A stretch of 64,000 bases of DNA from Lutibacter sp. B2 (GTDB lineage: Bacteria > Bacillota > Clostridia > Peptostreptococcales > Thermotaleaceae), in contig JADPRS010000016.1 in NCBI GenBank assembly GCA_015686845.1, positions 1-64,000 on the forward strand. Direction: 5' to 3'. Below are positions 1 to 64,000 of the stretch, piece after piece. How positions within the stretch are numbered: position 1 is the first letter of the stretch; each line of letters begins with the position of its first letter. A program made the translations under genes and the position numbers. The notes beneath the pieces were generated by a model. That model was not told where the DNA came from and ran no database searches. It saw only the letters and a program-made list of their open reading frames with translations.

Positions 1-378
1 GATTTAAATCCTATCGTTAGAAGAAAGACAAAAATAACAATGAAGGATTTAAAGGATGGAGTGACCTTTGAGACTGCTATAAGGCAGTTAAAAGAATGGA
101 TCAATGATAAGGAATATGTCTTATGTGTTTGGTCTGATAATGATATTAGAGAAATTAAAAGAAATTGCCAGTATCATAAGATGGATGATACATGGATTGA
201 TAATTATTTGGATATTCAAATAGAAGCTAGTAACTTTTTTGAGCTACCTAAAGGTAAACAAATGGGCCTTAAAAATGCGATAGAAAGATTGGATATGAAA
301 GTTGATAAAAGACTGCATAGAGCTTTAGTAGATGCATACTATACGGGTAAAGTTTTTAGGGAAATAAGAAAAGGCTGA
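1..378 (+). CDS. DEDD-family 3'-5' exonuclease, C-terminal part (cut by window edge)
   Basis: The reading frame is open from base 1, so this is the C-terminal part of a longer gene; the ATG at 40 is internal. The visible 125 residues read NPIVRRKTKITMKDLKDGV near the start, which fits the stretch after the first catalytic block of DEDDh exonucleases (RNase T/KapD/DnaQ type). HRALVDAYYTG near the end matches the conserved H-x-A-x-x-D exonuclease III motif that carries the last catalytic His and Asp. Such enzymes trim single-stranded nucleic acid from the 3' end. The first acidic motif lies outside the window, so the subfamily cannot be fixed. cca follows 35 bases downstream on the same strand. 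Confidence 0.75.
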   Translation, partial: DLNPIVRRKTKITMKDLKDGVTFETAIRQLKEWINDKEYVLCVWSDNDIREIKRNCQYHKMDDTWIDNYLDIQIEASNFFELPKGKQMGLKNAIERLDMKVDKRLHRALVDAYYTGKVFREIRKG

Positions 379-413
379 GGGATTCGTGTTTGATTAGGTA
401 GGAGGTTATTAAA

Positions 414-1745
414 ATGAAAATACAGATTCCAAAAGGTGCACTTCAAATACTAGATATATTGAATCTAAACAAATATGAGGGGTATATTGTAGGGGGCTGT
501 GTTAGAGACAGTATCATTGATAGGAATCCTAATGATTGGGATCTATGTACGAATTGTGAGCCTGATAAAATAGTAGAAATATTTAATGCTTATAAAGTAA
601 TTCCTACTGGATTAAAACATGGTACTGTAACGATCGTTGTAGATCATGAACAGTTTGAAGTTACTACATATCGGATTGACAAAGAATACATAGATGGTAG
701 GCATCCTAAAGAAGTAGAGTTTACGAATAGTTTAAAAGAAGATTTGAAACGAAGAGATTTTACTATAAATGCGATGGCATATAATTGTAAAGACGGGTTG
801 ATTGATTATTATGATGGTATGACAGATATATTGAATGAAAAAATTAGATCTGTAGGGAATCCGATAGAAAGATTTAGTGAAGATTATTTAAGGATGATAC
901 GTGCCATAAGATTTTCTACACAGCTTGAATATAATATAGAGGTGGAGACGTCTAAAGCTATAAAAAAGTTATCTGAAAATATTACAAATATAAGTAGTGA
1001 AAGAATCCGAGAAGAGATCAATAAGATTTTATTATCAGAGAAACCATCTAGAGGATTCAAATTACTAAATGAAACAGGGCTTTTAAAATATATTTTGCCT
1101 GAATTACAAGCATGTATCCAATTTGATCAAAAGAACCCATTTCATGACAAAGATGTATTTGAACATATTATGAGTGTATTAGATCATACAGAAAAAGATT
1201 TGGTATTAAGAATAGCCGCATTATTGCATGATATTGGAAAGCCTAAGTGTTTTACATTAGATGAAAATCATATTGGGCATTTTTACAATCATCATATGAT
1301 AGGAATGGATATCACTGAAGATATATTGAAAAGGCTTAAATATGACAATAAAACTGCTGAGGGAGTAAAAATTTTAGTAAAAGAACATATGTGTACATAT
1401 GATAAAGTTACTCCCAAAGCAGTTAAGCGGTTAATAAATAGAGTAGGATTAGATTATATAGAAAGATTGTTTAAATTACAAATAGCAGATATAAAAGGCA
1501 GTAAAGAACCACATGATTTTAGTAGTGTTAAGAGAGTAAAAGAATTATGTAGAAAGGTCATTAATGAAAAACAACCAATAAGTGTAAAAGATTTGGACAT
1601 CAATGGGTATGACCTTATACAATTAGGTATAACAAGAGGTAAGGAAATGGGCGTACTATTAAATGATTTGTTAGAAAAAGTTTTGGATAATCCAGCGTTA
1701 AATGAAAAAGAATTATTAATTAATGAGGTTAAAATGAATAAGTAA
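414..1745 (+). CDS. cca: CCA tRNA nucleotidyltransferase with HD domain
   Basis: Adds or repairs the 3'-CCA end of tRNA in the cytoplasm. The N-terminal nucleotidyltransferase head shows GGCVRD (residues 27-32) and the metal-binding D-x-D in DWDLCT (about 41-46), followed by RRDFTINAMAY, the motif of class II poly(A)/CCA polymerases. The tRNA-binding neck follows, then a C-terminal HD-type segment (ALLHDIGKP, and later VKEHM). The 443-residue length suits the HD-containing bacterial form. The start follows a strong AGGAGG at 402-407. A hairpin at 1767-1805 separates it from the convergent hemolysin-III gene. Confidence 0.93.
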   Translation: MKIQIPKGALQILDILNLNKYEGYIVGGCVRDSIIDRNPNDWDLCTNCEPDKIVEIFNAYKVIPTGLKHGTVTIVVDHEQFEVTTYRIDKEYIDGRHPKEVEFTNSLKEDLKRRDFTINAMAYNCKDGLIDYYDGMTDILNEKIRSVGNPIERFSEDYLRMIRAIRFSTQLEYNIEVETSKAIKKLSENITNISSERIREEINKILLSEKPSRGFKLLNETGLLKYILPELQACIQFDQKNPFHDKDVFEHIMSVLDHTEKDLVLRIAALLHDIGKPKCFTLDENHIGHFYNHHMIGMDITEDILKRLKYDNKTAEGVKILVKEHMCTYDKVTPKAVKRLINRVGLDYIERLFKLQIADIKGSKEPHDFSSVKRVKELCRKVINEKQPISVKDLDINGYDLIQLGITRGKEMGVLLNDLLEKVLDNPALNEKELLINEVKMNK

Positions 1746-1766
1746 GTAACCTGTATTAAAAAAGAA

Positions 1767-1805
1767 GAAGGAGTCTTCTTATCTTAGATATAAGAAGATT
1801 CCTTC
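1767..1805 (-). terminator. Intrinsic terminator of the hemolysin-III gene, between convergent genes
   Basis: A 16-bp stem with one G-T pair (1767-1782 with 1790-1805) and a 7-base loop. On the minus strand it is followed by a T-rich tract, so it most likely ends the hemolysin-III transcript. It could also slow cca read-through, but the plus-strand downstream side is not T-rich. Confidence 0.75.
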
Positions 1806-2459
1806 AAAATGCATTATACTTCCACCTAATACAAAAGCATGCCAAATTGCATGATTGTAAGGGATTTTTTTGAATACATAAAAAATCACTCCTATAGTAT
1901 AGAAAAGCCCCCCAGCTAAAAGCCATATTAAAAATCCTCGTGGGACCATTTGAAGCATAGGTTTTACTGCTATTATTACAAGCCAACCCATAGCGATATA
2001 TAGTAATACAGAAACAATTTTATATTTTTCTAACTTGTTTTTGGCAAAAATTTTAAAAAGTATTCCTGCGATAGCCATAGTCCATACGGTTACTAATATG
2101 CTAATGCCCCATGTTTTTGTCATACAAAGTAAGGCTATAGGCGTATATGTACCAGCAATACATAAATATATGGAAGAGTGATCTAGTATTCTAAATATTT
2201 TTTTTAAACTTTCCTTCCTGAAGCTATGGTATAGTGTTGATGCTAAATACAGACATATAGAGCAAAAGCCATAAATACTAAAGCTAACAATTTTAACAGG
2301 GCTTTTTTTCCAAATGGCATAGACTAATAGTATTGTTACTGTAACAATGCTAAATAAGACGCCAACACCATGCGTTATGCTATTTGCTATTTCTTCCTTT
2401 ATTGAATATCTATTTACTAATGTTTTTTCATTTTTTGATGGGATATTTGAATTTGTCAT
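1779..2459 (-). CDS. Hemolysin III / PAQR-family membrane protein
   Basis: A 226-residue integral membrane protein of the YqfA/hemolysin-III (PAQR-like) family. The sequence shows the family pattern EEIANSITHGVG, ASTLYHS near TM2-3 and a C-terminal NHAIWHAFVLGGS. These conserved Ser/His/Asp positions form the metal-binding hydrolase-like site of this superfamily. About seven hydrophobic segments are visible. The physiological substrate is not known, and the hemolysin name is historical. Start choice: a longer frame starts at 2477, but GGAGGT lies inside those first codons, so the ATG at 2459 (MTNSN) is the likely start. Confidence 0.88.
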   Translation of the reverse strand: MTNSNIPSKNEKTLVNRYSIKEEIANSITHGVGVLFSIVTVTILLVYAIWKKSPVKIVSFSIYGFCSICLYLASTLYHSFRKESLKKIFRILDHSSIYLCIAGTYTPIALLCMTKTWGISILVTVWTMAIAGILFKIFAKNKLEKYKIVSVLLYIAMGWLVIIAVKPMLQMVPRGFLIWLLAGGLFYTIGVIFYVFKKIPYNHAIWHAFVLGGSIMHFEGIFLYLR

Positions 2460-2569
2460 ATATATACCTCCATTCATTCCTTACTTAAATTATATTACAT
2501 TTTAATCTAAGATAAAACTGTTATTTTTTATAAATATTTTAAATTAACAAGAAATTTGTTTTCAAGTTT

Positions 2570-3736
2570 TCATTCAAAAGATTTGAATTTATCGAGTCCA
2601 GGCAATATAACCTTAAATATATTTCTTTTTTCTATATTTAAAAATTTAACTTGCCCTATCGGTTTAATTTTTTTAATAATATTCTTTAAATTTAAGTTCG
2701 TGTTTAAAAATACATTATGATCATCGATGGTTAATAATTTTTCGTACAACCAATTATTTCTTTTAGAATGATTTATTTCTCTAGTTAACGTATGTGTACT
2801 ATTCCCTTTTAATAATGTCCCAGGACTACTGATTTCTATTTTTCTATTACCTATTAATACTATTATTGCCCTAGTCATATCAAAATAATCTCTGTGTAAA
2901 ACTGCATTTACAATACATTCATATATATAATCAACTAAATTGGAAGTGTCATTTAAATATTGATTAATAAAATTTTTGCATTTGCTTAGCATATCCATAA
3001 TATTTCCATCGAATATATGCTCGATTTTTTTTGCTTTTTGGAATGTTATGATTTTGATATAACAATGTGGAAGATAGATTTGTGGCTTATTACAAAATAA
3101 TAATACACCACCTATAGTAGGACGATATTTATTGGTTTCTGTATCAAAGTGAATGATTCCTAAGCTATTCCAAATAGTATTTTTCATATTATTGTATGTA
3201 GGGATACCTACTTTAGATTGATATTTACTAATTAAATTTTCATTTAATATATTTATATTTAAATTATGTAAAGGAGAAGTTTCTAAGCTCATAATTCCTG
3301 TTTCTTGAAACATATTTGCTATTTCATCTCTTCTAGCAAAATCAGTAGTAGAACCTCTTCTTGTGTAAAAAGAACCGTTTTGCCTCATCTGATGAGGTCT
3401 TTGAATACTTTTGAATATTGTAATTATACCAATATACTTATTCATATATTCAATGCATTCAACTCTTATATTTACAGGTGGTTCTGATCTATGAGTAATG
3501 ATCTGTTGCATTTTTTCTTCGTTAAAATCTAAAGGATCTATACCTATAAGTTCCTTGGTTTTATCTCTAATTCCAATGACAAGATAACCTCGACCACCTA
3601 TACTATTAGCTATGGCTATTACATCCTTTGCAAATTCTTTTTTTTCAGATTCGTTAATAAGACTGAGTTTTTCTTTAAAATCTAATTTTGTTCCTTCTTT
3701 TTGTTTAATAAGGGATTTTAATTTTGGGATGTTCAT
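2570..3736 (-). CDS. AlbA_2 / HATPase_c_4 putative regulator
   Basis: A 388-residue protein of the divergent AAA-4/AlbA_2 family, often annotated as ATP-binding or putative transcriptional regulator. The N-terminal AlbA_2 domain (about residues 1-125) begins with the typical E-G-x-x-x-D-F-K-E block and contains GGRGYLVIGI. The C-terminal half carries a GHKL-like segment with ECIVNAVLHRDY and KIEISSPGTL, a layout seen in HATPase_c_4 proteins. Its biological role is not established. The start has a good AAAGGAG. A 19-bp perfect palindrome sits directly upstream of that site, which suggests the gene may be controlled by a dimeric DNA-binding protein, possibly itself. It is 91 bases from the end of the three-gene operon and could be read with it. 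Confidence 0.8.
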   Translation of the reverse strand: MNIPKLKSLIKQKEGTKLDFKEKLSLINESEKKEFAKDVIAIANSIGGRGYLVIGIRDKTKELIGIDPLDFNEEKMQQIITHRSEPPVNIRVECIEYMNKYIGIITIFKSIQRPHQMRQNGSFYTRRGSTTDFARRDEIANMFQETGIMSLETSPLHNLNINILNENLISKYQSKVGIPTYNNMKNTIWNSLGIIHFDTETNKYRPTIGGVLLFCNKPQIYLPHCYIKIITFQKAKKIEHIFDGNIMDMLSKCKNFINQYLNDTSNLVDYIYECIVNAVLHRDYFDMTRAIIVLIGNRKIEISSPGTLLKGNSTHTLTREINHSKRNNWLYEKLLTIDDHNVFLNTNLNLKNIIKKIKPIGQVKFLNIEKRNIFKVILPGLDKFKSFE

Positions 3737-3750
3737 TTAAATACTCCTTT

Positions 3751-3769
3751 ATAAGATGTGACATCTTAT
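3751..3769. promoter_or_regulatory. Perfect 19-bp palindrome, candidate operator
   Basis: ATAAGATGTGACATCTTAT is made of two 9-base arms around a single central base. It lies between the upstream operon and the AlbA_2 gene, immediately before that gene's ribosome-binding site. The odd-centred, perfect dyad fits a dimer-bound operator better than a terminator, since no U-run follows. Confidence 0.5.
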
Positions 3770-3827
3770 TAATTCTTTATATTAAAGTATATTTAATTTT
3801 TTTGAAAATGATATCTATTTTTATAAA

Positions 3828-4877
3828 TTACGCTTTAATTTCTTTCATAATATTTTGAGAAAATGTAGCTACTTTTTTATCTAGGTCTGTTACCTTTAAT
3901 ATGCTTTCAGGATCATTTGCAGTGCACATTAATGCAAAATAAGGAGGAAGTCTAAATCCTTTATTTATATTTAAAGCAGCTATTAATTGTTTTGCTACAA
4001 TATCACTTCCAGAATTTCCTGATACGATGATTGAAAATAAAGTTTTATTATAAAAGGGTGTTCTTCTGTATAAAGAGGTTAGTCTATTTATAACAGCTGT
4101 TAGATTAGCGGAGATGGCATCATTATAATTTGGGCAGATCCAAAAAATTGCATCTGCCTTTTCGATGGCCGGATAGATTTCTTCTACCATAAAGCCCCCA
4201 TAAAAACAGCTATTATGTTTACTATAATGTTTACAAGTTTTAAAAGAGCATCCAATACAATCTAAAACTGTACCATTTTCAACATGAAGTTGTTCAATAG
4301 AATACCCAGCAAGGTGTTCTTTTATTATTTCCCATAGCAAAAGTGTGTTAGATGTTTTATGAGAGCTAGAATGAAGTGCAAGAATTTTTGGACTTTTCAG
4401 TATATCGGGTTGGTCATTCATTAATTTATATACAAGTTTTTTGCAGAGGATATAACATATTTCTTCTAAAGAAAGATTAAGTTTTTTCTTCCAAGTAAGG
4501 AAGGTATTTAATGAACCCGTAGCTTCAACTAAAGGATGCCCAATAAAACGACATCCTAGTTGATTGGTTAAAAATATAATATCTCTTGCAGCATTTTTAG
4601 TGTACAAATCATTAGAACTGTGAACTAAAATGGCAGCACTAGAGCCCAAAAGGGCAGTATTGCCCCTATCATACAGTTTGGATATGACCTCCATAATAGG
4701 CAAGGAGAGTCCCAGCGCATCCACTTCTATTATGAAGAGTATTTTTTTATTTGTAAGGTCAGGAAGATTTTTAGTTGAACAAATAATACTATATGAAAAA
4801 TCAGATATGGATTGATGCATCATAGTTGATAAATGGGTAGATAATTTACCAGGACAAATTACATATAGCTTATTCAT
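3828..4877 (-). CDS. Double flavodoxin-fold protein with NADPH-dependent FMN reductase-like C-terminal half
   Basis: The 349 residues divide into two similar-sized halves. The C-terminal half (about 163-349) is an NADPH-dependent FMN reductase/iron-sulfur flavoprotein-like domain. ILALHSSSHKTSNT (166-178) is the FMN-phosphate loop, and a Cys cluster C207-x2-C210-x4-C215 resembles the 4Fe-4S ligands of iron-sulfur flavoproteins, although the spacing is not canonical. The N-terminal half (LYVICPGKLS, KKILFIIEVDALGLSLP) also looks flavodoxin-like but lacks a clear phosphate loop. The ATG overlaps the stop of the dehydrogenase-like gene (ATGA), so translation is probably coupled. It is the last gene of the operon starting at 11049. 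I infer a redox role and cannot name the substrate. Confidence 0.7.
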   Translation of the reverse strand: MNKLYVICPGKLSTHLSTMMHQSISDFSYSIICSTKNLPDLTNKKILFIIEVDALGLSLPIMEVISKLYDRGNTALLGSSAAILVHSSNDLYTKNAARDIIFLTNQLGCRFIGHPLVEATGSLNTFLTWKKKLNLSLEEICYILCKKLVYKLMNDQPDILKSPKILALHSSSHKTSNTLLLWEIIKEHLAGYSIEQLHVENGTVLDCIGCSFKTCKHYSKHNSCFYGGFMVEEIYPAIEKADAIFWICPNYNDAISANLTAVINRLTSLYRRTPFYNKTLFSIIVSGNSGSDIVAKQLIAALNINKGFRLPPYFALMCTANDPESILKVTDLDKKVATFSQNIMKEIKA

Positions 4878-6115
4878 ATAGTATTCACCAGATTTCTATG
4901 GCAATCTTCTAGTCTTTGGTATAAAGAAGTTGGTAAATCTAATCTTTCAATTTCAGTCCCAGTATGAATGAGTCTATTTTTTGCACCCATAAATGCGCCA
5001 CCCATATATGTAGTACTATAATGCCATTTACCACTTATTGTATTTATAATGGAAAGGGCACCTGAAGATAGGGCTGGGGCAATATAAGGTTTAAATCCAG
5101 TGGCTCTTACTTCTAAATTTGCTGTTATTGTTTTATTTGTTAGATATAAGGATAAATCCTCATCGTAATTACTTATATTATTTGCAATAACTAATTCCTT
5201 ACCATGAGGGCCAAAAGCGCGTCCTTCATCAATATAGTCTTTTGTTTTATCATTTTGTTTAGAATAATAGACCGCACGTGCGTGCATTACTCCCAGGCCA
5301 TATCCTCTTATTTGTTCAGCTGATAATCCTTCAAAGTCTATATTTTCATTTTTATCAGTATTACTTTCTAAAAATGCTACTTTGCACAGTAGGTCTACTG
5401 GATCTGATACGACTGCAAAAATACCTTTGAAATTTTTTTCACGAGCCATTTTTGCATAAAGTTTTATTATTTTAGAATTTCCTTCTAGTTGAGCAATGCG
5501 AACATCTTTTACGTTACTTCCAACTTTTGGAACGCCCACAGAAGCACAAAATACAAACATGTCACAATCAAAAATTTCTTGTTCTGATATAATTCGTATG
5601 TCTGGAAAGTTAGTATTAGAATCAATAGAAAAAATTTGATTGATTTCAAAATCCCAACGCTTCAATTGATTGGTATTTGTTCCATAAATTCCAACTTCAG
5701 ATATATAATCTCCTCCTAATAGTCTAAGTCCCGTAGTAAGGGTTCCACCAACATCACCCATACCAATAATGTGAAGTCTCCATTTTGGGGGGATTGTACA
5801 CTTTAAACATTCTTGCCAATTAGGATAAGAAGTGTTAATAGATATTACTTTTTTTTCTATTATTTTTGTTTCAATCCATTTAGGAATAGTATGTTCCTTC
5901 GGATCTTTCTTAAGAAGATGAAGTCCTTCATTTTCTAAAAATAAAAGAGATGAATCTGTTATAGCAAAAGATTTTCTAGAATATAAAGGGTCAAATTTGT
6001 TTAAAAAGTATATAGTATCTTTTATTAAGCTTGCATCATATTCCGTTGTTTCCTCGAATTCACTATAAAGCTGTAAAGAAAATAGAATCTTATTTTTAAA
6101 TTTGTAGTAATACAT
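4874..6115 (-). CDS. Lactate/malate dehydrogenase-like protein with N-terminal extension
   Basis: 413 residues. The first 110 or so have no recognised match and precede a Rossmann domain that opens with HIIGMGDVGG (115-124), the NAD-binding glycine motif of the LDH/MDH superfamily. SDPVDLL (237-243) corresponds to the SNPVD block, and H304 in FGPHGKEL occupies the catalytic His position, where ordinary LDH/MDH has GEHG. The protein is longer than standard LDH (about 310 residues). Ordinary metabolic LDH/MDH genes are not usually coupled to such partners, so a specialised oxidation of a hydroxy acid-like intermediate is an inference. A strong AGGAGG precedes the start; it lies 17 bases after the giant gene and overlaps the next gene by 4. 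Confidence 0.75.
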   Translation of the reverse strand: MYYYKFKNKILFSLQLYSEFEETTEYDASLIKDTIYFLNKFDPLYSRKSFAITDSSLLFLENEGLHLLKKDPKEHTIPKWIETKIIEKKVISINTSYPNWQECLKCTIPPKWRLHIIGMGDVGGTLTTGLRLLGGDYISEVGIYGTNTNQLKRWDFEINQIFSIDSNTNFPDIRIISEQEIFDCDMFVFCASVGVPKVGSNVKDVRIAQLEGNSKIIKLYAKMAREKNFKGIFAVVSDPVDLLCKVAFLESNTDKNENIDFEGLSAEQIRGYGLGVMHARAVYYSKQNDKTKDYIDEGRAFGPHGKELVIANNISNYDEDLSLYLTNKTITANLEVRATGFKPYIAPALSSGALSIINTISGKWHYSTTYMGGAFMGAKNRLIHTGTEIERLDLPTSLYQRLEDCHRNLVNTI

Positions 6116-6132
6116 AATAAAAACCTCCTTGA

Positions 6133-9100
6133 TTATTTATTGAGTAATGTATGTTCTAATTTGTTCAAAAGCTCTAAGTCATTTTCTAAGTAATGAGAAG
6201 GATTTAGATTTAAGTCATAATACATATCTTTTCCATGATCTGGACATCGTGGAGATACGAAAACTTCTCCTAAAGATGCAAGTGTCAAATTACGTTCATG
6301 AATATCATGATAGATATTTTCGATTACTGATAATATGTTTATTGAGTTTTCAATACAAGTTTTAGAAAAATTGTATATTGCATCATTTGATGTATTTTTT
6401 AAAAAAGCAGGAGATGTATAGGGTAGTATTAAATTAATAGATGGAACTAAATTTCTTTGTGGAGTTTGACCTCGCCAAACCGTATCTCCTCCAAAAAATG
6501 GACATAAATAACTTTCGTTAAACCATGACCTCAGTTTGGGTATGTAATATGCACAATCTACTTCCCTTCCTTGTCTATCCATTAATTCTTTTCCTCTTGC
6601 AGATAATAAGCCAACAATGGTTTTTTTAACATTTGCTTTAGCATGTTGTAAAAGAGGATGAATTACATTATTTCTATAGCCTTTGTGCAAAATATCATCG
6701 ACTAAAATGATGGGTCTATTAAAAGCATGAATCATCTTGATTTGTATTTCAAGACTATTATAATGTGGAAATGGACCTATGATGAAATTTTTCATATGTG
6801 GTAAAAATAATTTTTCAGTGTGTAGTGATTTTGTTACAGTATTTGGTATAACGGATCTGTTTAAAATACTTCCAAAGGGAACGCACATTGAATCACCCAG
6901 TTTTTGTGGTTCTAGAGGAATCGTCGGAACTTTATTTTCTGCACAAATTTTTCTGATTAGGGTTGCATGCAAAAATTGTTTGTCGAATGATAATATCAAA
7001 TTACCAGGATACAAGTTTGTTAATGCTTTTTGTGTATTTTTTCTAGATTGTAAAATAGCAGCATGTACTTGCGGATTACTTTTGAAAGGTTCTTTAACAA
7101 AAGTATCTAGGTCAAGTAATAAAGTACAAGGTGAACTCATATTTACTGTAAAGACTGGATTTTTAGGATTACTAAAGGATAATTGTATAAATCCTTGAAG
7201 TCTTAATATTTCATGTAAAGATAATGAGCTATAATCTGGAATTATATTGTTGAAAACAGCATATTCATAGTCTTTAGAAAGACAAAATGAGAGGGTTTCG
7301 GTAAGAATAATCTGTTCTAAATTCTCAAAAGTAGCAGATGAATTAGCAAATATGCCATCAATAATTGCAATACGTCCATAGGCATTTTCTCTTATATATT
7401 CTGATATATTATTATCTTTTAAATCATTATAAAGTGTGTTTAATCTAGCCCAATGGTGCATGGAAAATCCTAATATTTTCCTATTATCCTCAAGGTCTCT
7501 TATAATTAATAATCTTGAAGACCGTTTTTTAGAGAATTCTATTAATTTAGTATGTAGTATTTCATGATTCATATTAAATAAAGAAGAAATTTCATGAATG
7601 ATTTCCGAATCTATATTTTCAATAATTTGGATTTTTATAGACATTTCTTCAGTAATACTTTTGTATTGTGGTTCGCTTCTATAAAAACCATTTTCATAGA
7701 TATACTTTTGAACTAAAGGATCTACTAGACTAGATATGTCACGGTTTTCATCAATATAATTACGAATTTGTGTTGAACTAATATCTTCATAAGGAGAAGA
7801 TAGAGCCAGTACGGTAACTTTTTCATTGATCTTTTCTATGGCAGTGGAAAAATTTGATTTTCTTTTCTCTGCTGGTAAAAGATGATTTCTTTCAAATATA
7901 ATGTGAGGAAAAGAATGTATGGAATTTTCTGTAGCCTCTTTTGTATAGCTAGAAGCATTTAAAACTACATCACTTCCTACTACTATATGGACTTCTGAAT
8001 AAGAAAAATTGTCCTTTAATTGTTTAAGTGTTTCTTTATTGGCTATATTAGTAGGAAAATGCTCAGGATATAAGTATATATTTAATTCATTTGCAATAGA
8101 CATATTAGCGATGTTTTTTCTTAAAAGATGCGGTAAAGTTTGTTTCGACCAAGAAAATTCATCAATTGCAAGATATACTTCAAATCCTAAATTTCTTACG
8201 GATTTTGCAATTTCTTTGTGTCCTAAAGAAAATGGATCAAATGTACCTGGAAAAAAAGCAATTTTTTTTGGAATCGTTAAGCAATAGTCTCCCTTTAAAA
8301 ATGTATACTCTGAAATAAAACGATATATATGATGAAGCGATGCTGAGTTTGATAAAAACAGTAGAGGCTCTTGTCTAAAATCATTTAAAAGAGTAAGCAT
8401 TTTTTTTGAAAGAAGTTGAAAAATGTTATTTTTTTCTTCTAGTGTTAGAGATGTAGAAGAAAAAATATCTTTTCCTATTACGCCTAAAGCAACTTGTTTT
8501 ACACGTATGGAATCATGAACAAGACCATTTAATAAAATACCAAGCATTTTTATAAGTCGTTGGTTGTATTGATTTTTGTCCTCATTAAATAAAAATTCAT
8601 ATTTAGGATAGTTTGTTATTGCAACCCCAATTGTTTTTAATAGTAATGAACTAAGATATTTATTAGATTGTTTAATTTTTATACTTAAGGCTTCTATTAA
8701 TTCGTCTAATTCACCTGGGTGTAATGCAAGAATAAGTTCACCAAGATAACTAGGAATATAGTCTACAAATTCATAACTATTAAGTTCAAGTGCACTGATC
8801 AACTCTACGGCTACTTCATTTCTATGTTCAAAAGATAGGTATGGAACTAAATCTAAGATTGCTTCGCCAGCCTGTTTTCTTACTGTATCATAAGTACTTA
8901 CTTTTAGTAAATTACAAAAATGAAGTGATGCATGAAAGCCTCTATTTTTTGGGTCTTCTAATGAATAATCTAGTAAAATAGACACTTGGATTTTTTTTAT
9001 AATTTTATTTGTTGCAATTTTTAAATTGCTTAAAAATATGGAAGGTATTTTATTTTGATCTTGCTTAAAAAAGTTTATGTATTGTAAAGTGATTTCTTCT

Positions 9101-11049
9101 TCTAAATCAAGAAATTTAGCTATTTTTAATTTCAAAAAATTTTCAGATGGATAGGCAGATGAATGTATATTTTTTATAAACATGTCATGTATAGACGAAA
9201 AAAATTGTCCGTTTTTTGAAAAACTAGGTATACGATGATATACAATTTCAAGTGCAGTAATTCTTAAAGAAATTTCTTCAGATTGTAACATTTTTATTAA
9301 GAAATTGTGTAAAATTTTAATACGATCGCTTGATTCATCGATAGGAATATATTTTAATGTCTTAAGAAGATATAATGTTGTGTTATCTTCCGTAAAATGC
9401 CCTTTTTTAAAATACTTAAGAAGAACAAATAAATAATCAGTTGATGGATGAAATAAAAATCTTTTTTGTTTGTTTTTTTTATGCGTAAATAAAGATGAAA
9501 TCATTGTGCTTAAAAGTTCACCAATCCATTCTCTATGTTTAGGTATTATTTTATGATCAGGATATAGAAAAAGTTGTACATATTTTTGTAAGAGGTCTAC
9601 ACTAATTATGTTTGGTGTATAGATATGTACATTATCAGGTACTTCTTTTCTATAATCTTCATCAAACATAGCAATCAAGGTGCCTATAAGCTTAGCACAA
9701 TGTTTTCTTATATCATCTTTAGGATGGGTTAGTTGTTCATATAAAAATCTCAACGTAATAATTTTTTGTTGTTGCGTTAAATAGATTGAATATTCATTAA
9801 AAATACGCAAATATTCACGTAGATTATTCCAATTTTTTTCACTGCGGGCTAATTGTAGTATTAAATTTAGAGAGTGTTCATCGCGTAATTGATACATAAG
9901 TTGAATATTATGATTTATGGATAAGTATTTTATATTATTTACAATATCTTCTCCTTGTAGTAATGAATAATGATTTTTTGATTTAGGGTTAGGAAGGTGG
10001 TTACTAAAAATAGACTCCACTTGAATGCCCAAATGAATCATAAAATTTTCGAAATCTTTTAGTTTGTTATATACACGTGTATATCGTTTTTGTTTGTTCG
10101 CATCTAATTGATCTAGTTTTTTTAATATAACATCGAATGATTCAGATAAACTGTATATATGCATTCCAAAATTTCCATCATGGCCCACATTATTTTTAAC
10201 ACGAAAATCACAATAAATAAGAATCAGTGATTCAAGGGATAAATTGTCTAATTCTAAATCCCAAACGGAATGGTTTAGTGCAATATTACGGATATATTCT
10301 ATATTTTGCTTTGTAAACCATAAATCAGTATAGTAGTAATGCAAATAAGGAACTCTTTTTTGTTCTTGTTTTGTACATCCAAATTTTCCAATATCATGTC
10401 CAGCTGTAGAACCAGATACTCTTCCAAGATCTACAGGAATATTTGTTAGTTTAAATTGGCGAGCAATATGAAGTGCTAAGTAATGAACCCCACAAATATG
10501 ATCCAATGTATTATGTCCTTCTATTTCATAATTTAGTTTCATCATTTCATAAATATATTCATCTTTAAATGCTTTTAAAAAAAGTTTATATTCACCAGGA
10601 TTTTCAAGAAATTTTTCTTCTTCTTTGGTTAAAAAAACGAGTGGATATTTACTTTGAAATGTAGTACCATCATATATTTTTTGAAATTCAGATATAATTC
10701 TTAAGATATCAAGATATAAATAACACACATGATCAAGTTCTCTAATAAGTTTAATATTTAATGCATGAGGAAAAGATTTTGATAGTGCAAATTGATATAT
10801 ATATTCTAACCAATTTTCAGGGATATTTTTTTTAGATAAATCTGTGAGCATATCTTTACACAATTCTAAAGTAGCATAACAGCTATAATCTTTTTTAGTA
10901 ATCATATTATTTAATTTAAGAAAAAAAGAGATATCTTGTACATGATTTGTAATGATTGATTTATCTATTTTTTTATCATTTAACCATGTATCATTGAGTA
11001 GTGTATTTAAGATATCATTGTATAATTTTTGTACGAGTCTATGGTTCAT
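6133..11049 (-). CDS. Giant multidomain protein: HD hydrolase, helical repeats, NadD-like nucleotidyltransferase, GNAT-like region, phosphoribosyltransferase
   Basis: 1638 residues, numbered from the ATG at 11049, which follows AAGGAGGATTTT (a longer frame starts at 11097 without such a site). Order of domains: an HD phosphohydrolase (about 180-290) with AGHDIGKFG (HD at 218-219), NHSVWD (259-264) and CDFRVK (D281). Next come about 550 residues of alpha-helical HEAT-like repeats. A class I nucleotidyltransferase (about 925-1110) has FPGTFDPFSLGH (933-944) and ISSTQIR (1090-1096), the two motifs of NadD/CoaD-type enzymes. A GNAT-like segment follows (about 1136-1300). A type I phosphoribosyltransferase (about 1320-1550) has the PRPP-loop-like PIILVDDILHKG (1446-1457). 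All key motifs look intact, suggesting an active multi-enzyme protein in nucleotide or cofactor chemistry. The actual reaction is unknown. First gene of a three-gene operon. Confidence 0.75.
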   Translation of the reverse strand: MNHRLVQKLYNDILNTLLNDTWLNDKKIDKSIITNHVQDISFFLKLNNMITKKDYSCYATLELCKDMLTDLSKKNIPENWLEYIYQFALSKSFPHALNIKLIRELDHVCYLYLDILRIISEFQKIYDGTTFQSKYPLVFLTKEEEKFLENPGEYKLFLKAFKDEYIYEMMKLNYEIEGHNTLDHICGVHYLALHIARQFKLTNIPVDLGRVSGSTAGHDIGKFGCTKQEQKRVPYLHYYYTDLWFTKQNIEYIRNIALNHSVWDLELDNLSLESLILIYCDFRVKNNVGHDGNFGMHIYSLSESFDVILKKLDQLDANKQKRYTRVYNKLKDFENFMIHLGIQVESIFSNHLPNPKSKNHYSLLQGEDIVNNIKYLSINHNIQLMYQLRDEHSLNLILQLARSEKNWNNLREYLRIFNEYSIYLTQQQKIITLRFLYEQLTHPKDDIRKHCAKLIGTLIAMFDEDYRKEVPDNVHIYTPNIISVDLLQKYVQLFLYPDHKIIPKHREWIGELLSTMISSLFTHKKNKQKRFLFHPSTDYLFVLLKYFKKGHFTEDNTTLYLLKTLKYIPIDESSDRIKILHNFLIKMLQSEEISLRITALEIVYHRIPSFSKNGQFFSSIHDMFIKNIHSSAYPSENFLKLKIAKFLDLEEEITLQYINFFKQDQNKIPSIFLSNLKIATNKIIKKIQVSILLDYSLEDPKNRGFHASLHFCNLLKVSTYDTVRKQAGEAILDLVPYLSFEHRNEVAVELISALELNSYEFVDYIPSYLGELILALHPGELDELIEALSIKIKQSNKYLSSLLLKTIGVAITNYPKYEFLFNEDKNQYNQRLIKMLGILLNGLVHDSIRVKQVALGVIGKDIFSSTSLTLEEKNNIFQLLSKKMLTLLNDFRQEPLLFLSNSASLHHIYRFISEYTFLKGDYCLTIPKKIAFFPGTFDPFSLGHKEIAKSVRNLGFEVYLAIDEFSWSKQTLPHLLRKNIANMSIANELNIYLYPEHFPTNIANKETLKQLKDNFSYSEVHIVVGSDVVLNASSYTKEATENSIHSFPHIIFERNHLLPAEKRKSNFSTAIEKINEKVTVLALSSPYEDISSTQIRNYIDENRDISSLVDPLVQKYIYENGFYRSEPQYKSITEEMSIKIQIIENIDSEIIHEISSLFNMNHEILHTKLIEFSKKRSSRLLIIRDLEDNRKILGFSMHHWARLNTLYNDLKDNNISEYIRENAYGRIAIIDGIFANSSATFENLEQIILTETLSFCLSKDYEYAVFNNIIPDYSSLSLHEILRLQGFIQLSFSNPKNPVFTVNMSSPCTLLLDLDTFVKEPFKSNPQVHAAILQSRKNTQKALTNLYPGNLILSFDKQFLHATLIRKICAENKVPTIPLEPQKLGDSMCVPFGSILNRSVIPNTVTKSLHTEKLFLPHMKNFIIGPFPHYNSLEIQIKMIHAFNRPIILVDDILHKGYRNNVIHPLLQHAKANVKKTIVGLLSARGKELMDRQGREVDCAYYIPKLRSWFNESYLCPFFGGDTVWRGQTPQRNLVPSINLILPYTSPAFLKNTSNDAIYNFSKTCIENSINILSVIENIYHDIHERNLTLASLGEVFVSPRCPDHGKDMYYDLNLNPSHYLENDLELLNKLEHTLLNK

Positions 11050-11215
11050 AAAATCCTCCTTTTTAGAAAAAGTGTATTTATATATATTATAACTCAAAAT
11101 GTATAATAAAGTACATGTAAAGTAAATTAGTGGAAGATGTAGTTCATATCCTTTTAAGGATTTAAAAAGTATAGTATAATGTTTATACTGAGTATAATAA
11201 AAGGGGATAGTAGAG

Positions 11216-12256
11216 ATGCGTAAAACAGATGCAGTTATAATAAAAAAAGCAATTATTCATGTTTTAGACAAAAATGCGGAAGAACCGCTGTTAACCGATT
11301 TTGAGCAAAATATACAAGAAGATATTCATGAATTTTTAGAAAAGCACATTATAAAATCATTACAAGATGAAGATAATAAAAAGGCAAGGTTTCGTAGTGG
11401 AACCGCGGTTGTGAAGGATGCCTGCATGGAAATTTTTGAAGATAATACAATGTTTGTTGAAGGATCTAAAAAAATTGCACAAAGATTATTTAAATCTATG
11501 AAAAGTAATAATAATATATCTTCATCAGATTTAGTAATATGTTTATATGCAGTAGAGAATAAAGATTATATTGCTATATTAAAATTAGATTATAAAAAAT
11601 CATTTATTCACCAAGTAGAATTTATGGAAGATAAATTCAAAATATCTATTTTGCCACAGGCTATAGGGCTTCCAGGAATGAATCAAAAGCTTCAAAAATG
11701 TGCATTTATCAAGCCGGTAGATGAAGAAGATGAATGTGATTTAATTGTATTAGATAAACAAATGTACAGTAAAGATGAAGAGGCACAAATAGCCCAATTT
11801 TTTGTACAAGAGTTTTTGAATTGCCATGTATTAATGGATAATAGAGATAAGACGAAAGCTTTTAAAGCAGCAACAGAGAAATGGACAAGGAAGTTGTTAA
11901 AAGAGGATATAGAGAAAGCACAGGATGTGAGAAAAGAAACGATTGCAGCATTAAAGGATGGAATAGAAGTAGATGTTGAGAATTTTAGTCAAGAAATTTT
12001 GGGCAATGATAAGGAATTGAGAGAAAATTTTGTACAACATTTAAATCAAGAAGGATTAAATTTGGAACCTTTTGATATTGATAAACAATGGGTTGAGAAA
12101 AAAATGAAGAAAAGGGTTATGAAAACGGATACAGGAATAGAAATAAAGGCTGAATATGAAATTTTTGAAGATCATATGAAATTGGAAATAATGCGTAATG
12201 GAGATGGGACAGTAAATATTATTATTAGAAATGTACGCAACTTCCAAGAACGGTAA
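11216..12256 (+). CDS. Nucleoid-associated protein, NdpA family
   Basis: 346 residues matching the 37-kDa nucleoid-associated protein (NdpA/YejK) family: an N-terminal AVIIKKAIIHVLD block, then FRSGTAVVKDACMEIF and the Ser/Asp-rich DLVICLYAVENKDYIAILKLDYKKSF, followed by a long charged C-terminal part. Family members bind DNA, but their role in Clostridia is poorly defined. It is transcribed away from the giant operon, from a shared region of about 165 bases. GGGGATAG precedes the start. 6S RNA follows downstream. Confidence 0.85.
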   Translation: MRKTDAVIIKKAIIHVLDKNAEEPLLTDFEQNIQEDIHEFLEKHIIKSLQDEDNKKARFRSGTAVVKDACMEIFEDNTMFVEGSKKIAQRLFKSMKSNNNISSSDLVICLYAVENKDYIAILKLDYKKSFIHQVEFMEDKFKISILPQAIGLPGMNQKLQKCAFIKPVDEEDECDLIVLDKQMYSKDEEAQIAQFFVQEFLNCHVLMDNRDKTKAFKAATEKWTRKLLKEDIEKAQDVRKETIAALKDGIEVDVENFSQEILGNDKELRENFVQHLNQEGLNLEPFDIDKQWVEKKMKKRVMKTDTGIEIKAEYEIFEDHMKLEIMRNGDGTVNIIIRNVRNFQER

Positions 12257-12294
12257 TATGTTCAAAAATAAAAAATATTTTATCCTTTTTATCC

Positions 12295-12323
12295 TTTAAA
12301 AGTTTATTATTATAGTGTATAAT
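12295..12323 (+). promoter_or_regulatory. SigA-type promoter of 6S RNA
   Basis: TTTAAA at 12295-12300, an exact 17-base spacer and a perfect TATAAT at 12318-12323 place the start of transcription near 12330-12335, where the paired 5' arm of the 6S RNA begins. Confidence 0.7.
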
Positions 12324-12332
12324 AGAATTAAT

Positions 12333-12512
12333 AAAAGTCCTGGGGTGTGCGTTAAAGCCTGAAAATTCAACCTACAGAAAACATCCGGGAGTTCGTGTCC
12401 TTTTGCAAATGAAATGCCTCTTCAGAGAGGAATTCAAGAGTAATAGGTAGAACACCCACCTAGTGTGCATAGCGGGTGTGAATTTGAGGGTGGACGGCAT
12501 TCTGGGTCAATA
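12333..12512 (+). ncRNA. ssrS: 6S RNA
   Basis: 6S RNA mimics an open promoter and binds the housekeeping RNA polymerase holoenzyme. The 5' arm GTCCTGGGGTGTGCG (from 12337) pairs, using several G-U pairs, with the 3' arm GACGGCATTCTGGGTC (12493-12508). These ends resemble the conserved 6S ends known from E. coli (CTGAGATGTTCG and GGCGGCATCTCGG). The interior can form a long, interrupted hairpin, including ACACCC/GGGTGT near 12450-12480. The roughly 180-base length fits. The promoter sits directly upstream and a strong terminator lies at 12535-12570. Together with its flanks this element fills the 304-base gap between the NdpA-like gene and spoVB. Confidence 0.85.
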
Positions 12513-12534
12513 TTATGAAATAACACTTAAAGTC

Positions 12535-12570
12535 AAAATTCCAAGTGATTACTTGGAATTTTATTTTTTT
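12535..12570 (+). terminator. Intrinsic terminator after 6S RNA
   Basis: A perfect 12-bp stem (12535-12546 with 12551-12562) with loop GATT is followed by ATTTTTTT. It overlaps the last codon of the convergent spoVB gene and may also work for that strand. Confidence 0.85.
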
Positions 12571-14111
12571 GTAAATATATATTGTAAAGATTTTATTCCA
12601 ATGCTACCAGATACGATTATGATTACTACATAAATAATAAAACCGATAGATGTACTTATTAATGTGCTTACTATATTATTTATGTTTTGATCGAAGCATA
12701 TTTTATATATATTGATTGTGGAAATAATCATTAATCCAGTAGCGATGATTGGTTTAAGTACACTATTAGATAAACTAAAATCAATGGTTTTGATAAAATA
12801 TTTTAAGGTGATGATATTGAGTATACAGATAAGAATAGATGAAAATAAAAATCCATATATATATCCATATATACCAAACTTAGGATTTGAAACTAAGTAA
12901 TAGGTACATAGTAGCTGGATACTCATACCTATAAGATGGAATGTGGTTGTAATTACTTGTTTTCCCATTCCATGTAAAATGCCAGATATAGTATGATGTA
13001 AACTTAAAAATATTGTTGCAAGTGCTAAAGAGGTTAGATAATAAGAAACATCTTCTTGATTATAAATAAACATACATATAGGTTTTGAAAAAAATAAAAA
13101 TAGTGCACTTGTTGGAATCGCTATTAAAAGTGTCATACGTATAGCTAAGTTTGATTTTAATTTAATTTCAGATATGTTTTTTAAAGCTATTTCTTGTGAA
13201 ATGCTAGGTATTATATTTACTACTAAAGCTGAGGTTACGATGAAAGGAAGAAAAAGTAGTGGGAAAGCCATTCCAGCGAGTTTTCCAAACATATTTATAG
13301 ATTCTTGAGCTGTATAACCTGCCATTTGTAATCTTTGAGGAATCCATACGGCATTTATTGAATGCATAATGACTGTGATTAATCGAGAAATAGTAATGGG
13401 TAAGGAAATAAGTAATATTTTTTTTATAGGTGATTTAGGTGTTCTTTTAATAAAATTATATGTTCTTTTTGGCAGAAGTGCTTTACGAAATTTAAACCGA
13501 AAGATAAGCCATAAAAGACCCATAAATTCGCCAACAGATATACCGATTGTTGCAATCATTGCACCATATTTAGTATTCACTGGGAAACATAAATATAGGG
13601 TACCTATTACAAAAAAAATCCGAAATAATTGTTCTAAAATCTGTGATGTAGCTACAGGTTTTACTTTATTTATGCCATAATAATATCCTCGAAATATTGA
13701 AGACAATGTTATTAATGGAATTGCAGGTATTAACGCTAGGAGACTAAAGTACGTGTCTTTATTTTTTATGATACAAGTGCTTATAAATTCGGCGTTGTGA
13801 AAAAGTAAAATAGAAAATCCGGTACTAATACTAAAACCTATAAGTAAAGAGAATCCCATAATTCGATTGCAATAGGGTTTATTATTTAAAGAGTCATAGT
13901 GTGCAATAAGCTTAGATACGGAGACTGGTATTCCAGCAGTGGTAAAAGTTATTAAAGTCATTAAAATTGGAAAAACTAAATGAAATAAACCTATGCCTTC
14001 AGGTCCAATCATTCTAGATAAAACTATTTTATATGCAAACCCTAAAAATCTTACAATGAAGTTTACGATTATAAGTATAATGGTTCCATGCAAAAAAGAT
14101 CTTTTTTTCAT
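12561..14111 (-). CDS. spoVB: Stage V sporulation protein B-type flippase
   Basis: 516 residues, about 14 hydrophobic segments, of the MATE-like/MOP polysaccharide flippase superfamily. The start KRSFLHGTIILIIVNFIVRFLGF is typical of the SpoVB/YtgP group, followed by the family-like R-x-I-G-P-E-G-I-G-L-F (about 33-43) and AGIPVSVSKLIA. SpoVB proteins are needed for spore cortex formation, probably by moving lipid-linked peptidoglycan precursor. Paralogues are common in Clostridia, so this may be SpoVB itself or a close relative. A run of G (GGGGGGAG) serves as ribosome-binding site. It is a single-gene unit convergent with 6S RNA. Confidence 0.85.
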   Translation of the reverse strand: MKKRSFLHGTIILIIVNFIVRFLGFAYKIVLSRMIGPEGIGLFHLVFPILMTLITFTTAGIPVSVSKLIAHYDSLNNKPYCNRIMGFSLLIGFSISTGFSILLFHNAEFISTCIIKNKDTYFSLLALIPAIPLITLSSIFRGYYYGINKVKPVATSQILEQLFRIFFVIGTLYLCFPVNTKYGAMIATIGISVGEFMGLLWLIFRFKFRKALLPKRTYNFIKRTPKSPIKKILLISLPITISRLITVIMHSINAVWIPQRLQMAGYTAQESINMFGKLAGMAFPLLFLPFIVTSALVVNIIPSISQEIALKNISEIKLKSNLAIRMTLLIAIPTSALFLFFSKPICMFIYNQEDVSYYLTSLALATIFLSLHHTISGILHGMGKQVITTTFHLIGMSIQLLCTYYLVSNPKFGIYGYIYGFLFSSILICILNIITLKYFIKTIDFSLSNSVLKPIIATGLMIISTINIYKICFDQNINNIVSTLISTSIGFIIYVVIIIVSGSIGIKSLQYIFTKK

Positions 14112-14288
14112 AGACTCCCCCCTATAAAATGATTGAGATATATTAGTGTATTTTCCTACAAATATATTATTCTTATTTTTTTAAAATATGAATATGTGGG
14201 TATAAAAGTAATAAAGGTTTAGGTATTATTAGAAAAGTCACTTATAATACTAAATAGGGTATTAAATATAATACATTGGAGGAAACGT

Positions 14289-14849
14289 ATGAAAAAAATG
14301 GTGTACTTAGTTGCAATACCTAATGGTATGTTACAACATTGTGCAAATAAAATACAACAATCTATATGGGAAAAATATGATTTGGGAATAGATGAATTTC
14401 CAGAAATCCATATAACGATAGATGCATTTTATTATGAAGATCAAGAAGAACTAGAAAAAATCACACATGAACTGGAAAATATTATATCTAAGATAAAAGC
14501 CTTTGAAGTTAGTGTTAATGGTTTTGGGCATATACCTAGTCCTCATAATTGTATTACATTACATGTTGTAAAAACAGAAGAGTTAAAAAAAGTTTATTCA
14601 CAAATACATACGAACATGAAAAAAAGAGGATTTGATGTGAGAGACTTTTCACCAGAAGAGATTGTATTTCATATTAGTTTAGCAGGACTGCATGGTAGAA
14701 TATGGAGTGAGTCAGAAAGTTTATCAGCTTGGGAAGATGTAAGACATTTTAAATTTAGAGAAATATCATTGTTACAAGAATTTCAATTATGGCATCTAGA
14801 TTTGAATTCTGATGGTAAAATTATAACAAGAATCAAATTGAATCAATAA
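14289..14849 (+). CDS. 2H phosphoesterase (2'-5' RNA ligase family)
   Basis: 186 residues with the two H-x-T/S motifs that define the 2H superfamily: HITI near residue 41 and FHISLAG near residue 120. Length and spacing match bacterial 2'-5' RNA ligase/cyclic phosphodiesterase-like proteins (LigT/YjcG type). The enzymes cut or join 2'-5' or 2',3'-cyclic phosphodiester bonds; the natural substrate is not known for this subgroup. TTGGAGG precedes the ATG. It stands alone between spoVB (divergent) and the MocR gene. Confidence 0.8.
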   Translation: MKKMVYLVAIPNGMLQHCANKIQQSIWEKYDLGIDEFPEIHITIDAFYYEDQEELEKITHELENIISKIKAFEVSVNGFGHIPSPHNCITLHVVKTEELKKVYSQIHTNMKKRGFDVRDFSPEEIVFHISLAGLHGRIWSESESLSAWEDVRHFKFREISLLQEFQLWHLDLNSDGKIITRIKLNQ

Positions 14850-14867
14850 AAAGTACTAATAAATAAA

Positions 14868-14900
14868 TGGAACGTGGTATTTAATCGCGTTCTATTATAT
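14868..14900 (+). terminator. Possible weak terminator after the 2H gene
   Basis: A short hairpin (GGAACG with CGTTCT) precedes a TATTATATTTT tract. The stem is short and imperfect, so this is a tentative call. Confidence 0.35.
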
Positions 14901-14968
14901 TTTGTGGATAAATTGGGTAATGTTTTATATAATGAAGAAAAAAGAAGGAAAAAATGTAGGAGGTAAAA

Positions 14969-16462
14969 ATGAAAATTTTTAGTGATATTGTACTAGATAA
15001 AAAATCGCAGCAGCATCTATATATGCAATTATTTAATAAAATTAGACAAATGATTATAGATGGAAAAATAAAAGCGAATTACAAATTACCAGCAATTAGA
15101 CCGTTGGCAAGCAAACTTGGTGTTAATACAAGTACGATTGTAAATACATATGCGTTATTAGAAAAAGAAGGTTTTGTATATAAAAAAATAGGAAGTGGGA
15201 CTTTTGTTAGTGCAATCTTAACCCATAAAAATGAAGATGACATTTTACAAAAATATCCCTTGGATGAAGATATAAAGTTAATGGATCGTGGTCAAATGCA
15301 AATAAAAAAAAATATGATAAGTTTTGCAAGTGCTACACCTACTTCCGATTTATTTCCAGTAGAAGATTTTAAAATTTTATTAAATGAAGTACTAGATAGA
15401 GATAAAGGAGCGGCTTTTGGATATCAAGAAAGTCAAGGATATTATCCTTTAAGAGATGCATTGGTAAATTATTTGAAAACTTATGAAATAGAAACAAATC
15501 CTGAAAACATACAAATTATTTCTGGAGCACAACAAGGGATAGATGTAATTGCTAAGGCGTTTATTGATCATGGGGATACGGTTATTGTTGAAAGTCCTAC
15601 ATATACAGGAGCAATTGGAACATTTAGGTCAAGAGGTGCAAAAATTATAACCATTCCAATACTGACGGATGGTATTGATGTAGATCGGTTAGAAGAATGT
15701 ATTAAAAATTATAAACCTAAGTTGGTGTATATAATGCCGAATTTTCAAAATCCAACAGGGTATTCTTATAGTTTAGAAAAAAAAATGAAGGTAATGAGCT
15801 TAGCAGAAAAATACAATACATTGATTGTAGAGGATGACTATCTTAGTGATTTGAGTTTTTGCAGTAGTGATAATACAGCATTAAAGAGTTTAGATAGTTC
15901 AAATTCCATCATTTATATTAAAAGCTTCTCAAAAATTTTTATGCCAGGTTTAAGACTGGGATTTTTAATAATTCCACCTAAAATCCACCAAAAAATTTTA
16001 GAAGCGAAGCATACATCTGATATATCTACATCTGGATTAAACCAGAGAGTTTTTGATTTGTATTTAAGAAATGGAATGTGGAAAAAGCATATAAAATATA
16101 TGGAAGACATATACAGAGAACGATTCGAGGTAATGAAGAGTTGTTTAGAAAAATATTTTTCTACCCTACAGCTGAATTATAGTATTCCACAAGGTGGATT
16201 ACATTTTTGGTTCGAATTACCAGATGGATATGATGCAACCAAACTATATTCGCAAGCTGCTAAAAATAATATTCTTATATTACCAGGAAATATCTTTTTT
16301 CCATTAGCAAAAGGAAATAGATTTTTTAGACTAAGTATTGCTGCGGTAAAATCAAAGGATATTGAAATTGGAATTAAAAAATTAGCAGAAGTGATAGAAA
16401 AAATGATTGGAAAAGATTCAAAGAAAGAACAAAAAGCTGATGCATATACACCACTTTTATAA
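14969..16462 (+). CDS. MocR/PdxR-family GntR regulator with aminotransferase domain
   Basis: 497 residues. Residues about 1-75 form a GntR winged helix (QLFNKIRQMIIDGKI, LPAIRPLASKLGVNTSTIVNTYALLEKEG), then a linker and a fold-type I aminotransferase domain. The PLP lysine is K322 in KSFSKIFMPGLRLGF; the preceding NFQNPTGY and VEDDYLSDL blocks also match the aminotransferase family. MocR proteins use the PLP domain to sense a ligand. Some are PdxR-like activators of vitamin B6 genes, others control amino acid metabolism; no target is adjacent here. AGGAGG precedes the start. A long shared terminator separates it from bactofilin. Confidence 0.88.
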   Translation: MKIFSDIVLDKKSQQHLYMQLFNKIRQMIIDGKIKANYKLPAIRPLASKLGVNTSTIVNTYALLEKEGFVYKKIGSGTFVSAILTHKNEDDILQKYPLDEDIKLMDRGQMQIKKNMISFASATPTSDLFPVEDFKILLNEVLDRDKGAAFGYQESQGYYPLRDALVNYLKTYEIETNPENIQIISGAQQGIDVIAKAFIDHGDTVIVESPTYTGAIGTFRSRGAKIITIPILTDGIDVDRLEECIKNYKPKLVYIMPNFQNPTGYSYSLEKKMKVMSLAEKYNTLIVEDDYLSDLSFCSSDNTALKSLDSSNSIIYIKSFSKIFMPGLRLGFLIIPPKIHQKILEAKHTSDISTSGLNQRVFDLYLRNGMWKKHIKYMEDIYRERFEVMKSCLEKYFSTLQLNYSIPQGGLHFWFELPDGYDATKLYSQAAKNNILILPGNIFFPLAKGNRFFRLSIAAVKSKDIEIGIKKLAEVIEKMIGKDSKKEQKADAYTPLL

Positions 16463-16488
16463 TCGATCTATAGGAAATTAGAGTATTA

Positions 16489-16530
16489 AAAAAGCAAAGA
16501 CATAAAGAATTCTTTATGCCTTTGCTTTTT
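16489..16530. terminator. Bidirectional terminator between MocR and bactofilin genes
   Basis: AAAAAGCAAAG (16489-16499) pairs with CTTTGCTTTTT (16520-16530), with an inner ATAAAG/CTTTAT stem. There are A/T runs on both sides. The bactofilin stop codon lies inside it. Confidence 0.85.
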
Positions 16531-16909
16531 GTTCATTTAATTCAGATACGTTATTAGGGATTTCATTTTTCATACTACATTTTCCTTCAAAAATAGCTTT
16601 GTCTTCTACTATTAAACTTACTACATGAATATCACCTAAAACTTTTCCGGAAGAATTTATTTGTAATTTTTCTAACGTATTTACATTTCCTTCTACAGAA
16701 CCAGATACAATTACATTGGTTGCAGATATATTACCTAAGACTTGACCTTCTTTGCCAAGAATAACATTGCCGTCTACATTGATATCACCTGAAAAAGTCC
16801 CATCAATGCGAACGGTTCCAGTTGCATTGAGTTTTCCTTCAAAATTAGAACCTAGACCTATTAATGTATTTACATTTTCGCTTGTATTACTATTATTTTT
16901 TTTAAACAT
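16514..16909 (-). CDS. Bactofilin (polymer-forming cytoskeletal protein)
   Basis: 131 residues dominated by a right-handed beta-helix repeat (about 17-115): TLIGLGSNFEGKLNATG, then repeating G-x-h-x-G-x-h units such as VRIDGTFSGDINVDG and VIVSGSVEGNV. Bactofilins self-assemble into filaments without nucleotide and often position cell-wall enzymes. The gene lies 20 bases after an M23 peptidase on the same strand, a common pairing in which the filament is thought to organise the hydrolase. A GGAGG site precedes the ATG. Confidence 0.92.
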   Translation of the reverse strand: MFKKNNSNTSENVNTLIGLGSNFEGKLNATGTVRIDGTFSGDINVDGNVILGKEGQVLGNISATNVIVSGSVEGNVNTLEKLQINSSGKVLGDIHVVSLIVEDKAIFEGKCSMKNEIPNNVSELNEQKAKA

Positions 16910-16929
16910 TTTATCCCTCCACGATTATA

Positions 16930-17841
16930 TTATTTTAAAATTGTTTGTGGGTCAATTGCTTGCCCTTTGAAATGAACTTCAAAGTGTAAATGAGGACCTG
17001 TACTTCTTCCAGTGCTTCCTATTTTAGCGATAATATCGCCTTTATTCACTTTTTGTCCTACTTTAACAAGATTTTTGCTATTATGGGCATAGACACTTCT
17101 ATATCCATAACCATGGGATAGGACAATGGTTTTTCCATACCCAGAGTGCCAGCCGCAAAAAGTAACAATACCAGTACCAGCAGCTACTATTTGTGTACCT
17201 GTTTTGTTTGAAATATCTAGTCCTTTATGAAATTTTCGTATATTTGAAATAGGTGAAACTCGATATCCAAATTTAGAAGTAACTTTTCCAATTGTAGGAT
17301 GTCTATTAGGTATTGCATTAAGATAGTTTAATTGACTGTTAACATCACCTATTAGGGTTTTAAGCGTATCCGTTTTATTATTTATTTTTGAAGTTAATTC
17401 TAGTAAATTAGCGTCTGATTTTTTTGGATATGTATTTGATCTTGACACTTTTTTTATTTGGGTGGAATCATTGTTTTTTTTTAAGCCAACTAGGTTTCTA
17501 ACTTTTGTTTCCAGTTCAGTAAGCATATTTAATTTTTCAGTTATTAATTGTGTTTTAGTTTGCAATTCGTTAATTTGACCAGATTGTTTGATTTTAATTT
17601 GTTCAAGGTGAGAAATGTATTTATCTTTTTCTTGCATTTGTTTATTGGTATGTGTATAATTGCTAATTAAAAATACAAAAGAAATACTAAACAAAATAGT
17701 AGAAGTAATGGCAATAGCAATTATGTAATATAAAATAGATTTTTTGAATTTAACCTGCTTAATATTATCCCCGGAATGAGGAATAATCATAATAGACAAT
17801 GACTCATTCTTAAGTCGGTCAAAATATTTATAAAAATTCAT
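16930..17841 (-). CDS. M23 (LytM-type) membrane-anchored peptidase
   Basis: 303 residues: a short cytoplasmic N-terminus, one transmembrane segment (about 34-58), a coiled-coil (about 65-120) and a C-terminal M23 domain (about 185-303). Zinc ligands are visible in HKGLDIS (H-x-x-x-D) and HLHFEV (H-x-H), and the intact motifs suggest an active endopeptidase that cuts cell-wall cross-links. Likely co-transcribed with the downstream bactofilin gene; roles in cell shape or sporulation are plausible but not shown by the sequence. Confidence 0.9.
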   Translation of the reverse strand: MNFYKYFDRLKNESLSIMIIPHSGDNIKQVKFKKSILYYIIAIAITSTILFSISFVFLISNYTHTNKQMQEKDKYISHLEQIKIKQSGQINELQTKTQLITEKLNMLTELETKVRNLVGLKKNNDSTQIKKVSRSNTYPKKSDANLLELTSKINNKTDTLKTLIGDVNSQLNYLNAIPNRHPTIGKVTSKFGYRVSPISNIRKFHKGLDISNKTGTQIVAAGTGIVTFCGWHSGYGKTIVLSHGYGYRSVYAHNSKNLVKVGQKVNKGDIIAKIGSTGRSTGPHLHFEVHFKGQAIDPQTILK

Positions 17842-18017
17842 TAATAGATTACCTCATCTCTGTAAAATAATAGTATTATAAGTAGTATTCTACAAAATAT
17901 CTCAAAATCCTTTTTTAAGGTATTAAAAAATAGTACATAAGAAGGATATTCTTAATGCTATGAAGAAAACAATAGTATTAAAGTTAAATAGTTGGTAATT
18001 GCATTGGAGTGAGAATA

Positions 18018-19022
18018 ATGAAAGTGACAATTAAAGATGTAGCTAAAAGAGCAGGCGTTTCTATATCTACTGTTTCCAGAGTAATAAATAGTTCTAAACC
18101 TGTAAGCAGTGAAATACATCAAAAAGTATCGAGTATTATTGAAGAAACGGGATATGTACCAAATCCTATTGCTAGAAGTTTAGTTATGAAGAAAAGTCGG
18201 TTAATTGGTGTGCTGGTACCAGATGTTTCTAATTTTTTTATTGGTGAAATTTTAAATGGTATTGAAGAAATTGGAAAAATGTATAATTATGATATTATAT
18301 TGTGCAATACGTATGGAGATTTAGAAGAAGAGATTAAATATTTAAATTTGTTAAGTGCAAAGCAAGTGGAAGGCATTGTTTTTATGACATGGAAATTACA
18401 AGAAAAATTAGTAAACTATATTTCAAAAATGGAAACGCCTGTAGTGTTGATTAACAGAAATTCAAAAGACTTAGATATTCCTTCTGTATCTATAGATAAT
18501 TTTAAGGCAGCGTATGAAATGACAAATTATCTTATAGAGAATGGGCATGAAAAAATTGCATTGATTCGTAATACTGTGGATAAGGATGCATTTGGTTTTG
18601 ATTTATACAGAGGATATGAAAAGGCATTAAAAGAACATAAAATACCGATTGATGAAAGACTTATACGATATGGATATTTTGAATTAAAAAAGAGCTATGA
18701 AATCACAAAGGATTTTATTGATGAAAATATTCTACCTACAGCTATTTTTGCATCCAGTGACGTTATGGCTATTGGCGCTATTAATTGTCTCTTAGATCAT
18801 GGATATAAGGTGCCAGATGAAGTATCTGTTGTAGGGTTTAATGATATTAATTTAGCGTCCATATATAGACCTAATTTAACAACAATTCATCAGCCCATTT
18901 ATGATATAGGTGCAGTTGCTATTAGAATGATTATCAAAAAAATAAATAAGGAACCATTAGAAAGTAATGTGTCCATTTTACCTCATATGCTTATAGAAAG
19001 AGCAAGTAGTAAGCGTATATAA
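18018..19022 (+). CDS. LacI-family transcriptional regulator
   Basis: 334 residues. The N-terminal LacI helix-turn-helix and hinge are clear (TIKDVAKRAGVSISTVSRVINSS; then PNPIARSL). The periplasmic-binding-like effector domain carries the usual blocks IGVLVPDVSNFF, VSIDNFKAAYEM, FASSDVMAIGAI and VSVVGFNDI. Overall it looks CcpA-like, yet no sugar gene or obvious operator partner is nearby, so the regulon is unknown. Start choice: GTG at 18009 is possible, but TTGGAG at 18004-18009 fits the ATG at 18018. Confidence 0.88.
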   Translation: MKVTIKDVAKRAGVSISTVSRVINSSKPVSSEIHQKVSSIIEETGYVPNPIARSLVMKKSRLIGVLVPDVSNFFIGEILNGIEEIGKMYNYDIILCNTYGDLEEEIKYLNLLSAKQVEGIVFMTWKLQEKLVNYISKMETPVVLINRNSKDLDIPSVSIDNFKAAYEMTNYLIENGHEKIALIRNTVDKDAFGFDLYRGYEKALKEHKIPIDERLIRYGYFELKKSYEITKDFIDENILPTAIFASSDVMAIGAINCLLDHGYKVPDEVSVVGFNDINLASIYRPNLTTIHQPIYDIGAVAIRMIIKKINKEPLESNVSILPHMLIERASSKRI

Positions 19023-19091
19023 AAAAGTATATTTTTCTTTCTAGAGAAGAATAATAAAGTTGTAGTATTTCATATCTAGGAGGAATAAATT

Positions 19092-19337
19092 ATGAAAAGA
19101 GTAGCAGTTGAAAAATCCTTAAAAAATGTAAAAGATTATCTTACTGATAAAGGGTACGATGTTTCTGAAATTAAAAATACAAAAAATAATATGAACAATT
19201 TTGATGCCATTGTTGTATCCGGTCAAAATAGTAATTTTTTAGGAATTCAAAACACAAGTACCAAGGCATCTATCGTTAATGCAAGTGGAATGAGCGTAGA
19301 AGATGTATATAATGAGTTATCGAATCGTTTTAGTTAA
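19092..19337 (+). CDS. YkuS-like UPF0180 family protein
   Basis: 81 residues, small and soluble. The pattern KRVAVEKSLKNVKDYLTDKGYDV followed by FDAIVVSGQNSNFLGIQNT and the end SVEDVYNELSNRF matches the UPF0180 (YkuS) family of Firmicutes, whose function is unknown. AGGAGG precedes the start and a strong terminator follows, so it is probably a single-gene transcript or the tail of the LacI gene's transcript. Confidence 0.8.
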   Translation: MKRVAVEKSLKNVKDYLTDKGYDVSEIKNTKNNMNNFDAIVVSGQNSNFLGIQNTSTKASIVNASGMSVEDVYNELSNRFS

Positions 19338-19364
19338 AAAAAGACCTCATGTGAGGTCTTTTTT
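19337..19364 (+). terminator. Intrinsic terminator after the YkuS-like gene
   Basis: AAAAAAGACCTC pairs with GAGGTCTTTTTT across a four-base loop; a T-run forms the right side. Confidence 0.85.
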
Positions 19365-19477
19365 AGTAATAAGACTTTTGATTAAAGGACAAATCTGTTA
19401 GAATGGTTTACGAATTACAATTTTATATATAACTAAAAATAAATTAAATTTTTTATAATATGAGAGTGAGTGAAGTA

Positions 19478-21421
19478 ATGATTAAAAAAGATTTTTTGCC
19501 AATGAGTAAAGAGGATATGAAAAAAAGAGGATGGGATTATTTAGATTTTATTATTGTTACTGGAGATGCCTATGTAGATCATCCCAGTTTTGGTACAGCC
19601 GTTATTGGTAGAGTTTTAGAAAATGATGGATATAAAGTGGGTGTTATCTCTCAACCGGACTGGAAGAGTGTACAAGATTTTAAAAAATTAGGAAGACCTA
19701 AATTGGGATTCTTGATAAATTCTGGAAATATAGATTCCATGGTAAACCACTATTCTGTGAGTAAGAAAAGAAGAGATAAAGATCTCTATTCTCCAGGAGG
19801 GAAAATGGGATTAAGGCCTGATAGGGCTGTCATTGTTTATTGTAATATGGTTAGGCAAGCCTATAAGAAAGTACCTGTTATTATTGGAGGAATAGAGGCT
19901 AGTTTGAGGAGATTTGCTCATTATGATTATTGGAGTGATAAAGTTAGGAAATCTATACTTTATGACACTGAAGCAGATTTATTGATCTTTGGAATGGGTG
20001 AGAGACCTATACTGGAAATAGCAGAAAATTTAAGAGATGGATTAGATATAAAATATGTGAGACATATAGCGGGAACATCTTATAATATAGAAAACTTAGA
20101 AAATTTATATGATTATATTGAAGTTCCTTCCTTTGAGGAGGTTTCAAAGGATCAAACGGCATATGCAAAGGCATTTAACATCTTATATGAAGAACAAGAT
20201 AGCATAAGAGGTAAAGTAATCGTACAAAAGCATAAGGATCATTATATCGTACAAAATCCACCTGCGCTGCCATTAACGCAAGAAGAATTGGATGGCACAT
20301 TTGAATTACCCTATATGAGAAATTACCATCCTATGTATGAAAAGGATGGAGGAATTCCAGCCATATCAGAAGTGAAATATAGCATTATTAGTGAAAGAGG
20401 CTGTTTTGGAGGATGTTCATTTTGTGCACTTACTTTTCATCAAGGAAGAGTGATTCAAAGTAGAAGTCAAGAGTCTATCATCAAAGAGGCAAAACTAATC
20501 GTAAAAGATAAAGATTTTAAAGGATATATACATGATGTAGGAGGACCTACTGCTAACTTTAGACATATTGCTTGTGAGAAACAAAAAAAGCATGGAACTT
20601 GTAAAAATAAACAATGTTTGTTTCCACAACCGTGTAAGAATTTGAATGTAGAACATGAAGAATACTTAGAGTTACTGACGAAATTAAGAAATATTGAAGG
20701 AATAAAGAAAGTCTTCGTAAGATCTGGTTTAAGATATGATTACATCATGGCTGATAGAGATGATACCTTTTTTAAAGAATTATGTGAACATCATGTGAGT
20801 GGACAGCTTAAAGTTGCGCCAGAACATGTGTCTCCTAAAGTGTTAAATTTAATGGGTAAGCCAGGTAGGAAAATTTATGATCGATTTGTAGAAAAATTTT
20901 ATAAAATCAATGATCAGTTAGGGAAAAAACAATATCTTGTACCTTATTTAATGTCGAGTCATCCAGGAAGTGATATTGATGCGGCTATTGAAATGGCAGA
21001 ATATTTAAGGGATATAAAATATCAACCTCAGCAAGTACAAGATTTTTATCCTACGCCAGGGACGTTATCTACGTGCATGTTTTATACAGGGGTAGATCCG
21101 AGAAATATGAAGTCCGTATATATTCCTAGAGATAGGAAGGAAAAAAAAATTCAAAGGGCATTACTTCAATATAGAAATCCTAAGAATTATGAGTTGGTAA
21201 AGGATGCATTGATTAAGGCTGGAAGAAAAGATTTAATAGGTTATGGTCCGAACTGTTTAATTAAGCCTAGAGAAAATAAAAATAAAGAAAATACGAATAA
21301 AGAAGAAAAATATTCAAAGGATAGAAAAAAGAAAACAAATACAAATGTCAAAAAGAAAACAAATACAAATGGAAAAACAAGAACAAATACAGTTGTAAAA
21401 AAGAAAAGTAAGAAAAGATAG
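19478..21421 (+). CDS. YgiQ-family radical SAM protein
   Basis: 647 residues. An N-terminal B12-binding-like domain (about 1-190) with [20 protein letters not shown] is followed by the radical SAM core with C309-x3-C313-x2-C316 (CFGGCSFC). The C-terminal YgiQ part contains VAPEH and [16 protein letters not shown]. The reaction of this family is not known. The last 45 or so residues are a very basic Lys/Asn/Thr tail with repeats of K-K/R-T-N-T that is not needed for the core. ATG at 19460 is also in frame, but only the one at 19478 follows a plausible (weak) GAGTGAG site; homologous starts near FLPMSKEDM fit this. Confidence 0.85.
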
Positions 21422-21495
21422 ATCATAGTTCTATTTGACGAATATAAATATTTTTAGTAGAATAATTTGATGAATGGTTAAGGGAGTGAAGAAAG

Positions 21496-21666
21496 ATGAT
21501 AACAAAAGAAATGATTGAGCGAATTAACTTTTTAGCAAATAAATCTAAAAAAGAGCCTCTTAGTGAGGAAGAAAAAGCAGAACAACAAAAACTCAGACAA
21601 AAATATGTGGAAAGTTTCAAGAAAAATTTCAGAGGACAATTAGAAAAAATTGAGATTGTTGACTAA
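21496..21666 (+). CDS. DUF896 (YnzC-like) small protein
   Basis: 56 residues: MITKEMIERINFLANKSKKE at the start, then LSEEEKAEQQKLRQKYVESF, the signature of the DUF896/YnzC family. These short two-helix proteins are found across Firmicutes and have been tied to stress (SOS-type) loci in Bacillus; the function is not known. GGGAGTGAAG precedes the ATG. A strong terminator comes 4-5 bases after the stop. Confidence 0.88.
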   Translation: MITKEMIERINFLANKSKKEPLSEEEKAEQQKLRQKYVESFKKNFRGQLEKIEIVD

Positions 21667-21672
21667 ATAAAA

Positions 21673-21706
21673 AAAAGAATAAATGAGAATTTATTCTTTT
21701 TTTTTT
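21673..21706 (+). terminator. Intrinsic terminator after the DUF896 gene
   Basis: AAAGAATAAAT pairs with ATTTATTCTTT around a GAGA loop, followed by a run of about ten T. Confidence 0.88.
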
Positions 21707-21781
21707 TATATTTAAAGGAAAAAAACAAATTATATTGAATATTACAATATAATTTATTAATCAACACAGGAGGACAAAATC

Positions 21782-22240
21782 ATGTCAGAAAAACAATATG
21801 TTATATTTAAATTAGGAAACGAAGTCTATGGTGTAGATATCATGAATGTAAAAGAAATTACGGAGGATAAAGAAATTGTAATGGTTCCAGATGTTCCAGA
21901 CTTTATAGAGGGAATGATTAATCTTAGAGGAAATATTATACCGATTGTAAATCTTAAGAAGAAATTTAATGTAAAAAGTGATGAAATAAATTGTGATACA
22001 AGAGTAATTGTTATTAGTATAAAAAATCAACAAGTTGGTTTTATAGTAGACGAAGCATCGCAAGTGTTAAGAATAAATGAGGAGAATATTGAGCCGCCAC
22101 CTGACTTGATTGTTGGACCAGATAAAAAATATATTATAGGCGTAGGAAAGATTGAATCTGGAATTGTATTATTATTAGAGTTAGAATATATTCTTTCAGA
22201 AGAGGAAAAAAATCAAGTAAAAGAAATGGTTCAACAATAA
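21782..22240 (+). CDS. cheW: CheW-like chemotaxis coupling protein
   Basis: 152 residues forming a single CheW domain: YVIFKLGNEVYGVDIMNVKEI, then MINLRGNIIPIVNLKKKF and VGFIVDEASQVLRI. CheW links chemoreceptors to CheA at the membrane-proximal signalling array. No other chemotaxis gene is in the window, so it may serve an array encoded elsewhere, or act as a stand-alone (CheV-free) coupling protein. GGAGG precedes the ATG. Confidence 0.9.
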   Translation: MSEKQYVIFKLGNEVYGVDIMNVKEITEDKEIVMVPDVPDFIEGMINLRGNIIPIVNLKKKFNVKSDEINCDTRVIVISIKNQQVGFIVDEASQVLRINEENIEPPPDLIVGPDKKYIIGVGKIESGIVLLLELEYILSEEEKNQVKEMVQQ

Positions 22241-22414
22241 TTTCAATAAGTGAAAAAATTTTAAATAGAAAAATATCCTTTTGTGAAATAGGAAATAAAA
22301 AAATATAAGTTTCTGTTGATAAAAAAACTTGATTTGACAGCATTATAAGCTAAATTTTACCTCTTGATATAGTGTATAATTCAATAAAGTACACAATATG
22401 TAGGAGGTATACAA

Positions 22415-22894
22415 ATGAAAAAACCTTTGTTACTTTTTCTTGTATTGATTGCGATTATAATACAAATGAAAGGAGACTTTGTAGATGCGAATCAAATGTT
22501 TAAGGAAGACCAGTATTTAGAAGAAAAAGTTATTATAGAAAATCTATTTACAACAAGATCTATACTATGGAATAGAGTTTATAATCAAGAAATGAATATA
22601 GACAAGTGGAGAGAAGAGTTAAAAAAAATTGTGAAAAAGCCTTTGTTAGATTACGATATAGGGGCTTTTGAGAATCTAAAGAAAGTTCCTACAGATTTAG
22701 ACAGTGTTGTTCATTTAGAAATAGTGGATATAAAAAATGTAGTTAATAAAGATGATAAAATAACATCAATAGTAAAAATTAAATGGACTATGCAAGGGAA
22801 TACATGTCTGTATGATGAAGAAATTTCATATAGTGTAATTTTGCAAAAGGAAGGTATACTTTGGAAACTTTGCGATTACAAAATTGAAGAATAA
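22415..22894 (+). CDS. Secreted or membrane-anchored protein of unknown function
   Basis: 159 residues. The first 20 (KKPLLLFLVLIAIIIQMKG) form a signal peptide or N-terminal anchor without a lipobox Cys. The rest is predicted to lie outside the membrane and ends in alternating strand-like segments (ITSIVKIKWTMQGNTCLY, ISYSVILQKEGILWKLCDYKIEE) resembling an NTF2-like fold, though I cannot assign the family. AGGAGG precedes the start; its own terminator follows, so it is probably monocistronic. It lies just ahead of the DegS/DegU-like pair. Confidence 0.65.
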   Translation: MKKPLLLFLVLIAIIIQMKGDFVDANQMFKEDQYLEEKVIIENLFTTRSILWNRVYNQEMNIDKWREELKKIVKKPLLDYDIGAFENLKKVPTDLDSVVHLEIVDIKNVVNKDDKITSIVKIKWTMQGNTCLYDEEISYSVILQKEGILWKLCDYKIEE

Positions 22895-22900
22895 GGGATG

Positions 22901-22938
22901 AAAAACTGTGTCATTATATATTAATGGGCAGTTTTTTT
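22901..22938 (+). terminator. Intrinsic terminator after the secreted unknown gene
   Basis: AAAAACTG pairs with CAGTTTTT, with an inner CATTA/TAATG helix; ends in a run of seven T. Confidence 0.8.
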
Positions 22939-23077
22939 ATGCTTACTAAAAATAGTGATAATTAACTATTTTATATGTGTTAAAATATTTTAGAAGGAAG
23001 ATGCATTTTCATATAGAATATATTATGATAGATTAAGTCGAAAAAAATAGAAAAAAAGGATAAAATAGAGGTGTGTT

Positions 23078-24244
23078 ATGGATGGATCAAGCCTAGGTGT
23101 TGAAAAAATGAATGAAATTATTAAGGATACAATTAAATCTATAGACAATGGTAGAAATCAGATTTTTGACATTGCAGAATCAGCAAGAACTGAATGTAAG
23201 AATTTAGAATTTGAATTGCTAATAATAAAACAAAAGGCCATTAAAATAATTAATGAAGTAGATGAATTAGAGAAGATGGAAAAAGGTAGTAGACAAAAAT
23301 TACTTAAGGTAAGTAAAAATTTTGATAAATTTGGAGAATTAGATATACAAGCTGCTTATGAAGAGGCTAAAGATTTGCAAATAAAAATGGTGGTGAAAAG
23401 AAATGACGAAAAAGACCTTATTAGGCAAAGAAATGAACTAGAGAAAAGATTGAAAATATCTTATGAAACTGTAAAAAAGGCTGAAAATTTAGTTTCACAA
23501 GTGGGAATAGCCATGTCTTATCTAACTGGAAATTTACAAAGTGTGTTTGAAAAATTAGAAAATATGCAACAAAAACAAGCTGTTGCTGTACAAGTTATAA
23601 ACGCGCAAGAAGAAGAAAGACAGCGAATTGCTAGAGAAATACATGATGGACCAGCTCAATCTATGGCAAATGCAGTAATTAAATCTGAAGTTTGTGAAAA
23701 ATTATTTGACAGAGATGTAGAACAGACGAAATATGAATTAGGTCAATTAAAAAATCTTGTGAGAAGTTCTTTAAAAGATGTGAGGAAAATTATTTATGAT
23801 TTAAGACCAATGGCCCTAGATGATCTGGGATTGATTCCAACTTTAGAACAATTTATTGTAGCATACCAAGAAGAAGTAAATGTTACTGTGGATTTTTCCG
23901 TATGTATACAAGATAATAATATAAATTCAACAATTAAATTAGTGATATTTAGAATTATACAAGAAGCATTAAATAATGTTAAAAAATATGCAAAAGCATC
24001 AACTGTTTTGATAAAATTAGAAATAGTAGGGAAAAACATTAATTTGTTGATTCATGACGATGGAGTAGGATTTCACATGGAGAAAAAATTAAATTCAACC
24101 AATAAAGAAAGTGGATTTGGACTACTCATTATGAAAGAAAGAGTGAATCTTTTAAGTGGTGAAATTAAGATACAAAGCAGTATAGGCAGAGGAACAAGAA
24201 TAAGAATAAGCATTCCATTGAAAACGGAGGAAAACTATGAATAA
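23078..24244 (+). CDS. DegS-like cytoplasmic sensor histidine kinase
   Basis: 388 residues without transmembrane segments. The N-terminal about 170 residues form long coiled-coil helices like the sensor part of DegS. The HisKA_3 dimerisation/phosphoacceptor block (EEERQRIAREIHDGPAQS, H189) is followed by LRPMALDDLGLIPTLE and a HATPase domain (EALNNVKKYAKAS, DDGVGF, GFGLLIMKERV). This is the NarL-type kinase family. The response regulator starts 8 bases before the stop, so they form a pair. In Bacillus, DegS/DegU governs exoenzymes, motility and competence; regulon and signal here are unknown. Confidence 0.88.
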   Translation: MDGSSLGVEKMNEIIKDTIKSIDNGRNQIFDIAESARTECKNLEFELLIIKQKAIKIINEVDELEKMEKGSRQKLLKVSKNFDKFGELDIQAAYEEAKDLQIKMVVKRNDEKDLIRQRNELEKRLKISYETVKKAENLVSQVGIAMSYLTGNLQSVFEKLENMQQKQAVAVQVINAQEEERQRIAREIHDGPAQSMANAVIKSEVCEKLFDRDVEQTKYELGQLKNLVRSSLKDVRKIIYDLRPMALDDLGLIPTLEQFIVAYQEEVNVTVDFSVCIQDNNINSTIKLVIFRIIQEALNNVKKYAKASTVLIKLEIVGKNINLLIHDDGVGFHMEKKLNSTNKESGFGLLIMKERVNLLSGEIKIQSSIGRGTRIRISIPLKTEENYE

Positions 24245-24884
24245 ATTAAAAATCAAAGTATTAATTGCGGATGATCATGCACTTATGTGCCAAGGGTTAA
24301 AACAAATAATAGAATTAGAAAGTGACATTGATGTTATAGGAAGTGCAGTAGATGGAGAGGATACTATTAGAAAGGTTGAAGAACTAAAACCAGATGTGGT
24401 ACTACTAGATATTAATATGCCAAATATGAATGGGATTCAGGCTCTTAGAAGACTAAGAGATATTGGCTCAGATGTGAAAATTATTATGTTGACATTTCAT
24501 GAAGAACCAGAATATCTTTTTCAGACCCTAAATATAGGTGCCAATGGATATGTTCTTAAAGATGCAGAATCTGATAGTCTTATTAAGGCTATTCGAGACG
24601 TATATAGAGGACAGTCATACATACATCCTACATTATCTAAGGCGTCAATATATAAAGATACGAAAGAGCATACAGTAAATAAAAAGGATAACTTAACAAA
24701 AAGAGAATATGAAGTGTTAGTTTTAATTGCGGATGGAAAAAATAATAGAGAGATTGCAGACGATTTATTTATTAGTGAAAAGACGGTAAAAAATCATGTA
24801 TCAAATATATTTAAAAAAATTAAAGTAAGTGATAGAACGCAAGCTGCAATTTATGCTTATAAAAATAGCCTGAAAAGTATATAG
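24237..24884 (+). CDS. DegU-like NarL/FixJ response regulator
   Basis: 215 residues: receiver domain (about 5-120) with acidic pocket ADDH (11-14), phosphoacceptor D58 in LLDINMPNMNG and conserved K in YVLKDA, then a LuxR-type helix-turn-helix (about 150-213) with LTKREYEVLVLIADGKNNREIADDLFISEKTVKNHVSNI (seen at 24690-24810). Partner of the kinase directly upstream; overlapping genes suggest fixed stoichiometry. Confidence 0.9.
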   Translation: MNKLKIKVLIADDHALMCQGLKQIIELESDIDVIGSAVDGEDTIRKVEELKPDVVLLDINMPNMNGIQALRRLRDIGSDVKIIMLTFHEEPEYLFQTLNIGANGYVLKDAESDSLIKAIRDVYRGQSYIHPTLSKASIYKDTKEHTVNKKDNLTKREYEVLVLIADGKNNREIADDLFISEKTVKNHVSNIFKKIKVSDRTQAAIYAYKNSLKSI

Positions 24885-24921
24885 ACATTAATGAAAGTTT
24901 TTATTTATAGGAGGGGTTATT

Positions 24922-26334
24922 GTGGATAAAACAAATATAGATGATCAACTAACATTTAAATTTAAAAATGGATGGAACTGTATAGATGATTCTACTCACG
25001 ACGAGGTATTTAAATTTAGTGAGGAGTATAAAGATTTTTTAGATAAAGGAAAAACTGAAAGAGAATGTACAAAAGAAATTATAAAACGAGTTAAAAAAAA
25101 TGGATATAAAGACATAGAATTATTCATTAATGGAGAAGAAAAAATTGTACCTGGGGCAAAAATTTATGCAAATAATAAGGAAAAATCAGTGGTTCTATTT
25201 GTCATAGGGGCGGAAGATATAGAACGTGGAATGAAGGTGGTTGCAGCACATATAGATTCTCCAAGATTAGACTTAAAGGCATTTCCTTTATATGAAGATG
25301 GAGGATTAGCTCTTTTAAAGACGCATTATTATGGAGGCATTAAAAAATATCAGTGGACTGCAATACCATTAGCTTTTCATGGCGTTGTTATGACTAAAAA
25401 TGGAGAGAAAATAGAGATTGTAGTTGGAGAAGATGAAAATGATCCTGTATTTTATATTACAGATTTACTACCACATCTAGCCAAAAATCAACAGGATAAG
25501 AAATTGTCTGAAGGAATTAGTGGAGAAGGATTAAATATTTTGACAGGAAATATACCTTGTAAAAATGAAGACATTAAGGATCCAGTAAAATACAATATTT
25601 TAAAATTATTAAAAGATAAATATGCTATAGAAGAAAAAGATTTTTTAACTGCCGAAATAGAAGTAGTTCCTGCTATTAAGGCAAAAGATGTTGGTCTTGA
25701 TAGGAGTATGATAGGTGCATATGGGCAAGATGATCGGGTGTGTGCATATACTGCATTAAAAGCTATATTAGAAATTTCTAATCCTAAAAATACAGCAGTA
25801 ACGATACTCGTTGATAAAGAAGAAATCGGTAGTGTGGGAAATACAGGTATGCAGTCTAGATTTTTTGAAAATTTGGTTGCTGAGTTAATCGCTCTTCAAA
25901 GTGAACAATTTTCAGATTTAAAGGTGAGAAGAGCACTTGCAAATTCTAAGGTTTTATCTGCTGATGTAGGGTGTGGATTTGATCCCAATTACCCTGATGT
26001 TGTAGATAAAAGAAATGTTGCTTATATTGGAAAAGGAGTATTAGTATCAAAATATACTGGAGCGAGAGGGAAATCAGGTTCAAATGATGCAAATGTAGAG
26101 TTTGTATATGAGGTTGGAAAAATATTTGATGAGAATAATGTAGTATGGCAAGTAGGAGAACTAGGAAAGGTAGATCAAGGTGGCGGAGGGACGATTGCGT
26201 ATATACTCGCAAATTATGGAGCAGAAGTAATAGATTGTGGAGTTCCTCTATTGAGTATGCATGCACCTGCTGAAATTTCAAGTAAAATCGATATATATAT
26301 GACATATAAGGCATACAAAGCATTTTTTAAATAA
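24922..26334 (+). CDS. M18-family aminopeptidase
   Basis: 470 residues. Conserved metal-site blocks of the M18 (aminopeptidase I) family are present: VVAAHIDSPRLDLK, YGQDDRVC, DKEEIGSVGNTGM, SADVGCGFDPNYPD and a C-terminal SMHAPAEISSKIDIYMTYKA. The enzyme is a cytosolic dodecameric zinc exopeptidase in the family, releasing N-terminal residues, often acidic or hydrophobic. Start is GTG at 24922 after GGAGGGG. A bidirectional hairpin follows before the convergent LysR gene. Confidence 0.92.
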   Translation: MDKTNIDDQLTFKFKNGWNCIDDSTHDEVFKFSEEYKDFLDKGKTERECTKEIIKRVKKNGYKDIELFINGEEKIVPGAKIYANNKEKSVVLFVIGAEDIERGMKVVAAHIDSPRLDLKAFPLYEDGGLALLKTHYYGGIKKYQWTAIPLAFHGVVMTKNGEKIEIVVGEDENDPVFYITDLLPHLAKNQQDKKLSEGISGEGLNILTGNIPCKNEDIKDPVKYNILKLLKDKYAIEEKDFLTAEIEVVPAIKAKDVGLDRSMIGAYGQDDRVCAYTALKAILEISNPKNTAVTILVDKEEIGSVGNTGMQSRFFENLVAELIALQSEQFSDLKVRRALANSKVLSADVGCGFDPNYPDVVDKRNVAYIGKGVLVSKYTGARGKSGSNDANVEFVYEVGKIFDENNVVWQVGELGKVDQGGGGTIAYILANYGAEVIDCGVPLLSMHAPAEISSKIDIYMTYKAYKAFFK

Positions 26335-26337
26335 ATA

Positions 26338-26358
26338 ATCAGGTGATTTTCACCTGAT
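26338..26358. terminator. Bidirectional terminator
   Basis: ATCAGGTGA pairs with TCACCTGAT around a three-base loop, followed by ATTTATTTT on the plus strand; lies between convergent genes. Confidence 0.7.
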
Positions 26359-26361
26359 CAT

Positions 26362-27258
26362 TTATTTTCTTGTAGTATTTAAAATAAAATCTTTGAATTT
26401 GTCTGCTAAAGGAGACAGAATTTTAAGCTTAGGATATACAAAAAAGAAATGCCTAGAAATATTAACTTCTTCTAGTTCAATTATTTTTACTGTATTATAT
26501 TGTAATTCTTCTGCTATAGCTAACTTGGAGATTACCGTAAGGCCTAATCCTTCTTTGACACATTGTTTTATGGCATGCGTATTTTCTATATAAGCAATTA
26601 TATTTAAGTTTTCAAAAGATAGGCTGTGTTTTAAAAGAGTTTCTTCAAATATTTTTCTAGTAGCAGAACCTTCTTCTCTCATGATTATTTTTTCCTTCAA
26701 TAATGCAGTTAACGATATTTTATTTATATTTTTATAATGGTTAGAAAGAGGAGCTATTAGAACTAATTCATCTTCCATAATTTGTATATATTCAAGTTGT
26801 TTATTATGCGTCTTACTTCCAACAAACCCAAAATCAATGATTCCACTAATAATATCATCTATAACTTTTTGAGAATCATAATGGAGTAAATTATATTTAA
26901 CATGTGGATATATTTTATGAAATGAATGAAGTAAGGGTGGTAGAATGTATTGTTCAGGAATAGAACTACAAGCGATTTCTAAAGTGCCATCTATGGTATT
27001 TTTAAAAGCTTCCAATGAAAATAAAGCTTGTTGTTTCTTGTTTAATATTTCCGTAGCATGAATGAAAAAAATTTCGCCAGCTTTTGTTAGGGTAACCTTC
27101 TTATTTGAACGATTAAGTAGAGGCATAGCTAAGCGCTTTTCTAAATTTTGAATATGATTACTTATTGTAGGTTGCGTTAAAAAAAGTCGTTCTGCTGCTT
27201 TTGAAAAACTTTTTACTCTTGCAATCATTACGAATGTTTCTAGTTGTCTAAAGTCCAT
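26362..27258 (-). CDS. LysR-family transcriptional regulator
   Basis: 298 residues from the ATG at 27258, which follows CCGGGGG; a longer frame (27336) lacks such a site. The LysR helix-turn-helix is typical (MDFRQLETFVMIARVKSFSKAAERLFLTQPTISNHI). The effector domain has IACSSIPEQYILPPLL, a motif I associate with CysL-like and selenium-metabolism-linked LysR proteins of anaerobes; this link is weak. The gene follows a degenerate acetyltransferase-like gene with a 75-base gap. Confidence 0.85.
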   Translation of the reverse strand: MDFRQLETFVMIARVKSFSKAAERLFLTQPTISNHIQNLEKRLAMPLLNRSNKKVTLTKAGEIFFIHATEILNKKQQALFSLEAFKNTIDGTLEIACSSIPEQYILPPLLHSFHKIYPHVKYNLLHYDSQKVIDDIISGIIDFGFVGSKTHNKQLEYIQIMEDELVLIAPLSNHYKNINKISLTALLKEKIIMREEGSATRKIFEETLLKHSLSFENLNIIAYIENTHAIKQCVKEGLGLTVISKLAIAEELQYNTVKIIELEEVNISRHFFFVYPKLKILSPLADKFKDFILNTTRK

Positions 27259-27332
27259 GTTAGTACCCCCGGAAAAAGTTTGATAATTGTATAATATCAC
27301 TTGTTGCAAATAGTAGCAATTATTCGCAATAT

Positions 27333-27794
27333 TCAATGGAAAATAAATTCTGCTTTTAAGGATAGATTCATTTCATTGAACTTGTATTGTTTAAAACCGT
27401 GATTTTTACAAAGGACAATATCCAAGGGATGATGGATTCTAAATGTTAGGGTTTTAAAGTCTAAGTGTTTAACATATTGAATAATTGTTTTGAGAATTTT
27501 GTAATCCAGTTGTTGGTCTCTGTATATTTGAGAGAACTGAAAGTGGTCAATATAGATATAAGGGTATGGATCAGAAATTTTATCTGAAAAAATAAGTACA
27601 ATATATATTGAACTGGAGGATTGATATCTGAAGATCCAGGTATTTTGATGCGTTCTAGTGAAAATTTCACAGGTACAAGTGCAACTACATATTTTTGAAA
27701 TTTTTTTTGAAAGATTCATAAATTTTGATGGATGAATTTTTATATAAATGGGCGTGGTTTTTCGTATATGTTTTTTCTGATGTATAGAGAACAT
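27333..27794 (-). CDS. Degenerate GNAT-like protein
   Basis: 153 residues of uncertain function. The C-terminal part (YIYIDHFQF, then LFKTLTFRIHHPLDIVL-type strands and LCKNHGFKQYKFNEMNL) follows the end of a GNAT acetyltransferase fold. The acetyl-CoA pyrophosphate loop (R/Q-x-x-G-x-G/A) is replaced by YRDQQLDYKIL, so catalysis is doubtful. A good AGGAGG 12 bases upstream supports translation. The N-terminus has many His, Lys and Cys. It is on the same strand as the LysR gene and may be read with it. Confidence 0.55.
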   Translation of the reverse strand: MFSIHQKKHIRKTTPIYIKIHPSKFMNLSKKISKICSCTCTCEIFTRTHQNTWIFRYQSSSSIYIVLIFSDKISDPYPYIYIDHFQFSQIYRDQQLDYKILKTIIQYVKHLDFKTLTFRIHHPLDIVLCKNHGFKQYKFNEMNLSLKAEFIFH

Positions 27795-28076
27795 AAATAT
27801 AAATTCCTCCTAAGTGTTTGTTATATTTTGCAAAAGTTTTGTATTGTATAAATATATGTATGATTTGAATTTAATATTACAGGTTGTACATACAAACATA
27901 TAAGAAGTAATAACACTATAATAAAGAATTCGTAAATAATATATTAATGAATTAAAATTTGAAAATATGTAAATAATCAATATAGAGTAATAAAAATTAA
28001 AAAATAGATTGCAAAACTGTGCATATATCTATATACTTAATTAAGAATGAACAAATAGGGAGAGATGAATATTATA

Positions 28077-29663
28077 ATGGAGAATATAACGTTTAAAGAA
28101 TTAAATTTGAGAGAAGAGATTATTAGAGCAATAGATGAGTTGGGGTTTGAAGAACCTACGCCAATACAGAAATCAGCTATTCCTCACATGCTAGCGGGTA
28201 AAGATATTATAGGGCAGGCTCAAACTGGAACGGGAAAAACTGCAGCTTTTGGAATGCCAGTTATTAATAATATAGATAGTGATGTTAAAGACCCACAGGC
28301 TTTGATTCTTGCACCTACAAGAGAGTTAGCAATACAAGTTGCTGATGAATTGAGAAAATATGGAAAACATATTCGTGGAGCAAAAACATTAGCAGTTTAT
28401 GGTGGACAACCTATTGAACGTCAGATAAAAGCCTTAAAAGCGGGTGTTCAAATTATTGTAGGAACACCAGGTAGATTACTTGATCATATAAGAAGAAAAA
28501 CGATTAAATTAGGAAGTATTAAAACAGTTATTTTAGATGAAGCAGATCAAATGTTAGATATGGGATTCTTAGAAGATATTGAAGATATATTAAAAGAAAC
28601 ACCAAAAGACAGACAGACTGTATTGTTTTCTGCTACTATGCCTAAAGAAATTGAAAGATTAGCACGAAATTATCAAAGAGATCCACAGAAAATAAAGGTA
28701 GTACATGAAAAACTTACAGTTCCTTCAATAGAACAATATTATTTTGAGGTAAAAGCAAGAGAAAAACAAGAAGTTTTATGTAGAGTATTAGATATGGAGA
28801 AAGAAAATTTATCTGTTATATTCTGTAGAACAAAAAAAGGTGTAGATGAATTGGTTGAATGTCTTCAAAGTAGAGGATACTTTGCAGAAGGAATCCATGG
28901 TGATCTTAAACAAACACAAAGAGATCGTGTAATGAAGAAGTTCAGAGATGGAACAATCGAAGTTCTAATAGCAACAGATGTTGCAGCTAGAGGAATAGAT
29001 GTGGAAAATGTTGCTATGGTAATAAACTATGATATACCAGAGGACTACGAATATTATGTACATAGAATTGGTAGAACAGGTAGAGCGGGTAAAGGTGGCG
29101 TGGCATATACTTTTGTAACAGCTAAGCAAATAAGACTGTTAAAGAGTATAGAAAAATATATAAAATCAAGAATTATAAGAAAGACAATCCCAACATTAAA
29201 TGACTTAGCTGAAAGACAAAGAGAATTATTCTCACAAAGAATTGTAAAAGCTATTGAAGAAGGTCATTTAGGAGCATACACTGCTATGATTGAACAATTA
29301 GCTGAAGAATATAGCTCGATCGACATTGCAGCAGCATTAGCAAAAATTGTTATGGACAAGAACCGAGTAGATATAGATGAAGAAAAAGGGAATTCACTTG
29401 AAAATACTGGAGCAAAAGAAAGCGGAATGGTAAGATTATTCTTAAATATAGGAAGTAGAGATCATATCAAGGTAGGAGATATCGTAGGCGCTATTGCAAA
29501 CGAAACTAAAATATCTGGTGACTCTATTGGAGCTATTGATATGTTTGACAAATACGCATTTGTGGAATTGCCAGCGGATAAAGCTGAAAATGCAATAAAA
29601 CAAATGAATAAAATGAGAATAAAAGGAAAGAAAATAAAGGTAGAGCCTGCAAATGGGAGATAG
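28077..29663 (+). CDS. DEAD-box RNA helicase with DbpA-type C-terminal RNA-binding domain
   Basis: 528 residues. All DEAD-box motifs are visible: Q motif (TPIQ), I AQTGTGKT, Ia PTRELA, II DEAD, III SAT, IV VIFC, V ARGID and VI HRIGRTGRAGK. The last about 75 residues (VRLFLNIGSRDHIKVGDIVGAI, then FDKYAFVELP) form the DbpA/CshA-type RNA-binding domain. It probably remodels rRNA during ribosome assembly or RNA during cold growth. ATG at 28065 touches the AGGGAGAG site, so the ATG at 28077 with 12-base spacing is preferred. The preceding 280 bases hold no gene and may be a long leader. Confidence 0.92.
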   Translation: MENITFKELNLREEIIRAIDELGFEEPTPIQKSAIPHMLAGKDIIGQAQTGTGKTAAFGMPVINNIDSDVKDPQALILAPTRELAIQVADELRKYGKHIRGAKTLAVYGGQPIERQIKALKAGVQIIVGTPGRLLDHIRRKTIKLGSIKTVILDEADQMLDMGFLEDIEDILKETPKDRQTVLFSATMPKEIERLARNYQRDPQKIKVVHEKLTVPSIEQYYFEVKAREKQEVLCRVLDMEKENLSVIFCRTKKGVDELVECLQSRGYFAEGIHGDLKQTQRDRVMKKFRDGTIEVLIATDVAARGIDVENVAMVINYDIPEDYEYYVHRIGRTGRAGKGGVAYTFVTAKQIRLLKSIEKYIKSRIIRKTIPTLNDLAERQRELFSQRIVKAIEEGHLGAYTAMIEQLAEEYSSIDIAAALAKIVMDKNRVDIDEEKGNSLENTGAKESGMVRLFLNIGSRDHIKVGDIVGAIANETKISGDSIGAIDMFDKYAFVELPADKAENAIKQMNKMRIKGKKIKVEPANGR

Positions 29664-29690
29664 ACAAAGATAATTCTTTGTCTATTTTTA
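29660..29690 (+). terminator. Intrinsic terminator after the helicase gene
   Basis: ATAGACAAAG pairs with CTTTGTCTAT, overlapping the stop codon; followed by TTTTATT. Confidence 0.85.
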
Positions 29691-29816
29691 TTAAGTATAG
29701 TGGTTTCATAATAAAAACATGTGATTGTCAGTTGTGTTATAATGGAAGTAGATTGTAGTGGAGAAATTTATACTTTTACAAAAAGTGATTTTTATTTTAA
29801 GTGAGAGGTGAATATA

Positions 29817-30356
29817 ATGGAAAAAGATATAGCGAAAATATTGTTTAGTCAGGATGATTTAGACAATAAGGTGAAAGAGTTAGGCGAAAAAATTAGCAAA
29901 GATTATAAAGATAAAGAGTTAGTATTGATAGGCGTTTTAAAAGGTGCAAGTGTATTTATGAGCGATTTGATGAGATCGATTGATATACCTATAAGTATAG
30001 ATTTTATGGCGGTATCAAGCTATGGATTATCAACTACAAGCTCAGGTGTTGTTAAAATTCTGAAAGACTTAGATCATAGTATAGAAGATAAGCATGTGAT
30101 TATTGTAGAGGACATTATTGATACAGGACTTACATTGCATTATATATGTGAGAATCTTAAGTCTAGAAAACCTAAGAGCTTGAAAATTTGTACATTATTA
30201 GACAAACCAGAAAGACGAAAAGTAGAGATGACGGTAGATTATAAAGGATTTGATATTCCTGATGAATTTATTGTTGGCTATGGAATTGATTATGCTGAAA
30301 AATATAGAAATTTACCCTATGTAGGAATTTTAAAAAGAAACGTATACGAAAAGTAA
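29817..30356 (+). CDS. hpt: Hypoxanthine phosphoribosyltransferase
   Basis: 179 residues. Salvages hypoxanthine/guanine with PRPP to IMP/GMP. PRPP loop IVEDIIDTGLTL, the substrate-binding K-x-A block (LKGASVFMSDL) and the SYG... flexible loop are present. The longer frame begins at GTG 29808, but AGAGGTG at 29804-29810 is the ribosome-binding site for the ATG at 29817. It is followed by a small unknown gene. Confidence 0.93.
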   Translation: MEKDIAKILFSQDDLDNKVKELGEKISKDYKDKELVLIGVLKGASVFMSDLMRSIDIPISIDFMAVSSYGLSTTSSGVVKILKDLDHSIEDKHVIIVEDIIDTGLTLHYICENLKSRKPKSLKICTLLDKPERRKVEMTVDYKGFDIPDEFIVGYGIDYAEKYRNLPYVGILKRNVYEK

Positions 30357-30424
30357 TGAGAATAAAAAATCATATAAATCCTATACTAATAAAGATTAAA
30401 TAGAACTTGTATAGGAGTGATACA

Positions 30425-30598
30425 ATGGAAAGTAAAGCAAATTTTGAAGAAATTAAGTCGAATTTTGAAAATGCAAGTGTGGATGGAAAAATTAAAATTT
30501 ATACAACGACACAAGGATTAACAGTAGACCAATTTAAAGAACTGTTAAGAATGTTTCCACTTCAATATTTAGAAAAACTGGAAAGTGCAATGGCATAA
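30425..30598 (+). CDS. Small conserved-looking protein, unknown
   Basis: 57 residues (MESKANFEEIKSNFENASVD..., ending QYLEKLESAMA). Good AGGAGTG sets the ATG at 30425; an upstream TTG (30407) is in frame but has no site. It is soluble, helical at the end (QFKELLRMFP) and I do not recognise the family. Position between hpt and a hairpin suggests it is the last gene of that transcript. Confidence 0.6.
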   Translation: MESKANFEEIKSNFENASVDGKIKIYTTTQGLTVDQFKELLRMFPLQYLEKLESAMA

Positions 30599-30604
30599 TT
30601 TATT

Positions 30605-30636
30605 CAAAGAGCACATTATGTGCTCTTTGTTATATA
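30605..30636 (+). terminator. Possible terminator after the small protein gene
   Basis: CAAAGAGCACA pairs with TGTGCTCTTTG around a three-base loop; the T-rich tract after it is weak. Confidence 0.55.
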
Positions 30637-30666
30637 GTTTAAAAGTTTTGCATAGGGGGTATGCAG

Positions 30667-31236
30667 TTGAAGGCATTAGCGATTTTAGGAAGTCCTAGGA
30701 AAAATAAAAATACAGACATATTATTAAATAAAGCGATTGAAGGTTTAATAGAAAATGAAGTACAAGTTGAAAAAATAGAATTAAGAAATGAAAAAATTGA
30801 TCATTGTATAGGATGTGATGCCTGTGCAAAAACGGGCATTTGTTTTATAAAAGATGATATGTCAAAACTGTATAGTAAATTTGATGAAGCAGACATCGTT
30901 ATTATTGCAACTCCTTTATATTTTAATTCGGTCAGCAGTATAACCAAAACTATGATAGATCGGTGTCAAGCATTTTGGGCAAGTAAATATGTATTAAATA
31001 AATCTTCTATAGATAGAAACAAAAGAAGAAGAGGGCTGTTTATATGTACCGCAGGATCAGAATTGAAAAGAGATGGATTTATTGGTGCTGAAGTTGTAAT
31101 AGATTTATTTTTTAGGGCTATAAACACTCAAAATTCTGAACGTTTATTAGTAGATCAAACAGATAAAATTATGGTAAAAGATAGGCAAGATATTTTAAAC
31201 GAAGCATATGAGATAGGGAAAAAATTGTCTGATTAA
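30667..31236 (+). CDS. NAD(P)H-dependent oxidoreductase / iron-sulfur flavoprotein-like
   Basis: 189 residues of the flavodoxin-like FMN reductase family. The start KALAILGSPRKNKNTD is the FMN phosphate loop, and CIGCDACAKTGIC (near 50-62) is the compact Cys cluster seen in iron-sulfur flavoproteins of anaerobes. Probably a cytosolic electron carrier or quinone/azo reductase; substrate unknown. ATG at 30661 lies almost on the GGGGG site, so TTG at 30667 (spacing 7) is likelier; either is possible. Confidence 0.8.
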   Translation: MKALAILGSPRKNKNTDILLNKAIEGLIENEVQVEKIELRNEKIDHCIGCDACAKTGICFIKDDMSKLYSKFDEADIVIIATPLYFNSVSSITKTMIDRCQAFWASKYVLNKSSIDRNKRRRGLFICTAGSELKRDGFIGAEVVIDLFFRAINTQNSERLLVDQTDKIMVKDRQDILNEAYEIGKKLSD

Positions 31237-31372
31237 TACAAAGTGATTTAATATATACAAATTTAGATAATAAAGTATATATTATTTGATTTTTTTAGAA
31301 TATAAAGATATAATGTATTTTGTATTGTTTATGAAATAATAAATAAAAATTTGAAATAAGAGGTGGATTTTA

Positions 31373-31948
31373 ATGTCAAACTTTAAAGTAAAAGCAGGAT
31401 TATCTAATAAACACATTCATTTAACTCAAGAACATGTTGAAATTTTATTTGGAAAAGGTCATGAGTTAACAAACATAAAAGATATAGTACAACCAGGTCA
31501 ATTTGCTGCTGATGAAAAAGTAGATATCGTTGGACCAAAAGGAACATTAAAAGGAGTTAGAGTATTAGGACCTGCAAGACCAGCAACGCAAATTGAGATT
31601 TCTCTTACAGATGGATTTGCATTAGGCGTAAAAGCTTCAATAAAAAATTCGGGAGATTTAGAAGGTACTCCAGGTGTTAAAATAGTAGGACCTGAAGGTG
31701 AAGTAACGATCGATAAAGGGGTAATCGTAGCAGCTAGACATATTCATATGCATACTACAGATGCAGAAAAATATGGATGTAAAGATGGAGACATAGTAAA
31801 AATTAGAGTAGAAGGAATTAGAGGTTTAGTATTTGAAAATGTTTTAGTAAGAGCAGGGGAAAAACATGCATTAGAATTCCATTTAGATATGGAAGAAGGA
31901 AATGCAGCATTATTGAAAAATGGAACGGAATTAGAAGTAATAAAATAA
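31373..31948 (+). CDS. pduL: PduL-type phosphate acyltransferase
   Basis: 191 residues. PduL enzymes transfer acyl groups (propanoyl or acetyl) between CoA and phosphate using two zinc-bound His clusters. The motifs SNKHIHLT (about 11-18), ARHIHMHTTDAEKYG (about 122-136) and LEFHLDMEEGNAA are visible and intact. No microcompartment shell gene or alcohol/diol dehydratase is near, so it is probably the housekeeping phosphotransacetylase form rather than a compartment enzyme. GAGGTGG precedes the ATG; an intrinsic terminator follows. Confidence 0.9.
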   Translation: MSNFKVKAGLSNKHIHLTQEHVEILFGKGHELTNIKDIVQPGQFAADEKVDIVGPKGTLKGVRVLGPARPATQIEISLTDGFALGVKASIKNSGDLEGTPGVKIVGPEGEVTIDKGVIVAARHIHMHTTDAEKYGCKDGDIVKIRVEGIRGLVFENVLVRAGEKHALEFHLDMEEGNAALLKNGTELEVIK

Positions 31949-31954
31949 AGTATA

Positions 31955-31983
31955 AAAACTCGGCAAATTGCTGAGTTTTTTTG
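31955..31983 (+). terminator. Intrinsic terminator after pduL
   Basis: AAAACTCGGC pairs with GCTGAGTTTT (one G-T) across a five-base loop and runs into TTT. Confidence 0.8.
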
Positions 31984-32053
31984 TTTTAAAATAACAATAA
32001 GTGTTAAACTATAAGAAGGATAAAATATTTTAAATACAAGGGAGCTAAATAGT

Positions 32054-32575
32054 ATGACTAAAAATTTTGATGAGAAAAAAGTAGTATATTCAGGATGGAT
32101 GAATTTATTTAAAGTATCTGTTAATGGTAAATGGTATGAATATCTTGAGAATCATGATGCAGTAGCTTGTATAGTACAGGATATGGACAATAAAATACTT
32201 TTAGTCGAACAATTTAGACCAGCACTTTTATCTAAGACATTAGAAATACCAGCAGGATGTATAGATAAGGGAAATGAGTCTAAAGAGCAAATAATGATTG
32301 AAGAATTAAAAGAAGAAGCAGATTTAGATGTAGATGTACAGGATATAAAAGAAGTGATTACATATAAGCCTATAGTAGGTTTTAGCAATAGCACCATGCA
32401 TATATATGAAGTTAAAGTTAATGTTAAGGGAGAAGATAAAGAAATAACAGGAGATGATGTAAGTAAAATAAAATGGGTAACTATAAGTGAATGGAAGGAA
32501 TTAATTGAAAGTGGATATATAAATGATAGTAAAACTATGATGGCATATTATTATTTCATGAGTCAGAAAAGGTAA
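32054..32575 (+). CDS. Nudix hydrolase (ADP-ribose pyrophosphatase-like) with altered Nudix box
   Basis: 173 residues. Overall layout (FRPALLSKTLEIPAGCIDKG at about 54-73) fits ADP-ribose pyrophosphatase NudF. The Nudix box reads KGNESKEQIMIEELKEEADL: the usual R of R-E-U-x-E-E is Glu83, and the box Gly is replaced (EEAD). The metal-binding glutamates E84, E87, E88 remain. It may still act but with shifted activity or specificity. Start after AGGGAGC. GIY-YIG follows closely in the same direction. Confidence 0.75.
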   Translation: MTKNFDEKKVVYSGWMNLFKVSVNGKWYEYLENHDAVACIVQDMDNKILLVEQFRPALLSKTLEIPAGCIDKGNESKEQIMIEELKEEADLDVDVQDIKEVITYKPIVGFSNSTMHIYEVKVNVKGEDKEITGDDVSKIKWVTISEWKELIESGYINDSKTMMAYYYFMSQKR

Positions 32576-32580
32576 AGAAC

Positions 32581-32823
32581 ATGAATTGTGTATATATCGT
32601 AAGATGCAGTGATCATACTTACTATACAGGATGGACGAATGCTTTGGAAAAAAGGCTTAAGGTGCATAATATGGGAAAAGGAGCGAAATATACTAGAGGG
32701 AGAATTCCTATTGAATTGATTTATCATGAACAATTTGAAACGAAAAATGAAGCCATGAAGAGAGAAGCTGAAATTAAAAAAATGACTAGAGTACAAAAAG
32801 AAAAATTAATGAAATTGGTATAA
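32581..32823 (+). CDS. GIY-YIG domain protein (UPF0213 / YazA-like)
   Basis: 80 residues that are little more than a GIY-YIG nuclease domain: N-C-VYIVRCSDHTYYTGWTNALEKRLKVHN, with the YIV...YTG pair, the conserved Arg in L-E-K-R-L and a Glu in REAEIKK. Length and pattern match the stand-alone UPF0213/YhbQ group. Family members may have a DNA-repair nuclease role. It starts 5 bases after the Nudix gene. Confidence 0.85.
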   Translation: MNCVYIVRCSDHTYYTGWTNALEKRLKVHNMGKGAKYTRGRIPIELIYHEQFETKNEAMKREAEIKKMTRVQKEKLMKLV

Positions 32824-32835
32824 GGGGTGACGTGG

Positions 32836-34053
32836 GTGGAAATTATTTTAGTGGTGATTGGAATATTAATATTGATATTTCAATTACTCATATTAATAAA
32901 AATGAAAAGTACATTAGATTTATCTAAAATAGAAGAAAAATTAATACAAATAGAAATGACTAGTAAAAGTATACCTGAATCTGTAGATTTGAAAACTCAA
33001 AGTTCCGTTAAAGAAAATATGCTATCTTTATCTAGAGACTTACGAGAGAATAATGAAAACTTAATACAAAAATTTGGCAATTTAGAGTTGAGATTAAATA
33101 AGGATTTTTCTCAGTTTAAAGAAAGTCTTAAAAGAGATATAGATATAGACTTTAAAGAACTTAGTAATGTAGTAGAAAAAAGACTGGAAATTATTAATGG
33201 AAAAGTTGAGGATAAGTTAAAAGAAGGATTTGAGAAAACCAGTAAAACTTTCAATAATATTTTAGAAAGACTTTCAAAAATAGACGAAGCACAAAAAAAG
33301 ATAGATAGCCTATCTGGAGAAATAGTTTCACTACAAGATGTTTTGACAGATAAAAAAAGTAGAGGTATTTTTGGAGAAATACAATTAAATCAAGTATTAT
33401 ATTCTATATTTGGCCAAGGGAATGATAAAGTATTTAAGATTCAGCATAAGTTAATGAATGGAGCAATTGTTGATGCTATGATGTTTGCCCCTGAACCAAT
33501 AGGAAACATAAGCATTGACTCTAAATTTCCATTAGAGAACTATAAGCGGATGATAGATAAAAATGTAAACAATATGGAAAGAGAATTAGCAGCTAAAGAA
33601 TTTAAAGTAAATGTAAAAAAACATATTGATGATATTTCAAGCAAATATATTATACCTAACGAAACTTCACCTCAAGCAATTATGTTTTTGCCAGCAGAAG
33701 CTATTTTTGCTGAAATTAATGCATATCACTATGATCTAATTGAGTATTCTCAAAAGAAGAAGGTGTGGATTACATCCCCTACCACTCTTATGGCAATACT
33801 GACTACAATGCAAGTTGTCCTTAGAAATGCAGAAAGAGAAAAATATGCAGATATTATACAAAAGGAATTAAATACTCTAGGAAAAGAGTTTGAAAGATAT
33901 AAAAATCGATGGGATAATTTAGCTAAACACATAGATACCGTACAAAAGGATGTAAAAGAAATACATACTACAACTGATAAGATCGGGAAAAGATTTGAGT
34001 CCATATCTAAGGCAGAGTTTGAGGAACATGTTCTTAAGATAGAGGAAGAATAA
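32836..34053 (+). CDS. rmuC: RmuC-family DNA recombination protein
   Basis: 405 residues: an N-terminal hydrophobic segment (EIILVVIGILILIFQLLILIK), a long coiled coil (about 35-165) and a nuclease-like domain with KKSRGIFGEIQLNQVL, FAPEPIGNISIDSKFPLENY and FLPAEAIFAEI. This is the RmuC pattern; the family limits inverted-repeat recombination in E. coli and looks like a PD-(D/E)XK nuclease. GTG at 32827 and GTG at 32836 are both in frame; AAGGGGTG fits the second one. Confidence 0.88.
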   Translation: MEIILVVIGILILIFQLLILIKMKSTLDLSKIEEKLIQIEMTSKSIPESVDLKTQSSVKENMLSLSRDLRENNENLIQKFGNLELRLNKDFSQFKESLKRDIDIDFKELSNVVEKRLEIINGKVEDKLKEGFEKTSKTFNNILERLSKIDEAQKKIDSLSGEIVSLQDVLTDKKSRGIFGEIQLNQVLYSIFGQGNDKVFKIQHKLMNGAIVDAMMFAPEPIGNISIDSKFPLENYKRMIDKNVNNMERELAAKEFKVNVKKHIDDISSKYIIPNETSPQAIMFLPAEAIFAEINAYHYDLIEYSQKKKVWITSPTTLMAILTTMQVVLRNAEREKYADIIQKELNTLGKEFERYKNRWDNLAKHIDTVQKDVKEIHTTTDKIGKRFESISKAEFEEHVLKIEEE

Positions 34054-34128
34054 AAGATAGTTATAAGTTGCTATTATAAGAAAAATATGCTATTCTATAA
34101 TAGATTTTGCTATTTAGGAGTTGAATAA

Positions 34129-34560
34129 ATGAAGGATATAGACTTAGCTAAGGCTATTTTAGAAAAAGATAAACTGGCATTGGTCATTGTAAAAGAGGAA
34201 GAAGTAATATTTTATAGCAAAGAAAAAGGAATAAAACCTATTTATATGGCTGTGAATACGCTAAAAGATCAGCTTGTTAATTCAAGTGTAGCAGATAGAG
34301 TTATAGGAAAAGCTGCGGCTATGCTGTGTAAATATTCCAATATAAAAGCACTACATACGAAACTTATTTCAGAAAGTGCTATGGAAGTATTAGAAAAAGA
34401 AAATATTATCCTTACTTATGATGAAAGTGCTCCATATATAAAAAATAGAGACAAGACAGATCTATGTCCAGTGGAAAAATTGTCATCAGACATTGAAAAT
34501 ACAAATTTATTATTAGAAAAGATTACGGATTTTTTAGAAAGCATTCAAAAAAAGAAATGA
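34129..34560 (+). CDS. DUF1893 family protein
   Basis: 143 residues. KDIDLAKAILEKDKLALVIVKEEEVIFYSKEKGIKPIY, then ADRVIGKAAAMLCKYSNIKALHTKLIS match DUF1893, a deaminase-fold family with no assigned reaction. TAGGAG precedes the ATG. Downstream is the structured leader of the ECF transporter gene. Confidence 0.82.
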   Translation: MKDIDLAKAILEKDKLALVIVKEEEVIFYSKEKGIKPIYMAVNTLKDQLVNSSVADRVIGKAAAMLCKYSNIKALHTKLISESAMEVLEKENIILTYDESAPYIKNRDKTDLCPVEKLSSDIENTNLLLEKITDFLESIQKKK

Positions 34561-34586
34561 ATAAAGTATATATATTAAGCATAAAG

Positions 34587-34756
34587 ATACTTTAGGACAG
34601 AAGTCCTTAAATAACAATGACAGAAAGTTATTGTATTGGGAGCGAATTCCCTAGTAATTGAAAAGTATGCCGTGATATTTATTCATTATACAAATAAATA
34701 CAATACAAAGAATAAAACCATGAAGGTTCTTTTACTTTCATGGTTATTTTATTTTT
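34587..34756 (+). promoter_or_regulatory. Structured leader with terminator, candidate riboswitch of unrecognised class
   Basis: A closing helix (ATACTTT 34587-34593 with AAAGTAT 34662-34668) encloses three hairpins: AGGAC/GTCCT (34594-34607), AATA-A-CAAT/ATTG-TATT (34610-34637) and GGGA/TCCC (34638-34651). Two of the loops contain ACAGAA. About 50 bases later an intrinsic terminator (AACCATGAA 34716-34724 with TTCATGGTT 34737-34745) ends in ATTTTATTTTT right before AGGAGGAG of the ECF gene. This layout, an aptamer-like junction followed by a terminator, is typical of transcription-control riboswitches. I compared it from memory with common classes (cobalamin, FMN, TPP, THF, preQ1, SAM, lysine) and it fits none. 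Confidence 0.55.
34716..34756 (+). terminator. Intrinsic terminator in front of the ECF S-component gene
   Basis: AACCATGAA pairs with TTCATGGTT and a T-rich tract follows directly, one base before the gene's ribosome-binding site. It can only be a regulated (attenuator-type) terminator for this gene, or the end of the DUF1893 transcript. Confidence 0.8.
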
Positions 34757-34769
34757 AGGAGGAGTAAAG

Positions 34770-35300
34770 ATGAAGAATGACTCAAAGACAAAAGAATTAG
34801 TACTAAGTGGATTATTACTTGCAATAGGGATTTTTCTACCAATGATATTTCATAGTATAGGAATTATGGGAAAGGTATTTTTACCTATGCATATCCCTGT
34901 TTTAATAGGTGGATTTTTGTTATCTCCATATTTAGCATTTATAGTAGGTGTAATTACACCACTTTTAAGTGCGTCCCTTACAGGTATGCCTGTTATGTTT
35001 CCCATGGGAATCATTATGGCATTTGAACTAGGTACATATGGACTTGTTGCCTCATTAGCCATAAGGAGATTAAAAGTGATTCCTTCACTGGTAGTATCTC
35101 TTATATTTGGAAGAATAGTAGCAGGAATTGTAGTATTCTTTTTGGTTCAGTTTTTTGGATTGAAAATGAACCCGATGATTTTTGTAAAAGGCGCAATAAT
35201 AACCGGACTACCTGGAATACTTGTTCAAGTAACATTGATTCCTATATTGATATATACGCTAAAAAGATTTATATTTGACAATCTATTTTTGAAATGTTAA
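34770..35300 (+). CDS. ECF transporter S component (substrate-binding membrane protein)
   Basis: 176 residues, about five to six hydrophobic segments. Start choice: a frame opens at 34740, but AGGAGGAG at 34757-34764 sets the ATG at 34770 (MKNDSKTKEL). The pattern LVLSGLLLAIGIFLPMIFH, LPMHIPVLIGGFLLSP and GVITPLLSASLTGMPVMFP is typical for vitamin/precursor-specific S components of energy-coupling factor transporters, which share an EcfA/EcfT energy module encoded elsewhere. The vitamin is unknown; folate-type and queuosine-precursor S components share this family. The leader upstream may sense that ligand. Confidence 0.8.
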   Translation: MKNDSKTKELVLSGLLLAIGIFLPMIFHSIGIMGKVFLPMHIPVLIGGFLLSPYLAFIVGVITPLLSASLTGMPVMFPMGIIMAFELGTYGLVASLAIRRLKVIPSLVVSLIFGRIVAGIVVFFLVQFFGLKMNPMIFVKGAIITGLPGILVQVTLIPILIYTLKRFIFDNLFLKC

Positions 35301-35324
35301 TATAAATAAGAAGTTAATATAGAA

Positions 35325-35622
35325 AAAGACTATGATGGAGAGAAAAGCATTGCAACTGTAATTCCAGAGAGTCGGGGATAGGTGAGAGCCCGATGTTATA
35401 AGACAATGTGTATGTTCACTCTAGAGTCGTTGCTCCAAAAGGTATTTCGAGTAAGAGCAAAGGGATGTCCCCCTTATAAGGACTACAGTTTAGCTTTTTT
35501 AGGTATACGTATGAAAGCAGACTGGAAAGCAGAAATTTTCAAAAAAAGAAATTTTATTTTTGATAAATTAGAGTGGTACAGTGAAGTCAATCTTCGCCTC
35601 TATATGGAGGCGGAGTTTTTTT
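35325..35622 (+). promoter_or_regulatory. T-box riboswitch, specifier UUC (Phe)
   Basis: Stem I begins at GACTATGATGGAGAG (35328), carries the AGAGA-type loop and the distal block GTCGGGGATAGGTGAGAGCC, and returns through ATGTTCACTCTAGAGTC. TTC at 35415-35417 followed by ACTCT-GAG fits the T-box specifier position, so the codon is Phe. The antiterminator T-box (GAGTGGTACAGTG, 35571-35583) has TGGT, which pairs with the ACCA-end of tRNA with discriminator A, as in tRNA-Phe. A terminator (CTTCGCCTC 35592-35600 with GGAGGCGGAG 35606-35615) runs into seven T. Uncharged tRNA-Phe should stop termination and turn on the transporter. This fills the 349-base gap ahead of it. Confidence 0.8.
35592..35622 (+). 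terminator. T-box terminator hairpin
   Basis: Nine-base stem with one G-U pair and loop TATAT, followed by TTTTTTT. Competes with the antiterminator that contains GAGTGGTAC just upstream. Confidence 0.85.
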
Positions 35623-35649
35623 ATTTGAAAAAATTTGAGGAGGGGTAAT

Positions 35650-37020
35650 ATGTCTTTAATAAATGAGAACAAAGAAAGAGATAAATGGTCATCGAAAATT
35701 GGATTTATACTTGCTGCGGCAGGTTCTGCAGTAGGATTAGGAAACCTTTGGAAGTTTCCTTATAGTGTAGGGAGTAATGGTGGTGGAGCCTTTGTTATGA
35801 TTTATTTTATATTTTTATTTGTTATAGGATTTCCACTTATGCTTGCTGCCATAACTTTAGGTAGAAAAACACAGCTTTCTGCTGTAGGCGCATATAGAAG
35901 TATAAAAAAGAAATGGGCTTTTGTAGGAGGACTCGGTGTTGTTTGTGGTTTTTTCATTTTAGCTTTCTACAGTACTGTAGGAGGATGGGTAATTTATTAT
36001 TTTGTAAAAGCTCTTAAAGGAGGGCTTGCTATAAAAGACCCTGAAGTACTAGGTTCGATATTTGGAGGATTTATATCTTCTCCAGTAGAAAGTATCCTTT
36101 ATCAAGGAATATTTCTTGTTTTAACGTTAGCTATAGTGCTTAGAGGAATTAGTGGAGGGATAGAAAAGGCAAGTAAAATAATGATGCCTGCCCTTTTCGT
36201 AATGATATTTCTTATATCAATAAGATCAATAACCCTTCCAGGTGCTTCAGAAGGGATAAAATTTTTCTTGGTTCCAGATTTTTCGAAGATCAATATGAAT
36301 GTAATAATGAATGCATTAGGGCAAGTATTTTTCTCATTGAGTATAGGAATGGGTGTTATGGTCACTTATGGAAGTTATCTAGATAAGGATTCAAATATTC
36401 TTGGACCTTCTGCATATATACCTATGTTAGATACGGCAGTGGCAATAATTGCAGGGCTAGCAACATTGCCAGCAGTATTTGCATTAGGTTTTAAAGCATC
36501 TTCTGGACCAGGACTTATGTTTGTAACCCTTCCAGCCGTATTTGCTAGTATGCCATTTGGAAAGGTATTCTGTTTCCTATTTTTCATGCTTGTTCTTTTT
36601 GCAGCACTTACTTCTTCCATATCAATGCTTGAGGTATGCGTATCTTATTTTGTGGATGAAAAAGGTGCAAACAGAATAAAAGCTTCAATTATAATATCAA
36701 TGATCATATACCTTGTAGGAATGCCAGCTTCTCTTTCTATGGGACCTTGGAAAGACGTACACATACTTGGGAATTTGAATTTCTTTGATTTTTATGATAA
36801 GTTGACTTCAAATATTCTTCTTACATCAGGAGGACTTCTTCTTTCGATCTTTGTAGGATGGGTATGGGGAGCAGATAATGCTGTAAAAGAAATAGAGTTA
36901 AGAGGCGTTAAGTTTAGACTTGCTCCTGTGTGGAAATTTCTTATAAAATACGTAGTTCCACCAGCAGTTTTTATAATACTGATAAATTCACTGAAGGAAT
37001 TAATTATGGCTATATTATAA
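35650..37020 (+). CDS. Sodium:neurotransmitter symporter family amino-acid transporter
   Basis: 456 residues, about 11 transmembrane segments, LeuT/MhsT-type NSS family. WSSKIGFILAAAGSAVGLGNLWKFPY near the start is the conserved TM1 with the sodium/substrate-binding GSAVGLGN block; later YGSYLDK and the TM6-8 blocks are normal. Start choice: TTG at 35635 is in frame, but GGAGGGG precedes the ATG at 35650. Because a Phe T-box leads it, the likely substrate is phenylalanine or a related aromatic amino acid (inference). MhsT-like 11-TM transporters take up hydrophobic amino acids. Confidence 0.88.
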   Translation: MSLINENKERDKWSSKIGFILAAAGSAVGLGNLWKFPYSVGSNGGGAFVMIYFIFLFVIGFPLMLAAITLGRKTQLSAVGAYRSIKKKWAFVGGLGVVCGFFILAFYSTVGGWVIYYFVKALKGGLAIKDPEVLGSIFGGFISSPVESILYQGIFLVLTLAIVLRGISGGIEKASKIMMPALFVMIFLISIRSITLPGASEGIKFFLVPDFSKINMNVIMNALGQVFFSLSIGMGVMVTYGSYLDKDSNILGPSAYIPMLDTAVAIIAGLATLPAVFALGFKASSGPGLMFVTLPAVFASMPFGKVFCFLFFMLVLFAALTSSISMLEVCVSYFVDEKGANRIKASIIISMIIYLVGMPASLSMGPWKDVHILGNLNFFDFYDKLTSNILLTSGGLLLSIFVGWVWGADNAVKEIELRGVKFRLAPVWKFLIKYVVPPAVFIILINSLKELIMAIL

Positions 37021-37027
37021 TATTCGT

Positions 37028-37076
37028 AAAGCCCTCATACTTTTAAGATTGTTTTAGAAGGTGGGGGTTTATTTTG
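37028..37076 (+). terminator. Terminator after the NSS transporter gene
   Basis: AAAGCCCTCA pairs with GTGGGGGTTT, with an inner CTTTTA/TAGAAG helix; followed by ATTTTGTT. Confidence 0.6.
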
Positions 37077-37247
37077 TTGGAAAAATTGTTAACCAATAAA
37101 TTGTTTTATAAAAAAAGATTGGAGGAATTTAGAAAATGATATAGAATGTATTATATATAGTATAATTTGCTTATATTATATTTTGAATTAGTTAAATTGA
37201 TTTATTATACTAGTATAAATACTAATAAAAGATAAGGATGTATAATC

Positions 37248-37733
37248 ATGGGCATTTTAGAAAAATTATTATCACATTTTATTGAAGGATTTTTAATGGT
37301 TGGAGCTGGATTAGGCGTCATAGGAATACGTCTTGAGTTAAGAAAGATGTTACTCATTTCTAGTATATATTCTAGTATTGTATATGGAGTGAGGATGTTG
37401 TATATTTTAAATAATATTCCTCTGGGTACCCATATGATTATTTTAATTGTTTGCTTTATTATATTATGTAAAATAATAGGAAAGCAAACTAGTAGGGATT
37501 GTATAGTTGCATCTCTTATAAGTCTTTTACTATTAATGTGGGGAGATGGAATTACATTGATTGTAGTAGAAAAGTTATGTGGAATAAACTTGGCTACTAT
37601 TTATACTAAAATAGGAGGATATTTATTGTGTGGAATTATAAGTAATACTTTTTTGATAATTACATTTTTTATAGCATATATTTTTAAAATCACGATTATA
37701 GATTTGAGTTTTTTTAATAAAAATAAGGTATAG
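37248..37733 (+). CDS. Five-TM membrane protein paired with an orphan kinase
   Basis: 161 residues, almost all hydrophobic, with about five membrane segments (for instance EGFLMVGAGLGVIGI, MIILIVCFIILC, ASLISLLLLMWG, ISNTFLIITFFIAYIF). No family recognised. It sits 14 bases upstream of an Spo0B/AgrC-type histidine kinase that has only two TM segments, so it may act as the kinase's sensory membrane subunit (inference), as the membrane domain is often fused to such kinases. AAGGATGTA lies ahead of the ATG. Confidence 0.6.
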   Translation: MGILEKLLSHFIEGFLMVGAGLGVIGIRLELRKMLLISSIYSSIVYGVRMLYILNNIPLGTHMIILIVCFIILCKIIGKQTSRDCIVASLISLLLLMWGDGITLIVVEKLCGINLATIYTKIGGYLLCGIISNTFLIITFFIAYIFKITIIDLSFFNKNKV

Positions 37734-37747
37734 GAATGATGGGGTAG

Positions 37748-38611
37748 ATGAGTATTTATACAAGGGCATATATATTAATTATTTTAATATTGCTGCAAAG
37801 TTTTTCAGTTATGTTTTTAACGAATCATCTAATTATAAATTTTATTGGTAATACATTTGAAAATTATCAATATCCATATTTTATGGTAATCGTATTAAAT
37901 ATAGTAGGAATTAGTGCAATAATTTGTATATTTTATATACTAAAATTGTTAAAGGCAGAGAAAGAATCTATTTTAAAAGTAAATAATTCTAGTGAAGTCA
38001 TTGATGCTCTTCATGCCCAAAAGCATGATTTTATGAATCACCTTAATCTGATTTCAGGAATGCTTCAATTAGAAAAGAGTAAAGAGGCATTAAAATATAT
38101 TTTTAAAGTATGTAATAGGGTTGACGAGGTTTTTTCAGTAACGAATATTAAAAATATTGAAATTGCAGCTATTTTGAGTCGTAAATGTGTGATTGCTGAA
38201 AGTAAAGGAATTAATGTTGAGTTAGATATTACCACATCATTAGAAAATTTAACCATAGATTCTATGGATCTTTGTAAAGTAATGTTTAATTTAATTGATA
38301 ATGCCATTTATGAATTAGAGAATTCTAATGAAGAAGAAAAATTACTTACGATAGATATGCAAGAGCATGAGGATATGGGTATCGTTGCTATAGGTAATTC
38401 TTTTCCAATTTTATCGGATAAATTGTATGATAAAGTTTTTGAAAAGAGATATTCAACAAAATCAGGAGAAGAACATGGGTATGGTCTTAGTATCGTAAAA
38501 CAAATTATTGAGAAAAACAAAGGAACGATTAGTGTGGAAAGTTATAAAGGCGTAGGAACTATATTTACAGTTTTTTTACCCTTAAAAAAGAATACGGTGC
38601 AATCTTTATAA
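37748..38611 (+). CDS. Sensor histidine kinase with Spo0B-like alpha domain
   Basis: 287 residues: two TM segments (about 7-31 and 45-66), a helical dimerisation block ALHAQKHDFMNHLNLISGMLQ with candidate phosphoacceptor H93, then an ATPase domain (DLCKVMFNLIDNAIYEL; YSTKSGEEHGYGLSIVKQI; GVGTIFTVFLPL). The H-box and the N-box place it in the SPOB_a group (Spo0B, CitA/DcuS, AgrC-like). No response regulator is encoded nearby, so it is an orphan. Its partner could be Spo0F/Spo0A-type or a distant regulator. Pairing with the 161-residue membrane protein is unusual. Confidence 0.82.
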   Translation: MSIYTRAYILIILILLQSFSVMFLTNHLIINFIGNTFENYQYPYFMVIVLNIVGISAIICIFYILKLLKAEKESILKVNNSSEVIDALHAQKHDFMNHLNLISGMLQLEKSKEALKYIFKVCNRVDEVFSVTNIKNIEIAAILSRKCVIAESKGINVELDITTSLENLTIDSMDLCKVMFNLIDNAIYELENSNEEEKLLTIDMQEHEDMGIVAIGNSFPILSDKLYDKVFEKRYSTKSGEEHGYGLSIVKQIIEKNKGTISVESYKGVGTIFTVFLPLKKNTVQSL

Positions 38612-38660
38612 AAATCACTTTTCTTAGTATTCTTAAAAAATCAAGAAAAGTGATTTTTTG
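38611..38660. terminator. Bidirectional terminator
   Basis: AAAATCACTTTTCTT (38611-38625) pairs with AAGAAAAGTGATTTT (38643-38657), 15 bp, with T after it on the plus strand. It separates the kinase from the convergent RusA-like gene. Confidence 0.85.
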
Positions 38661-38667
38661 TAAAAAA

Positions 38668-39078
38668 TTATTTATTAATGGGTTCAATCGAATAGTGTAC
38701 TTTATACTGATCACACTCATATAATTCAATTTCAATTCTAGGGTTTTCTTTATCTATATAATCAAATAATAAAACAGGTTTAAGCTGTCTATCATTTTCA
38801 ATGATTCCACTTTTTTCAATTCCATCACAAATACTTTTAGGATAGTTATGTAAATCCCCCATTCGTTTATCTGGAAAATAGAGATTTATTATGGTTATAA
38901 TATTCCCGGTTAAAGTTGGACCATCATATTGTTGATTGATATATCCAGCAATTTTATTTTCATAAGCAATATACTTACTATGTTTACCTTGTTTAGGCAT
39001 CCAAACGTGTCCATGTATATTTTTTAATTTGAAATTTGATTTGGTGATAGGTTTGCCTGGCACAATTATTTTTATCAT
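38668..39078 (-). CDS. RusA-family Holliday junction resolvase-like protein
   Basis: 136 residues. The RusA active-site region appears as RMGDLHNYPKSICDGIEKSG followed by IIENDRQL; the three conserved Asp positions of RusA (here GDLHN, CDG and NDRQ) are kept, with Leu-His in place of the usual x-D-N. RusA resolves Holliday junctions and is typical of phages. No other phage gene is visible here, so it may be a domesticated or stand-alone copy. GGAGG precedes the ATG. Confidence 0.8.
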   Translation of the reverse strand: MIKIIVPGKPITKSNFKLKNIHGHVWMPKQGKHSKYIAYENKIAGYINQQYDGPTLTGNIITIINLYFPDKRMGDLHNYPKSICDGIEKSGIIENDRQLKPVLLFDYIDKENPRIEIELYECDQYKVHYSIEPINK

Positions 39079-39177
39079 TTTGACACCTCCAGAAATATTC
39101 TAACATATTATAAGCATATAATATATTTAAAAGGCAATAATGCTAATAATTGTTAGAAATGATAAGGATGTGATTAT

Positions 39178-39708
39178 ATGTTAGATTATATATTAGTAAG
39201 GTTAAAGGGTTTATTATTCCTTGTTGTTATAGCCATAATTTTCGAAAAATTTTTCTTTGGTTTTACCATTGTAGAAGGAATGTCTATGAACCCCACCATA
39301 AAAAGTCATGACAAATTATTTGTTAATAAATTTTCATATGTATTAAATAAGCCACAGTATGGAGATATTATCATTTTTCATCCACCTATAAAAAAAAGGG
39401 AAAAAGAGTTATTTATTAAAAGAGTAATTGCTGTTGAAGGAGACCAATTCTATATAAAACAGGGGAAAGTATATGTTAATGGAGTTTCAATAGAAGAATC
39501 ATATATATCTAAAGAAGAATATGAAAATAAAAAATATGCAAAAACCATTGGCGTTGTTCCTAAAGGTATGATTTTCGTTATGGGGGATAACAGAAATAAC
39601 AGTAATGACAGTCGATATTTTGGATTTGTATCAGAGGAAAATATTGAAGGAAAAGCTAATTTTCGTGTATGGCCAATTAATGTAGGAAATAGTTTAGCTT
39701 TTAGATAA
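39178..39708 (+). CDS. lepB: Signal peptidase I
   Basis: 176 residues, one N-terminal TM anchor (about 8-30). Catalytic S36 in VEGMSMNPT, general base K81 in KELFIKRVIAVEGD, and the GDNRNNSNDSRYFGF box at about 139-153 are all intact. It removes signal peptides from exported proteins at the outer face of the membrane. The short length fits the Gram-positive SipS-type group. A strong terminator follows. Confidence 0.93.
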   Translation: MLDYILVRLKGLLFLVVIAIIFEKFFFGFTIVEGMSMNPTIKSHDKLFVNKFSYVLNKPQYGDIIIFHPPIKKREKELFIKRVIAVEGDQFYIKQGKVYVNGVSIEESYISKEEYENKKYAKTIGVVPKGMIFVMGDNRNNSNDSRYFGFVSEENIEGKANFRVWPINVGNSLAFR

Positions 39709-39720
39709 AAGTATTCTAAA

Positions 39721-39761
39721 ATTAACCGTATTCATAAATATAATGAATACGGTTAATTTTA
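39721..39761 (+). terminator. Intrinsic terminator after lepB
   Basis: ATTAACCGTATTCAT (39721-39735) pairs perfectly with ATGAATACGGTTAAT (39743-39757), 15 bp with 7-base loop, then TTTTATTT. Confidence 0.88.
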
Positions 39762-39853
39762 TTTATAGAACTTTTTATAAAATAAGTAGAGTAAGACAAC
39801 AATTTTGAATAGACTACAGTAAGAAGGCTTTTAAATAGATAAGGGGGAGTTTG

Positions 39854-42202
39854 ATGGAACATAAAGAACTATCTTATACTAAATTAAGAAAAATATATAA
39901 CCCCGATCATTTTAATTTTGCTCCCATAGAGAAAATTGAAAATATAGACATAATCATAGGTCAAGAAAGAGCTGTTAAAGCTATGGAATTTGGATTAAAA
40001 GTAAAAAATTCTAGATATAATATGTTTGTGTCTGGCGCAATAGGAACTGGAAAAAAGAGCTATGCTCATAAAATTATAAACAAATATGCGAAATCTGAAA
40101 ATGTACCAGATGATTGGTGTTATGTATATAATTTTGATGATCCAATGATGCCTATTGGGATTAATATACCGCCTGGAATGGGAAATATCTTTAAAGATGA
40201 TATGGAGGAGTTAATTGAAGATGTAATAGATAAAATAAATAATGAATTTAACGATGAAAATTATCAAAGAGAGAAATCAAAAATTTTAAAGATTTATCAA
40301 AATAAAAATGATACATTAATGGATTATTTAAAACAATATTGTTTAGACAATGGGTTTTTACTCAAAAGTGGTAAAAAAGGATTTTCATTAGAGCCTTTAA
40401 TAGACGGAGAAGTAATAGAGGATAAAGTATATGAAGAATTAGATCTAAATAAAAAAAGAGAAATAGAGAATAGGGCAACAGAAGTTGAACTTCAAGCAAT
40501 AGAATGTATTAAAAAAATAAAGGGAATTGAATGGGAGGTTAAGTCTGAATTAACGAACATTGATAATAGGATTAGCAGAAGGATTGTATATCCTTTAGTT
40601 GAAACATTAAAAGGCAAATATAAAGAATATGAAAAAATATGTATGTATTTAGATGAAGTGAAAGCTGATATTATTGATAATATTTATGATTTTGATTTGC
40701 AGGAGTATGATGAAGAAAGAGTAGCCGCTAAAAAAGAAGAATCTGCATTTTTGAAAAAATATAAAGTAAATGTTTTTGTAAATAATGGTGAACAAATTGG
40801 AGCACCTGTAGTTATCGTAAATAATCCTAATTATAATAATTTGGTTGGAAAAATTGAATATGAAAATGAACAAGGGTCTTTAAAAACTGATTTTACTATG
40901 ATTAAAGCAGGTGATATTCATAAGGCGAATGGAGGATATTTGATCCTACAAGCACATCAAGTACTTTCTAATATTAAATCATGGGAGGCTATAAAAAGCG
41001 TATTAGAAACACGTAAATCAAGGGTAGAAAGCTTAAGAACACAGATTGGTATTGTTGATATTGTTTCGTTAAAACCAGAATCAATTGATGTAGACATAAA
41101 GATTATCTTAATAGGAGATCCTTATTTATATCATTTACTTTATACGTATGATAAAAATTTCGAAAAATTTTTCAAGATTAAAGTAGATTTTGATTCATCT
41201 ATGGATTCGATTTTATCAAATCAAATGAAGACTGCACAATTCTTGATTAATTTTTGTGAAAAAGAAAAATTGAAAAAGATTGATACTAGTGGAATATGCA
41301 AAATGATGGAGTATAGTCATAGGCTTGAAGGAACTCAAAAAAAATTAACAACAAGATTTGATAAGCTAACTGAAATTTTAATAGAAGGAGATGCTTGGGC
41401 AGAAGTAGAAGGAGATCATAATATTAGTGAGACCCATGTGAAAAAAGCATATTTAGAAAAAGTTTATAGAAATAGTAAAATAGAAGAAAAAATCGAAGAA
41501 ATGTATAAAGATGGGAAAATTCTTTTTACATTAAGTGGAGAAGAAGTTGGAAAAATAAATGGACTGTCTGTAATAGATTTAGGCGATTATGTATTTGGAA
41601 AGCCATCTGTAATTACAGTTACTACTTTTTCAGGAAATAAAGGAATTATTAATATTGAACGTGAAGTATCTATGAGTGGGAATATTCATGATAAAGGTGT
41701 AATGATTTTAGAGGGATACTTAAGTGAGAAATTTGCTAAATACGAACCTCTAGGGGTAACCGCAAGAATTTGTTTTGAGCAAAATTATAGTGGAATTGAT
41801 GGAGATAGTGCATCAAGTACAGAATTATATGCTATTCTATCTAGCTTGAGTAAAATACCATTAAAACAAAATATTGCAGTCACTGGTTCTGTCAATCAAA
41901 TAGGCCAAATACAGCCAGTAGGAGGAGTGACTGAAAAAATAGAAGGATTTTTTTCATTATGTAAATATAAGGGTCTTACTGGTGATCAGGGAGTGATTAT
42001 TCCACATCAGAATGTAGATGAATTAGTTCTTTGTGATGAAGTAGTAGATGCTGTGAGAGAAGGGTTATTTCACATATATCCTATTTCTATAATAGAAGAA
42101 GGAATAGAGATTTTGACAAATCATTCTTTTGAAGAAATAAGTAAAGTAATTAGCAGAAATTTGGTTAGATATAAAAGAAACGTGAAAAAAGGGATGAAAT
42201 AA
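39854..42202 (+). CDS. Lon-like (S16) ATP-dependent protease with AAA domain
   Basis: 782 residues. An AAA-like ATPase region carries SGAIGTGKKSY (P-loop) early and a long coiled-coil insert, followed by a sensor/lid region. The C-terminal S16 Lon-type protease domain has the Ser-Lys dyad S652 (in GDSASS) and K695 (in GGVTEKIEGF). No LON substrate-binding domain is seen at the N-terminus, so it is LonB/LonC-like rather than classical LonA. TTG at 39851 is in frame; GGGGGAG fits the ATG at 39854. A terminator follows. Confidence 0.85.
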   Translation: MEHKELSYTKLRKIYNPDHFNFAPIEKIENIDIIIGQERAVKAMEFGLKVKNSRYNMFVSGAIGTGKKSYAHKIINKYAKSENVPDDWCYVYNFDDPMMPIGINIPPGMGNIFKDDMEELIEDVIDKINNEFNDENYQREKSKILKIYQNKNDTLMDYLKQYCLDNGFLLKSGKKGFSLEPLIDGEVIEDKVYEELDLNKKREIENRATEVELQAIECIKKIKGIEWEVKSELTNIDNRISRRIVYPLVETLKGKYKEYEKICMYLDEVKADIIDNIYDFDLQEYDEERVAAKKEESAFLKKYKVNVFVNNGEQIGAPVVIVNNPNYNNLVGKIEYENEQGSLKTDFTMIKAGDIHKANGGYLILQAHQVLSNIKSWEAIKSVLETRKSRVESLRTQIGIVDIVSLKPESIDVDIKIILIGDPYLYHLLYTYDKNFEKFFKIKVDFDSSMDSILSNQMKTAQFLINFCEKEKLKKIDTSGICKMMEYSHRLEGTQKKLTTRFDKLTEILIEGDAWAEVEGDHNISETHVKKAYLEKVYRNSKIEEKIEEMYKDGKILFTLSGEEVGKINGLSVIDLGDYVFGKPSVITVTTFSGNKGIINIEREVSMSGNIHDKGVMILEGYLSEKFAKYEPLGVTARICFEQNYSGIDGDSASSTELYAILSSLSKIPLKQNIAVTGSVNQIGQIQPVGGVTEKIEGFFSLCKYKGLTGDQGVIIPHQNVDELVLCDEVVDAVREGLFHIYPISIIEEGIEILTNHSFEEISKVISRNLVRYKRNVKKGMK

Positions 42203-42229
42203 AAGAGATGATGTAATCATCTCTTTTAT
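42201..42229 (+). terminator. Intrinsic terminator after the Lon-like gene
   Basis: AAAAGAGATGAT pairs with ATCATCTCTTTT around loop GTA, overlapping the stop region; followed by ATTTGATTTT. Confidence 0.85.
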
Positions 42230-42286
42230 TTGATTTTGTGTATTTCTATTGTCCATTAAGATACCCCTAAAGTGAAAAATATGCTT

Positions 42287-45200
42287 TTAAATTTTTTCTT
42301 GTGATTTTTTTCTAAATATGTTATATATTTTTAGCACTATGTCATCAAATATGGTATATACTACAGGAATAAAAACAAGTGTTAATAGAGTGGATAGTAA
42401 AAGTCCTCCAACTACTACTGTAGCCATAGGAGCTTGCGTCTGTGCACCTTCACCTATTCCAAGTGCAAGTGGTAATAAACCCAATACGGTTGTAAGTGTA
42501 GTCATAAGAATAGGTCTAAATCTTGATAAACCGGCCTTTATAATCGCTTCTTTTCTTTCTATTCCTTTTTCTCTTAATTGGTTTATATAATCTACTAAAA
42601 CAATTGCATTGTTTACAACAATTCCCGATAACATAATGATTCCAATAAATCCTGGAACAGAAAGGGAACGCCCTGTTATGAATAACCCTATAAATCCACC
42701 TGATATTGCAAATGGAACGGAGAGCATAACTGTAAAAGGATGTACTAGTGACTCAAATTGTGATGCGAGAATCATATAGATTAATATAATCGATAAAATT
42801 AAAGCTAAAATTAAGCTTGAAAAGGCTTCTTTCATATTTTCTTGTTCTCCAGTAAAATTATATTGATATCCTGAGGGTAAACTATACTCTTTTAATTTTT
42901 TTTGTATATCATCAGTAACAGACTTTAAATCTCTGCCATTTAATTGAGATTTAACAGTAACTGTCCTAATTTGATTGATTCTTTTAATCTGAGTAGGTGC
43001 ATTTCCATATTCGATCTCAGCAATTTCTCCAATAGGAACAAAATTTCCTGTAGGTGATTGAATTAGAATTTGTTTCATATTTTCAATAGAATTTTTAGCA
43101 GTATCATCTAGTGATAAGTTCACATCAATCTCATCACCATCAATCTTAAAGGTCGTTGCTTTTACACCATCCACGGATGACTTTAAACTGTTCGCTAAAT
43201 GAGATGCCGTAATACCATAAAAAGAAGCTCTTTTTCTATTTAAAGTAAGCCTTGCTTCTGGCTCTCCTTCTTTGGTATCTAATGCTACTTCTGAAGTACC
43301 AGAAACAGATTTTACAATGCTTTCAAAATCCTTTCCGATGGTTTTTAATGTATTTAGGTCATCTCCTTTAATTTCTATTTCAATTGCAGCACTGCTAGGA
43401 CCTCCACCATTCATTGAAGAAGCTTCACTAACTGTAATGTCAGCACCAGCAATGGAAGAAACTTTATTTCTAACTTCGTTTACGATTTCCTTTGTAGATC
43501 GTTTTCTTTGTTTTTGTTCTACTAATTTTACTGTTACTGAAGATGTGTTTGAGGCTTCAACTGAAAAATGCCCAGTACTAGCAACATTAGAAGTTACAAT
43601 TTCTTTTTCAGGAAGTTTCTTTACTATTTTTTCAATATCTTTTACCATGGTATCCGCTTCATCAAGGGTAGTTCCAAAAGGCATTTCAATATTTACAGTA
43701 AGCATTCCTTCATCTTCTTTAGGGAAAAATTCTCCACCAACCATGCCTACTAAGAAAGTAGAGGATACAAATATTGTAATTCCTATAAAAACAATAGTTT
43801 TTTTATGGTTAAGTGCAAAATTAAGTGATTTATCGTAAACTTTTAATAGGGTATCAATAAAGTGTGAAAATAAATCTAATAATCTTCCTAAAGAAATACC
43901 AGTATGTTTTCTTCGTTTTACTTCGCCAACTTTTAATATTTTAGAAGATAACATAGGTACTACTGTAATAGCTATAATCAAAGATGCAAGGAGTGAGAAA
44001 GTAACAGCAAATGAAAGCTGCCTAAATAAAATAGCTGTAAGTCCTTTGACAAAAACCATTGGCAAGAATACAGCAATCGTTGTAAGGGTAGAAGCAAATA
44101 CGGCCATACTTACCTCTTTTGCACCTTCAATAGCGGCTTCCTTTCGAGAATATCCATTTTCTTTAAATCTGTAAATGTTCTCGAGTACAACGATTGCGTT
44201 ATCTACAAGCATCCCCACCCCTAGTGCTAAACCACCTAGAGAGATTAAGTTAATGGTGAGTCCGCCAAAGTACATCAAAGCAAAGGTTGCAATAATGGAT
44301 ACAGGAATAGCTGTTCCTACTATAAATGTAGAGCGAATATTTCTTAAAAATAAATAAAGCACAATGACAGCTAATAATCCTCCAGCTACAGCAGTTTTAG
44401 AAACATTTTTGATAGATTTATTGATGAATTCTGATTGATCTTTACCTATGGATATTTCCAGCTGAGGATAGTCTGTTTGAATTTTACTTACTTCTTTAAG
44501 TACTTTTTCTGCAACCTTTACTGTGTTTGCAGAAGATTGTTTTTTGATGCTAATTCCAATGGAATCTTTATCATTTACTCTTGTTAAGCTTTCTTTTTCT
44601 TTATAACCTAATGTTATAGTAGAAATATCAGAAAGTTGAATAGAATTTCCGCTCTTTAATAATACAGGAACATTTTTAATATCTTCTATTGTCTTAAATT
44701 CTCCTGTAGTTCTAGCTAATAGCTCTTTAGAACCTTTTTTTACTTTTCCACCTGGGAGATTAAGATTTTCCGATCTTAAAATATTTTGAATTTGAGTTAA
44801 AGAAAGACCATATCCAGATAATTTGTCTTGATCTACTATAATCTTCACTTCTTTTTCATTTTCTCCTGATAGATCGACAGATGCTACGCCATCAATTCTT
44901 TCAAAATGAGATACTATTTCATCTTCTACTAAAGTTTGAAGTTTCCCTAATTCCATATTAGATGAAACACCTAATTGGATGATCGGCATTGAATTAGGGT
45001 CTATCTTTAGTACAAGAGGCGTTGAGGCGTCATCAGGTAAAGCACCTTTAACCAAGTCTACTTTTTCTCTCATTTCTAGTGCTGCAAAATCCATATCAAT
45101 ACCATATTCAAACTCAGCTACAACAATTGAACTTCCTTGCATTGAATAGGATGTCAAATCCTTTAGTTTACTAACGGTAGCAACAGATTGCTCTATGGGT

Positions 45201-45403
45201 TTGGTGATTAAAGTTTCTATTTCTTCTGGACCTACACCACTGTAGTTTACAGATACGATTGCTACTGGAACTTCCATTTCGGGATATAAATCTATTGGGA
45301 GCATAGATAAAGATACGAATCCCAATAAAATAGCAATGAACATCAACATAAGCGTAGTAACAGGTCTTTTTACAGATAATTTTGATATATTCATATGATT
45401 CAC
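42287..45403 (-). CDS. RND (AcrB/HAE1-type) efflux pump
   Basis: 1038 residues with the AcrB two-fold layout: TM1 start KLSVKRPVTTLMLM, two large extracytoplasmic loops and twelve TM segments, with the proton-relay Asp in TM4 (LGVGMLVDNAIVVLEN). The second half mirrors the first (IGIIMLSGIVVNNAIVLVDYI). Drives export of drugs or lipophilic compounds by proton motive force. In a Gram-positive cell no TolC-type outer channel is expected; similar to Bacillus SwrC. Two bases separate it from the adaptor gene upstream (transcriptionally), so they form an operon. Confidence 0.9.
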   Translation of the reverse strand: MNHMNISKLSVKRPVTTLMLMFIAILLGFVSLSMLPIDLYPEMEVPVAIVSVNYSGVGPEEIETLITKPIEQSVATVSKLKDLTSYSMQGSSIVVAEFEYGIDMDFAALEMREKVDLVKGALPDDASTPLVLKIDPNSMPIIQLGVSSNMELGKLQTLVEDEIVSHFERIDGVASVDLSGENEKEVKIIVDQDKLSGYGLSLTQIQNILRSENLNLPGGKVKKGSKELLARTTGEFKTIEDIKNVPVLLKSGNSIQLSDISTITLGYKEKESLTRVNDKDSIGISIKKQSSANTVKVAEKVLKEVSKIQTDYPQLEISIGKDQSEFINKSIKNVSKTAVAGGLLAVIVLYLFLRNIRSTFIVGTAIPVSIIATFALMYFGGLTINLISLGGLALGVGMLVDNAIVVLENIYRFKENGYSRKEAAIEGAKEVSMAVFASTLTTIAVFLPMVFVKGLTAILFRQLSFAVTFSLLASLIIAITVVPMLSSKILKVGEVKRRKHTGISLGRLLDLFSHFIDTLLKVYDKSLNFALNHKKTIVFIGITIFVSSTFLVGMVGGEFFPKEDEGMLTVNIEMPFGTTLDEADTMVKDIEKIVKKLPEKEIVTSNVASTGHFSVEASNTSSVTVKLVEQKQRKRSTKEIVNEVRNKVSSIAGADITVSEASSMNGGGPSSAAIEIEIKGDDLNTLKTIGKDFESIVKSVSGTSEVALDTKEGEPEARLTLNRKRASFYGITASHLANSLKSSVDGVKATTFKIDGDEIDVNLSLDDTAKNSIENMKQILIQSPTGNFVPIGEIAEIEYGNAPTQIKRINQIRTVTVKSQLNGRDLKSVTDDIQKKLKEYSLPSGYQYNFTGEQENMKEAFSSLILALILSIILIYMILASQFESLVHPFTVMLSVPFAISGGFIGLFITGRSLSVPGFIGIIMLSGIVVNNAIVLVDYINQLREKGIERKEAIIKAGLSRFRPILMTTLTTVLGLLPLALGIGEGAQTQAPMATVVVGGLLLSTLLTLVFIPVVYTIFDDIVLKIYNIFRKKSQEKI

Positions 45404-45405
45404 TC

Positions 45406-46521
45406 CTATTTGACTACTTTTATATCATTTCCATTTTCTAGGTAATTCTGTCCTTTTATTACAATGATTTCACCAGCTTGTAAACCTTTTTTTATTTCAA
45501 TCATTTCTCCATTATCGAGACCAATGGTTACATATTTCATTTGTGCTTTATTGTTTTTTATAACAAATACAGTAGAATTGCCATCTTTTATAACCACTGC
45601 TTGAGATGGAACTGAGAGTACATTTTCTCTTTTATCTGAAATAATACTGATTTCTGCAAACATTCCAGGTTTTACAATAGAATCAGTATTGTCTATTGTA
45701 ACTTTCATAGGATAGGTCATGGTATTTTTTGCAGGGGCAGGCGAAAGTGCTGAAATTTTACCTTTAAAAGGTGTTGAACGTGCAGATTTAATAAGTACAT
45801 CTACGCTGTCACCTTTGTGAAATTTATTGATTAAATATTCAGATACAGACGTTTTAATTTGGACTGGATTGATGTTTGCAATCGTTACAGCAGGAGCAGC
45901 ATTACTAGAAAATTCACCTTTATTTACATTTACGAAAGTAATAAATCCAGAAATAGGAGATGTGACTATAGCATCTGAAAAAGCTTTATTTGCTGTTTGA
46001 AGTGATATTTCACTTTGCTTTACTTGGGCTTTCATAATATCTAAATTTGTATCAGATGCATTAAGCTCGGCAGTTTCAAATTGTTGCGTTGAAATTACTT
46101 TCTGTTCATATAGTGCTTTCATTCTGTTATAGTTTTCTTTAGCATTATTTGTCTGTTCTTGTGTCCTTTTTAAATTTGCTAAAGTTAACTCATAAGATGC
46201 TTGGGCTTGATCTACATGAAGCTGAGAATCTTCTTGTTCTAACTTGAACAAAACATCTCCTTGTTTAACGTAGTCCCCAATTTCAACATTTACTTTTTCA
46301 ATTTTACCAGGAACTTTTGGTGAAATACTAGCTTCCTGTATTGGTTCGATTTTCCCGGTTAAAGTAGTTTTTAATGTAAAATTTTGTTTTTCGATTTTTT
46401 GTGTTTCAACGTTAATAATTTTTTCGGGTTGAGCTGTAACTGTTTCTGTTTTACCACAACCTGAAAGTAGTAGGGTTGATAGAATTACGATTGTTAATAC
46501 TAAAACAAGTTTCTTTTTCAT
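45406..46521 (-). CDS. RND efflux adaptor (HlyD/MFP family) lipoprotein
   Basis: 371 residues: lipoprotein signal (LSTLLLSGCGK), then the membrane-fusion protein fold: a lipoyl half (QEASISPKVPGKIEKVNVEIGDYVKQGDVLF), a coiled-coil hairpin, the second lipoyl half (SPISGFITFVNVNKGEFSS) and the beta-barrel (VKPGMFAEISIISDKR). It pairs with the AcrB-like pump. GGAGGGATC precedes the start; a TetR-type palindrome lies just upstream of that site. Confidence 0.9.
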   Translation of the reverse strand: MKKKLVLVLTIVILSTLLLSGCGKTETVTAQPEKIINVETQKIEKQNFTLKTTLTGKIEPIQEASISPKVPGKIEKVNVEIGDYVKQGDVLFKLEQEDSQLHVDQAQASYELTLANLKRTQEQTNNAKENYNRMKALYEQKVISTQQFETAELNASDTNLDIMKAQVKQSEISLQTANKAFSDAIVTSPISGFITFVNVNKGEFSSNAAPAVTIANINPVQIKTSVSEYLINKFHKGDSVDVLIKSARSTPFKGKISALSPAPAKNTMTYPMKVTIDNTDSIVKPGMFAEISIISDKRENVLSVPSQAVVIKDGNSTVFVIKNNKAQMKYVTIGLDNGEMIEIKKGLQAGEIIVIKGQNYLENGNDIKVVK

Positions 46522-46537
46522 AAGATCCCTCCAGAAC

Positions 46538-46551
46538 TGACCAGTCGGTCA
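46538..46551. promoter_or_regulatory. TetR-type operator ahead of the efflux operon
   Basis: TGACCAGTCGGTCA has perfect TGACC/GGTCA arms around AGTC, the classic site of AcrR/TetR-family repressors. It sits 16 bases upstream of the adaptor start on the minus strand, overlapping its 5' leader. No tetR gene is encoded in the window, so the repressor must lie elsewhere. Confidence 0.6.
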
Positions 46552-46714
46552 AAGTTTTGTCAATATTAATTTTATAAGGAAAAATTTTCTAAGTCAATAG
46601 AATATAGTAAGTATTAATAAAAAAATAATATTTAAAGCAAGCCTTTTAATAATAGGATTTTTAGGTATGCTATAATATAGAGACAAAAATTAAATTTGAT
46701 TGAGGTGATATAGT

Positions 46715-46996
46715 GTGATTATTTGTAGCTGTATGGTAGAGATTGTTTTATATGAAGCAAATTCTTTAAAAGATAAAAGACAGATTATAAAGAGCTTAAT
46801 AGGAAGAATTCAATCTAGATTTAATGTATCTATAGCGGAAGTAGATATGAATGATCTATGGAGAAGAAGTGTAATTGGGTTTGCGTGTGTTAGTAAGACG
46901 AGCAAGCATGCATCACAAATGGTTGATCATATTATTGAATTTGTTGAAGGAGATACCAGAGTTGAAATTATAAAGTGTGATAGAGAAATTTTGTAA
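46715..46996 (+). CDS. DUF503 (YlxP-like) family protein
   Basis: 93 residues. KDKRQIIKSLIGRIQSRFNVSIAEVDMNDLW and the following SVIGFACVSKTSKHASQMVDHIIEFVE are the DUF503/YlxP signature. Function unresolved; in many Firmicutes it lies by rbfA in ribosome-maturation loci. GTG start after TGAGGTGATATAGT. Endonuclease III follows by 18 bases. Confidence 0.82.
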   Translation: MIICSCMVEIVLYEANSLKDKRQIIKSLIGRIQSRFNVSIAEVDMNDLWRRSVIGFACVSKTSKHASQMVDHIIEFVEGDTRVEIIKCDREIL

Positions 46997-47014
46997 AGGG
47001 AAAGGAAGAGAATT

Positions 47015-47674
47015 ATGAAAAAACAGGATGAAAATGTTCTCACCAAGGAAGAAATAAATAATGTATTAGATAAATTATATAAATTATATCCAAATGCACA
47101 ATGTGAATTACAGTATAATACTCCCTTTGAATTATTAATATCCACTATTTTATCGGCACAATGCACAGATCTTACAGTAAATAAGGTTACAAGGGAATTA
47201 TATGAAAAATATAATACGCCAGAGGCTATGTTAACTTTAACACAAGAGGAATTAGGAGAAAAAATTAAAAGTTGCGGTTTTTATAAAATGAAATCAACGA
47301 ATATATTAAATACTTGTAATATACTTGTTACTAAATATAATTCAAATGTACCTGAGTATAGGGAAGAGTTAATGAATTTACCAGGGGTAGGGAGAAAAAC
47401 TGCAAATGTAGTGATAAGCAATGCTTTTGGACAGGCTGCTATCGCAGTAGATACCCATGTATTTAGAGTTTCTAATAGAATAGGACTTGCTAATAGTGAA
47501 AATGTAAATGATACAGAAAAACAACTTATGAGAAATATCCCTAAAAAAAAATGGTCAGATGCACATCATTGGATCATTTATCATGGAAGAAGAGTATGCA
47601 AAGCAAGAAAGCCTTTGTGTGAAGAGTGTACTTTGATAGAAAAATGCGTATATTATCGAAAAATGACTAAATAG
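47015..47674 (+). CDS. nth: Endonuclease III
   Basis: 219 residues. Removes oxidised pyrimidines by base excision and nicks the DNA. Helix-hairpin-helix LPGVGRKTANVV carries the catalytic Lys, the catalytic Asp is in VDTHVFRVS, and the C-terminal 4Fe-4S cluster has C-x6-C-x2-C-x5-C (CKARKPLCEECTLIEKC). Everything is intact. Same strand as DUF503. Confidence 0.95.
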   Translation: MKKQDENVLTKEEINNVLDKLYKLYPNAQCELQYNTPFELLISTILSAQCTDLTVNKVTRELYEKYNTPEAMLTLTQEELGEKIKSCGFYKMKSTNILNTCNILVTKYNSNVPEYREELMNLPGVGRKTANVVISNAFGQAAIAVDTHVFRVSNRIGLANSENVNDTEKQLMRNIPKKKWSDAHHWIIYHGRRVCKARKPLCEECTLIEKCVYYRKMTK

Positions 47675-47756
47675 TGAAAAATAAAAAAGGAAATTCCAAG
47701 ATTTTGGAGAATAAATAGAGTATAAAACAACTTTTTGATTGGATGAGGTGTAAATA

Positions 47757-49616
47757 ATGCAAGAGTCTATAGAAATGAAAATAAATCCTCATGAGACTAT
47801 TTTCGCACTAGACATTGGAACGAATAGTGTAGTGGGGATAGTTGGAAAAAAAGAAGGAGAAGATTTTGTAATAATAGATTTTGAGGTCATGGAGCACCCT
47901 ACTCGTGCTATGTATGATGGGCAGATTCAAGATATTGACAAGGTAGCTATAGTCGCAAAAACGGTGAAGGAAAGATTAGAAAAAAGAGTAGGATATTCAC
48001 TGAAAGAGGTAGCAATAGCAGCAGCGGGAAGAGCACTAAAGACATGCAGTGTAAGTGTAAATAGAGAAATGGATTCAACAAAAGAGATTGATCAGTCAAC
48101 CATTAAAAGTTTAGAAATAGAAGCTATACAAAAGGCACAAGAAATGTTAGACAGTGAATTAGACCAAAACCATGTAAGATATTATTGTGTAGGATATACG
48201 GTTATAAATTATTATTTGAATGAAAATATTATGATCTCCCTTAAAGGTCATAAAGGAAATACAATAAAAGTAAACGTTCTTGCAACTTTTTTACCATATG
48301 AGGTAGTAGATAGTTTGTATACCGTAATGAATAAAATTGGATTAGAAGTTATTCATCTAACACTTGAACCTATTGCTGCAATTCATGTAGCTATACCGCC
48401 TAAATTTAGATTATTGAATTTAGCATTAGTAGATATAGGCGCAGGTACTTCTGATATTGCATTAACAAAAGATGGTGTAATCATTTCATATGCCATGGCA
48501 CCTGTAGCAGGAGATGAGATAACAGAAGCAATTGTAAAAGAGTTTTTACTTGATTTTGACACAGCAGAAAAGCTGAAAATAGAATTAAATAGTAAAGAGC
48601 ATCATGAATTTGAGGATATTGTTGGAATTTCGTATACAATGAGTACAGAAGATATTATAAAAAGAATTACTTATGCTATTGAGAATTTAGCACAGGAGAT
48701 AGCAGAAAGAATTTTAAAATATAATGATAAAGCCCCAAGTGCTGTGTTTTGTATAGGTGGGGGTAGTCAAATTCCAATGCTGACTGAGTGTTTGGCAAAA
48801 AAATTAGAGATTAAACCTGAACGAGTAGTTGTAAGAGGAACTGAAATTATAGATAATATAAAGAATGAATTTAAAGAGATTCAAGGACCTGAGTTTATTA
48901 CGCCAATTGGAATTGCTAGCATTAGCATAAAAGAAAGAGAAAATAATCTTGTAGAAATACTTTTAAATGGAGAAAAAGTAAAATTATTAAAAACCAAGAA
49001 ATTGGTGGTATCAGATGCATTGATTAGAACCGGATTTAAAGCAAATAAGTTAATTAGCAAAAGAGGAAAAACATTAGAAATTATAATAAATGGGCACAAA
49101 AAGGTCGTCAGTGGTAAATTGGGAAAGCCTGCTATGATTTATGTTAATGGTAGAGAAAGTAGCTTAGATGTAGAAATTCATAATGGAGATATTATTAAAG
49201 TACAAAAAGCCACAGATGGAATGAATGCTACATTGCGTTTAAGTGAATGTATACAATCTTTTGGAAACGCTGAATTAATAAAAGAATGTTATGTAAATGG
49301 AAGCATTAAACCAATGGATTACTTGTTAAATAATGGTGATGAAATGGATTTTGTAGAAATAGACTTTAATAAAGCGGTTACTTCTAAGGAAGAAGAGGTA
49401 TCATTTGAAGAAAAAAATATGGAAGTTTTTGTGAATGAGGAAAAAATTAATTTATCAGCAAAAGTAGATGGTCCTATATTTGTAGATATATTTGACCATA
49501 TAGATTTTGATAGAACGAGAGCAAAGGGACAATTGATTATGACCTTAAATGGAAATAGTACAAATTTTACAGAAAAATTAAAGCAAGGAGACAAAATAGA
49601 GATTTATTGGGCCTAA
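47757..49616 (+). CDS. Extended FtsA-like actin-fold ATPase
   Basis: 619 residues. The first about 385 follow the FtsA/PilM layout: FALDIGTNSVVGIV (phosphate 1), a SHS2-like segment (EVAIAAAGRAL), LALVDIGAGTSDIAL (phosphate 2) and AVFCIGGGSQIPM (adenosine). Canonical FtsA is about 410 residues and lies beside ftsZ; here about 230 extra residues form beta-rich repeats such as KPAMIYVNGRESSLDVEIHNGDIIKVQ. It is probably a specialised clostridial member involved in envelope or division-like assembly; that is inference. A terminator follows. Confidence 0.78.
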   Translation: MQESIEMKINPHETIFALDIGTNSVVGIVGKKEGEDFVIIDFEVMEHPTRAMYDGQIQDIDKVAIVAKTVKERLEKRVGYSLKEVAIAAAGRALKTCSVSVNREMDSTKEIDQSTIKSLEIEAIQKAQEMLDSELDQNHVRYYCVGYTVINYYLNENIMISLKGHKGNTIKVNVLATFLPYEVVDSLYTVMNKIGLEVIHLTLEPIAAIHVAIPPKFRLLNLALVDIGAGTSDIALTKDGVIISYAMAPVAGDEITEAIVKEFLLDFDTAEKLKIELNSKEHHEFEDIVGISYTMSTEDIIKRITYAIENLAQEIAERILKYNDKAPSAVFCIGGGSQIPMLTECLAKKLEIKPERVVVRGTEIIDNIKNEFKEIQGPEFITPIGIASISIKERENNLVEILLNGEKVKLLKTKKLVVSDALIRTGFKANKLISKRGKTLEIIINGHKKVVSGKLGKPAMIYVNGRESSLDVEIHNGDIIKVQKATDGMNATLRLSECIQSFGNAELIKECYVNGSIKPMDYLLNNGDEMDFVEIDFNKAVTSKEEEVSFEEKNMEVFVNEEKINLSAKVDGPIFVDIFDHIDFDRTRAKGQLIMTLNGNSTNFTEKLKQGDKIEIYWA

Positions 49617-49622
49617 ATATAT

Positions 49623-49650
49623 AAAGGAGAGAATAATCTCTCCTTTTATG
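49623..49650 (+). terminator. Intrinsic terminator after the FtsA-like gene
   Basis: AAAGGAGAGA pairs with TCTCTCCTTT around ATAA, then T-rich. Confidence 0.8.
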
Positions 49651-49763
49651 AAATAAGGGGGAAAATAAATCATGAAACTTTGTTCAATACATAGTATGTA
49701 TGTAAACTTAAAATGTGACTAACTTCTAAAAGTTTTGATGTTACATAGAAGGGAGAAGTAGAT

Positions 49764-51191
49764 TTGAGAAAGAATAGAACGGATAAAAAATCGGAATTTA
49801 AAAGTGGATTTATTATAGTATTTTTAACGTTTTTAATTATTACGACAAGTATATTCCTTTTTTTGGTTTCTAATGATAATTATCATAAAGGAATCATTAT
49901 ACAAGGGGTTGATGTAGGAGGACTATCAATTACAGAAGCACAAACAAAGATTCAAAATAATTTCAAAGAAAAATTATCTGATGAAAAAATTCGATTTAAA
50001 TATGCAGATTATAATTTAGAGATTGAGGGTAGAGAAATAGATTATTCGTATGACTATAAAGCTACATTAAATGAAGCATATTCATTAGGAAGAAAAGGAA
50101 GTTATTTTGAAAGAATAGATACGATTCTTAATTTATATAAAAATCCTATTTATATAGAGGTAATACCAACTTATAATGAAGAAAAATTAGATACGATTAT
50201 AGATAATATAAAAAAGAACATTGATAAGTCGCCTAAAGATGCAGAAATCTTTAAAAAGGGAAATGCATTTATTATTAAAGATGAAAAAATTGCACTTGTC
50301 CTTAATGTAGAAAAGTCAAAATCTATTATAGTTGATAAGCTTAAAAACCATAAATACAAAGAACCAATAGAAATAGAGCTTCTAGTGGAGGAAATAGTTC
50401 CTAAAGTGATGGCTACTGACCTAAAAAAAATAAAAGATCTATTAGGAATATATAAAACTAGCTTTAATAGTAACAATAAAAATAGAACTACAAATGTTAC
50501 CCTTTCAGCAAAAAAAATGAATGGAAAAGTAGTTATGCCTCAAGAGATATTTTCTTTTAATGAAGTAGTAGGACCAAGAACAGAAGAAAAAGGATATTTA
50601 TCGGCACATGTTATTTTTAAAGGAGAATTGATAGATGGTTTTGGTGGAGGGGTATGTCAAACATCGAGTACGCTATATAATGCCGTACTCTTAAGTAATT
50701 TGAAAATTATTCAGAGGTCTAAACATACCATTCCATCTACGTACGTACCAAAAGGACAAGATGCCACAGTATCTTATGGGGTGTTAGATTTTAAGTTTCA
50801 AAACACATTAGATATACCTATTTATATAGAAAGTTATGTATATAAAAATGAAATGATTGTAAAAATATATGGTAAAAAGGTAGATGACATTGATATAAAA
50901 ATAGAATCCGTTATCGACGAAGTAGTAAAAAGATCTATAGAAACGAAAGATGATCATGAACTAGATGAAGGAATAGAAAAAATAGAAGAAAAAGGGCGGG
51001 ATGGGTATAAAGTTACTACGTATAAATACTATTATAAAAACGGAAAATTAATAAAAAAAGAAAGATTATCAAAAGATTACTATAGGCCTACAAATCAGAT
51101 TCTTATTAAAGGAACTAAAAAGGTAGTAGCTCCAATTATTGATCATAATATTGATATAGAAAATAATACTGATATAGAGGAAGTAATATAA
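49764..51191 (+). CDS. VanW-family cell-surface protein with G5 domain
   Basis: 475 residues: an N-terminal membrane anchor (about 15-37), a peptidoglycan-binding-like segment (GVDVGGLSITEAQTKI onwards), the VanW domain (NEVVGPRTEEKGY; GFGGGVCQTSSTLYNAVL; YGVLDFKFQN), and a C-terminal G5-type segment (YKVTTYKYYYKNGKLIKKE). Acts outside the cell, probably on or near the wall; a direct role in glycopeptide resistance is not implied. Start is TTG at 49764 after GGGAGAAG. Confidence 0.85.
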   Translation: MRKNRTDKKSEFKSGFIIVFLTFLIITTSIFLFLVSNDNYHKGIIIQGVDVGGLSITEAQTKIQNNFKEKLSDEKIRFKYADYNLEIEGREIDYSYDYKATLNEAYSLGRKGSYFERIDTILNLYKNPIYIEVIPTYNEEKLDTIIDNIKKNIDKSPKDAEIFKKGNAFIIKDEKIALVLNVEKSKSIIVDKLKNHKYKEPIEIELLVEEIVPKVMATDLKKIKDLLGIYKTSFNSNNKNRTTNVTLSAKKMNGKVVMPQEIFSFNEVVGPRTEEKGYLSAHVIFKGELIDGFGGGVCQTSSTLYNAVLLSNLKIIQRSKHTIPSTYVPKGQDATVSYGVLDFKFQNTLDIPIYIESYVYKNEMIVKIYGKKVDDIDIKIESVIDEVVKRSIETKDDHELDEGIEKIEEKGRDGYKVTTYKYYYKNGKLIKKERLSKDYYRPTNQILIKGTKKVVAPIIDHNIDIENNTDIEEVI

Positions 51192-51275
51192 AATATTTTT
51201 TGAAGAAATAGAAGAGTTTTGTGACTCTTAGCATATAATGAATTAATATGATTTTAAAATTATAATGTACTAAGG

Positions 51276-51310
51276 AAAAGTTACTATTAGAATATAGTAA
51301 CTTTTCTTTT
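51276..51310 (+). terminator. Terminator between the VanW and lipase genes
   Basis: AAAAGTTACTAT (51276-51287) pairs with ATAGTAACTTTT (51294-51305), then CTTTT. It lies about ten bases upstream of the next gene's G-rich ribosome-binding site. Confidence 0.75.
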
Positions 51311-51335
51311 GTAGTAGGGGAGGGGAGGAAGACAT

Positions 51336-52676
51336 ATGCATCCAGTGATCATTACTGTTGGCGCACTTGAACTTTTGAGAAGAAGAATGGATACAGAAAA
51401 GAAGAGACCTGTTATATTTGTACCTGGTCTCTATGGTTCAATGAGTGATGAAATAGTACCACAAACAGGAGATTGGAGATTTGGAATGGCAGCTTCCATA
51501 TATGAGCCGTTTATTCAATCATTAGAAAAGATGGGATATAAAAAAGATGAAAATTTATTTATTGCTTTTTATGATTGGAGAAAAGATTGTAGTTTCTGTG
51601 CGAAGAAATATCTGAAAAATGTGATAAATGAAACTAAAAGAATAACAAAAGCTAAAAAGGTTGATATAATATGTCATAGTATGGGGGGGCTAGTTTCTAG
51701 AGCATATGCACAAAGTAATTATTATGAAAGGGATATAGAACAATTGATTATGATATGTACTCCAAATATAGGAGCGACAGATGCTTACTATTTTTGGGAA
51801 GGAGGCAGATTTCCAAGTAACCGAAATAGAAAAAACAACATTGAGAAAATACTTATTGAAGGATATTTATGGGTTTTAAAGAAAATTCATAAAACTGAAA
51901 ACGATATGGAGATTATTCATAAATACTTATTAGGCGTAAGAGACTTAATGCCATGCAAAGAATATGGCAATTATTTATATACTATAGAGGAAAACGAAAA
52001 TAAGTCTTTTATTCAATATGAAAATATGATATATAAAAATGATTTTTTGGATCATCTATACGATACTAGGAATTTATTAAAGAAAAGAAATATAAAGGTG
52101 ACATTAATTGGAGGAAAAGGTTTAGAGACAAATGAATTGCTTAGAGTAGAGCCTAATAATGAAGAAAAATGGCCAGATGGAAGGGTTGTTTCTTCTATAA
52201 ACTCTAATGAAGGTGACGGAACAGTAATGCTAAAGAGCATATGTGCAATTGATGGAGATCAATATACCTTTGAAGGTAGTCATACGGATGTATTAAACAG
52301 ATGTGATTTTGCAGTAAGGAAAAAATTAGGAATTGAAAATGATAATACAGAAAATCAAATGGATCACAATTTAAATAATTATATAAGTATCAGGGTGAAA
52401 GGAAATGGTAAAATATCCATAAAAGAAATTGATAAAAAGAAGATTAATGTTTTGTATGATGAAGAGACAAAAGAAGAAGATATATATGTAGAAAAATATG
52501 ATGAATCATTGCAATGGATCATTATTAAGAATAAACTTGAAAATAGAACATATTTGGAATATGAAGCTTTAGATAAAGATGATATGGAAATTACAATAGA
52601 AGATAGCTTAGGTAGGACTAAGAGAATAAATGAAATTATGAATAAAAATAAGTTCTATAGAATTAAACTGTCGTAA
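51336..52676 (+). CDS. LCAT-like alpha/beta-hydrolase (lipase family)
   Basis: 446 residues. RPVIFVPGLYGSMSD (oxyanion strand), the nucleophile elbow ICHSMGG, an Asp in NEGDGTV and a His in EGSHTDVL form a plausible Ser-Asp-His triad of the LCAT/esterase group. There is no evident signal peptide. Residues from about 345 on are a lysine/glutamate-rich beta-type extension of unknown use. GGGGAGG precedes the ATG. It lies ahead of the cobalamin cluster but after its own hairpin boundary. Confidence 0.8.
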   Translation: MHPVIITVGALELLRRRMDTEKKRPVIFVPGLYGSMSDEIVPQTGDWRFGMAASIYEPFIQSLEKMGYKKDENLFIAFYDWRKDCSFCAKKYLKNVINETKRITKAKKVDIICHSMGGLVSRAYAQSNYYERDIEQLIMICTPNIGATDAYYFWEGGRFPSNRNRKNNIEKILIEGYLWVLKKIHKTENDMEIIHKYLLGVRDLMPCKEYGNYLYTIEENENKSFIQYENMIYKNDFLDHLYDTRNLLKKRNIKVTLIGGKGLETNELLRVEPNNEEKWPDGRVVSSINSNEGDGTVMLKSICAIDGDQYTFEGSHTDVLNRCDFAVRKKLGIENDNTENQMDHNLNNYISIRVKGNGKISIKEIDKKKINVLYDEETKEEDIYVEKYDESLQWIIIKNKLENRTYLEYEALDKDDMEITIEDSLGRTKRINEIMNKNKFYRIKLS

Positions 52677-52742
52677 AATCTGATAAATTGAAAAACTTCA
52701 TGAAATTTGATATAGTTTAGGGGTAAGGAATTTTATAGTAGG

Positions 52743-52790
52743 TTAAAGGTTTTAAGTTAAACGTTATTTTTAACTTTTAACCTTTAAATT
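52743..52790 (+). terminator. Terminator or attenuator in front of cobU
   Basis: A 19-bp stem with two mismatches (52743-52761 with 52769-52787), loop CGTTATT, followed by ATTTTG. It ends about 16 bases before the cobU ribosome-binding site, so it may end the lipase transcript or attenuate the cobalamin operon. Confidence 0.65.
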
Positions 52791-52816
52791 TTGATTAAAC
52801 ATAAAGAGGTGATAGT

Positions 52817-53380
52817 ATGTCTGGATACATAACGTTGGTTACAGGAGGCGCAAGAAGTGGAAAAAGTAATTATGCAGAAAAATTAGCGATGGATACGTCT
52901 AAATCTGTAGCATATGTAGCTACTGCAATTGGCTTTGATGATGGTATGAAAGATAGAATAAAAAAACATAGAGAATCTAGGCCAAAAGAGTGGACAACGT
53001 ATGAAGGATATAAAGATGTATATAAAATGATTGAGGAAATTTCACGAAATCATGAGGTTGTTTTGTTAGATTGTATAACGATTATGGTGACCAATTTAAT
53101 GTTTGATCATAAAGATATTAAGTGGGATTCCATAACGCACGAAAAAATAGATGAAATAGAAGGTAATATTGAGGAACAAGTTAGAAAATTACTCCAATCT
53201 GTAAGAATACATAAACTAGGAATGATTTTAGTTACAAATGAATTAGGCATGGGTATTGTGCCAGACAACAGAATATCTCGTATATTTAGAGATATAGCAG
53301 GACGAATAAATCAAATGATTGCAAAAGAAGCAGACGAAGTGTATTTTACTGTATCTGGATTACCAATGAAATTGAAATAG
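52817..53380 (+). CDS. cobU: Adenosylcobinamide kinase/guanylyltransferase
   Basis: 187 residues. Phosphorylates adenosylcobinamide and adds GMP to form AdoCbi-GDP. P-loop GGARSGKS at about 10-17; the later VVLLDCITIMVTNLM and VTNELGMGIVPDNRISR blocks are typical. First gene of the cobalamin cluster; GAGGTG precedes the ATG. Confidence 0.93.
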   Translation: MSGYITLVTGGARSGKSNYAEKLAMDTSKSVAYVATAIGFDDGMKDRIKKHRESRPKEWTTYEGYKDVYKMIEEISRNHEVVLLDCITIMVTNLMFDHKDIKWDSITHEKIDEIEGNIEEQVRKLLQSVRIHKLGMILVTNELGMGIVPDNRISRIFRDIAGRINQMIAKEADEVYFTVSGLPMKLK

Positions 53381-53394
53381 AAAGGAACAAAAAA

Positions 53395-54132
53395 ATGAAA
53401 AAATTAATTATAATGATACAGTTTTTAACGAGGATACCTATTAATGTAAATCTAGAGGTAAATGAAGATGAGTTTTTAGATGGAATTATTTATTTTCCAT
53501 TGGTAGGACTCATAATTGGAATGTTTATGGTTTCTTTTTATCATATAGGATATAAACTAGGGGGAAGTTTAGTTGCTGCAACAATGGCAGTCGCAGCTGA
53601 GGTATTTATTACAGGAGGACTTCACTTAGATGGATTAGGAGATACATTCGATGGCGTGTATAGTAACAGACCCAAAGAGAGAATTTTAGAAATTATGAAA
53701 GATAGTAGATTAGGAACAAATGCAGCCCTTGCTATTTTAATTACTATTTTATTAAAGATTGCGTTTATAGAGTGTATGCCATTACCTGAAGTATATGCTG
53801 TGTTATTATTGATGCCTGTTCTGTCTAAGCTATGCCAAGTATATGGTGCTAGATATTCTGTATATGCAAGAAAAAATGGAATGGGTGGTTTATTTATAGA
53901 AAAAGTAAATAATAAACAATTAATAGTTGCTCTATTCATAGCTACAGTAATTTGCTTAATATATTTTTGGGCAATGCTGTTTATAGTAATAGGGTATATA
54001 TTTAGTAGACTATATGTTAGACATATAACTAGTAAAATTGATGGAATGACAGGAGATACATTAGGTGCTTTATGTGAAATATCAGAAATTGTTTATTTGC
54101 TTTATTTTTTATTGATTTTTACGTGGCATTAA
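53395..54132 (+). CDS. cobS: Adenosylcobinamide-GDP ribazoletransferase
   Basis: 245 residues, five or more membrane segments. Joins AdoCbi-GDP to alpha-ribazole (or its phosphate), the last step of the nucleotide-loop pathway, at the membrane. IQFLTRIPI at the start, GGLHLDGLGDTFDG with acidic metal ligands, and the C-terminal GMTGDTLGALCEISE block are all CobS. Starts 14 bases after cobU. Confidence 0.93.
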   Translation: MKKLIIMIQFLTRIPINVNLEVNEDEFLDGIIYFPLVGLIIGMFMVSFYHIGYKLGGSLVAATMAVAAEVFITGGLHLDGLGDTFDGVYSNRPKERILEIMKDSRLGTNAALAILITILLKIAFIECMPLPEVYAVLLLMPVLSKLCQVYGARYSVYARKNGMGGLFIEKVNNKQLIVALFIATVICLIYFWAMLFIVIGYIFSRLYVRHITSKIDGMTGDTLGALCEISEIVYLLYFLLIFTWH

Positions 54133-54167
54133 GAGCTAGGGGTGTGTTATGAGAGAAGGTGAGTATA

Positions 54168-54761
54168 TTGATAAAATTAATATTTGTAAGACATGGTCAA
54201 ACGAAAAAAAATTTTGATGGATTATATTGTGGATGGAGTGATGACGACCTAACGGAAGAAGGGGAAAATCAAGCTAAAGTAGTCGCAGAAAAATTAAAAG
54301 AAGAAAAAATTACTAAAATATATGCTAGTAATTTAAAAAGAACGATGCAAACTGCTAAAATGATCAATAAATATCATGAAGTAAAGATTATAAGTAAAGA
54401 AAATTTAAGAGAAATGAACTTTGGATTATGGGAAGGTAAAAAATATAGTGAACTAAAAAGCGAATATGAAAAAGATTTATCCAAATGGGAAAAGGATTGG
54501 ATCCATTTTATTGTTCCACAAGGAGAAAATTTAATGAATATGTATGAAAGAGTATGTAAAGAAATGGAGCGAATTATAGATGAAAACAAAGAAGGAACAT
54601 TTTTAGTAGTAGCACATGCAGGCTGCATTCGTGCTATTTTATCGCGCTTTATTGGAATTGGAATTGAAGATTATTGGAAGTATAAAGTTGAAAATTGCAA
54701 GATTGCGTCCATAGAGATCTTAGAGGATGGATTCTCTGTGCTGACAGGCTTAAACATATAA
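54168..54761 (+). CDS. cobC: Alpha-ribazole phosphatase (histidine phosphatase family)
   Basis: 197 residues. FVRHGQTKKN near the start (RHG phosphohistidine), LREMNFGLWEGK (Glu acid) and VAHAGCIR (second His) give a full histidine-phosphatase site. Position between cobS and cbiA supports removing the phosphate of alpha-ribazole-5'-phosphate (or of adenosylcobalamin phosphate). GTG at 54159 and TTG at 54168 are in frame; AAGGTGAG fits TTG better. Confidence 0.85.
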   Translation: MIKLIFVRHGQTKKNFDGLYCGWSDDDLTEEGENQAKVVAEKLKEEKITKIYASNLKRTMQTAKMINKYHEVKIISKENLREMNFGLWEGKKYSELKSEYEKDLSKWEKDWIHFIVPQGENLMNMYERVCKEMERIIDENKEGTFLVVAHAGCIRAILSRFIGIGIEDYWKYKVENCKIASIEILEDGFSVLTGLNI

Positions 54762-54784
54762 AATTTTGAAAAAGAGGGATAGAT

Positions 54785-56170
54785 ATGAAATTTCCGAGGA
54801 TTGTATTAGCGGGTACCCAAAGTGGAGTAGGAAAAACGACTATATCTACAGGTATTATGGCAGCTTTAAAAAAGAAAGGGTTAAATGTTCAACCATTTAA
54901 AGTAGGACCTGACTATATAGATCCTGCCTTTCACAGCTTTGTTGCAGGAAATAAATCTAGAAATTTAGATAGCTGGATGATTTCAAAAGACAATATTATT
55001 GAATTATTTACGAAGAATGCAATCCAGAAAGATATAGCAGTAATAGAAGGCGTTATGGGACTTTATGATGGATTTGGAATAGAGAAAGATCAAGGAAGTA
55101 CTGCACATGTTTCTAAGCTTATTAAGGCACCTGTTATTTTGATTATAGATGGAAAAGGAATGTCATCGAGTGCTGCTGCACAAGTATTAGGATATAAACT
55201 TTATGATACCGACGTTGATATAAAAGGTGTAATTATTAACAATATATCTGGAGATGCTCATTACGAGCTAGTAAAGGAAAGTATTGAACGGGATACCAAA
55301 ATACAATGTGTAGGGTATTTAAAGTCTAATCTAAATATAGAATTAAAAAGTAGACATTTAGGATTAATCCCAAGTGTAGAAGTAGAAAATTTAAAAGAGA
55401 AGATAGATGAGATTGCTACTATGGTATTAGAAACCATAGAGGTAGAAAAGATTATTAAAATTGCTAATGAAGTAGAAGATTTACCCTATACAATAAAAAA
55501 GATAGATCATGAGGCAAAAATAAATATCGGTGTTGCTATGGATCATGCTTTTAATTTCTATTATGAAGACAATTTGGATTTATTAAAAGAACTAGGCGCA
55601 AATTTGATATATTTTAGTCCTTTAAAGGATCAACATCTACCAGAGAATTTGGATGGATTATACATAGGTGGAGGCTTCCCAGAAGTTTTTGCAGAAGAAT
55701 TAGAAAAAAATGGTTCAATGAAAGATGAAATCCTTTTTGCAATAAAAAATGAAATGCCTACTTATGCTGAATGTGGTGGACTTATGTATCTTTCAAAGTC
55801 TATTACAACATTAGAGAATGATCAATACAAAATGGTAGGGGTTTTTGATACAAATGCAAAGATGACAAAACATCTTCAGAGATTTGGATATGTAAATGTA
55901 AATATTACTACCCCTTGTGTTATTGGAAATGAAGGAAAGCATATTCCTGCACATGAGTTTCATCGTTCTTTCGTTGAAGAAAATCCTAATGAAGAATATG
56001 CATATAAAGTAGATAAATTTAGAAATGGAAAAAAAATCAAATCATGGGATTGTGGTTTGAAAAAATATAATACAATAGGTGCATATGCACATATTCATTT
56101 TTATAGTGATAAAAAAATTGCTGAAGATTTTATACATCATTGTATTGCTTATAAAGAAAGGAGTATTTAA
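54785..56170 (+). CDS. cbiA: Cobyrinate a,c-diamide synthase
   Basis: 461 residues. N-terminal DTB-synthetase-like ATPase (LAGTQSGVGKTT; VGPDYIDPAFH) and a C-terminal glutamine amidotransferase with Cys in YAECGGLMYL and a His in HEFHRS. Amidates the a and c side chains. Overlap-free but tightly linked with the next gene (4 bases). Confidence 0.93.
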   Translation: MKFPRIVLAGTQSGVGKTTISTGIMAALKKKGLNVQPFKVGPDYIDPAFHSFVAGNKSRNLDSWMISKDNIIELFTKNAIQKDIAVIEGVMGLYDGFGIEKDQGSTAHVSKLIKAPVILIIDGKGMSSSAAAQVLGYKLYDTDVDIKGVIINNISGDAHYELVKESIERDTKIQCVGYLKSNLNIELKSRHLGLIPSVEVENLKEKIDEIATMVLETIEVEKIIKIANEVEDLPYTIKKIDHEAKINIGVAMDHAFNFYYEDNLDLLKELGANLIYFSPLKDQHLPENLDGLYIGGGFPEVFAEELEKNGSMKDEILFAIKNEMPTYAECGGLMYLSKSITTLENDQYKMVGVFDTNAKMTKHLQRFGYVNVNITTPCVIGNEGKHIPAHEFHRSFVEENPNEEYAYKVDKFRNGKKIKSWDCGLKKYNTIGAYAHIHFYSDKKIAEDFIHHCIAYKERSI

Positions 56171-56174
56171 TACT

Positions 56175-57695
56175 ATGAAATCAAAAAGTTTAATGTTTCA
56201 GGGAACAGCATCTTCCGTTGGAAAAAGTTTGTTAACAGCAGCATTTGGTAGAATATTTACACAGGAAGGATATAAGGTAGCTCCTTTTAAATCTCAAAAC
56301 ATGGCATTGAATTCTTATATTACAAAAAAGGGTCTAGAAATGGGAAGGGCTCAGGTTGTACAAGCTGAAGCATGTAAGGTTGAACCCAGTGTACTTATGA
56401 ATCCAATACTGCTTAAACCAACAACGGATAAAAAATGTCAAGTTATTATCAATGGAAAAGTATATAAAAATATGTCTGCTGTAGAATATCATGAATTTAA
56501 GACCGAGTTAGCATCAATGGTAAAAGATACATATACAAAGTTAGCAAATGAACATGATCTGATTGTTATAGAAGGAGCTGGAAGTCCAGCAGAAATTAAT
56601 TTAAGAGACAAAGATATTGTTAATATGGGAATGGCAGAAATGTCAGATTCTCCTGTAATATTAATTGGAGATATTGATAGAGGAGGCGTATTTGCTTCTA
56701 TATTTGGGACCATAATGCTTTTGACAGAGGAAGAGAAGAAAAGAGTTAAAGGCGTAATTATTAATAAATTTAGAGGAGATATCGAGATCTTAAAACCAGG
56801 AATAAAAATGTTAGAAGATTTAATTAAAATTCCAGTTTTGGGAGTAGTACCCTATTATAATGTGCAATTAGAAGATGAAGATAGTTTAGCAGAAAGATTT
56901 AGAAATAAAAAAAATAAAGAAGGTCAGATTGAAGTTGCCGTTTTATATCTTCCGCATGTATCTAATTTTACAGATTTCAATGTATTTGAGACACAAGATG
57001 ATGTGAATTTAAGATATGTTATGAGAGGGGAAAGTATAGGAAATCCTGACTTGCTAATTATACCGGGATCTAAAAATACCATTGAAGATTTAATTTATCT
57101 AAGAGATACAGGCCTGGAAAGAGAAATTATAAGGCTTCATAGAGAAGGAAAACATATTATGGGTATTTGTGGTGGATATCAAATGCTTGGAACAAAAATT
57201 AGTGACCCCTATCATACTGAAAGTGAAATAGAGGAAATTAATGGATTAGGTCTATTAGATGTAGAAACTGTATTTGATATGGAAAAGACTACAACTCAAG
57301 TAGAGGGAGTCGTTATAGCAGATATCTTTGGGGGAATAAAAAATACACCTATAAAGGGATATGAAATTCATATGGGAAAAACCATTTTAGGGAAAGAAAG
57401 TAATGGACTTAATGCTATACAAAATTGTTTGGGTGAAAAAGTATGTATAGAAGATGGTGCCATAAACCCTAATGGAGATGTAATGGGTACTTATATTCAT
57501 GGAATATTTGATAATATAGGATTTACTAGAAAAATATTAAATCATATTAGAAGTATAAAAGGATTAGAGGAAAAGGAAAGCAATATTGAAAGCTTTGAGG
57601 CATTTAAGGAAAATGAATACAATAAGCTTGCGAAAGTGGTAAGAGAAAACGTAGATTTAGATAAAGTATTCAAAATAGCAAATGGTGAAATTTAA
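56175..57695 (+). CDS. cbiP: Cobyric acid synthase
   Basis: 506 residues; amidates side chains b, d, e and g of the corrin ring. FQGTASSVGKSLLTAAF near the start (ATPase) and MGICGGYQMLG (amidotransferase Cys) identify it. The longer frame from 56079 overlaps cbiA by 92 bases; AAAGGAG precedes the ATG at 56175, so that start is used. Stop overlaps the cbiB start. Confidence 0.93.
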   Translation: MKSKSLMFQGTASSVGKSLLTAAFGRIFTQEGYKVAPFKSQNMALNSYITKKGLEMGRAQVVQAEACKVEPSVLMNPILLKPTTDKKCQVIINGKVYKNMSAVEYHEFKTELASMVKDTYTKLANEHDLIVIEGAGSPAEINLRDKDIVNMGMAEMSDSPVILIGDIDRGGVFASIFGTIMLLTEEEKKRVKGVIINKFRGDIEILKPGIKMLEDLIKIPVLGVVPYYNVQLEDEDSLAERFRNKKNKEGQIEVAVLYLPHVSNFTDFNVFETQDDVNLRYVMRGESIGNPDLLIIPGSKNTIEDLIYLRDTGLEREIIRLHREGKHIMGICGGYQMLGTKISDPYHTESEIEEINGLGLLDVETVFDMEKTTTQVEGVVIADIFGGIKNTPIKGYEIHMGKTILGKESNGLNAIQNCLGEKVCIEDGAINPNGDVMGTYIHGIFDNIGFTRKILNHIRSIKGLEEKESNIESFEAFKENEYNKLAKVVRENVDLDKVFKIANGEI

Positions 57696-58642
57696 TGATT
57701 GAAATGATTTGCATAGGATATATAGCAGATTTGATTTTTGGAGACCCTTATTGTTTACCCCATCCTATTATATTTATTGGAAATTTAATTAGAAAGTGTG
57801 AAAAATTTTTAAGAAAGTATTGTTATGACCCCATAGCTGAGAAGAAAATGGGTGTAGTTCTCACATTTTTTATTGTTTTAATAACGTATACCATTACTTT
57901 AGCCATACTATTATTGGTTGGATCTATAAACAAGTACTTATATATGATCATACATTCATTTTTTATTTTTCAAATACTTGCGACTAAAAGCTTAGGGGTT
58001 GAAACTAAAAAAGTATTTGATCCATTAATAAATAATAATATTTTAGAGGCAAGAAAATACCTATCTTATATTGTTGGAAGAGAAACAAAAGAACTGAATA
58101 AAGACGAAATCACTAGGGCTTGTGTAGAAACGGTTGCTGAAAGTACATCAGATGGTATCATAGCTCCTTTGTTTTATATTGTAATAGGAGGAGCTCCATT
58201 AGGCATGGCCTATAAGGCAATCAATACATTAGACTCAATGATTGGATATAAAAATGATCAATATTATTATTTTGGCTGGGCAGCAGCGAAGCTTGATGAT
58301 ATAGTAAATTATATTCCTGCTAGAATCACAGGAATATGTACTTTTATAGCTGCATTTATCCTGAGATATGATTGGAAAAATAGTATAAGAATTTTTCTAA
58401 GAGATAGAAAAAATCATAAGAGCCCAAATTCTGGACATCCAGAATCTGCATTTGCTGGAGCATTGAGGATACAGATCGGTGGAACGAATACATATTTTGG
58501 AAAAATAGTGTGCAAGCCTACCATAGGAGATAAATTAAAGGAATTAGAGAGTGCAGACATTATAAAAGCTATCAGATTAACGTATATGACTTCATTTATT
58601 GGATTTGTATTTGGTATTATAGTTAGGGGAGGTCTATTATGA
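57695..58642 (+). CDS. cbiB: Adenosylcobinamide-phosphate synthase
   Basis: 315 residues, several membrane segments. DLIFGDPYCLPHPIIFIGNLI at the start and AVESTSDGIIAPLFYIVIGG-type and DDIVNYIPARITG blocks are CbiB/CobD. Attaches the aminopropanol (phosphate) side chain to cobyric acid. Shares one base with cbiP and four with the next gene. Confidence 0.93.
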   Translation: MIEMICIGYIADLIFGDPYCLPHPIIFIGNLIRKCEKFLRKYCYDPIAEKKMGVVLTFFIVLITYTITLAILLLVGSINKYLYMIIHSFFIFQILATKSLGVETKKVFDPLINNNILEARKYLSYIVGRETKELNKDEITRACVETVAESTSDGIIAPLFYIVIGGAPLGMAYKAINTLDSMIGYKNDQYYYFGWAAAKLDDIVNYIPARITGICTFIAAFILRYDWKNSIRIFLRDRKNHKSPNSGHPESAFAGALRIQIGGTNTYFGKIVCKPTIGDKLKELESADIIKAIRLTYMTSFIGFVFGIIVRGGLL

Positions 58643-59721
58643 AGATCGCTAAGCATGGTGGGAATATTTATGAAATGGAGAAAAAAGTAGGTATAGATAA
58701 AAGTGAATTTATAGATTTCAGTGCAAATATTAATCCTATAGGGGTACCTGAAAGCTTTAAAAATGCTTTGATTGAAAATATAGATATAATAAAGAACTAT
58801 CCAGACCCTGACTATGATTTATTAATAGAGTCTATATCAAATTATCACACTATAGATAAATCTTTTATAACTGTTGGAAATGGTGCGACGGAAGTTATTT
58901 TTTCAATGATTAATAGCATAAAGCCTAAATGTAGTTTGATTTTAGCACCAACTTTTTTAGAATATGAAAGAGCTTTAATCAAGGCTGGAAGTAGAGTAAA
59001 GTATTTTGAACTTGAAGAAAATAATGCATTTTGTTTAGACAATAATTTTTTGAATGTTATTGAAAATGATATTGATTGCATTATTTTATGTAATCCGAAC
59101 AATCCAACGAGTCAACTGGTTTCTTCTGACTTAATGAAAGATATTTTAGCCTATTGTAACACAAAAAATATTCATTTGATTGTAGATGAAGCCTTTATAG
59201 ATTTTGTGGACAATCCAGATGCAGAAAGTCTTTTAAAGTATACAGGTCAATACAATAACTTATATATTATTAAAGCTTTAACAAAGTTCTTTGCACTTCC
59301 AGGACTCAGAATTGGATATGGAATTACTTCAAATCAGAGTATTCTTCAAGATATAAAAAGCGAAAAAGAACCGTGGACTGTTAATAGCTATGCTGCACTA
59401 GCAGGAGAAGTTGTGTTAAAAGATAAGAATTATATCAAACAAAGTAGAGAATGGATCGTCAACGAAAGAAAACGTTTTTATAATTTATTAAAAGAAATTG
59501 ATTCAATTAAGGTGTATAAACCTAACTCAAATTATATTTTATTTAAAGTAAAGAATAAAGAAATAAAATTAAAAGAAATATTACTGAAAAACAAAATTTT
59601 AATAAGAAGTTGTGATAATTATAGAAACTTAACAAATGATTTCTATCGTATTGCAATCAAAGATAAAGAGAGTAATGATCAATTAATAAAAATACTCCAA
59701 GAGGTATACTATGGAAGTTAG
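58639..59721 (+). CDS. cobD: Threonine-phosphate decarboxylase
   Basis: 360 residues, PLP fold type I of the HisC-like family. AKHGGNIYEMEKKVGI and FSANINPIGVP (CobD start), NPNNPTSQLVS, DEAFIDF and the PLP Lys in KALTKFFALPGLRIGYG. Makes (R)-1-aminopropan-2-ol O-phosphate from threonine phosphate. The neighbour cbiB and the following pduX supply its role. Confidence 0.9.
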   Translation: MKIAKHGGNIYEMEKKVGIDKSEFIDFSANINPIGVPESFKNALIENIDIIKNYPDPDYDLLIESISNYHTIDKSFITVGNGATEVIFSMINSIKPKCSLILAPTFLEYERALIKAGSRVKYFELEENNAFCLDNNFLNVIENDIDCIILCNPNNPTSQLVSSDLMKDILAYCNTKNIHLIVDEAFIDFVDNPDAESLLKYTGQYNNLYIIKALTKFFALPGLRIGYGITSNQSILQDIKSEKEPWTVNSYAALAGEVVLKDKNYIKQSREWIVNERKRFYNLLKEIDSIKVYKPNSNYILFKVKNKEIKLKEILLKNKILIRSCDNYRNLTNDFYRIAIKDKESNDQLIKILQEVYYGS

Positions 59722-60583
59722 AACTAAGTGTCCAGCCTCGTGTGGGGAATTATTACAAGGAATAATTGGAAATGGAGAAAAGTTAATTTCCTATCCTATA
59801 GATTTATTTACAACAATCACTTTAAAAGAGGTTAAAGATCCTGAAAGAAAAAGAAATAAAAAATGTATAAGTGCTATATATAAGACATTAGAGTATTTTA
59901 AAGAAAATCCTAGTATTGCAAATTCTCTAGAAATTAAGGTGGAATCAAATATTCCTATCGCAAAAGGAATGGCAAGTAGTACGGCAGATATTGCTGCAAC
60001 AATTGTTGCCGTTTCCATATTATTGGGTAAGAAAATATCTGATGAGGAACTAGCAAAAATTTGTACACATATAGAACCAACAGATAGTACGATTTTTGAA
60101 AAACTCACACTATTTGACCATCTTAAAGGAAATATAATTGAAAATTTTGATTGGAATCCTTCCTTGGATATATTCCTTTTAGAATCTAGTGAAAGATTAA
60201 ATACACAAATATTTAGAAAACAAAATTATGATTATTTAAGAAAAATAAATAAAAATAAAGTAGAAAAAGCTTATGAAGTTTTTAAAGAAGCCTATAAAAA
60301 GAAAGATTATAGGCTTTTAGGAGAAGCTGCAACCATGAGTGCTTTAGCAAATCAAATTATATTAAAAAAGGATAAATTAGAAGAAGTCATTAATATATCT
60401 TTAAAAGAAGGCTGTTATGGAGTAAATGTAGCACATAGTGGAACCGTAATGGGCATTATATTTGAAAAAAATAAAATTGATTATGACAAATTAGTAAAAA
60501 GTTTAAAAGATCATTCTGTAGATCGTTATTATGAAAAAATGTATTTAACTAAAATGGTTAAAGGTGGAGTGCGTGTTATATAG
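59711..60583 (+). CDS. pduX: L-threonine kinase (GHMP family)
   Basis: 290 residues. GHMP kinase ATP site IPIAKGMASSTADI (about 77-90), the N-terminal KCPASCGELLQGIIG and C-terminal GCYGVNVAHSGTVMGIIF fit PduX. It feeds L-threonine-phosphate to CobD. Overlaps cobD by 11 bases. An inverted repeat separates it from cbiC. Confidence 0.88.
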   Translation: MEVRTKCPASCGELLQGIIGNGEKLISYPIDLFTTITLKEVKDPERKRNKKCISAIYKTLEYFKENPSIANSLEIKVESNIPIAKGMASSTADIAATIVAVSILLGKKISDEELAKICTHIEPTDSTIFEKLTLFDHLKGNIIENFDWNPSLDIFLLESSERLNTQIFRKQNYDYLRKINKNKVEKAYEVFKEAYKKKDYRLLGEAATMSALANQIILKKDKLEEVINISLKEGCYGVNVAHSGTVMGIIFEKNKIDYDKLVKSLKDHSVDRYYEKMYLTKMVKGGVRVI

Positions 60584-60598
60584 ATAACTTGTATAGCT

Positions 60599-60673
60599 AG
60601 GTTGTGATTATATAAACGTCGTTCAGGCAAGTATGAAGATTGCAAGTCACGCCTTATTATATAATCACAACCT
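60599..60673. repeat. Perfect 17-bp inverted repeat between pduX and cbiC
   Basis: AGGTTGTGATTATATAA (60599-60615) is matched exactly by its complement at 60657-60673, with a 41-base interior containing AGGC...GCCT. No T-run follows. A related ATAACCACAACCTA occurs after cbiT (63689-63702). It may be an RNA hairpin that regulates or processes the transcript, or a relic of an insertion. Confidence 0.6.
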
Positions 60674-60727
60674 ATGACAGTTAAATGGTAAAGTTATTAA
60701 TCTATAGAAAACTAGGAGGAGATATAT

Positions 60728-61348
60728 ATGAGCAATTATGTAAAAATACCACATCTAATAGAAGAAAAAAGTTTTGAGATTATCACAGAGGAATTAGGAA
60801 AAAAAGTTTTTCCAGAAGAAATAGGGAAAATTGTAAAGCGTGTGATACATACAACAGCAGATTTTGAATATGCAGATATAACAATCATATCTCCTGAAGC
60901 TATTGAATCTGCAAAAAAAGCCATTAAAGCAGGTGCGAATATTATAACAGATACAAATATGTCAAGATCAGGAATCAACAAAAAAAGATTAGCTGAGTAT
61001 GGTGGAGAAGTATATTGCTATATTGCTGATGAGGATGTTGCTAAAGCGGCAAAGGAAAAAGGAACGACACGTGCAATGGCAGCAATGGACAAGGCAATAG
61101 AAGGGGAGAATAATAAAATATTTGTAATCGGTAATGCACCTACTGCTTTATTTAAATTAAAAGAGTTTATTGAGAAAGGGAAAGTAAAACCTGCTTTAGT
61201 TGTAGGTGTGCCAGTTGGATTTGTAGGGGCAGCAGAGTCAAAAGAGGAATTTGAAAAATTAAATGTACCATATATTATAACACGTGGAAGAAAAGGTGGA
61301 AGTACGGTAGCAGCTGCTATTATAAATGCTATTTTATATATGTTATAG
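60728..61348 (+). CDS. cbiC: Precorrin-8X methylmutase
   Basis: 206 residues. Moves a methyl group between ring positions C11 and C12 to make cobyrinic acid. VIHTTADFEYAD near residue 40 (catalytic His), then INTDTNMSRSGI-type and ALVVGVPVGFVGAAESK blocks are clear. Starts after AGGAGG, 55 bases after the inverted repeat. Confidence 0.93.
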   Translation: MSNYVKIPHLIEEKSFEIITEELGKKVFPEEIGKIVKRVIHTTADFEYADITIISPEAIESAKKAIKAGANIITDTNMSRSGINKKRLAEYGGEVYCYIADEDVAKAAKEKGTTRAMAAMDKAIEGENNKIFVIGNAPTALFKLKEFIEKGKVKPALVVGVPVGFVGAAESKEEFEKLNVPYIITRGRKGGSTVAAAIINAILYML

Positions 61349-61366
61349 GATAAAGAGGATAAAATT

Positions 61367-62479
61367 ATGTTAGATAGATATATTTTTAAAAATGGTAAGA
61401 AAATGAGATATGGATATACGACAGGCTCATGTGCAGCAGCAGCTTCAAAAGCTGCTACTATTATGGCTTTGTCTAAAGAAAAAATCAATTGTATAACGAT
61501 TGATACACCAAAAGGATGGAAGCTCGATATAGAAGTACTAGAGAGTACGATTGGAGAAAATTGTGCGACTTGTTCAGTGAAAAAAGATGGTGGAGATGAT
61601 CCAGATCATACAAATGGAATATTGATTCATGTATTCATTCAGATTATAGATAATCCCACAATAGAAATCAAAGGCGGTAAAGGGGTTGGTGTTGTTACCA
61701 AACCAGGACTTGCAATGCCTCCTGGAAAGGCTGCTATCAATCCAGTTCCAAGGAAGATGATTGAAAAGGAAGTACGAGAAGTATTACCAGATGGAAAAGG
61801 AGCTATTGTTACTATATCTGTTCCAGAAGGAGAAAAAATAGCAAAGAAAACATTTAATCCAAGGCTTGGAATACTTGGAGGGATTTCTATATTGGGCACA
61901 TCTGGAATTGTTGAGCCTATGTCTGAAGAGGCATTTAAAGAATCTCTTGCAATTGAACTAAGAATGGCCACGCAAAAAAGTACAGATGAGATGATTTTAG
62001 TTCCAGGGAATTATGGAAGAGATATGGCTTTGGATACCTTTAAGTTTGTTGATAAGCCAATTATAAAGACCAGCAACTTTATAGGGTTTATGTTAGAAAA
62101 ATGTGTTGAAAATAATGTTAAAAAAGTACTCATGATTGGTCATATAGGGAAATTAGTAAAAGTAGCTGGAGGAATTTTTCATACGCACAGTAAAGTAGCG
62201 GATGCAAGAATAGAAATTTTAGCTGCAAATTTAGCACAATTAGGAGCAAATCAAAAAACCATAGAGCAAATATTTGATTGTGTGACTACCGAAGCTGCAA
62301 TAGAAGTAATTAATAAAGAGGGATATGACCATCTGTATGAGCATTTGTGTAATAAAGCTGAAAAAAGATGTTCTTATCGAATATATGATGCATTAGAGGT
62401 AGGTATTATTATGTTCTCTATGGATAAAAAAATACTAGGGATAGGGAATGTAGCAAAAAAACTATTGGAGGAATTTTAA
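61367..62479 (+). CDS. cbiD: Cobalt-precorrin-5B (C1)-methyltransferase
   Basis: 370 residues. CbiD is specific to the anaerobic pathway; GYTTGSCAAAASKAA near the start and KDGGDDPDHTNG, GGKGVGVVTKPGLAMPPG, GTSGIVEPMS, VPGNYGRDMAL and GHIGKLVKVAGGIFHTHS are its blocks. SD weak (AAGAGG). Confidence 0.93.
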   Translation: MLDRYIFKNGKKMRYGYTTGSCAAAASKAATIMALSKEKINCITIDTPKGWKLDIEVLESTIGENCATCSVKKDGGDDPDHTNGILIHVFIQIIDNPTIEIKGGKGVGVVTKPGLAMPPGKAAINPVPRKMIEKEVREVLPDGKGAIVTISVPEGEKIAKKTFNPRLGILGGISILGTSGIVEPMSEEAFKESLAIELRMATQKSTDEMILVPGNYGRDMALDTFKFVDKPIIKTSNFIGFMLEKCVENNVKKVLMIGHIGKLVKVAGGIFHTHSKVADARIEILAANLAQLGANQKTIEQIFDCVTTEAAIEVINKEGYDHLYEHLCNKAEKRCSYRIYDALEVGIIMFSMDKKILGIGNVAKKLLEEF

Positions 62480-62480
62480 A

Positions 62481-63110
62481 ATGGCTAAAATATATGTTTT
62501 AGGAATGGGACCAGGAAGTAAAGACTATATTTTGCCAATTACGACGAAAATCATTCATCAATGTGATGTGTTAATTGGAGGAAAAAGAAATCTTCAATAT
62601 TTTGAAAATCTAGAAAAAGAAATTTTGTATATTGGTTCAAACTTAAAAGAAATTGTTGAATATACAAAGAATAATAAGGATGAAAAGAAAATTGCTTTTT
62701 TATTGTCTGGGGATACAGGATTTTATAGTATGTTAAGTTATTTGAAAAAATATTTTTCTGAGGAAGATTTAGAGGTGATCCCTGGAATTAGTGCCTATCA
62801 ATATTTGGCTGGAAGGATAGGGCAGTCGTGGCAGGATGCTTATGTGGGTAGCCTACATGGAAGAAACTTTAACTTTATAGAAATAGTCAAGGAATATAAA
62901 AAAGTTTTTGTACTTACTGATCAAAAAAATTCTCCAAGGGAAATTGCTAGAGAATTAATACAGCATGATATGAAAGATAGAATTATGATTGTAGGAGAAA
63001 ATTTATCCTATGATGATGAAAAAATAACCATAGGAAAAACAGAGGATATCATAAAGATGAAAGATTTTTCTATGTCTGTGGTGGTGATAAAAGATGAAAT
63101 GGACGTATAA
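62481..63110 (+). CDS. cbiE: Cobalt-precorrin-7 (C5)-methyltransferase
   Basis: 209 residues, tetrapyrrole methylase fold. [15 protein letters not shown] near the start (SAM site), [11 protein letters not shown] and [12 protein letters not shown] are typical for CbiE. Methylates C5 and works with CbiT, which overlaps it by 17 bases. Confidence 0.9.
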
Positions 63111-63684
63111 GACATCAGGAATTCCTGACAATTTGTTTATTCGTGGAAAAGTCCCTATGACAAAGGAAGAGATAAGGGCTATTACAATGTCTAAACTAAG
63201 ACTAAAAGAAGATTCAATCGTTGTAGATGTGGGCGCTGGAACAGGATCTATTTCTATTGAAGCTGCTCATATTTCCAATAAAGGAAAGGTTATTGCTATT
63301 GAAAAAAATCCTGAAGGGATAGAACTCATTAAACAAAATGCAAAACAGTTTGATGTGAAGATCGAGGTTGTGAATGGATTTGCTACCGAAAAGATCAAAG
63401 AAATAGAAAAAATCGATCGAGTAATTATTGGAGGCAGTGGAGGAGAGTTAAAAGAAATTTTAAGATTATGTTATGAAAGACTCACACCAAGTGGCGTTTG
63501 TGTTATAAACTGTATTACAATAGAAACTATTTATGAATCTATAAAATTTTTAGAAGAAGAAGGTTTTGTAGATATGGATGTTATATCTGTAAATGTATCA
63601 AGAGGAAAACGTGTAGGAAGATATACTTTGATGGAAGGGTTAAACCCTATTTATATAATTTCAGCTACGAAAGAAGATGTATAG
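63094..63684 (+). CDS. cbiT: Cobalt-precorrin-6B (C15)-methyltransferase, decarboxylating
   Basis: 196 residues, Rossmann methyltransferase. [21 protein letters not shown] near the start is a CbiT signature; [16 protein letters not shown] is the SAM motif. Methylates C15 and decarboxylates the acetate side chain at C12. In many bacteria fused to CbiE (CobL); here separate but overlapping. Confidence 0.92.
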
Positions 63685-63725
63685 ATAATAACCACAACCT
63701 AAATATAAAAAGAACGTTCATACAC

Positions 63726-63856
63726 GATTACTTTTGAAAAAACTAAACTTCACTCCATGAAAAAAACTAAACCTTCAAAACTCACTACGTTCAAACATTG
63801 AAGGTTCTTAACGTATTTTTTCATTCCATTCAGTAAGTTTTTTTACAAAAGTAATC
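63726..63856. repeat. Long imperfect inverted repeat between cbiT and cbiF
   Basis: GATTACTTTTG (63726-63736) and its complement (63846-63856) open a 131-base hairpin whose inner end is ACCTTCAA (63771-63778) with TTGAAGGT (63798-63805). The left arm has two related copies of GAAAAAACTAAAC. This looks like a miniature inverted-repeat element or a folded attenuator. With its flanks it fills the 251-base gap in the operon. Confidence 0.6.
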
Positions 63857-63935
63857 AAAAGTATTCTCTTATCTTTTTATATTTTAGTTTTAAGTAGTTT
63901 ATCTATATAAGAATAGGAATGAGGAGGAAATTTTA

Positions 63936-64000
63936 ATGATATATTTTATAGGTGCAGGGCCAGGAGATCCAGATTTAATTACTGTAAAGGGAAGAAAAAT
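63936..64000 (+). CDS. cbiF: Cobalt-precorrin-4 (C11)-methyltransferase, start only
   Basis: The window ends 22 codons into this gene. MIYFIGAGPGDPDLITVKGR is the tetrapyrrole-methylase SAM loop in the form typical for CbiF/CobM; GAGGAGG precedes the ATG. The placement after cbiT fits, but other cobalamin methylases (CbiH, CbiL) begin similarly, so the symbol is likely rather than certain. Confidence 0.75.
   Translation, partial: MIYFIGAGPGDPDLITVKGRK

Follow-up and report, generated by a model that had tools for sequence, protein, structure and literature searches.

At the core of a modular system stands protein A, a giant multi-domain protein encoded in this stretch, which has two alternative sets of partners: an LDH/MDH-superfamily protein (B) and a flavoprotein (C) in one version, or a small-molecule kinase in the other. 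The operon A-B-C is conserved in many anaerobes and relatives of A pair with a kinase, and thus it looks like a real system; the kinase pairing is new here. The most far-reaching reading, for which we would claim rather less than an even chance, is that we are dealing with a new modular metabolic or nucleotide-signalling machine of Clostridia and Atribacterota, in which a HEAT-scaffolded core of HD and PRTase-like domains takes either a nucleotidyltransferase, a dehydrogenase and a flavoprotein or an APH-type kinase, and makes or recycles an undescribed nucleotide-linked cofactor. Seven kilobases that stay intact across strict anaerobes of many families must confer some benefit, and the five nucleotide-handling or scaffold folds of A, together with the two partner sets, point to a pathway not yet recognised, for a cofactor, for nucleotide repair or for nucleotide signalling. 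The existence of two alternative partner sets also makes the system testable.

The operon and its conservation

The window, as we call the whole stretch of 64,000 nucleotides that was analysed, contains three consecutive open reading frames on its minus strand:

6133–11049, minus strand: gene A, 1638-aa multi-domain protein (ORF; HD, HEAT, NadD-like, GNAT-like and PRTase-like domains)
4874–6115, minus strand: gene B, 413-aa LDH/MDH-superfamily protein (PF00056, 1.1e-7; profile matches to LDH/MDH structures)
3828–4877, minus strand: gene C, 349-aa flavoprotein with an additional N-terminal domain (PF03358, 2.2e-22, aa 163-316)
11054–11061, minus strand: Shine-Dalgarno-like AAGGAGGA upstream of the ATG of A (sequence)

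The tight packing described in the sequence-only reading of this DNA is evident, with a 17-nt gap between A and B and a 4-nt overlap (ATGA) between B and C. Gene A runs from an ATG at 11049 to a stop at 6133, and an alternative TTG start of its reading frame lies at 11097. No riboswitch was matched by Rfam upstream of A in the window or in seven relatives.

The same reading had recognised no known operon in this gene set, and its idea of a new system depended on the genes being kept together in other genomes. A synteny check showed that Atribacterota as well as numerous families of Clostridia retain the order A-B-C, with varying flanking genes. Homologues of A of about 1.6 kaa occur at about 70 loci, and in nearly every locus with flanking DNA available the three genes are found together and in the same order, which is far beyond chance; a 5-kb insert separates A from B at two loci, and C is cut off or undetected at a few. 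The distance correlations among A, B and C are 0.80-0.84, and the operon is present in most members of whole families, with near-congruent, stable chromosomal inheritance. The conserved set matches no known operon, A matches no characterised pathway protein, and a full-text search of openly accessible journal papers found no description of it.

A constant pathway neighbour is not found; the neighbours differ between lineages. Those that recur in separate lineages belong to amino-acid and nitrogen metabolism: a glutamate dehydrogenase gene, a serine dehydratase that in Tissierella is coupled to A, glutamate synthase and an ammonium transporter that sit between A and B, and a sigma-54 activator immediately upstream that carries a KDD-like domain. 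We considered gdhA, sdaAB and gltB/amt as functional partners and rejected them, because their recurrence is within chance given the thousands of families involved.

Domains of protein A

The AF2 models of A have a pLDDT of 88-89, and one row from a plasmid record was left out of the alignments used for structure prediction. The following regions can be distinguished:

10030–10662, minus strand: HD phosphohydrolase domain, aa ~130-340 (PF01966 and invariant ligands)
8272–9942, minus strand: HEAT-repeat solenoid, aa ~370-926 (AF2 model m3466c85bc30f and fold comparison)
7678–8268, minus strand: NadD-fold nucleotidyltransferase domain, aa 928-1124 (PF01467, TIGR00482, fold; SxGH and ISSTxIR motifs)
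7138–7647, minus strand: GNAT-fold domain, aa ~1135-1304 (fold match and alignments)
6136–7047, minus strand: PRTase-like C-terminal region, aa 1335-1638, with an ILVDDxLxKGYR loop (weak PF00156, conserved loop, AF2)

The sequence-only reading had placed an HD hydrolase, a NadD-like transferase and a phosphoribosyltransferase in this protein, and we find good grounds for the first two. PF01966 matches 21 of the 25 A homologues (best 4e-7, one shown above its cut-off), and residues H184, H218, D219, K222, H237, H260 and D281 are invariant in an alignment of 60 rows and are retained in most paralogues as well, such that both the H...HD...D metal-ligand signature of the HD superfamily and a profile match are present. 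For the NadD-like domain, Pfam (PF01467, 9.7e-8), NCBIfam (TIGR00482, 1.4e-13) and fold agree, the last with a Z of 18.9 to 4rpi_B (rmsd 2.6, 187 aligned). Its 51 bits fall short of the TIGR00482 equivalog cut-off of 112.45, and it carries SxGH or SxSH in place of HxGH, with ISSTxIR intact. The phosphoribosyltransferase fares less clearly: D1451 in its acidic VDD loop is invariant and the AF2 model has an alternating strand/helix order that fits the PRT fold, but PF00156 matches only weakly (12 of the 25 homologues, best E 1e-3) and, where scores are shown, stays at 14-16 bits against a gathering score of 26.3, and the loop itself (HKGYR) deviates from the canonical PRPP loop. The fold-search lists for A are filled by its NadD and GNAT domains, so nothing follows from PRT and HD folds not appearing in them. 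Among 299 genomes, no standalone PRT-like domain was found elsewhere in the phylum.

The HEAT solenoid and the GNAT fold had been missed by the earlier reading. The solenoid in model m3466c85bc30f resembles those of importin-beta, CAND1 and PP2A-A with Z 13-15, and its PF02985 match is slightly under the cut-off. The GNAT-fold domain aligns with 1wwz_A over 144 residues (Z 14.7, rmsd 2.5); in our alignments, the region of the acetyl-CoA pyrophosphate loop varies and shows no Q/RxxGxG/A pattern, and because this loop is not conserved, the domain may have a structural role.

The redox partners B and C

Both redox proteins proposed from the sequence, one with an NAD-dependent dehydrogenase fold and one of the FMN type, are recovered:

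5336–5785, minus strand: NAD-binding Rossmann domain of B, aa ~111-260, with a GMGDVG motif (PF00056, alignment, profile matches to LDH/MDH structures)
4206–4259, minus strand: four-cysteine motif of C, C207, C210, C215 and C224 (kept in more than 92% of 74 homologues of C)

The PF00056 match of B exceeds its cut-off, and its R206, R280 and H304 are conserved and equivalent to Arg109, Arg171 and His195 of LDH. The position of LDH Asp168 is an invariant methionine (Met277), and the catalytic His195-Asp168 pair is thus absent. Some members of the B family consist of about aa 111-413 only. In C, the FMN_red domain occupies the C-terminal half, and the four-cysteine motif is a possible, predicted Fe-S site; at the sequence level, C has both the FMN domain and the conserved cysteine cluster expected of an iron-sulfur flavoprotein.

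Second copies of A beside a kinase

Second copies of A, without B and C, adjoin an APH-fold kinase (PF01636, 8e-18, HxD/DFE motifs intact) in three lineages and in three gene orientations, namely overlapping tandem, convergent and divergent. In the kinase-paired copies of lineages f2 and f28, the NadD active-site residues have been lost while the HD and PRTase-like motifs stay, and therefore we regard A as the modular core. The decay is not universal, given that the kinase-paired copies in f1 retain the NadD motifs, but the NadD-like domain is dispensable in some of the kinase-paired copies and thus does not form the unvarying centre of the system. Other neighbours of the second copies (panB/DUF2520, purMNHD and coaBC) are each limited to one lineage.

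Possible functions

A possible account, towards which we lean with well under even confidence, is that A is a scaffolded multi-enzyme acting with B and C, or with the kinase, on a small metabolite linked to a nucleotide or phosphate. The account supposes that the domains are active, that all of them act on one metabolite and that the steps follow a certain order. The HD phosphohydrolase domain and the PRTase-like domain, carried by the HEAT solenoid, would be the invariant core of A. In the operon version, we infer that the NadD-fold domain would use ATP to adenylylate a phosphorylated intermediate, probably a ribose-phosphate; B would bind a carboxylate-bearing substrate through its LDH-like arginines, and B, NAD-dependent, and C, with FMN and probably an Fe-S cluster, would perform the redox chemistry on that metabolite. 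In the other version, the kinase would stand in for B and C, with possible loss of the adenylylation step. The retention of A-B-C as a unit, the motifs conserved in all three proteins, the folds of A, the recurrent kinase with its intact motifs, the selective loss of NadD residues in f2 and f28 and the separately encoded housekeeping NadD all argue for this account. Against it stand the unconserved acetyl-CoA loop, the aberrant PRT-like loop with its sub-threshold family match, the methionine of B in place of the Asp168 partner of the catalytic histidine, the serine at the first HxGH position of A, the intact NadD motifs in f1 and the lack of a constant pathway neighbour.

The large scaffold, the degenerate GNAT site and the NadD site that is degenerate in some copies would also suit a protein that is mainly a sensor or regulator, whose HD, NadD, GNAT and PRT domains bind NAD(H), ATP or PRPP while the solenoid controls B, C or further enzymes and thereby adjusts redox or amino-acid catabolism to the nucleotide state. 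The amino-acid and nitrogen genes and the sigma-54 activator that recur nearby point the same way, but by our estimate chance alone would produce about as much recurrence in two lineages when thousands of families are considered, and the HD ligands and the active-site residues of B and C are conserved as in enzymes; we therefore consider this reading doubtful. A route that makes or consumes an NAD-like compound, as the sequence-only reading had suggested, is conceivable and in our judgement improbable. Such an auxiliary system would synthesise, salvage or repair NAD or a similar cofactor: the NadD-like domain would form a pyridine dinucleotide, with B and C performing NAD-linked redox or processing damaged nicotinamide nucleotides. 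NadD/NMNAT enzymes are the closest structural relatives of the domain, and Tyr1035, by sequence alignment to the NadD motifs, presumably occupies the position of the ring-stacking Trp of NadD. However, a separate housekeeping NadD exceeds the cut-off in 57 of 59 relatives (that of this genome scores 197 with TIGR00482), the presence of A-B-C does not clearly track nadA, the domain scores far below the equivalog cut-off, and NadD catalysis has apparently been lost in several kinase-paired copies.

The defence half of the earlier suggestion of a nucleotide-signalling or anti-phage system is not supported. Multi-domain nucleotide enzymes with HD domains are known in defence systems, but no PADLOC family matched A-B-C under E 0.06 (only ShosT, at E 0.065), no viral homologues were found, the operon is not phage-borne and is stably inherited, and its varied neighbours include no other defence genes that we noticed; we consider this explanation very improbable. 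We give even less credence to an accessory role in sporulation or glycine reduction. Many carriers do sporulate and use glycine reductase, but there are carriers without Spo0A (e.g., G019, G024, G026, G030 and G035) or without GrdB (e.g., G023, G034, G045 and G047) as well as non-carriers having them, and there is no clear correlation with either; the genomes thus contradict this role.

Comparison with known systems

Each component has known relatives from which it also departs. B shares with the LDH/MDH superfamily the Rossmann domain and the three residues equivalent to Arg109, Arg171 and His195, but it has Asp168 replaced by Met and Asn140 by Asp, possesses a family-specific C-terminal half and scores far under the LDH/MDH cut-offs. 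C resembles the PF03358 NADPH-dependent FMN reductases and iron-sulfur flavoproteins, including the Cys-rich motif of clostridial members, but differs in its additional conserved N-terminal half and in adjoining A and B. The NadD-like domain has the fold of NadD, the GTFDP start, the second His of HxGH, GxD and ISSTxIR; unlike NadD, it has Ser for the first His, is embedded in a 1638-aa protein beside a housekeeping NadD and has decayed in some paralogues. The coupling of an HD phosphohydrolase to a NadD-like domain recalls the neighbourhood of NadD and YqeK, an HD-type Ap4A hydrolase, but relatives have YqeK as a separate protein with a NadD neighbour of its own, and hhalign gave no alignment over the HD domain of A against a small YqeK set containing fragments, a negative that is not decisive. 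The A-linked kinase has the HxD/N/DFE motifs of the APH/choline-kinase-like small-molecule kinases, but is set apart by its own GNHxLxRHxVY signature and by its linkage to A. Finally, NadR and other fused enzymes of NAD biosynthesis resemble the A system in that a nucleotidyltransferase and a kinase work together, but they use another kinase fold and have no architecture in common with it.

Layout and conservation of the operon

The sequence-only reading had proposed that three tightly packed genes lie together in the window, and this was borne out on the minus strand, with a 17-nt gap between A and B and a 4-nt overlap between B and C. A good Shine-Dalgarno sequence for A can be seen at 11054-11061.

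Open reading frames of the operon
11049 to 6133, minus strand: A
6115 to 4874, minus strand: B
4877 to 3828, minus strand: C

A match to B was found in 37 of 59 relatives. In the loci of the best B-carrying relatives, A adjoins B in all cases and C lies on the other side of B in nearly all, the few exceptions being loci on a truncated contig or ones in which C escaped detection. A B relative is encoded by 314 of the 359 pattern-matched stretches drawn from GTDB species genomes. The 80 best loci preserve the order A-B-C as far as their contigs allow, except that about 5 kb is inserted between A and B in two and C was undetected in one. In two MAGs (L042:4544-9856 and L047), an ammonium transporter and split glutamate-synthase genes lie between A and B. 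The three genes show correlated pairwise distances (0.80-0.84), partly because of common ancestry, and the Atribacterota sequences form one clade. B was present in 22 of 293 genomes of a class-wide sample, separated by a wide score gap from ordinary LDH/MDH, and A in 111 of 198 genomes of an order-wide sample; a search of viral contigs did not find the operon.

Domains of the three proteins

Pfam and NCBIfam matches in A itself are limited to the NadD-like part and a sub-threshold HEAT repeat. In two AlphaFold2 models (alignments of 60-68 rows; pLDDT 88 and 89), residues ~370-926 form a HEAT solenoid, 928-1124 a NadD fold (4rpi_B, Z 18.9, rmsd 2.6, 187 residues), and 1135-1304 a GNAT fold (1wwz_A, Z 14.7, rmsd 2.5, 144 residues). 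Since the acetyl-CoA loop of the GNAT domain is not conserved in the alignments, this domain may have a structural role. The HD domain is called because PF01966 matches 21 of 25 homologues and the ligands H184, H218, D219, H237, H260, and D281 are invariant in the alignment. The PRTase-like call, the least certain of the five, depends on PF00156 matches in 12 of 25 homologues (weak, and under the curated cut-off where scores were given), on the invariant D1451 of an ILVDDxLxKGYR loop, and on the alternating strand/helix order of the modeled C-terminal region.

In Pfam and NCBIfam, B matches only the LDH NAD-binding domain and C only an FMN_red domain. The glycine motif GxGDVG of B is kept, as are R206, R280, and H304, which align, in LDH numbering, to Arg109, Arg171, and His195; an invariant Met occupies the position of Asp168. 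Some B homologues consist of residues ~111-413 alone, which shows the N-terminal extension to be dispensable. The conserved cysteines of C (C207, C210, C215, and C224) lie within the flavoprotein domain.

A kinase as a second partner of A

A NadD-family search turned up additional A-like ORFs of ~1600 residues with no nearby B, and these reveal a new, second partner of A, an APH-fold kinase. In family f1, such ORFs lie directly downstream of the kinase gene (23-nt overlap or 14 nt apart); homologues of this kinase are found tail to tail with these A copies in f2 and head to head in f28. The kinases of these three lineages are 28-45% identical and keep the HxD, N, and DFE residues; lower-scoring homologues not adjoining A are also present. 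In a quick, midpoint-rooted tree, the f1 copies are nested with strong support in ABC-type A sequences, the f28 copies fall at another place among them (with weakly supported exact neighbours), and the f2 copies are basal. These positions indicate that the pairing recurs, which would reflect either independent recruitment or retention with replacement, and, with three orientations involved, such recurrence is difficult to account for unless a function is shared.

The kinase is missing from one f1 genome, G008; there, the second A copy (L147:6427-11241) has a damaged HD motif, with H260 replaced by Tyr, and is perhaps in decay. Upstream of the kinase and A copies in f1 loci L146, L147, L149, and L150, panB lies beside a gene for a DUF2520 Rossmann protein, and this pair could include a ketopantoate reductase.

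The NadD motifs are kept in f1. The catalytic residues are lost in the f2 copies (including His944 to Gln) and in one f28 copy, with changed ISST and GSD motifs, and the other f28 copy has lost ISST; the HD ligands and PRT-like loop are still present in f2 and f28. Given this pattern, we read the core of A as HD plus PRT-like, with adenylylation required chiefly in the pairing with B and C. In a 1217-aa relative of A (L161:6437-10090), most of the NadD and GNAT regions is gone but the HD and PRT-like motifs are kept, and at L159 (6055-10830), an A-like gene adjoins coaBC with neither B nor C.

Genomic context

Operon neighbours vary between loci. Amino-acid genes recur among them (serine dehydratase, glutamate dehydrogenase, glutamate synthase/ammonium transporter, and a sigma-54 activator that carries a KDD-like domain); by our own estimate, chance would be expected to bring some family up in two lineages. 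Immediately upstream of A at L156 (3989-6067), a protein matches L-erythro-3,5-diaminohexanoate dehydrogenase (NF052381) N-terminally and a sigma-54 activator C-terminally, and a counterpart assigned by sequence likeness lies immediately upstream of A at L157 (13817-15916); such a protein would be a transcription factor carrying an enzyme-like sensor domain. The presence of the operon did not clearly track nadA, grdB, or Spo0A, and Rfam found no riboswitch upstream of A in seven relatives and the window.

Other features of the window
12334-12512, plus strand: 6S/SsrS RNA (RF00013, 74 bits; Rfam), just downstream of A's neighbouring gene
35323-35604, plus strand: T-box leader (RF00230); a sodium-symporter-like gene (35635-37020) follows it directly
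52817-63684, plus strand: long cobalamin-biosynthesis cluster with CobU/S/C/A/Q/D-like and precorrin methyltransferase-like genes, recognized by eye

Possible functions

Full-text searching found no description of the operon, which does not prove that there is none. An auxiliary NAD-type pathway seems improbable as its role; a separate housekeeping NadD scores above the cut-off in 57 of 59 relatives. A role as a sensor or regulator, the other main rival, is rather doubtful, if less so than the NAD-type pathway. We tentatively favor the proposal that the A system works as a scaffolded enzyme on a metabolite linked to a nucleotide or to phosphate.
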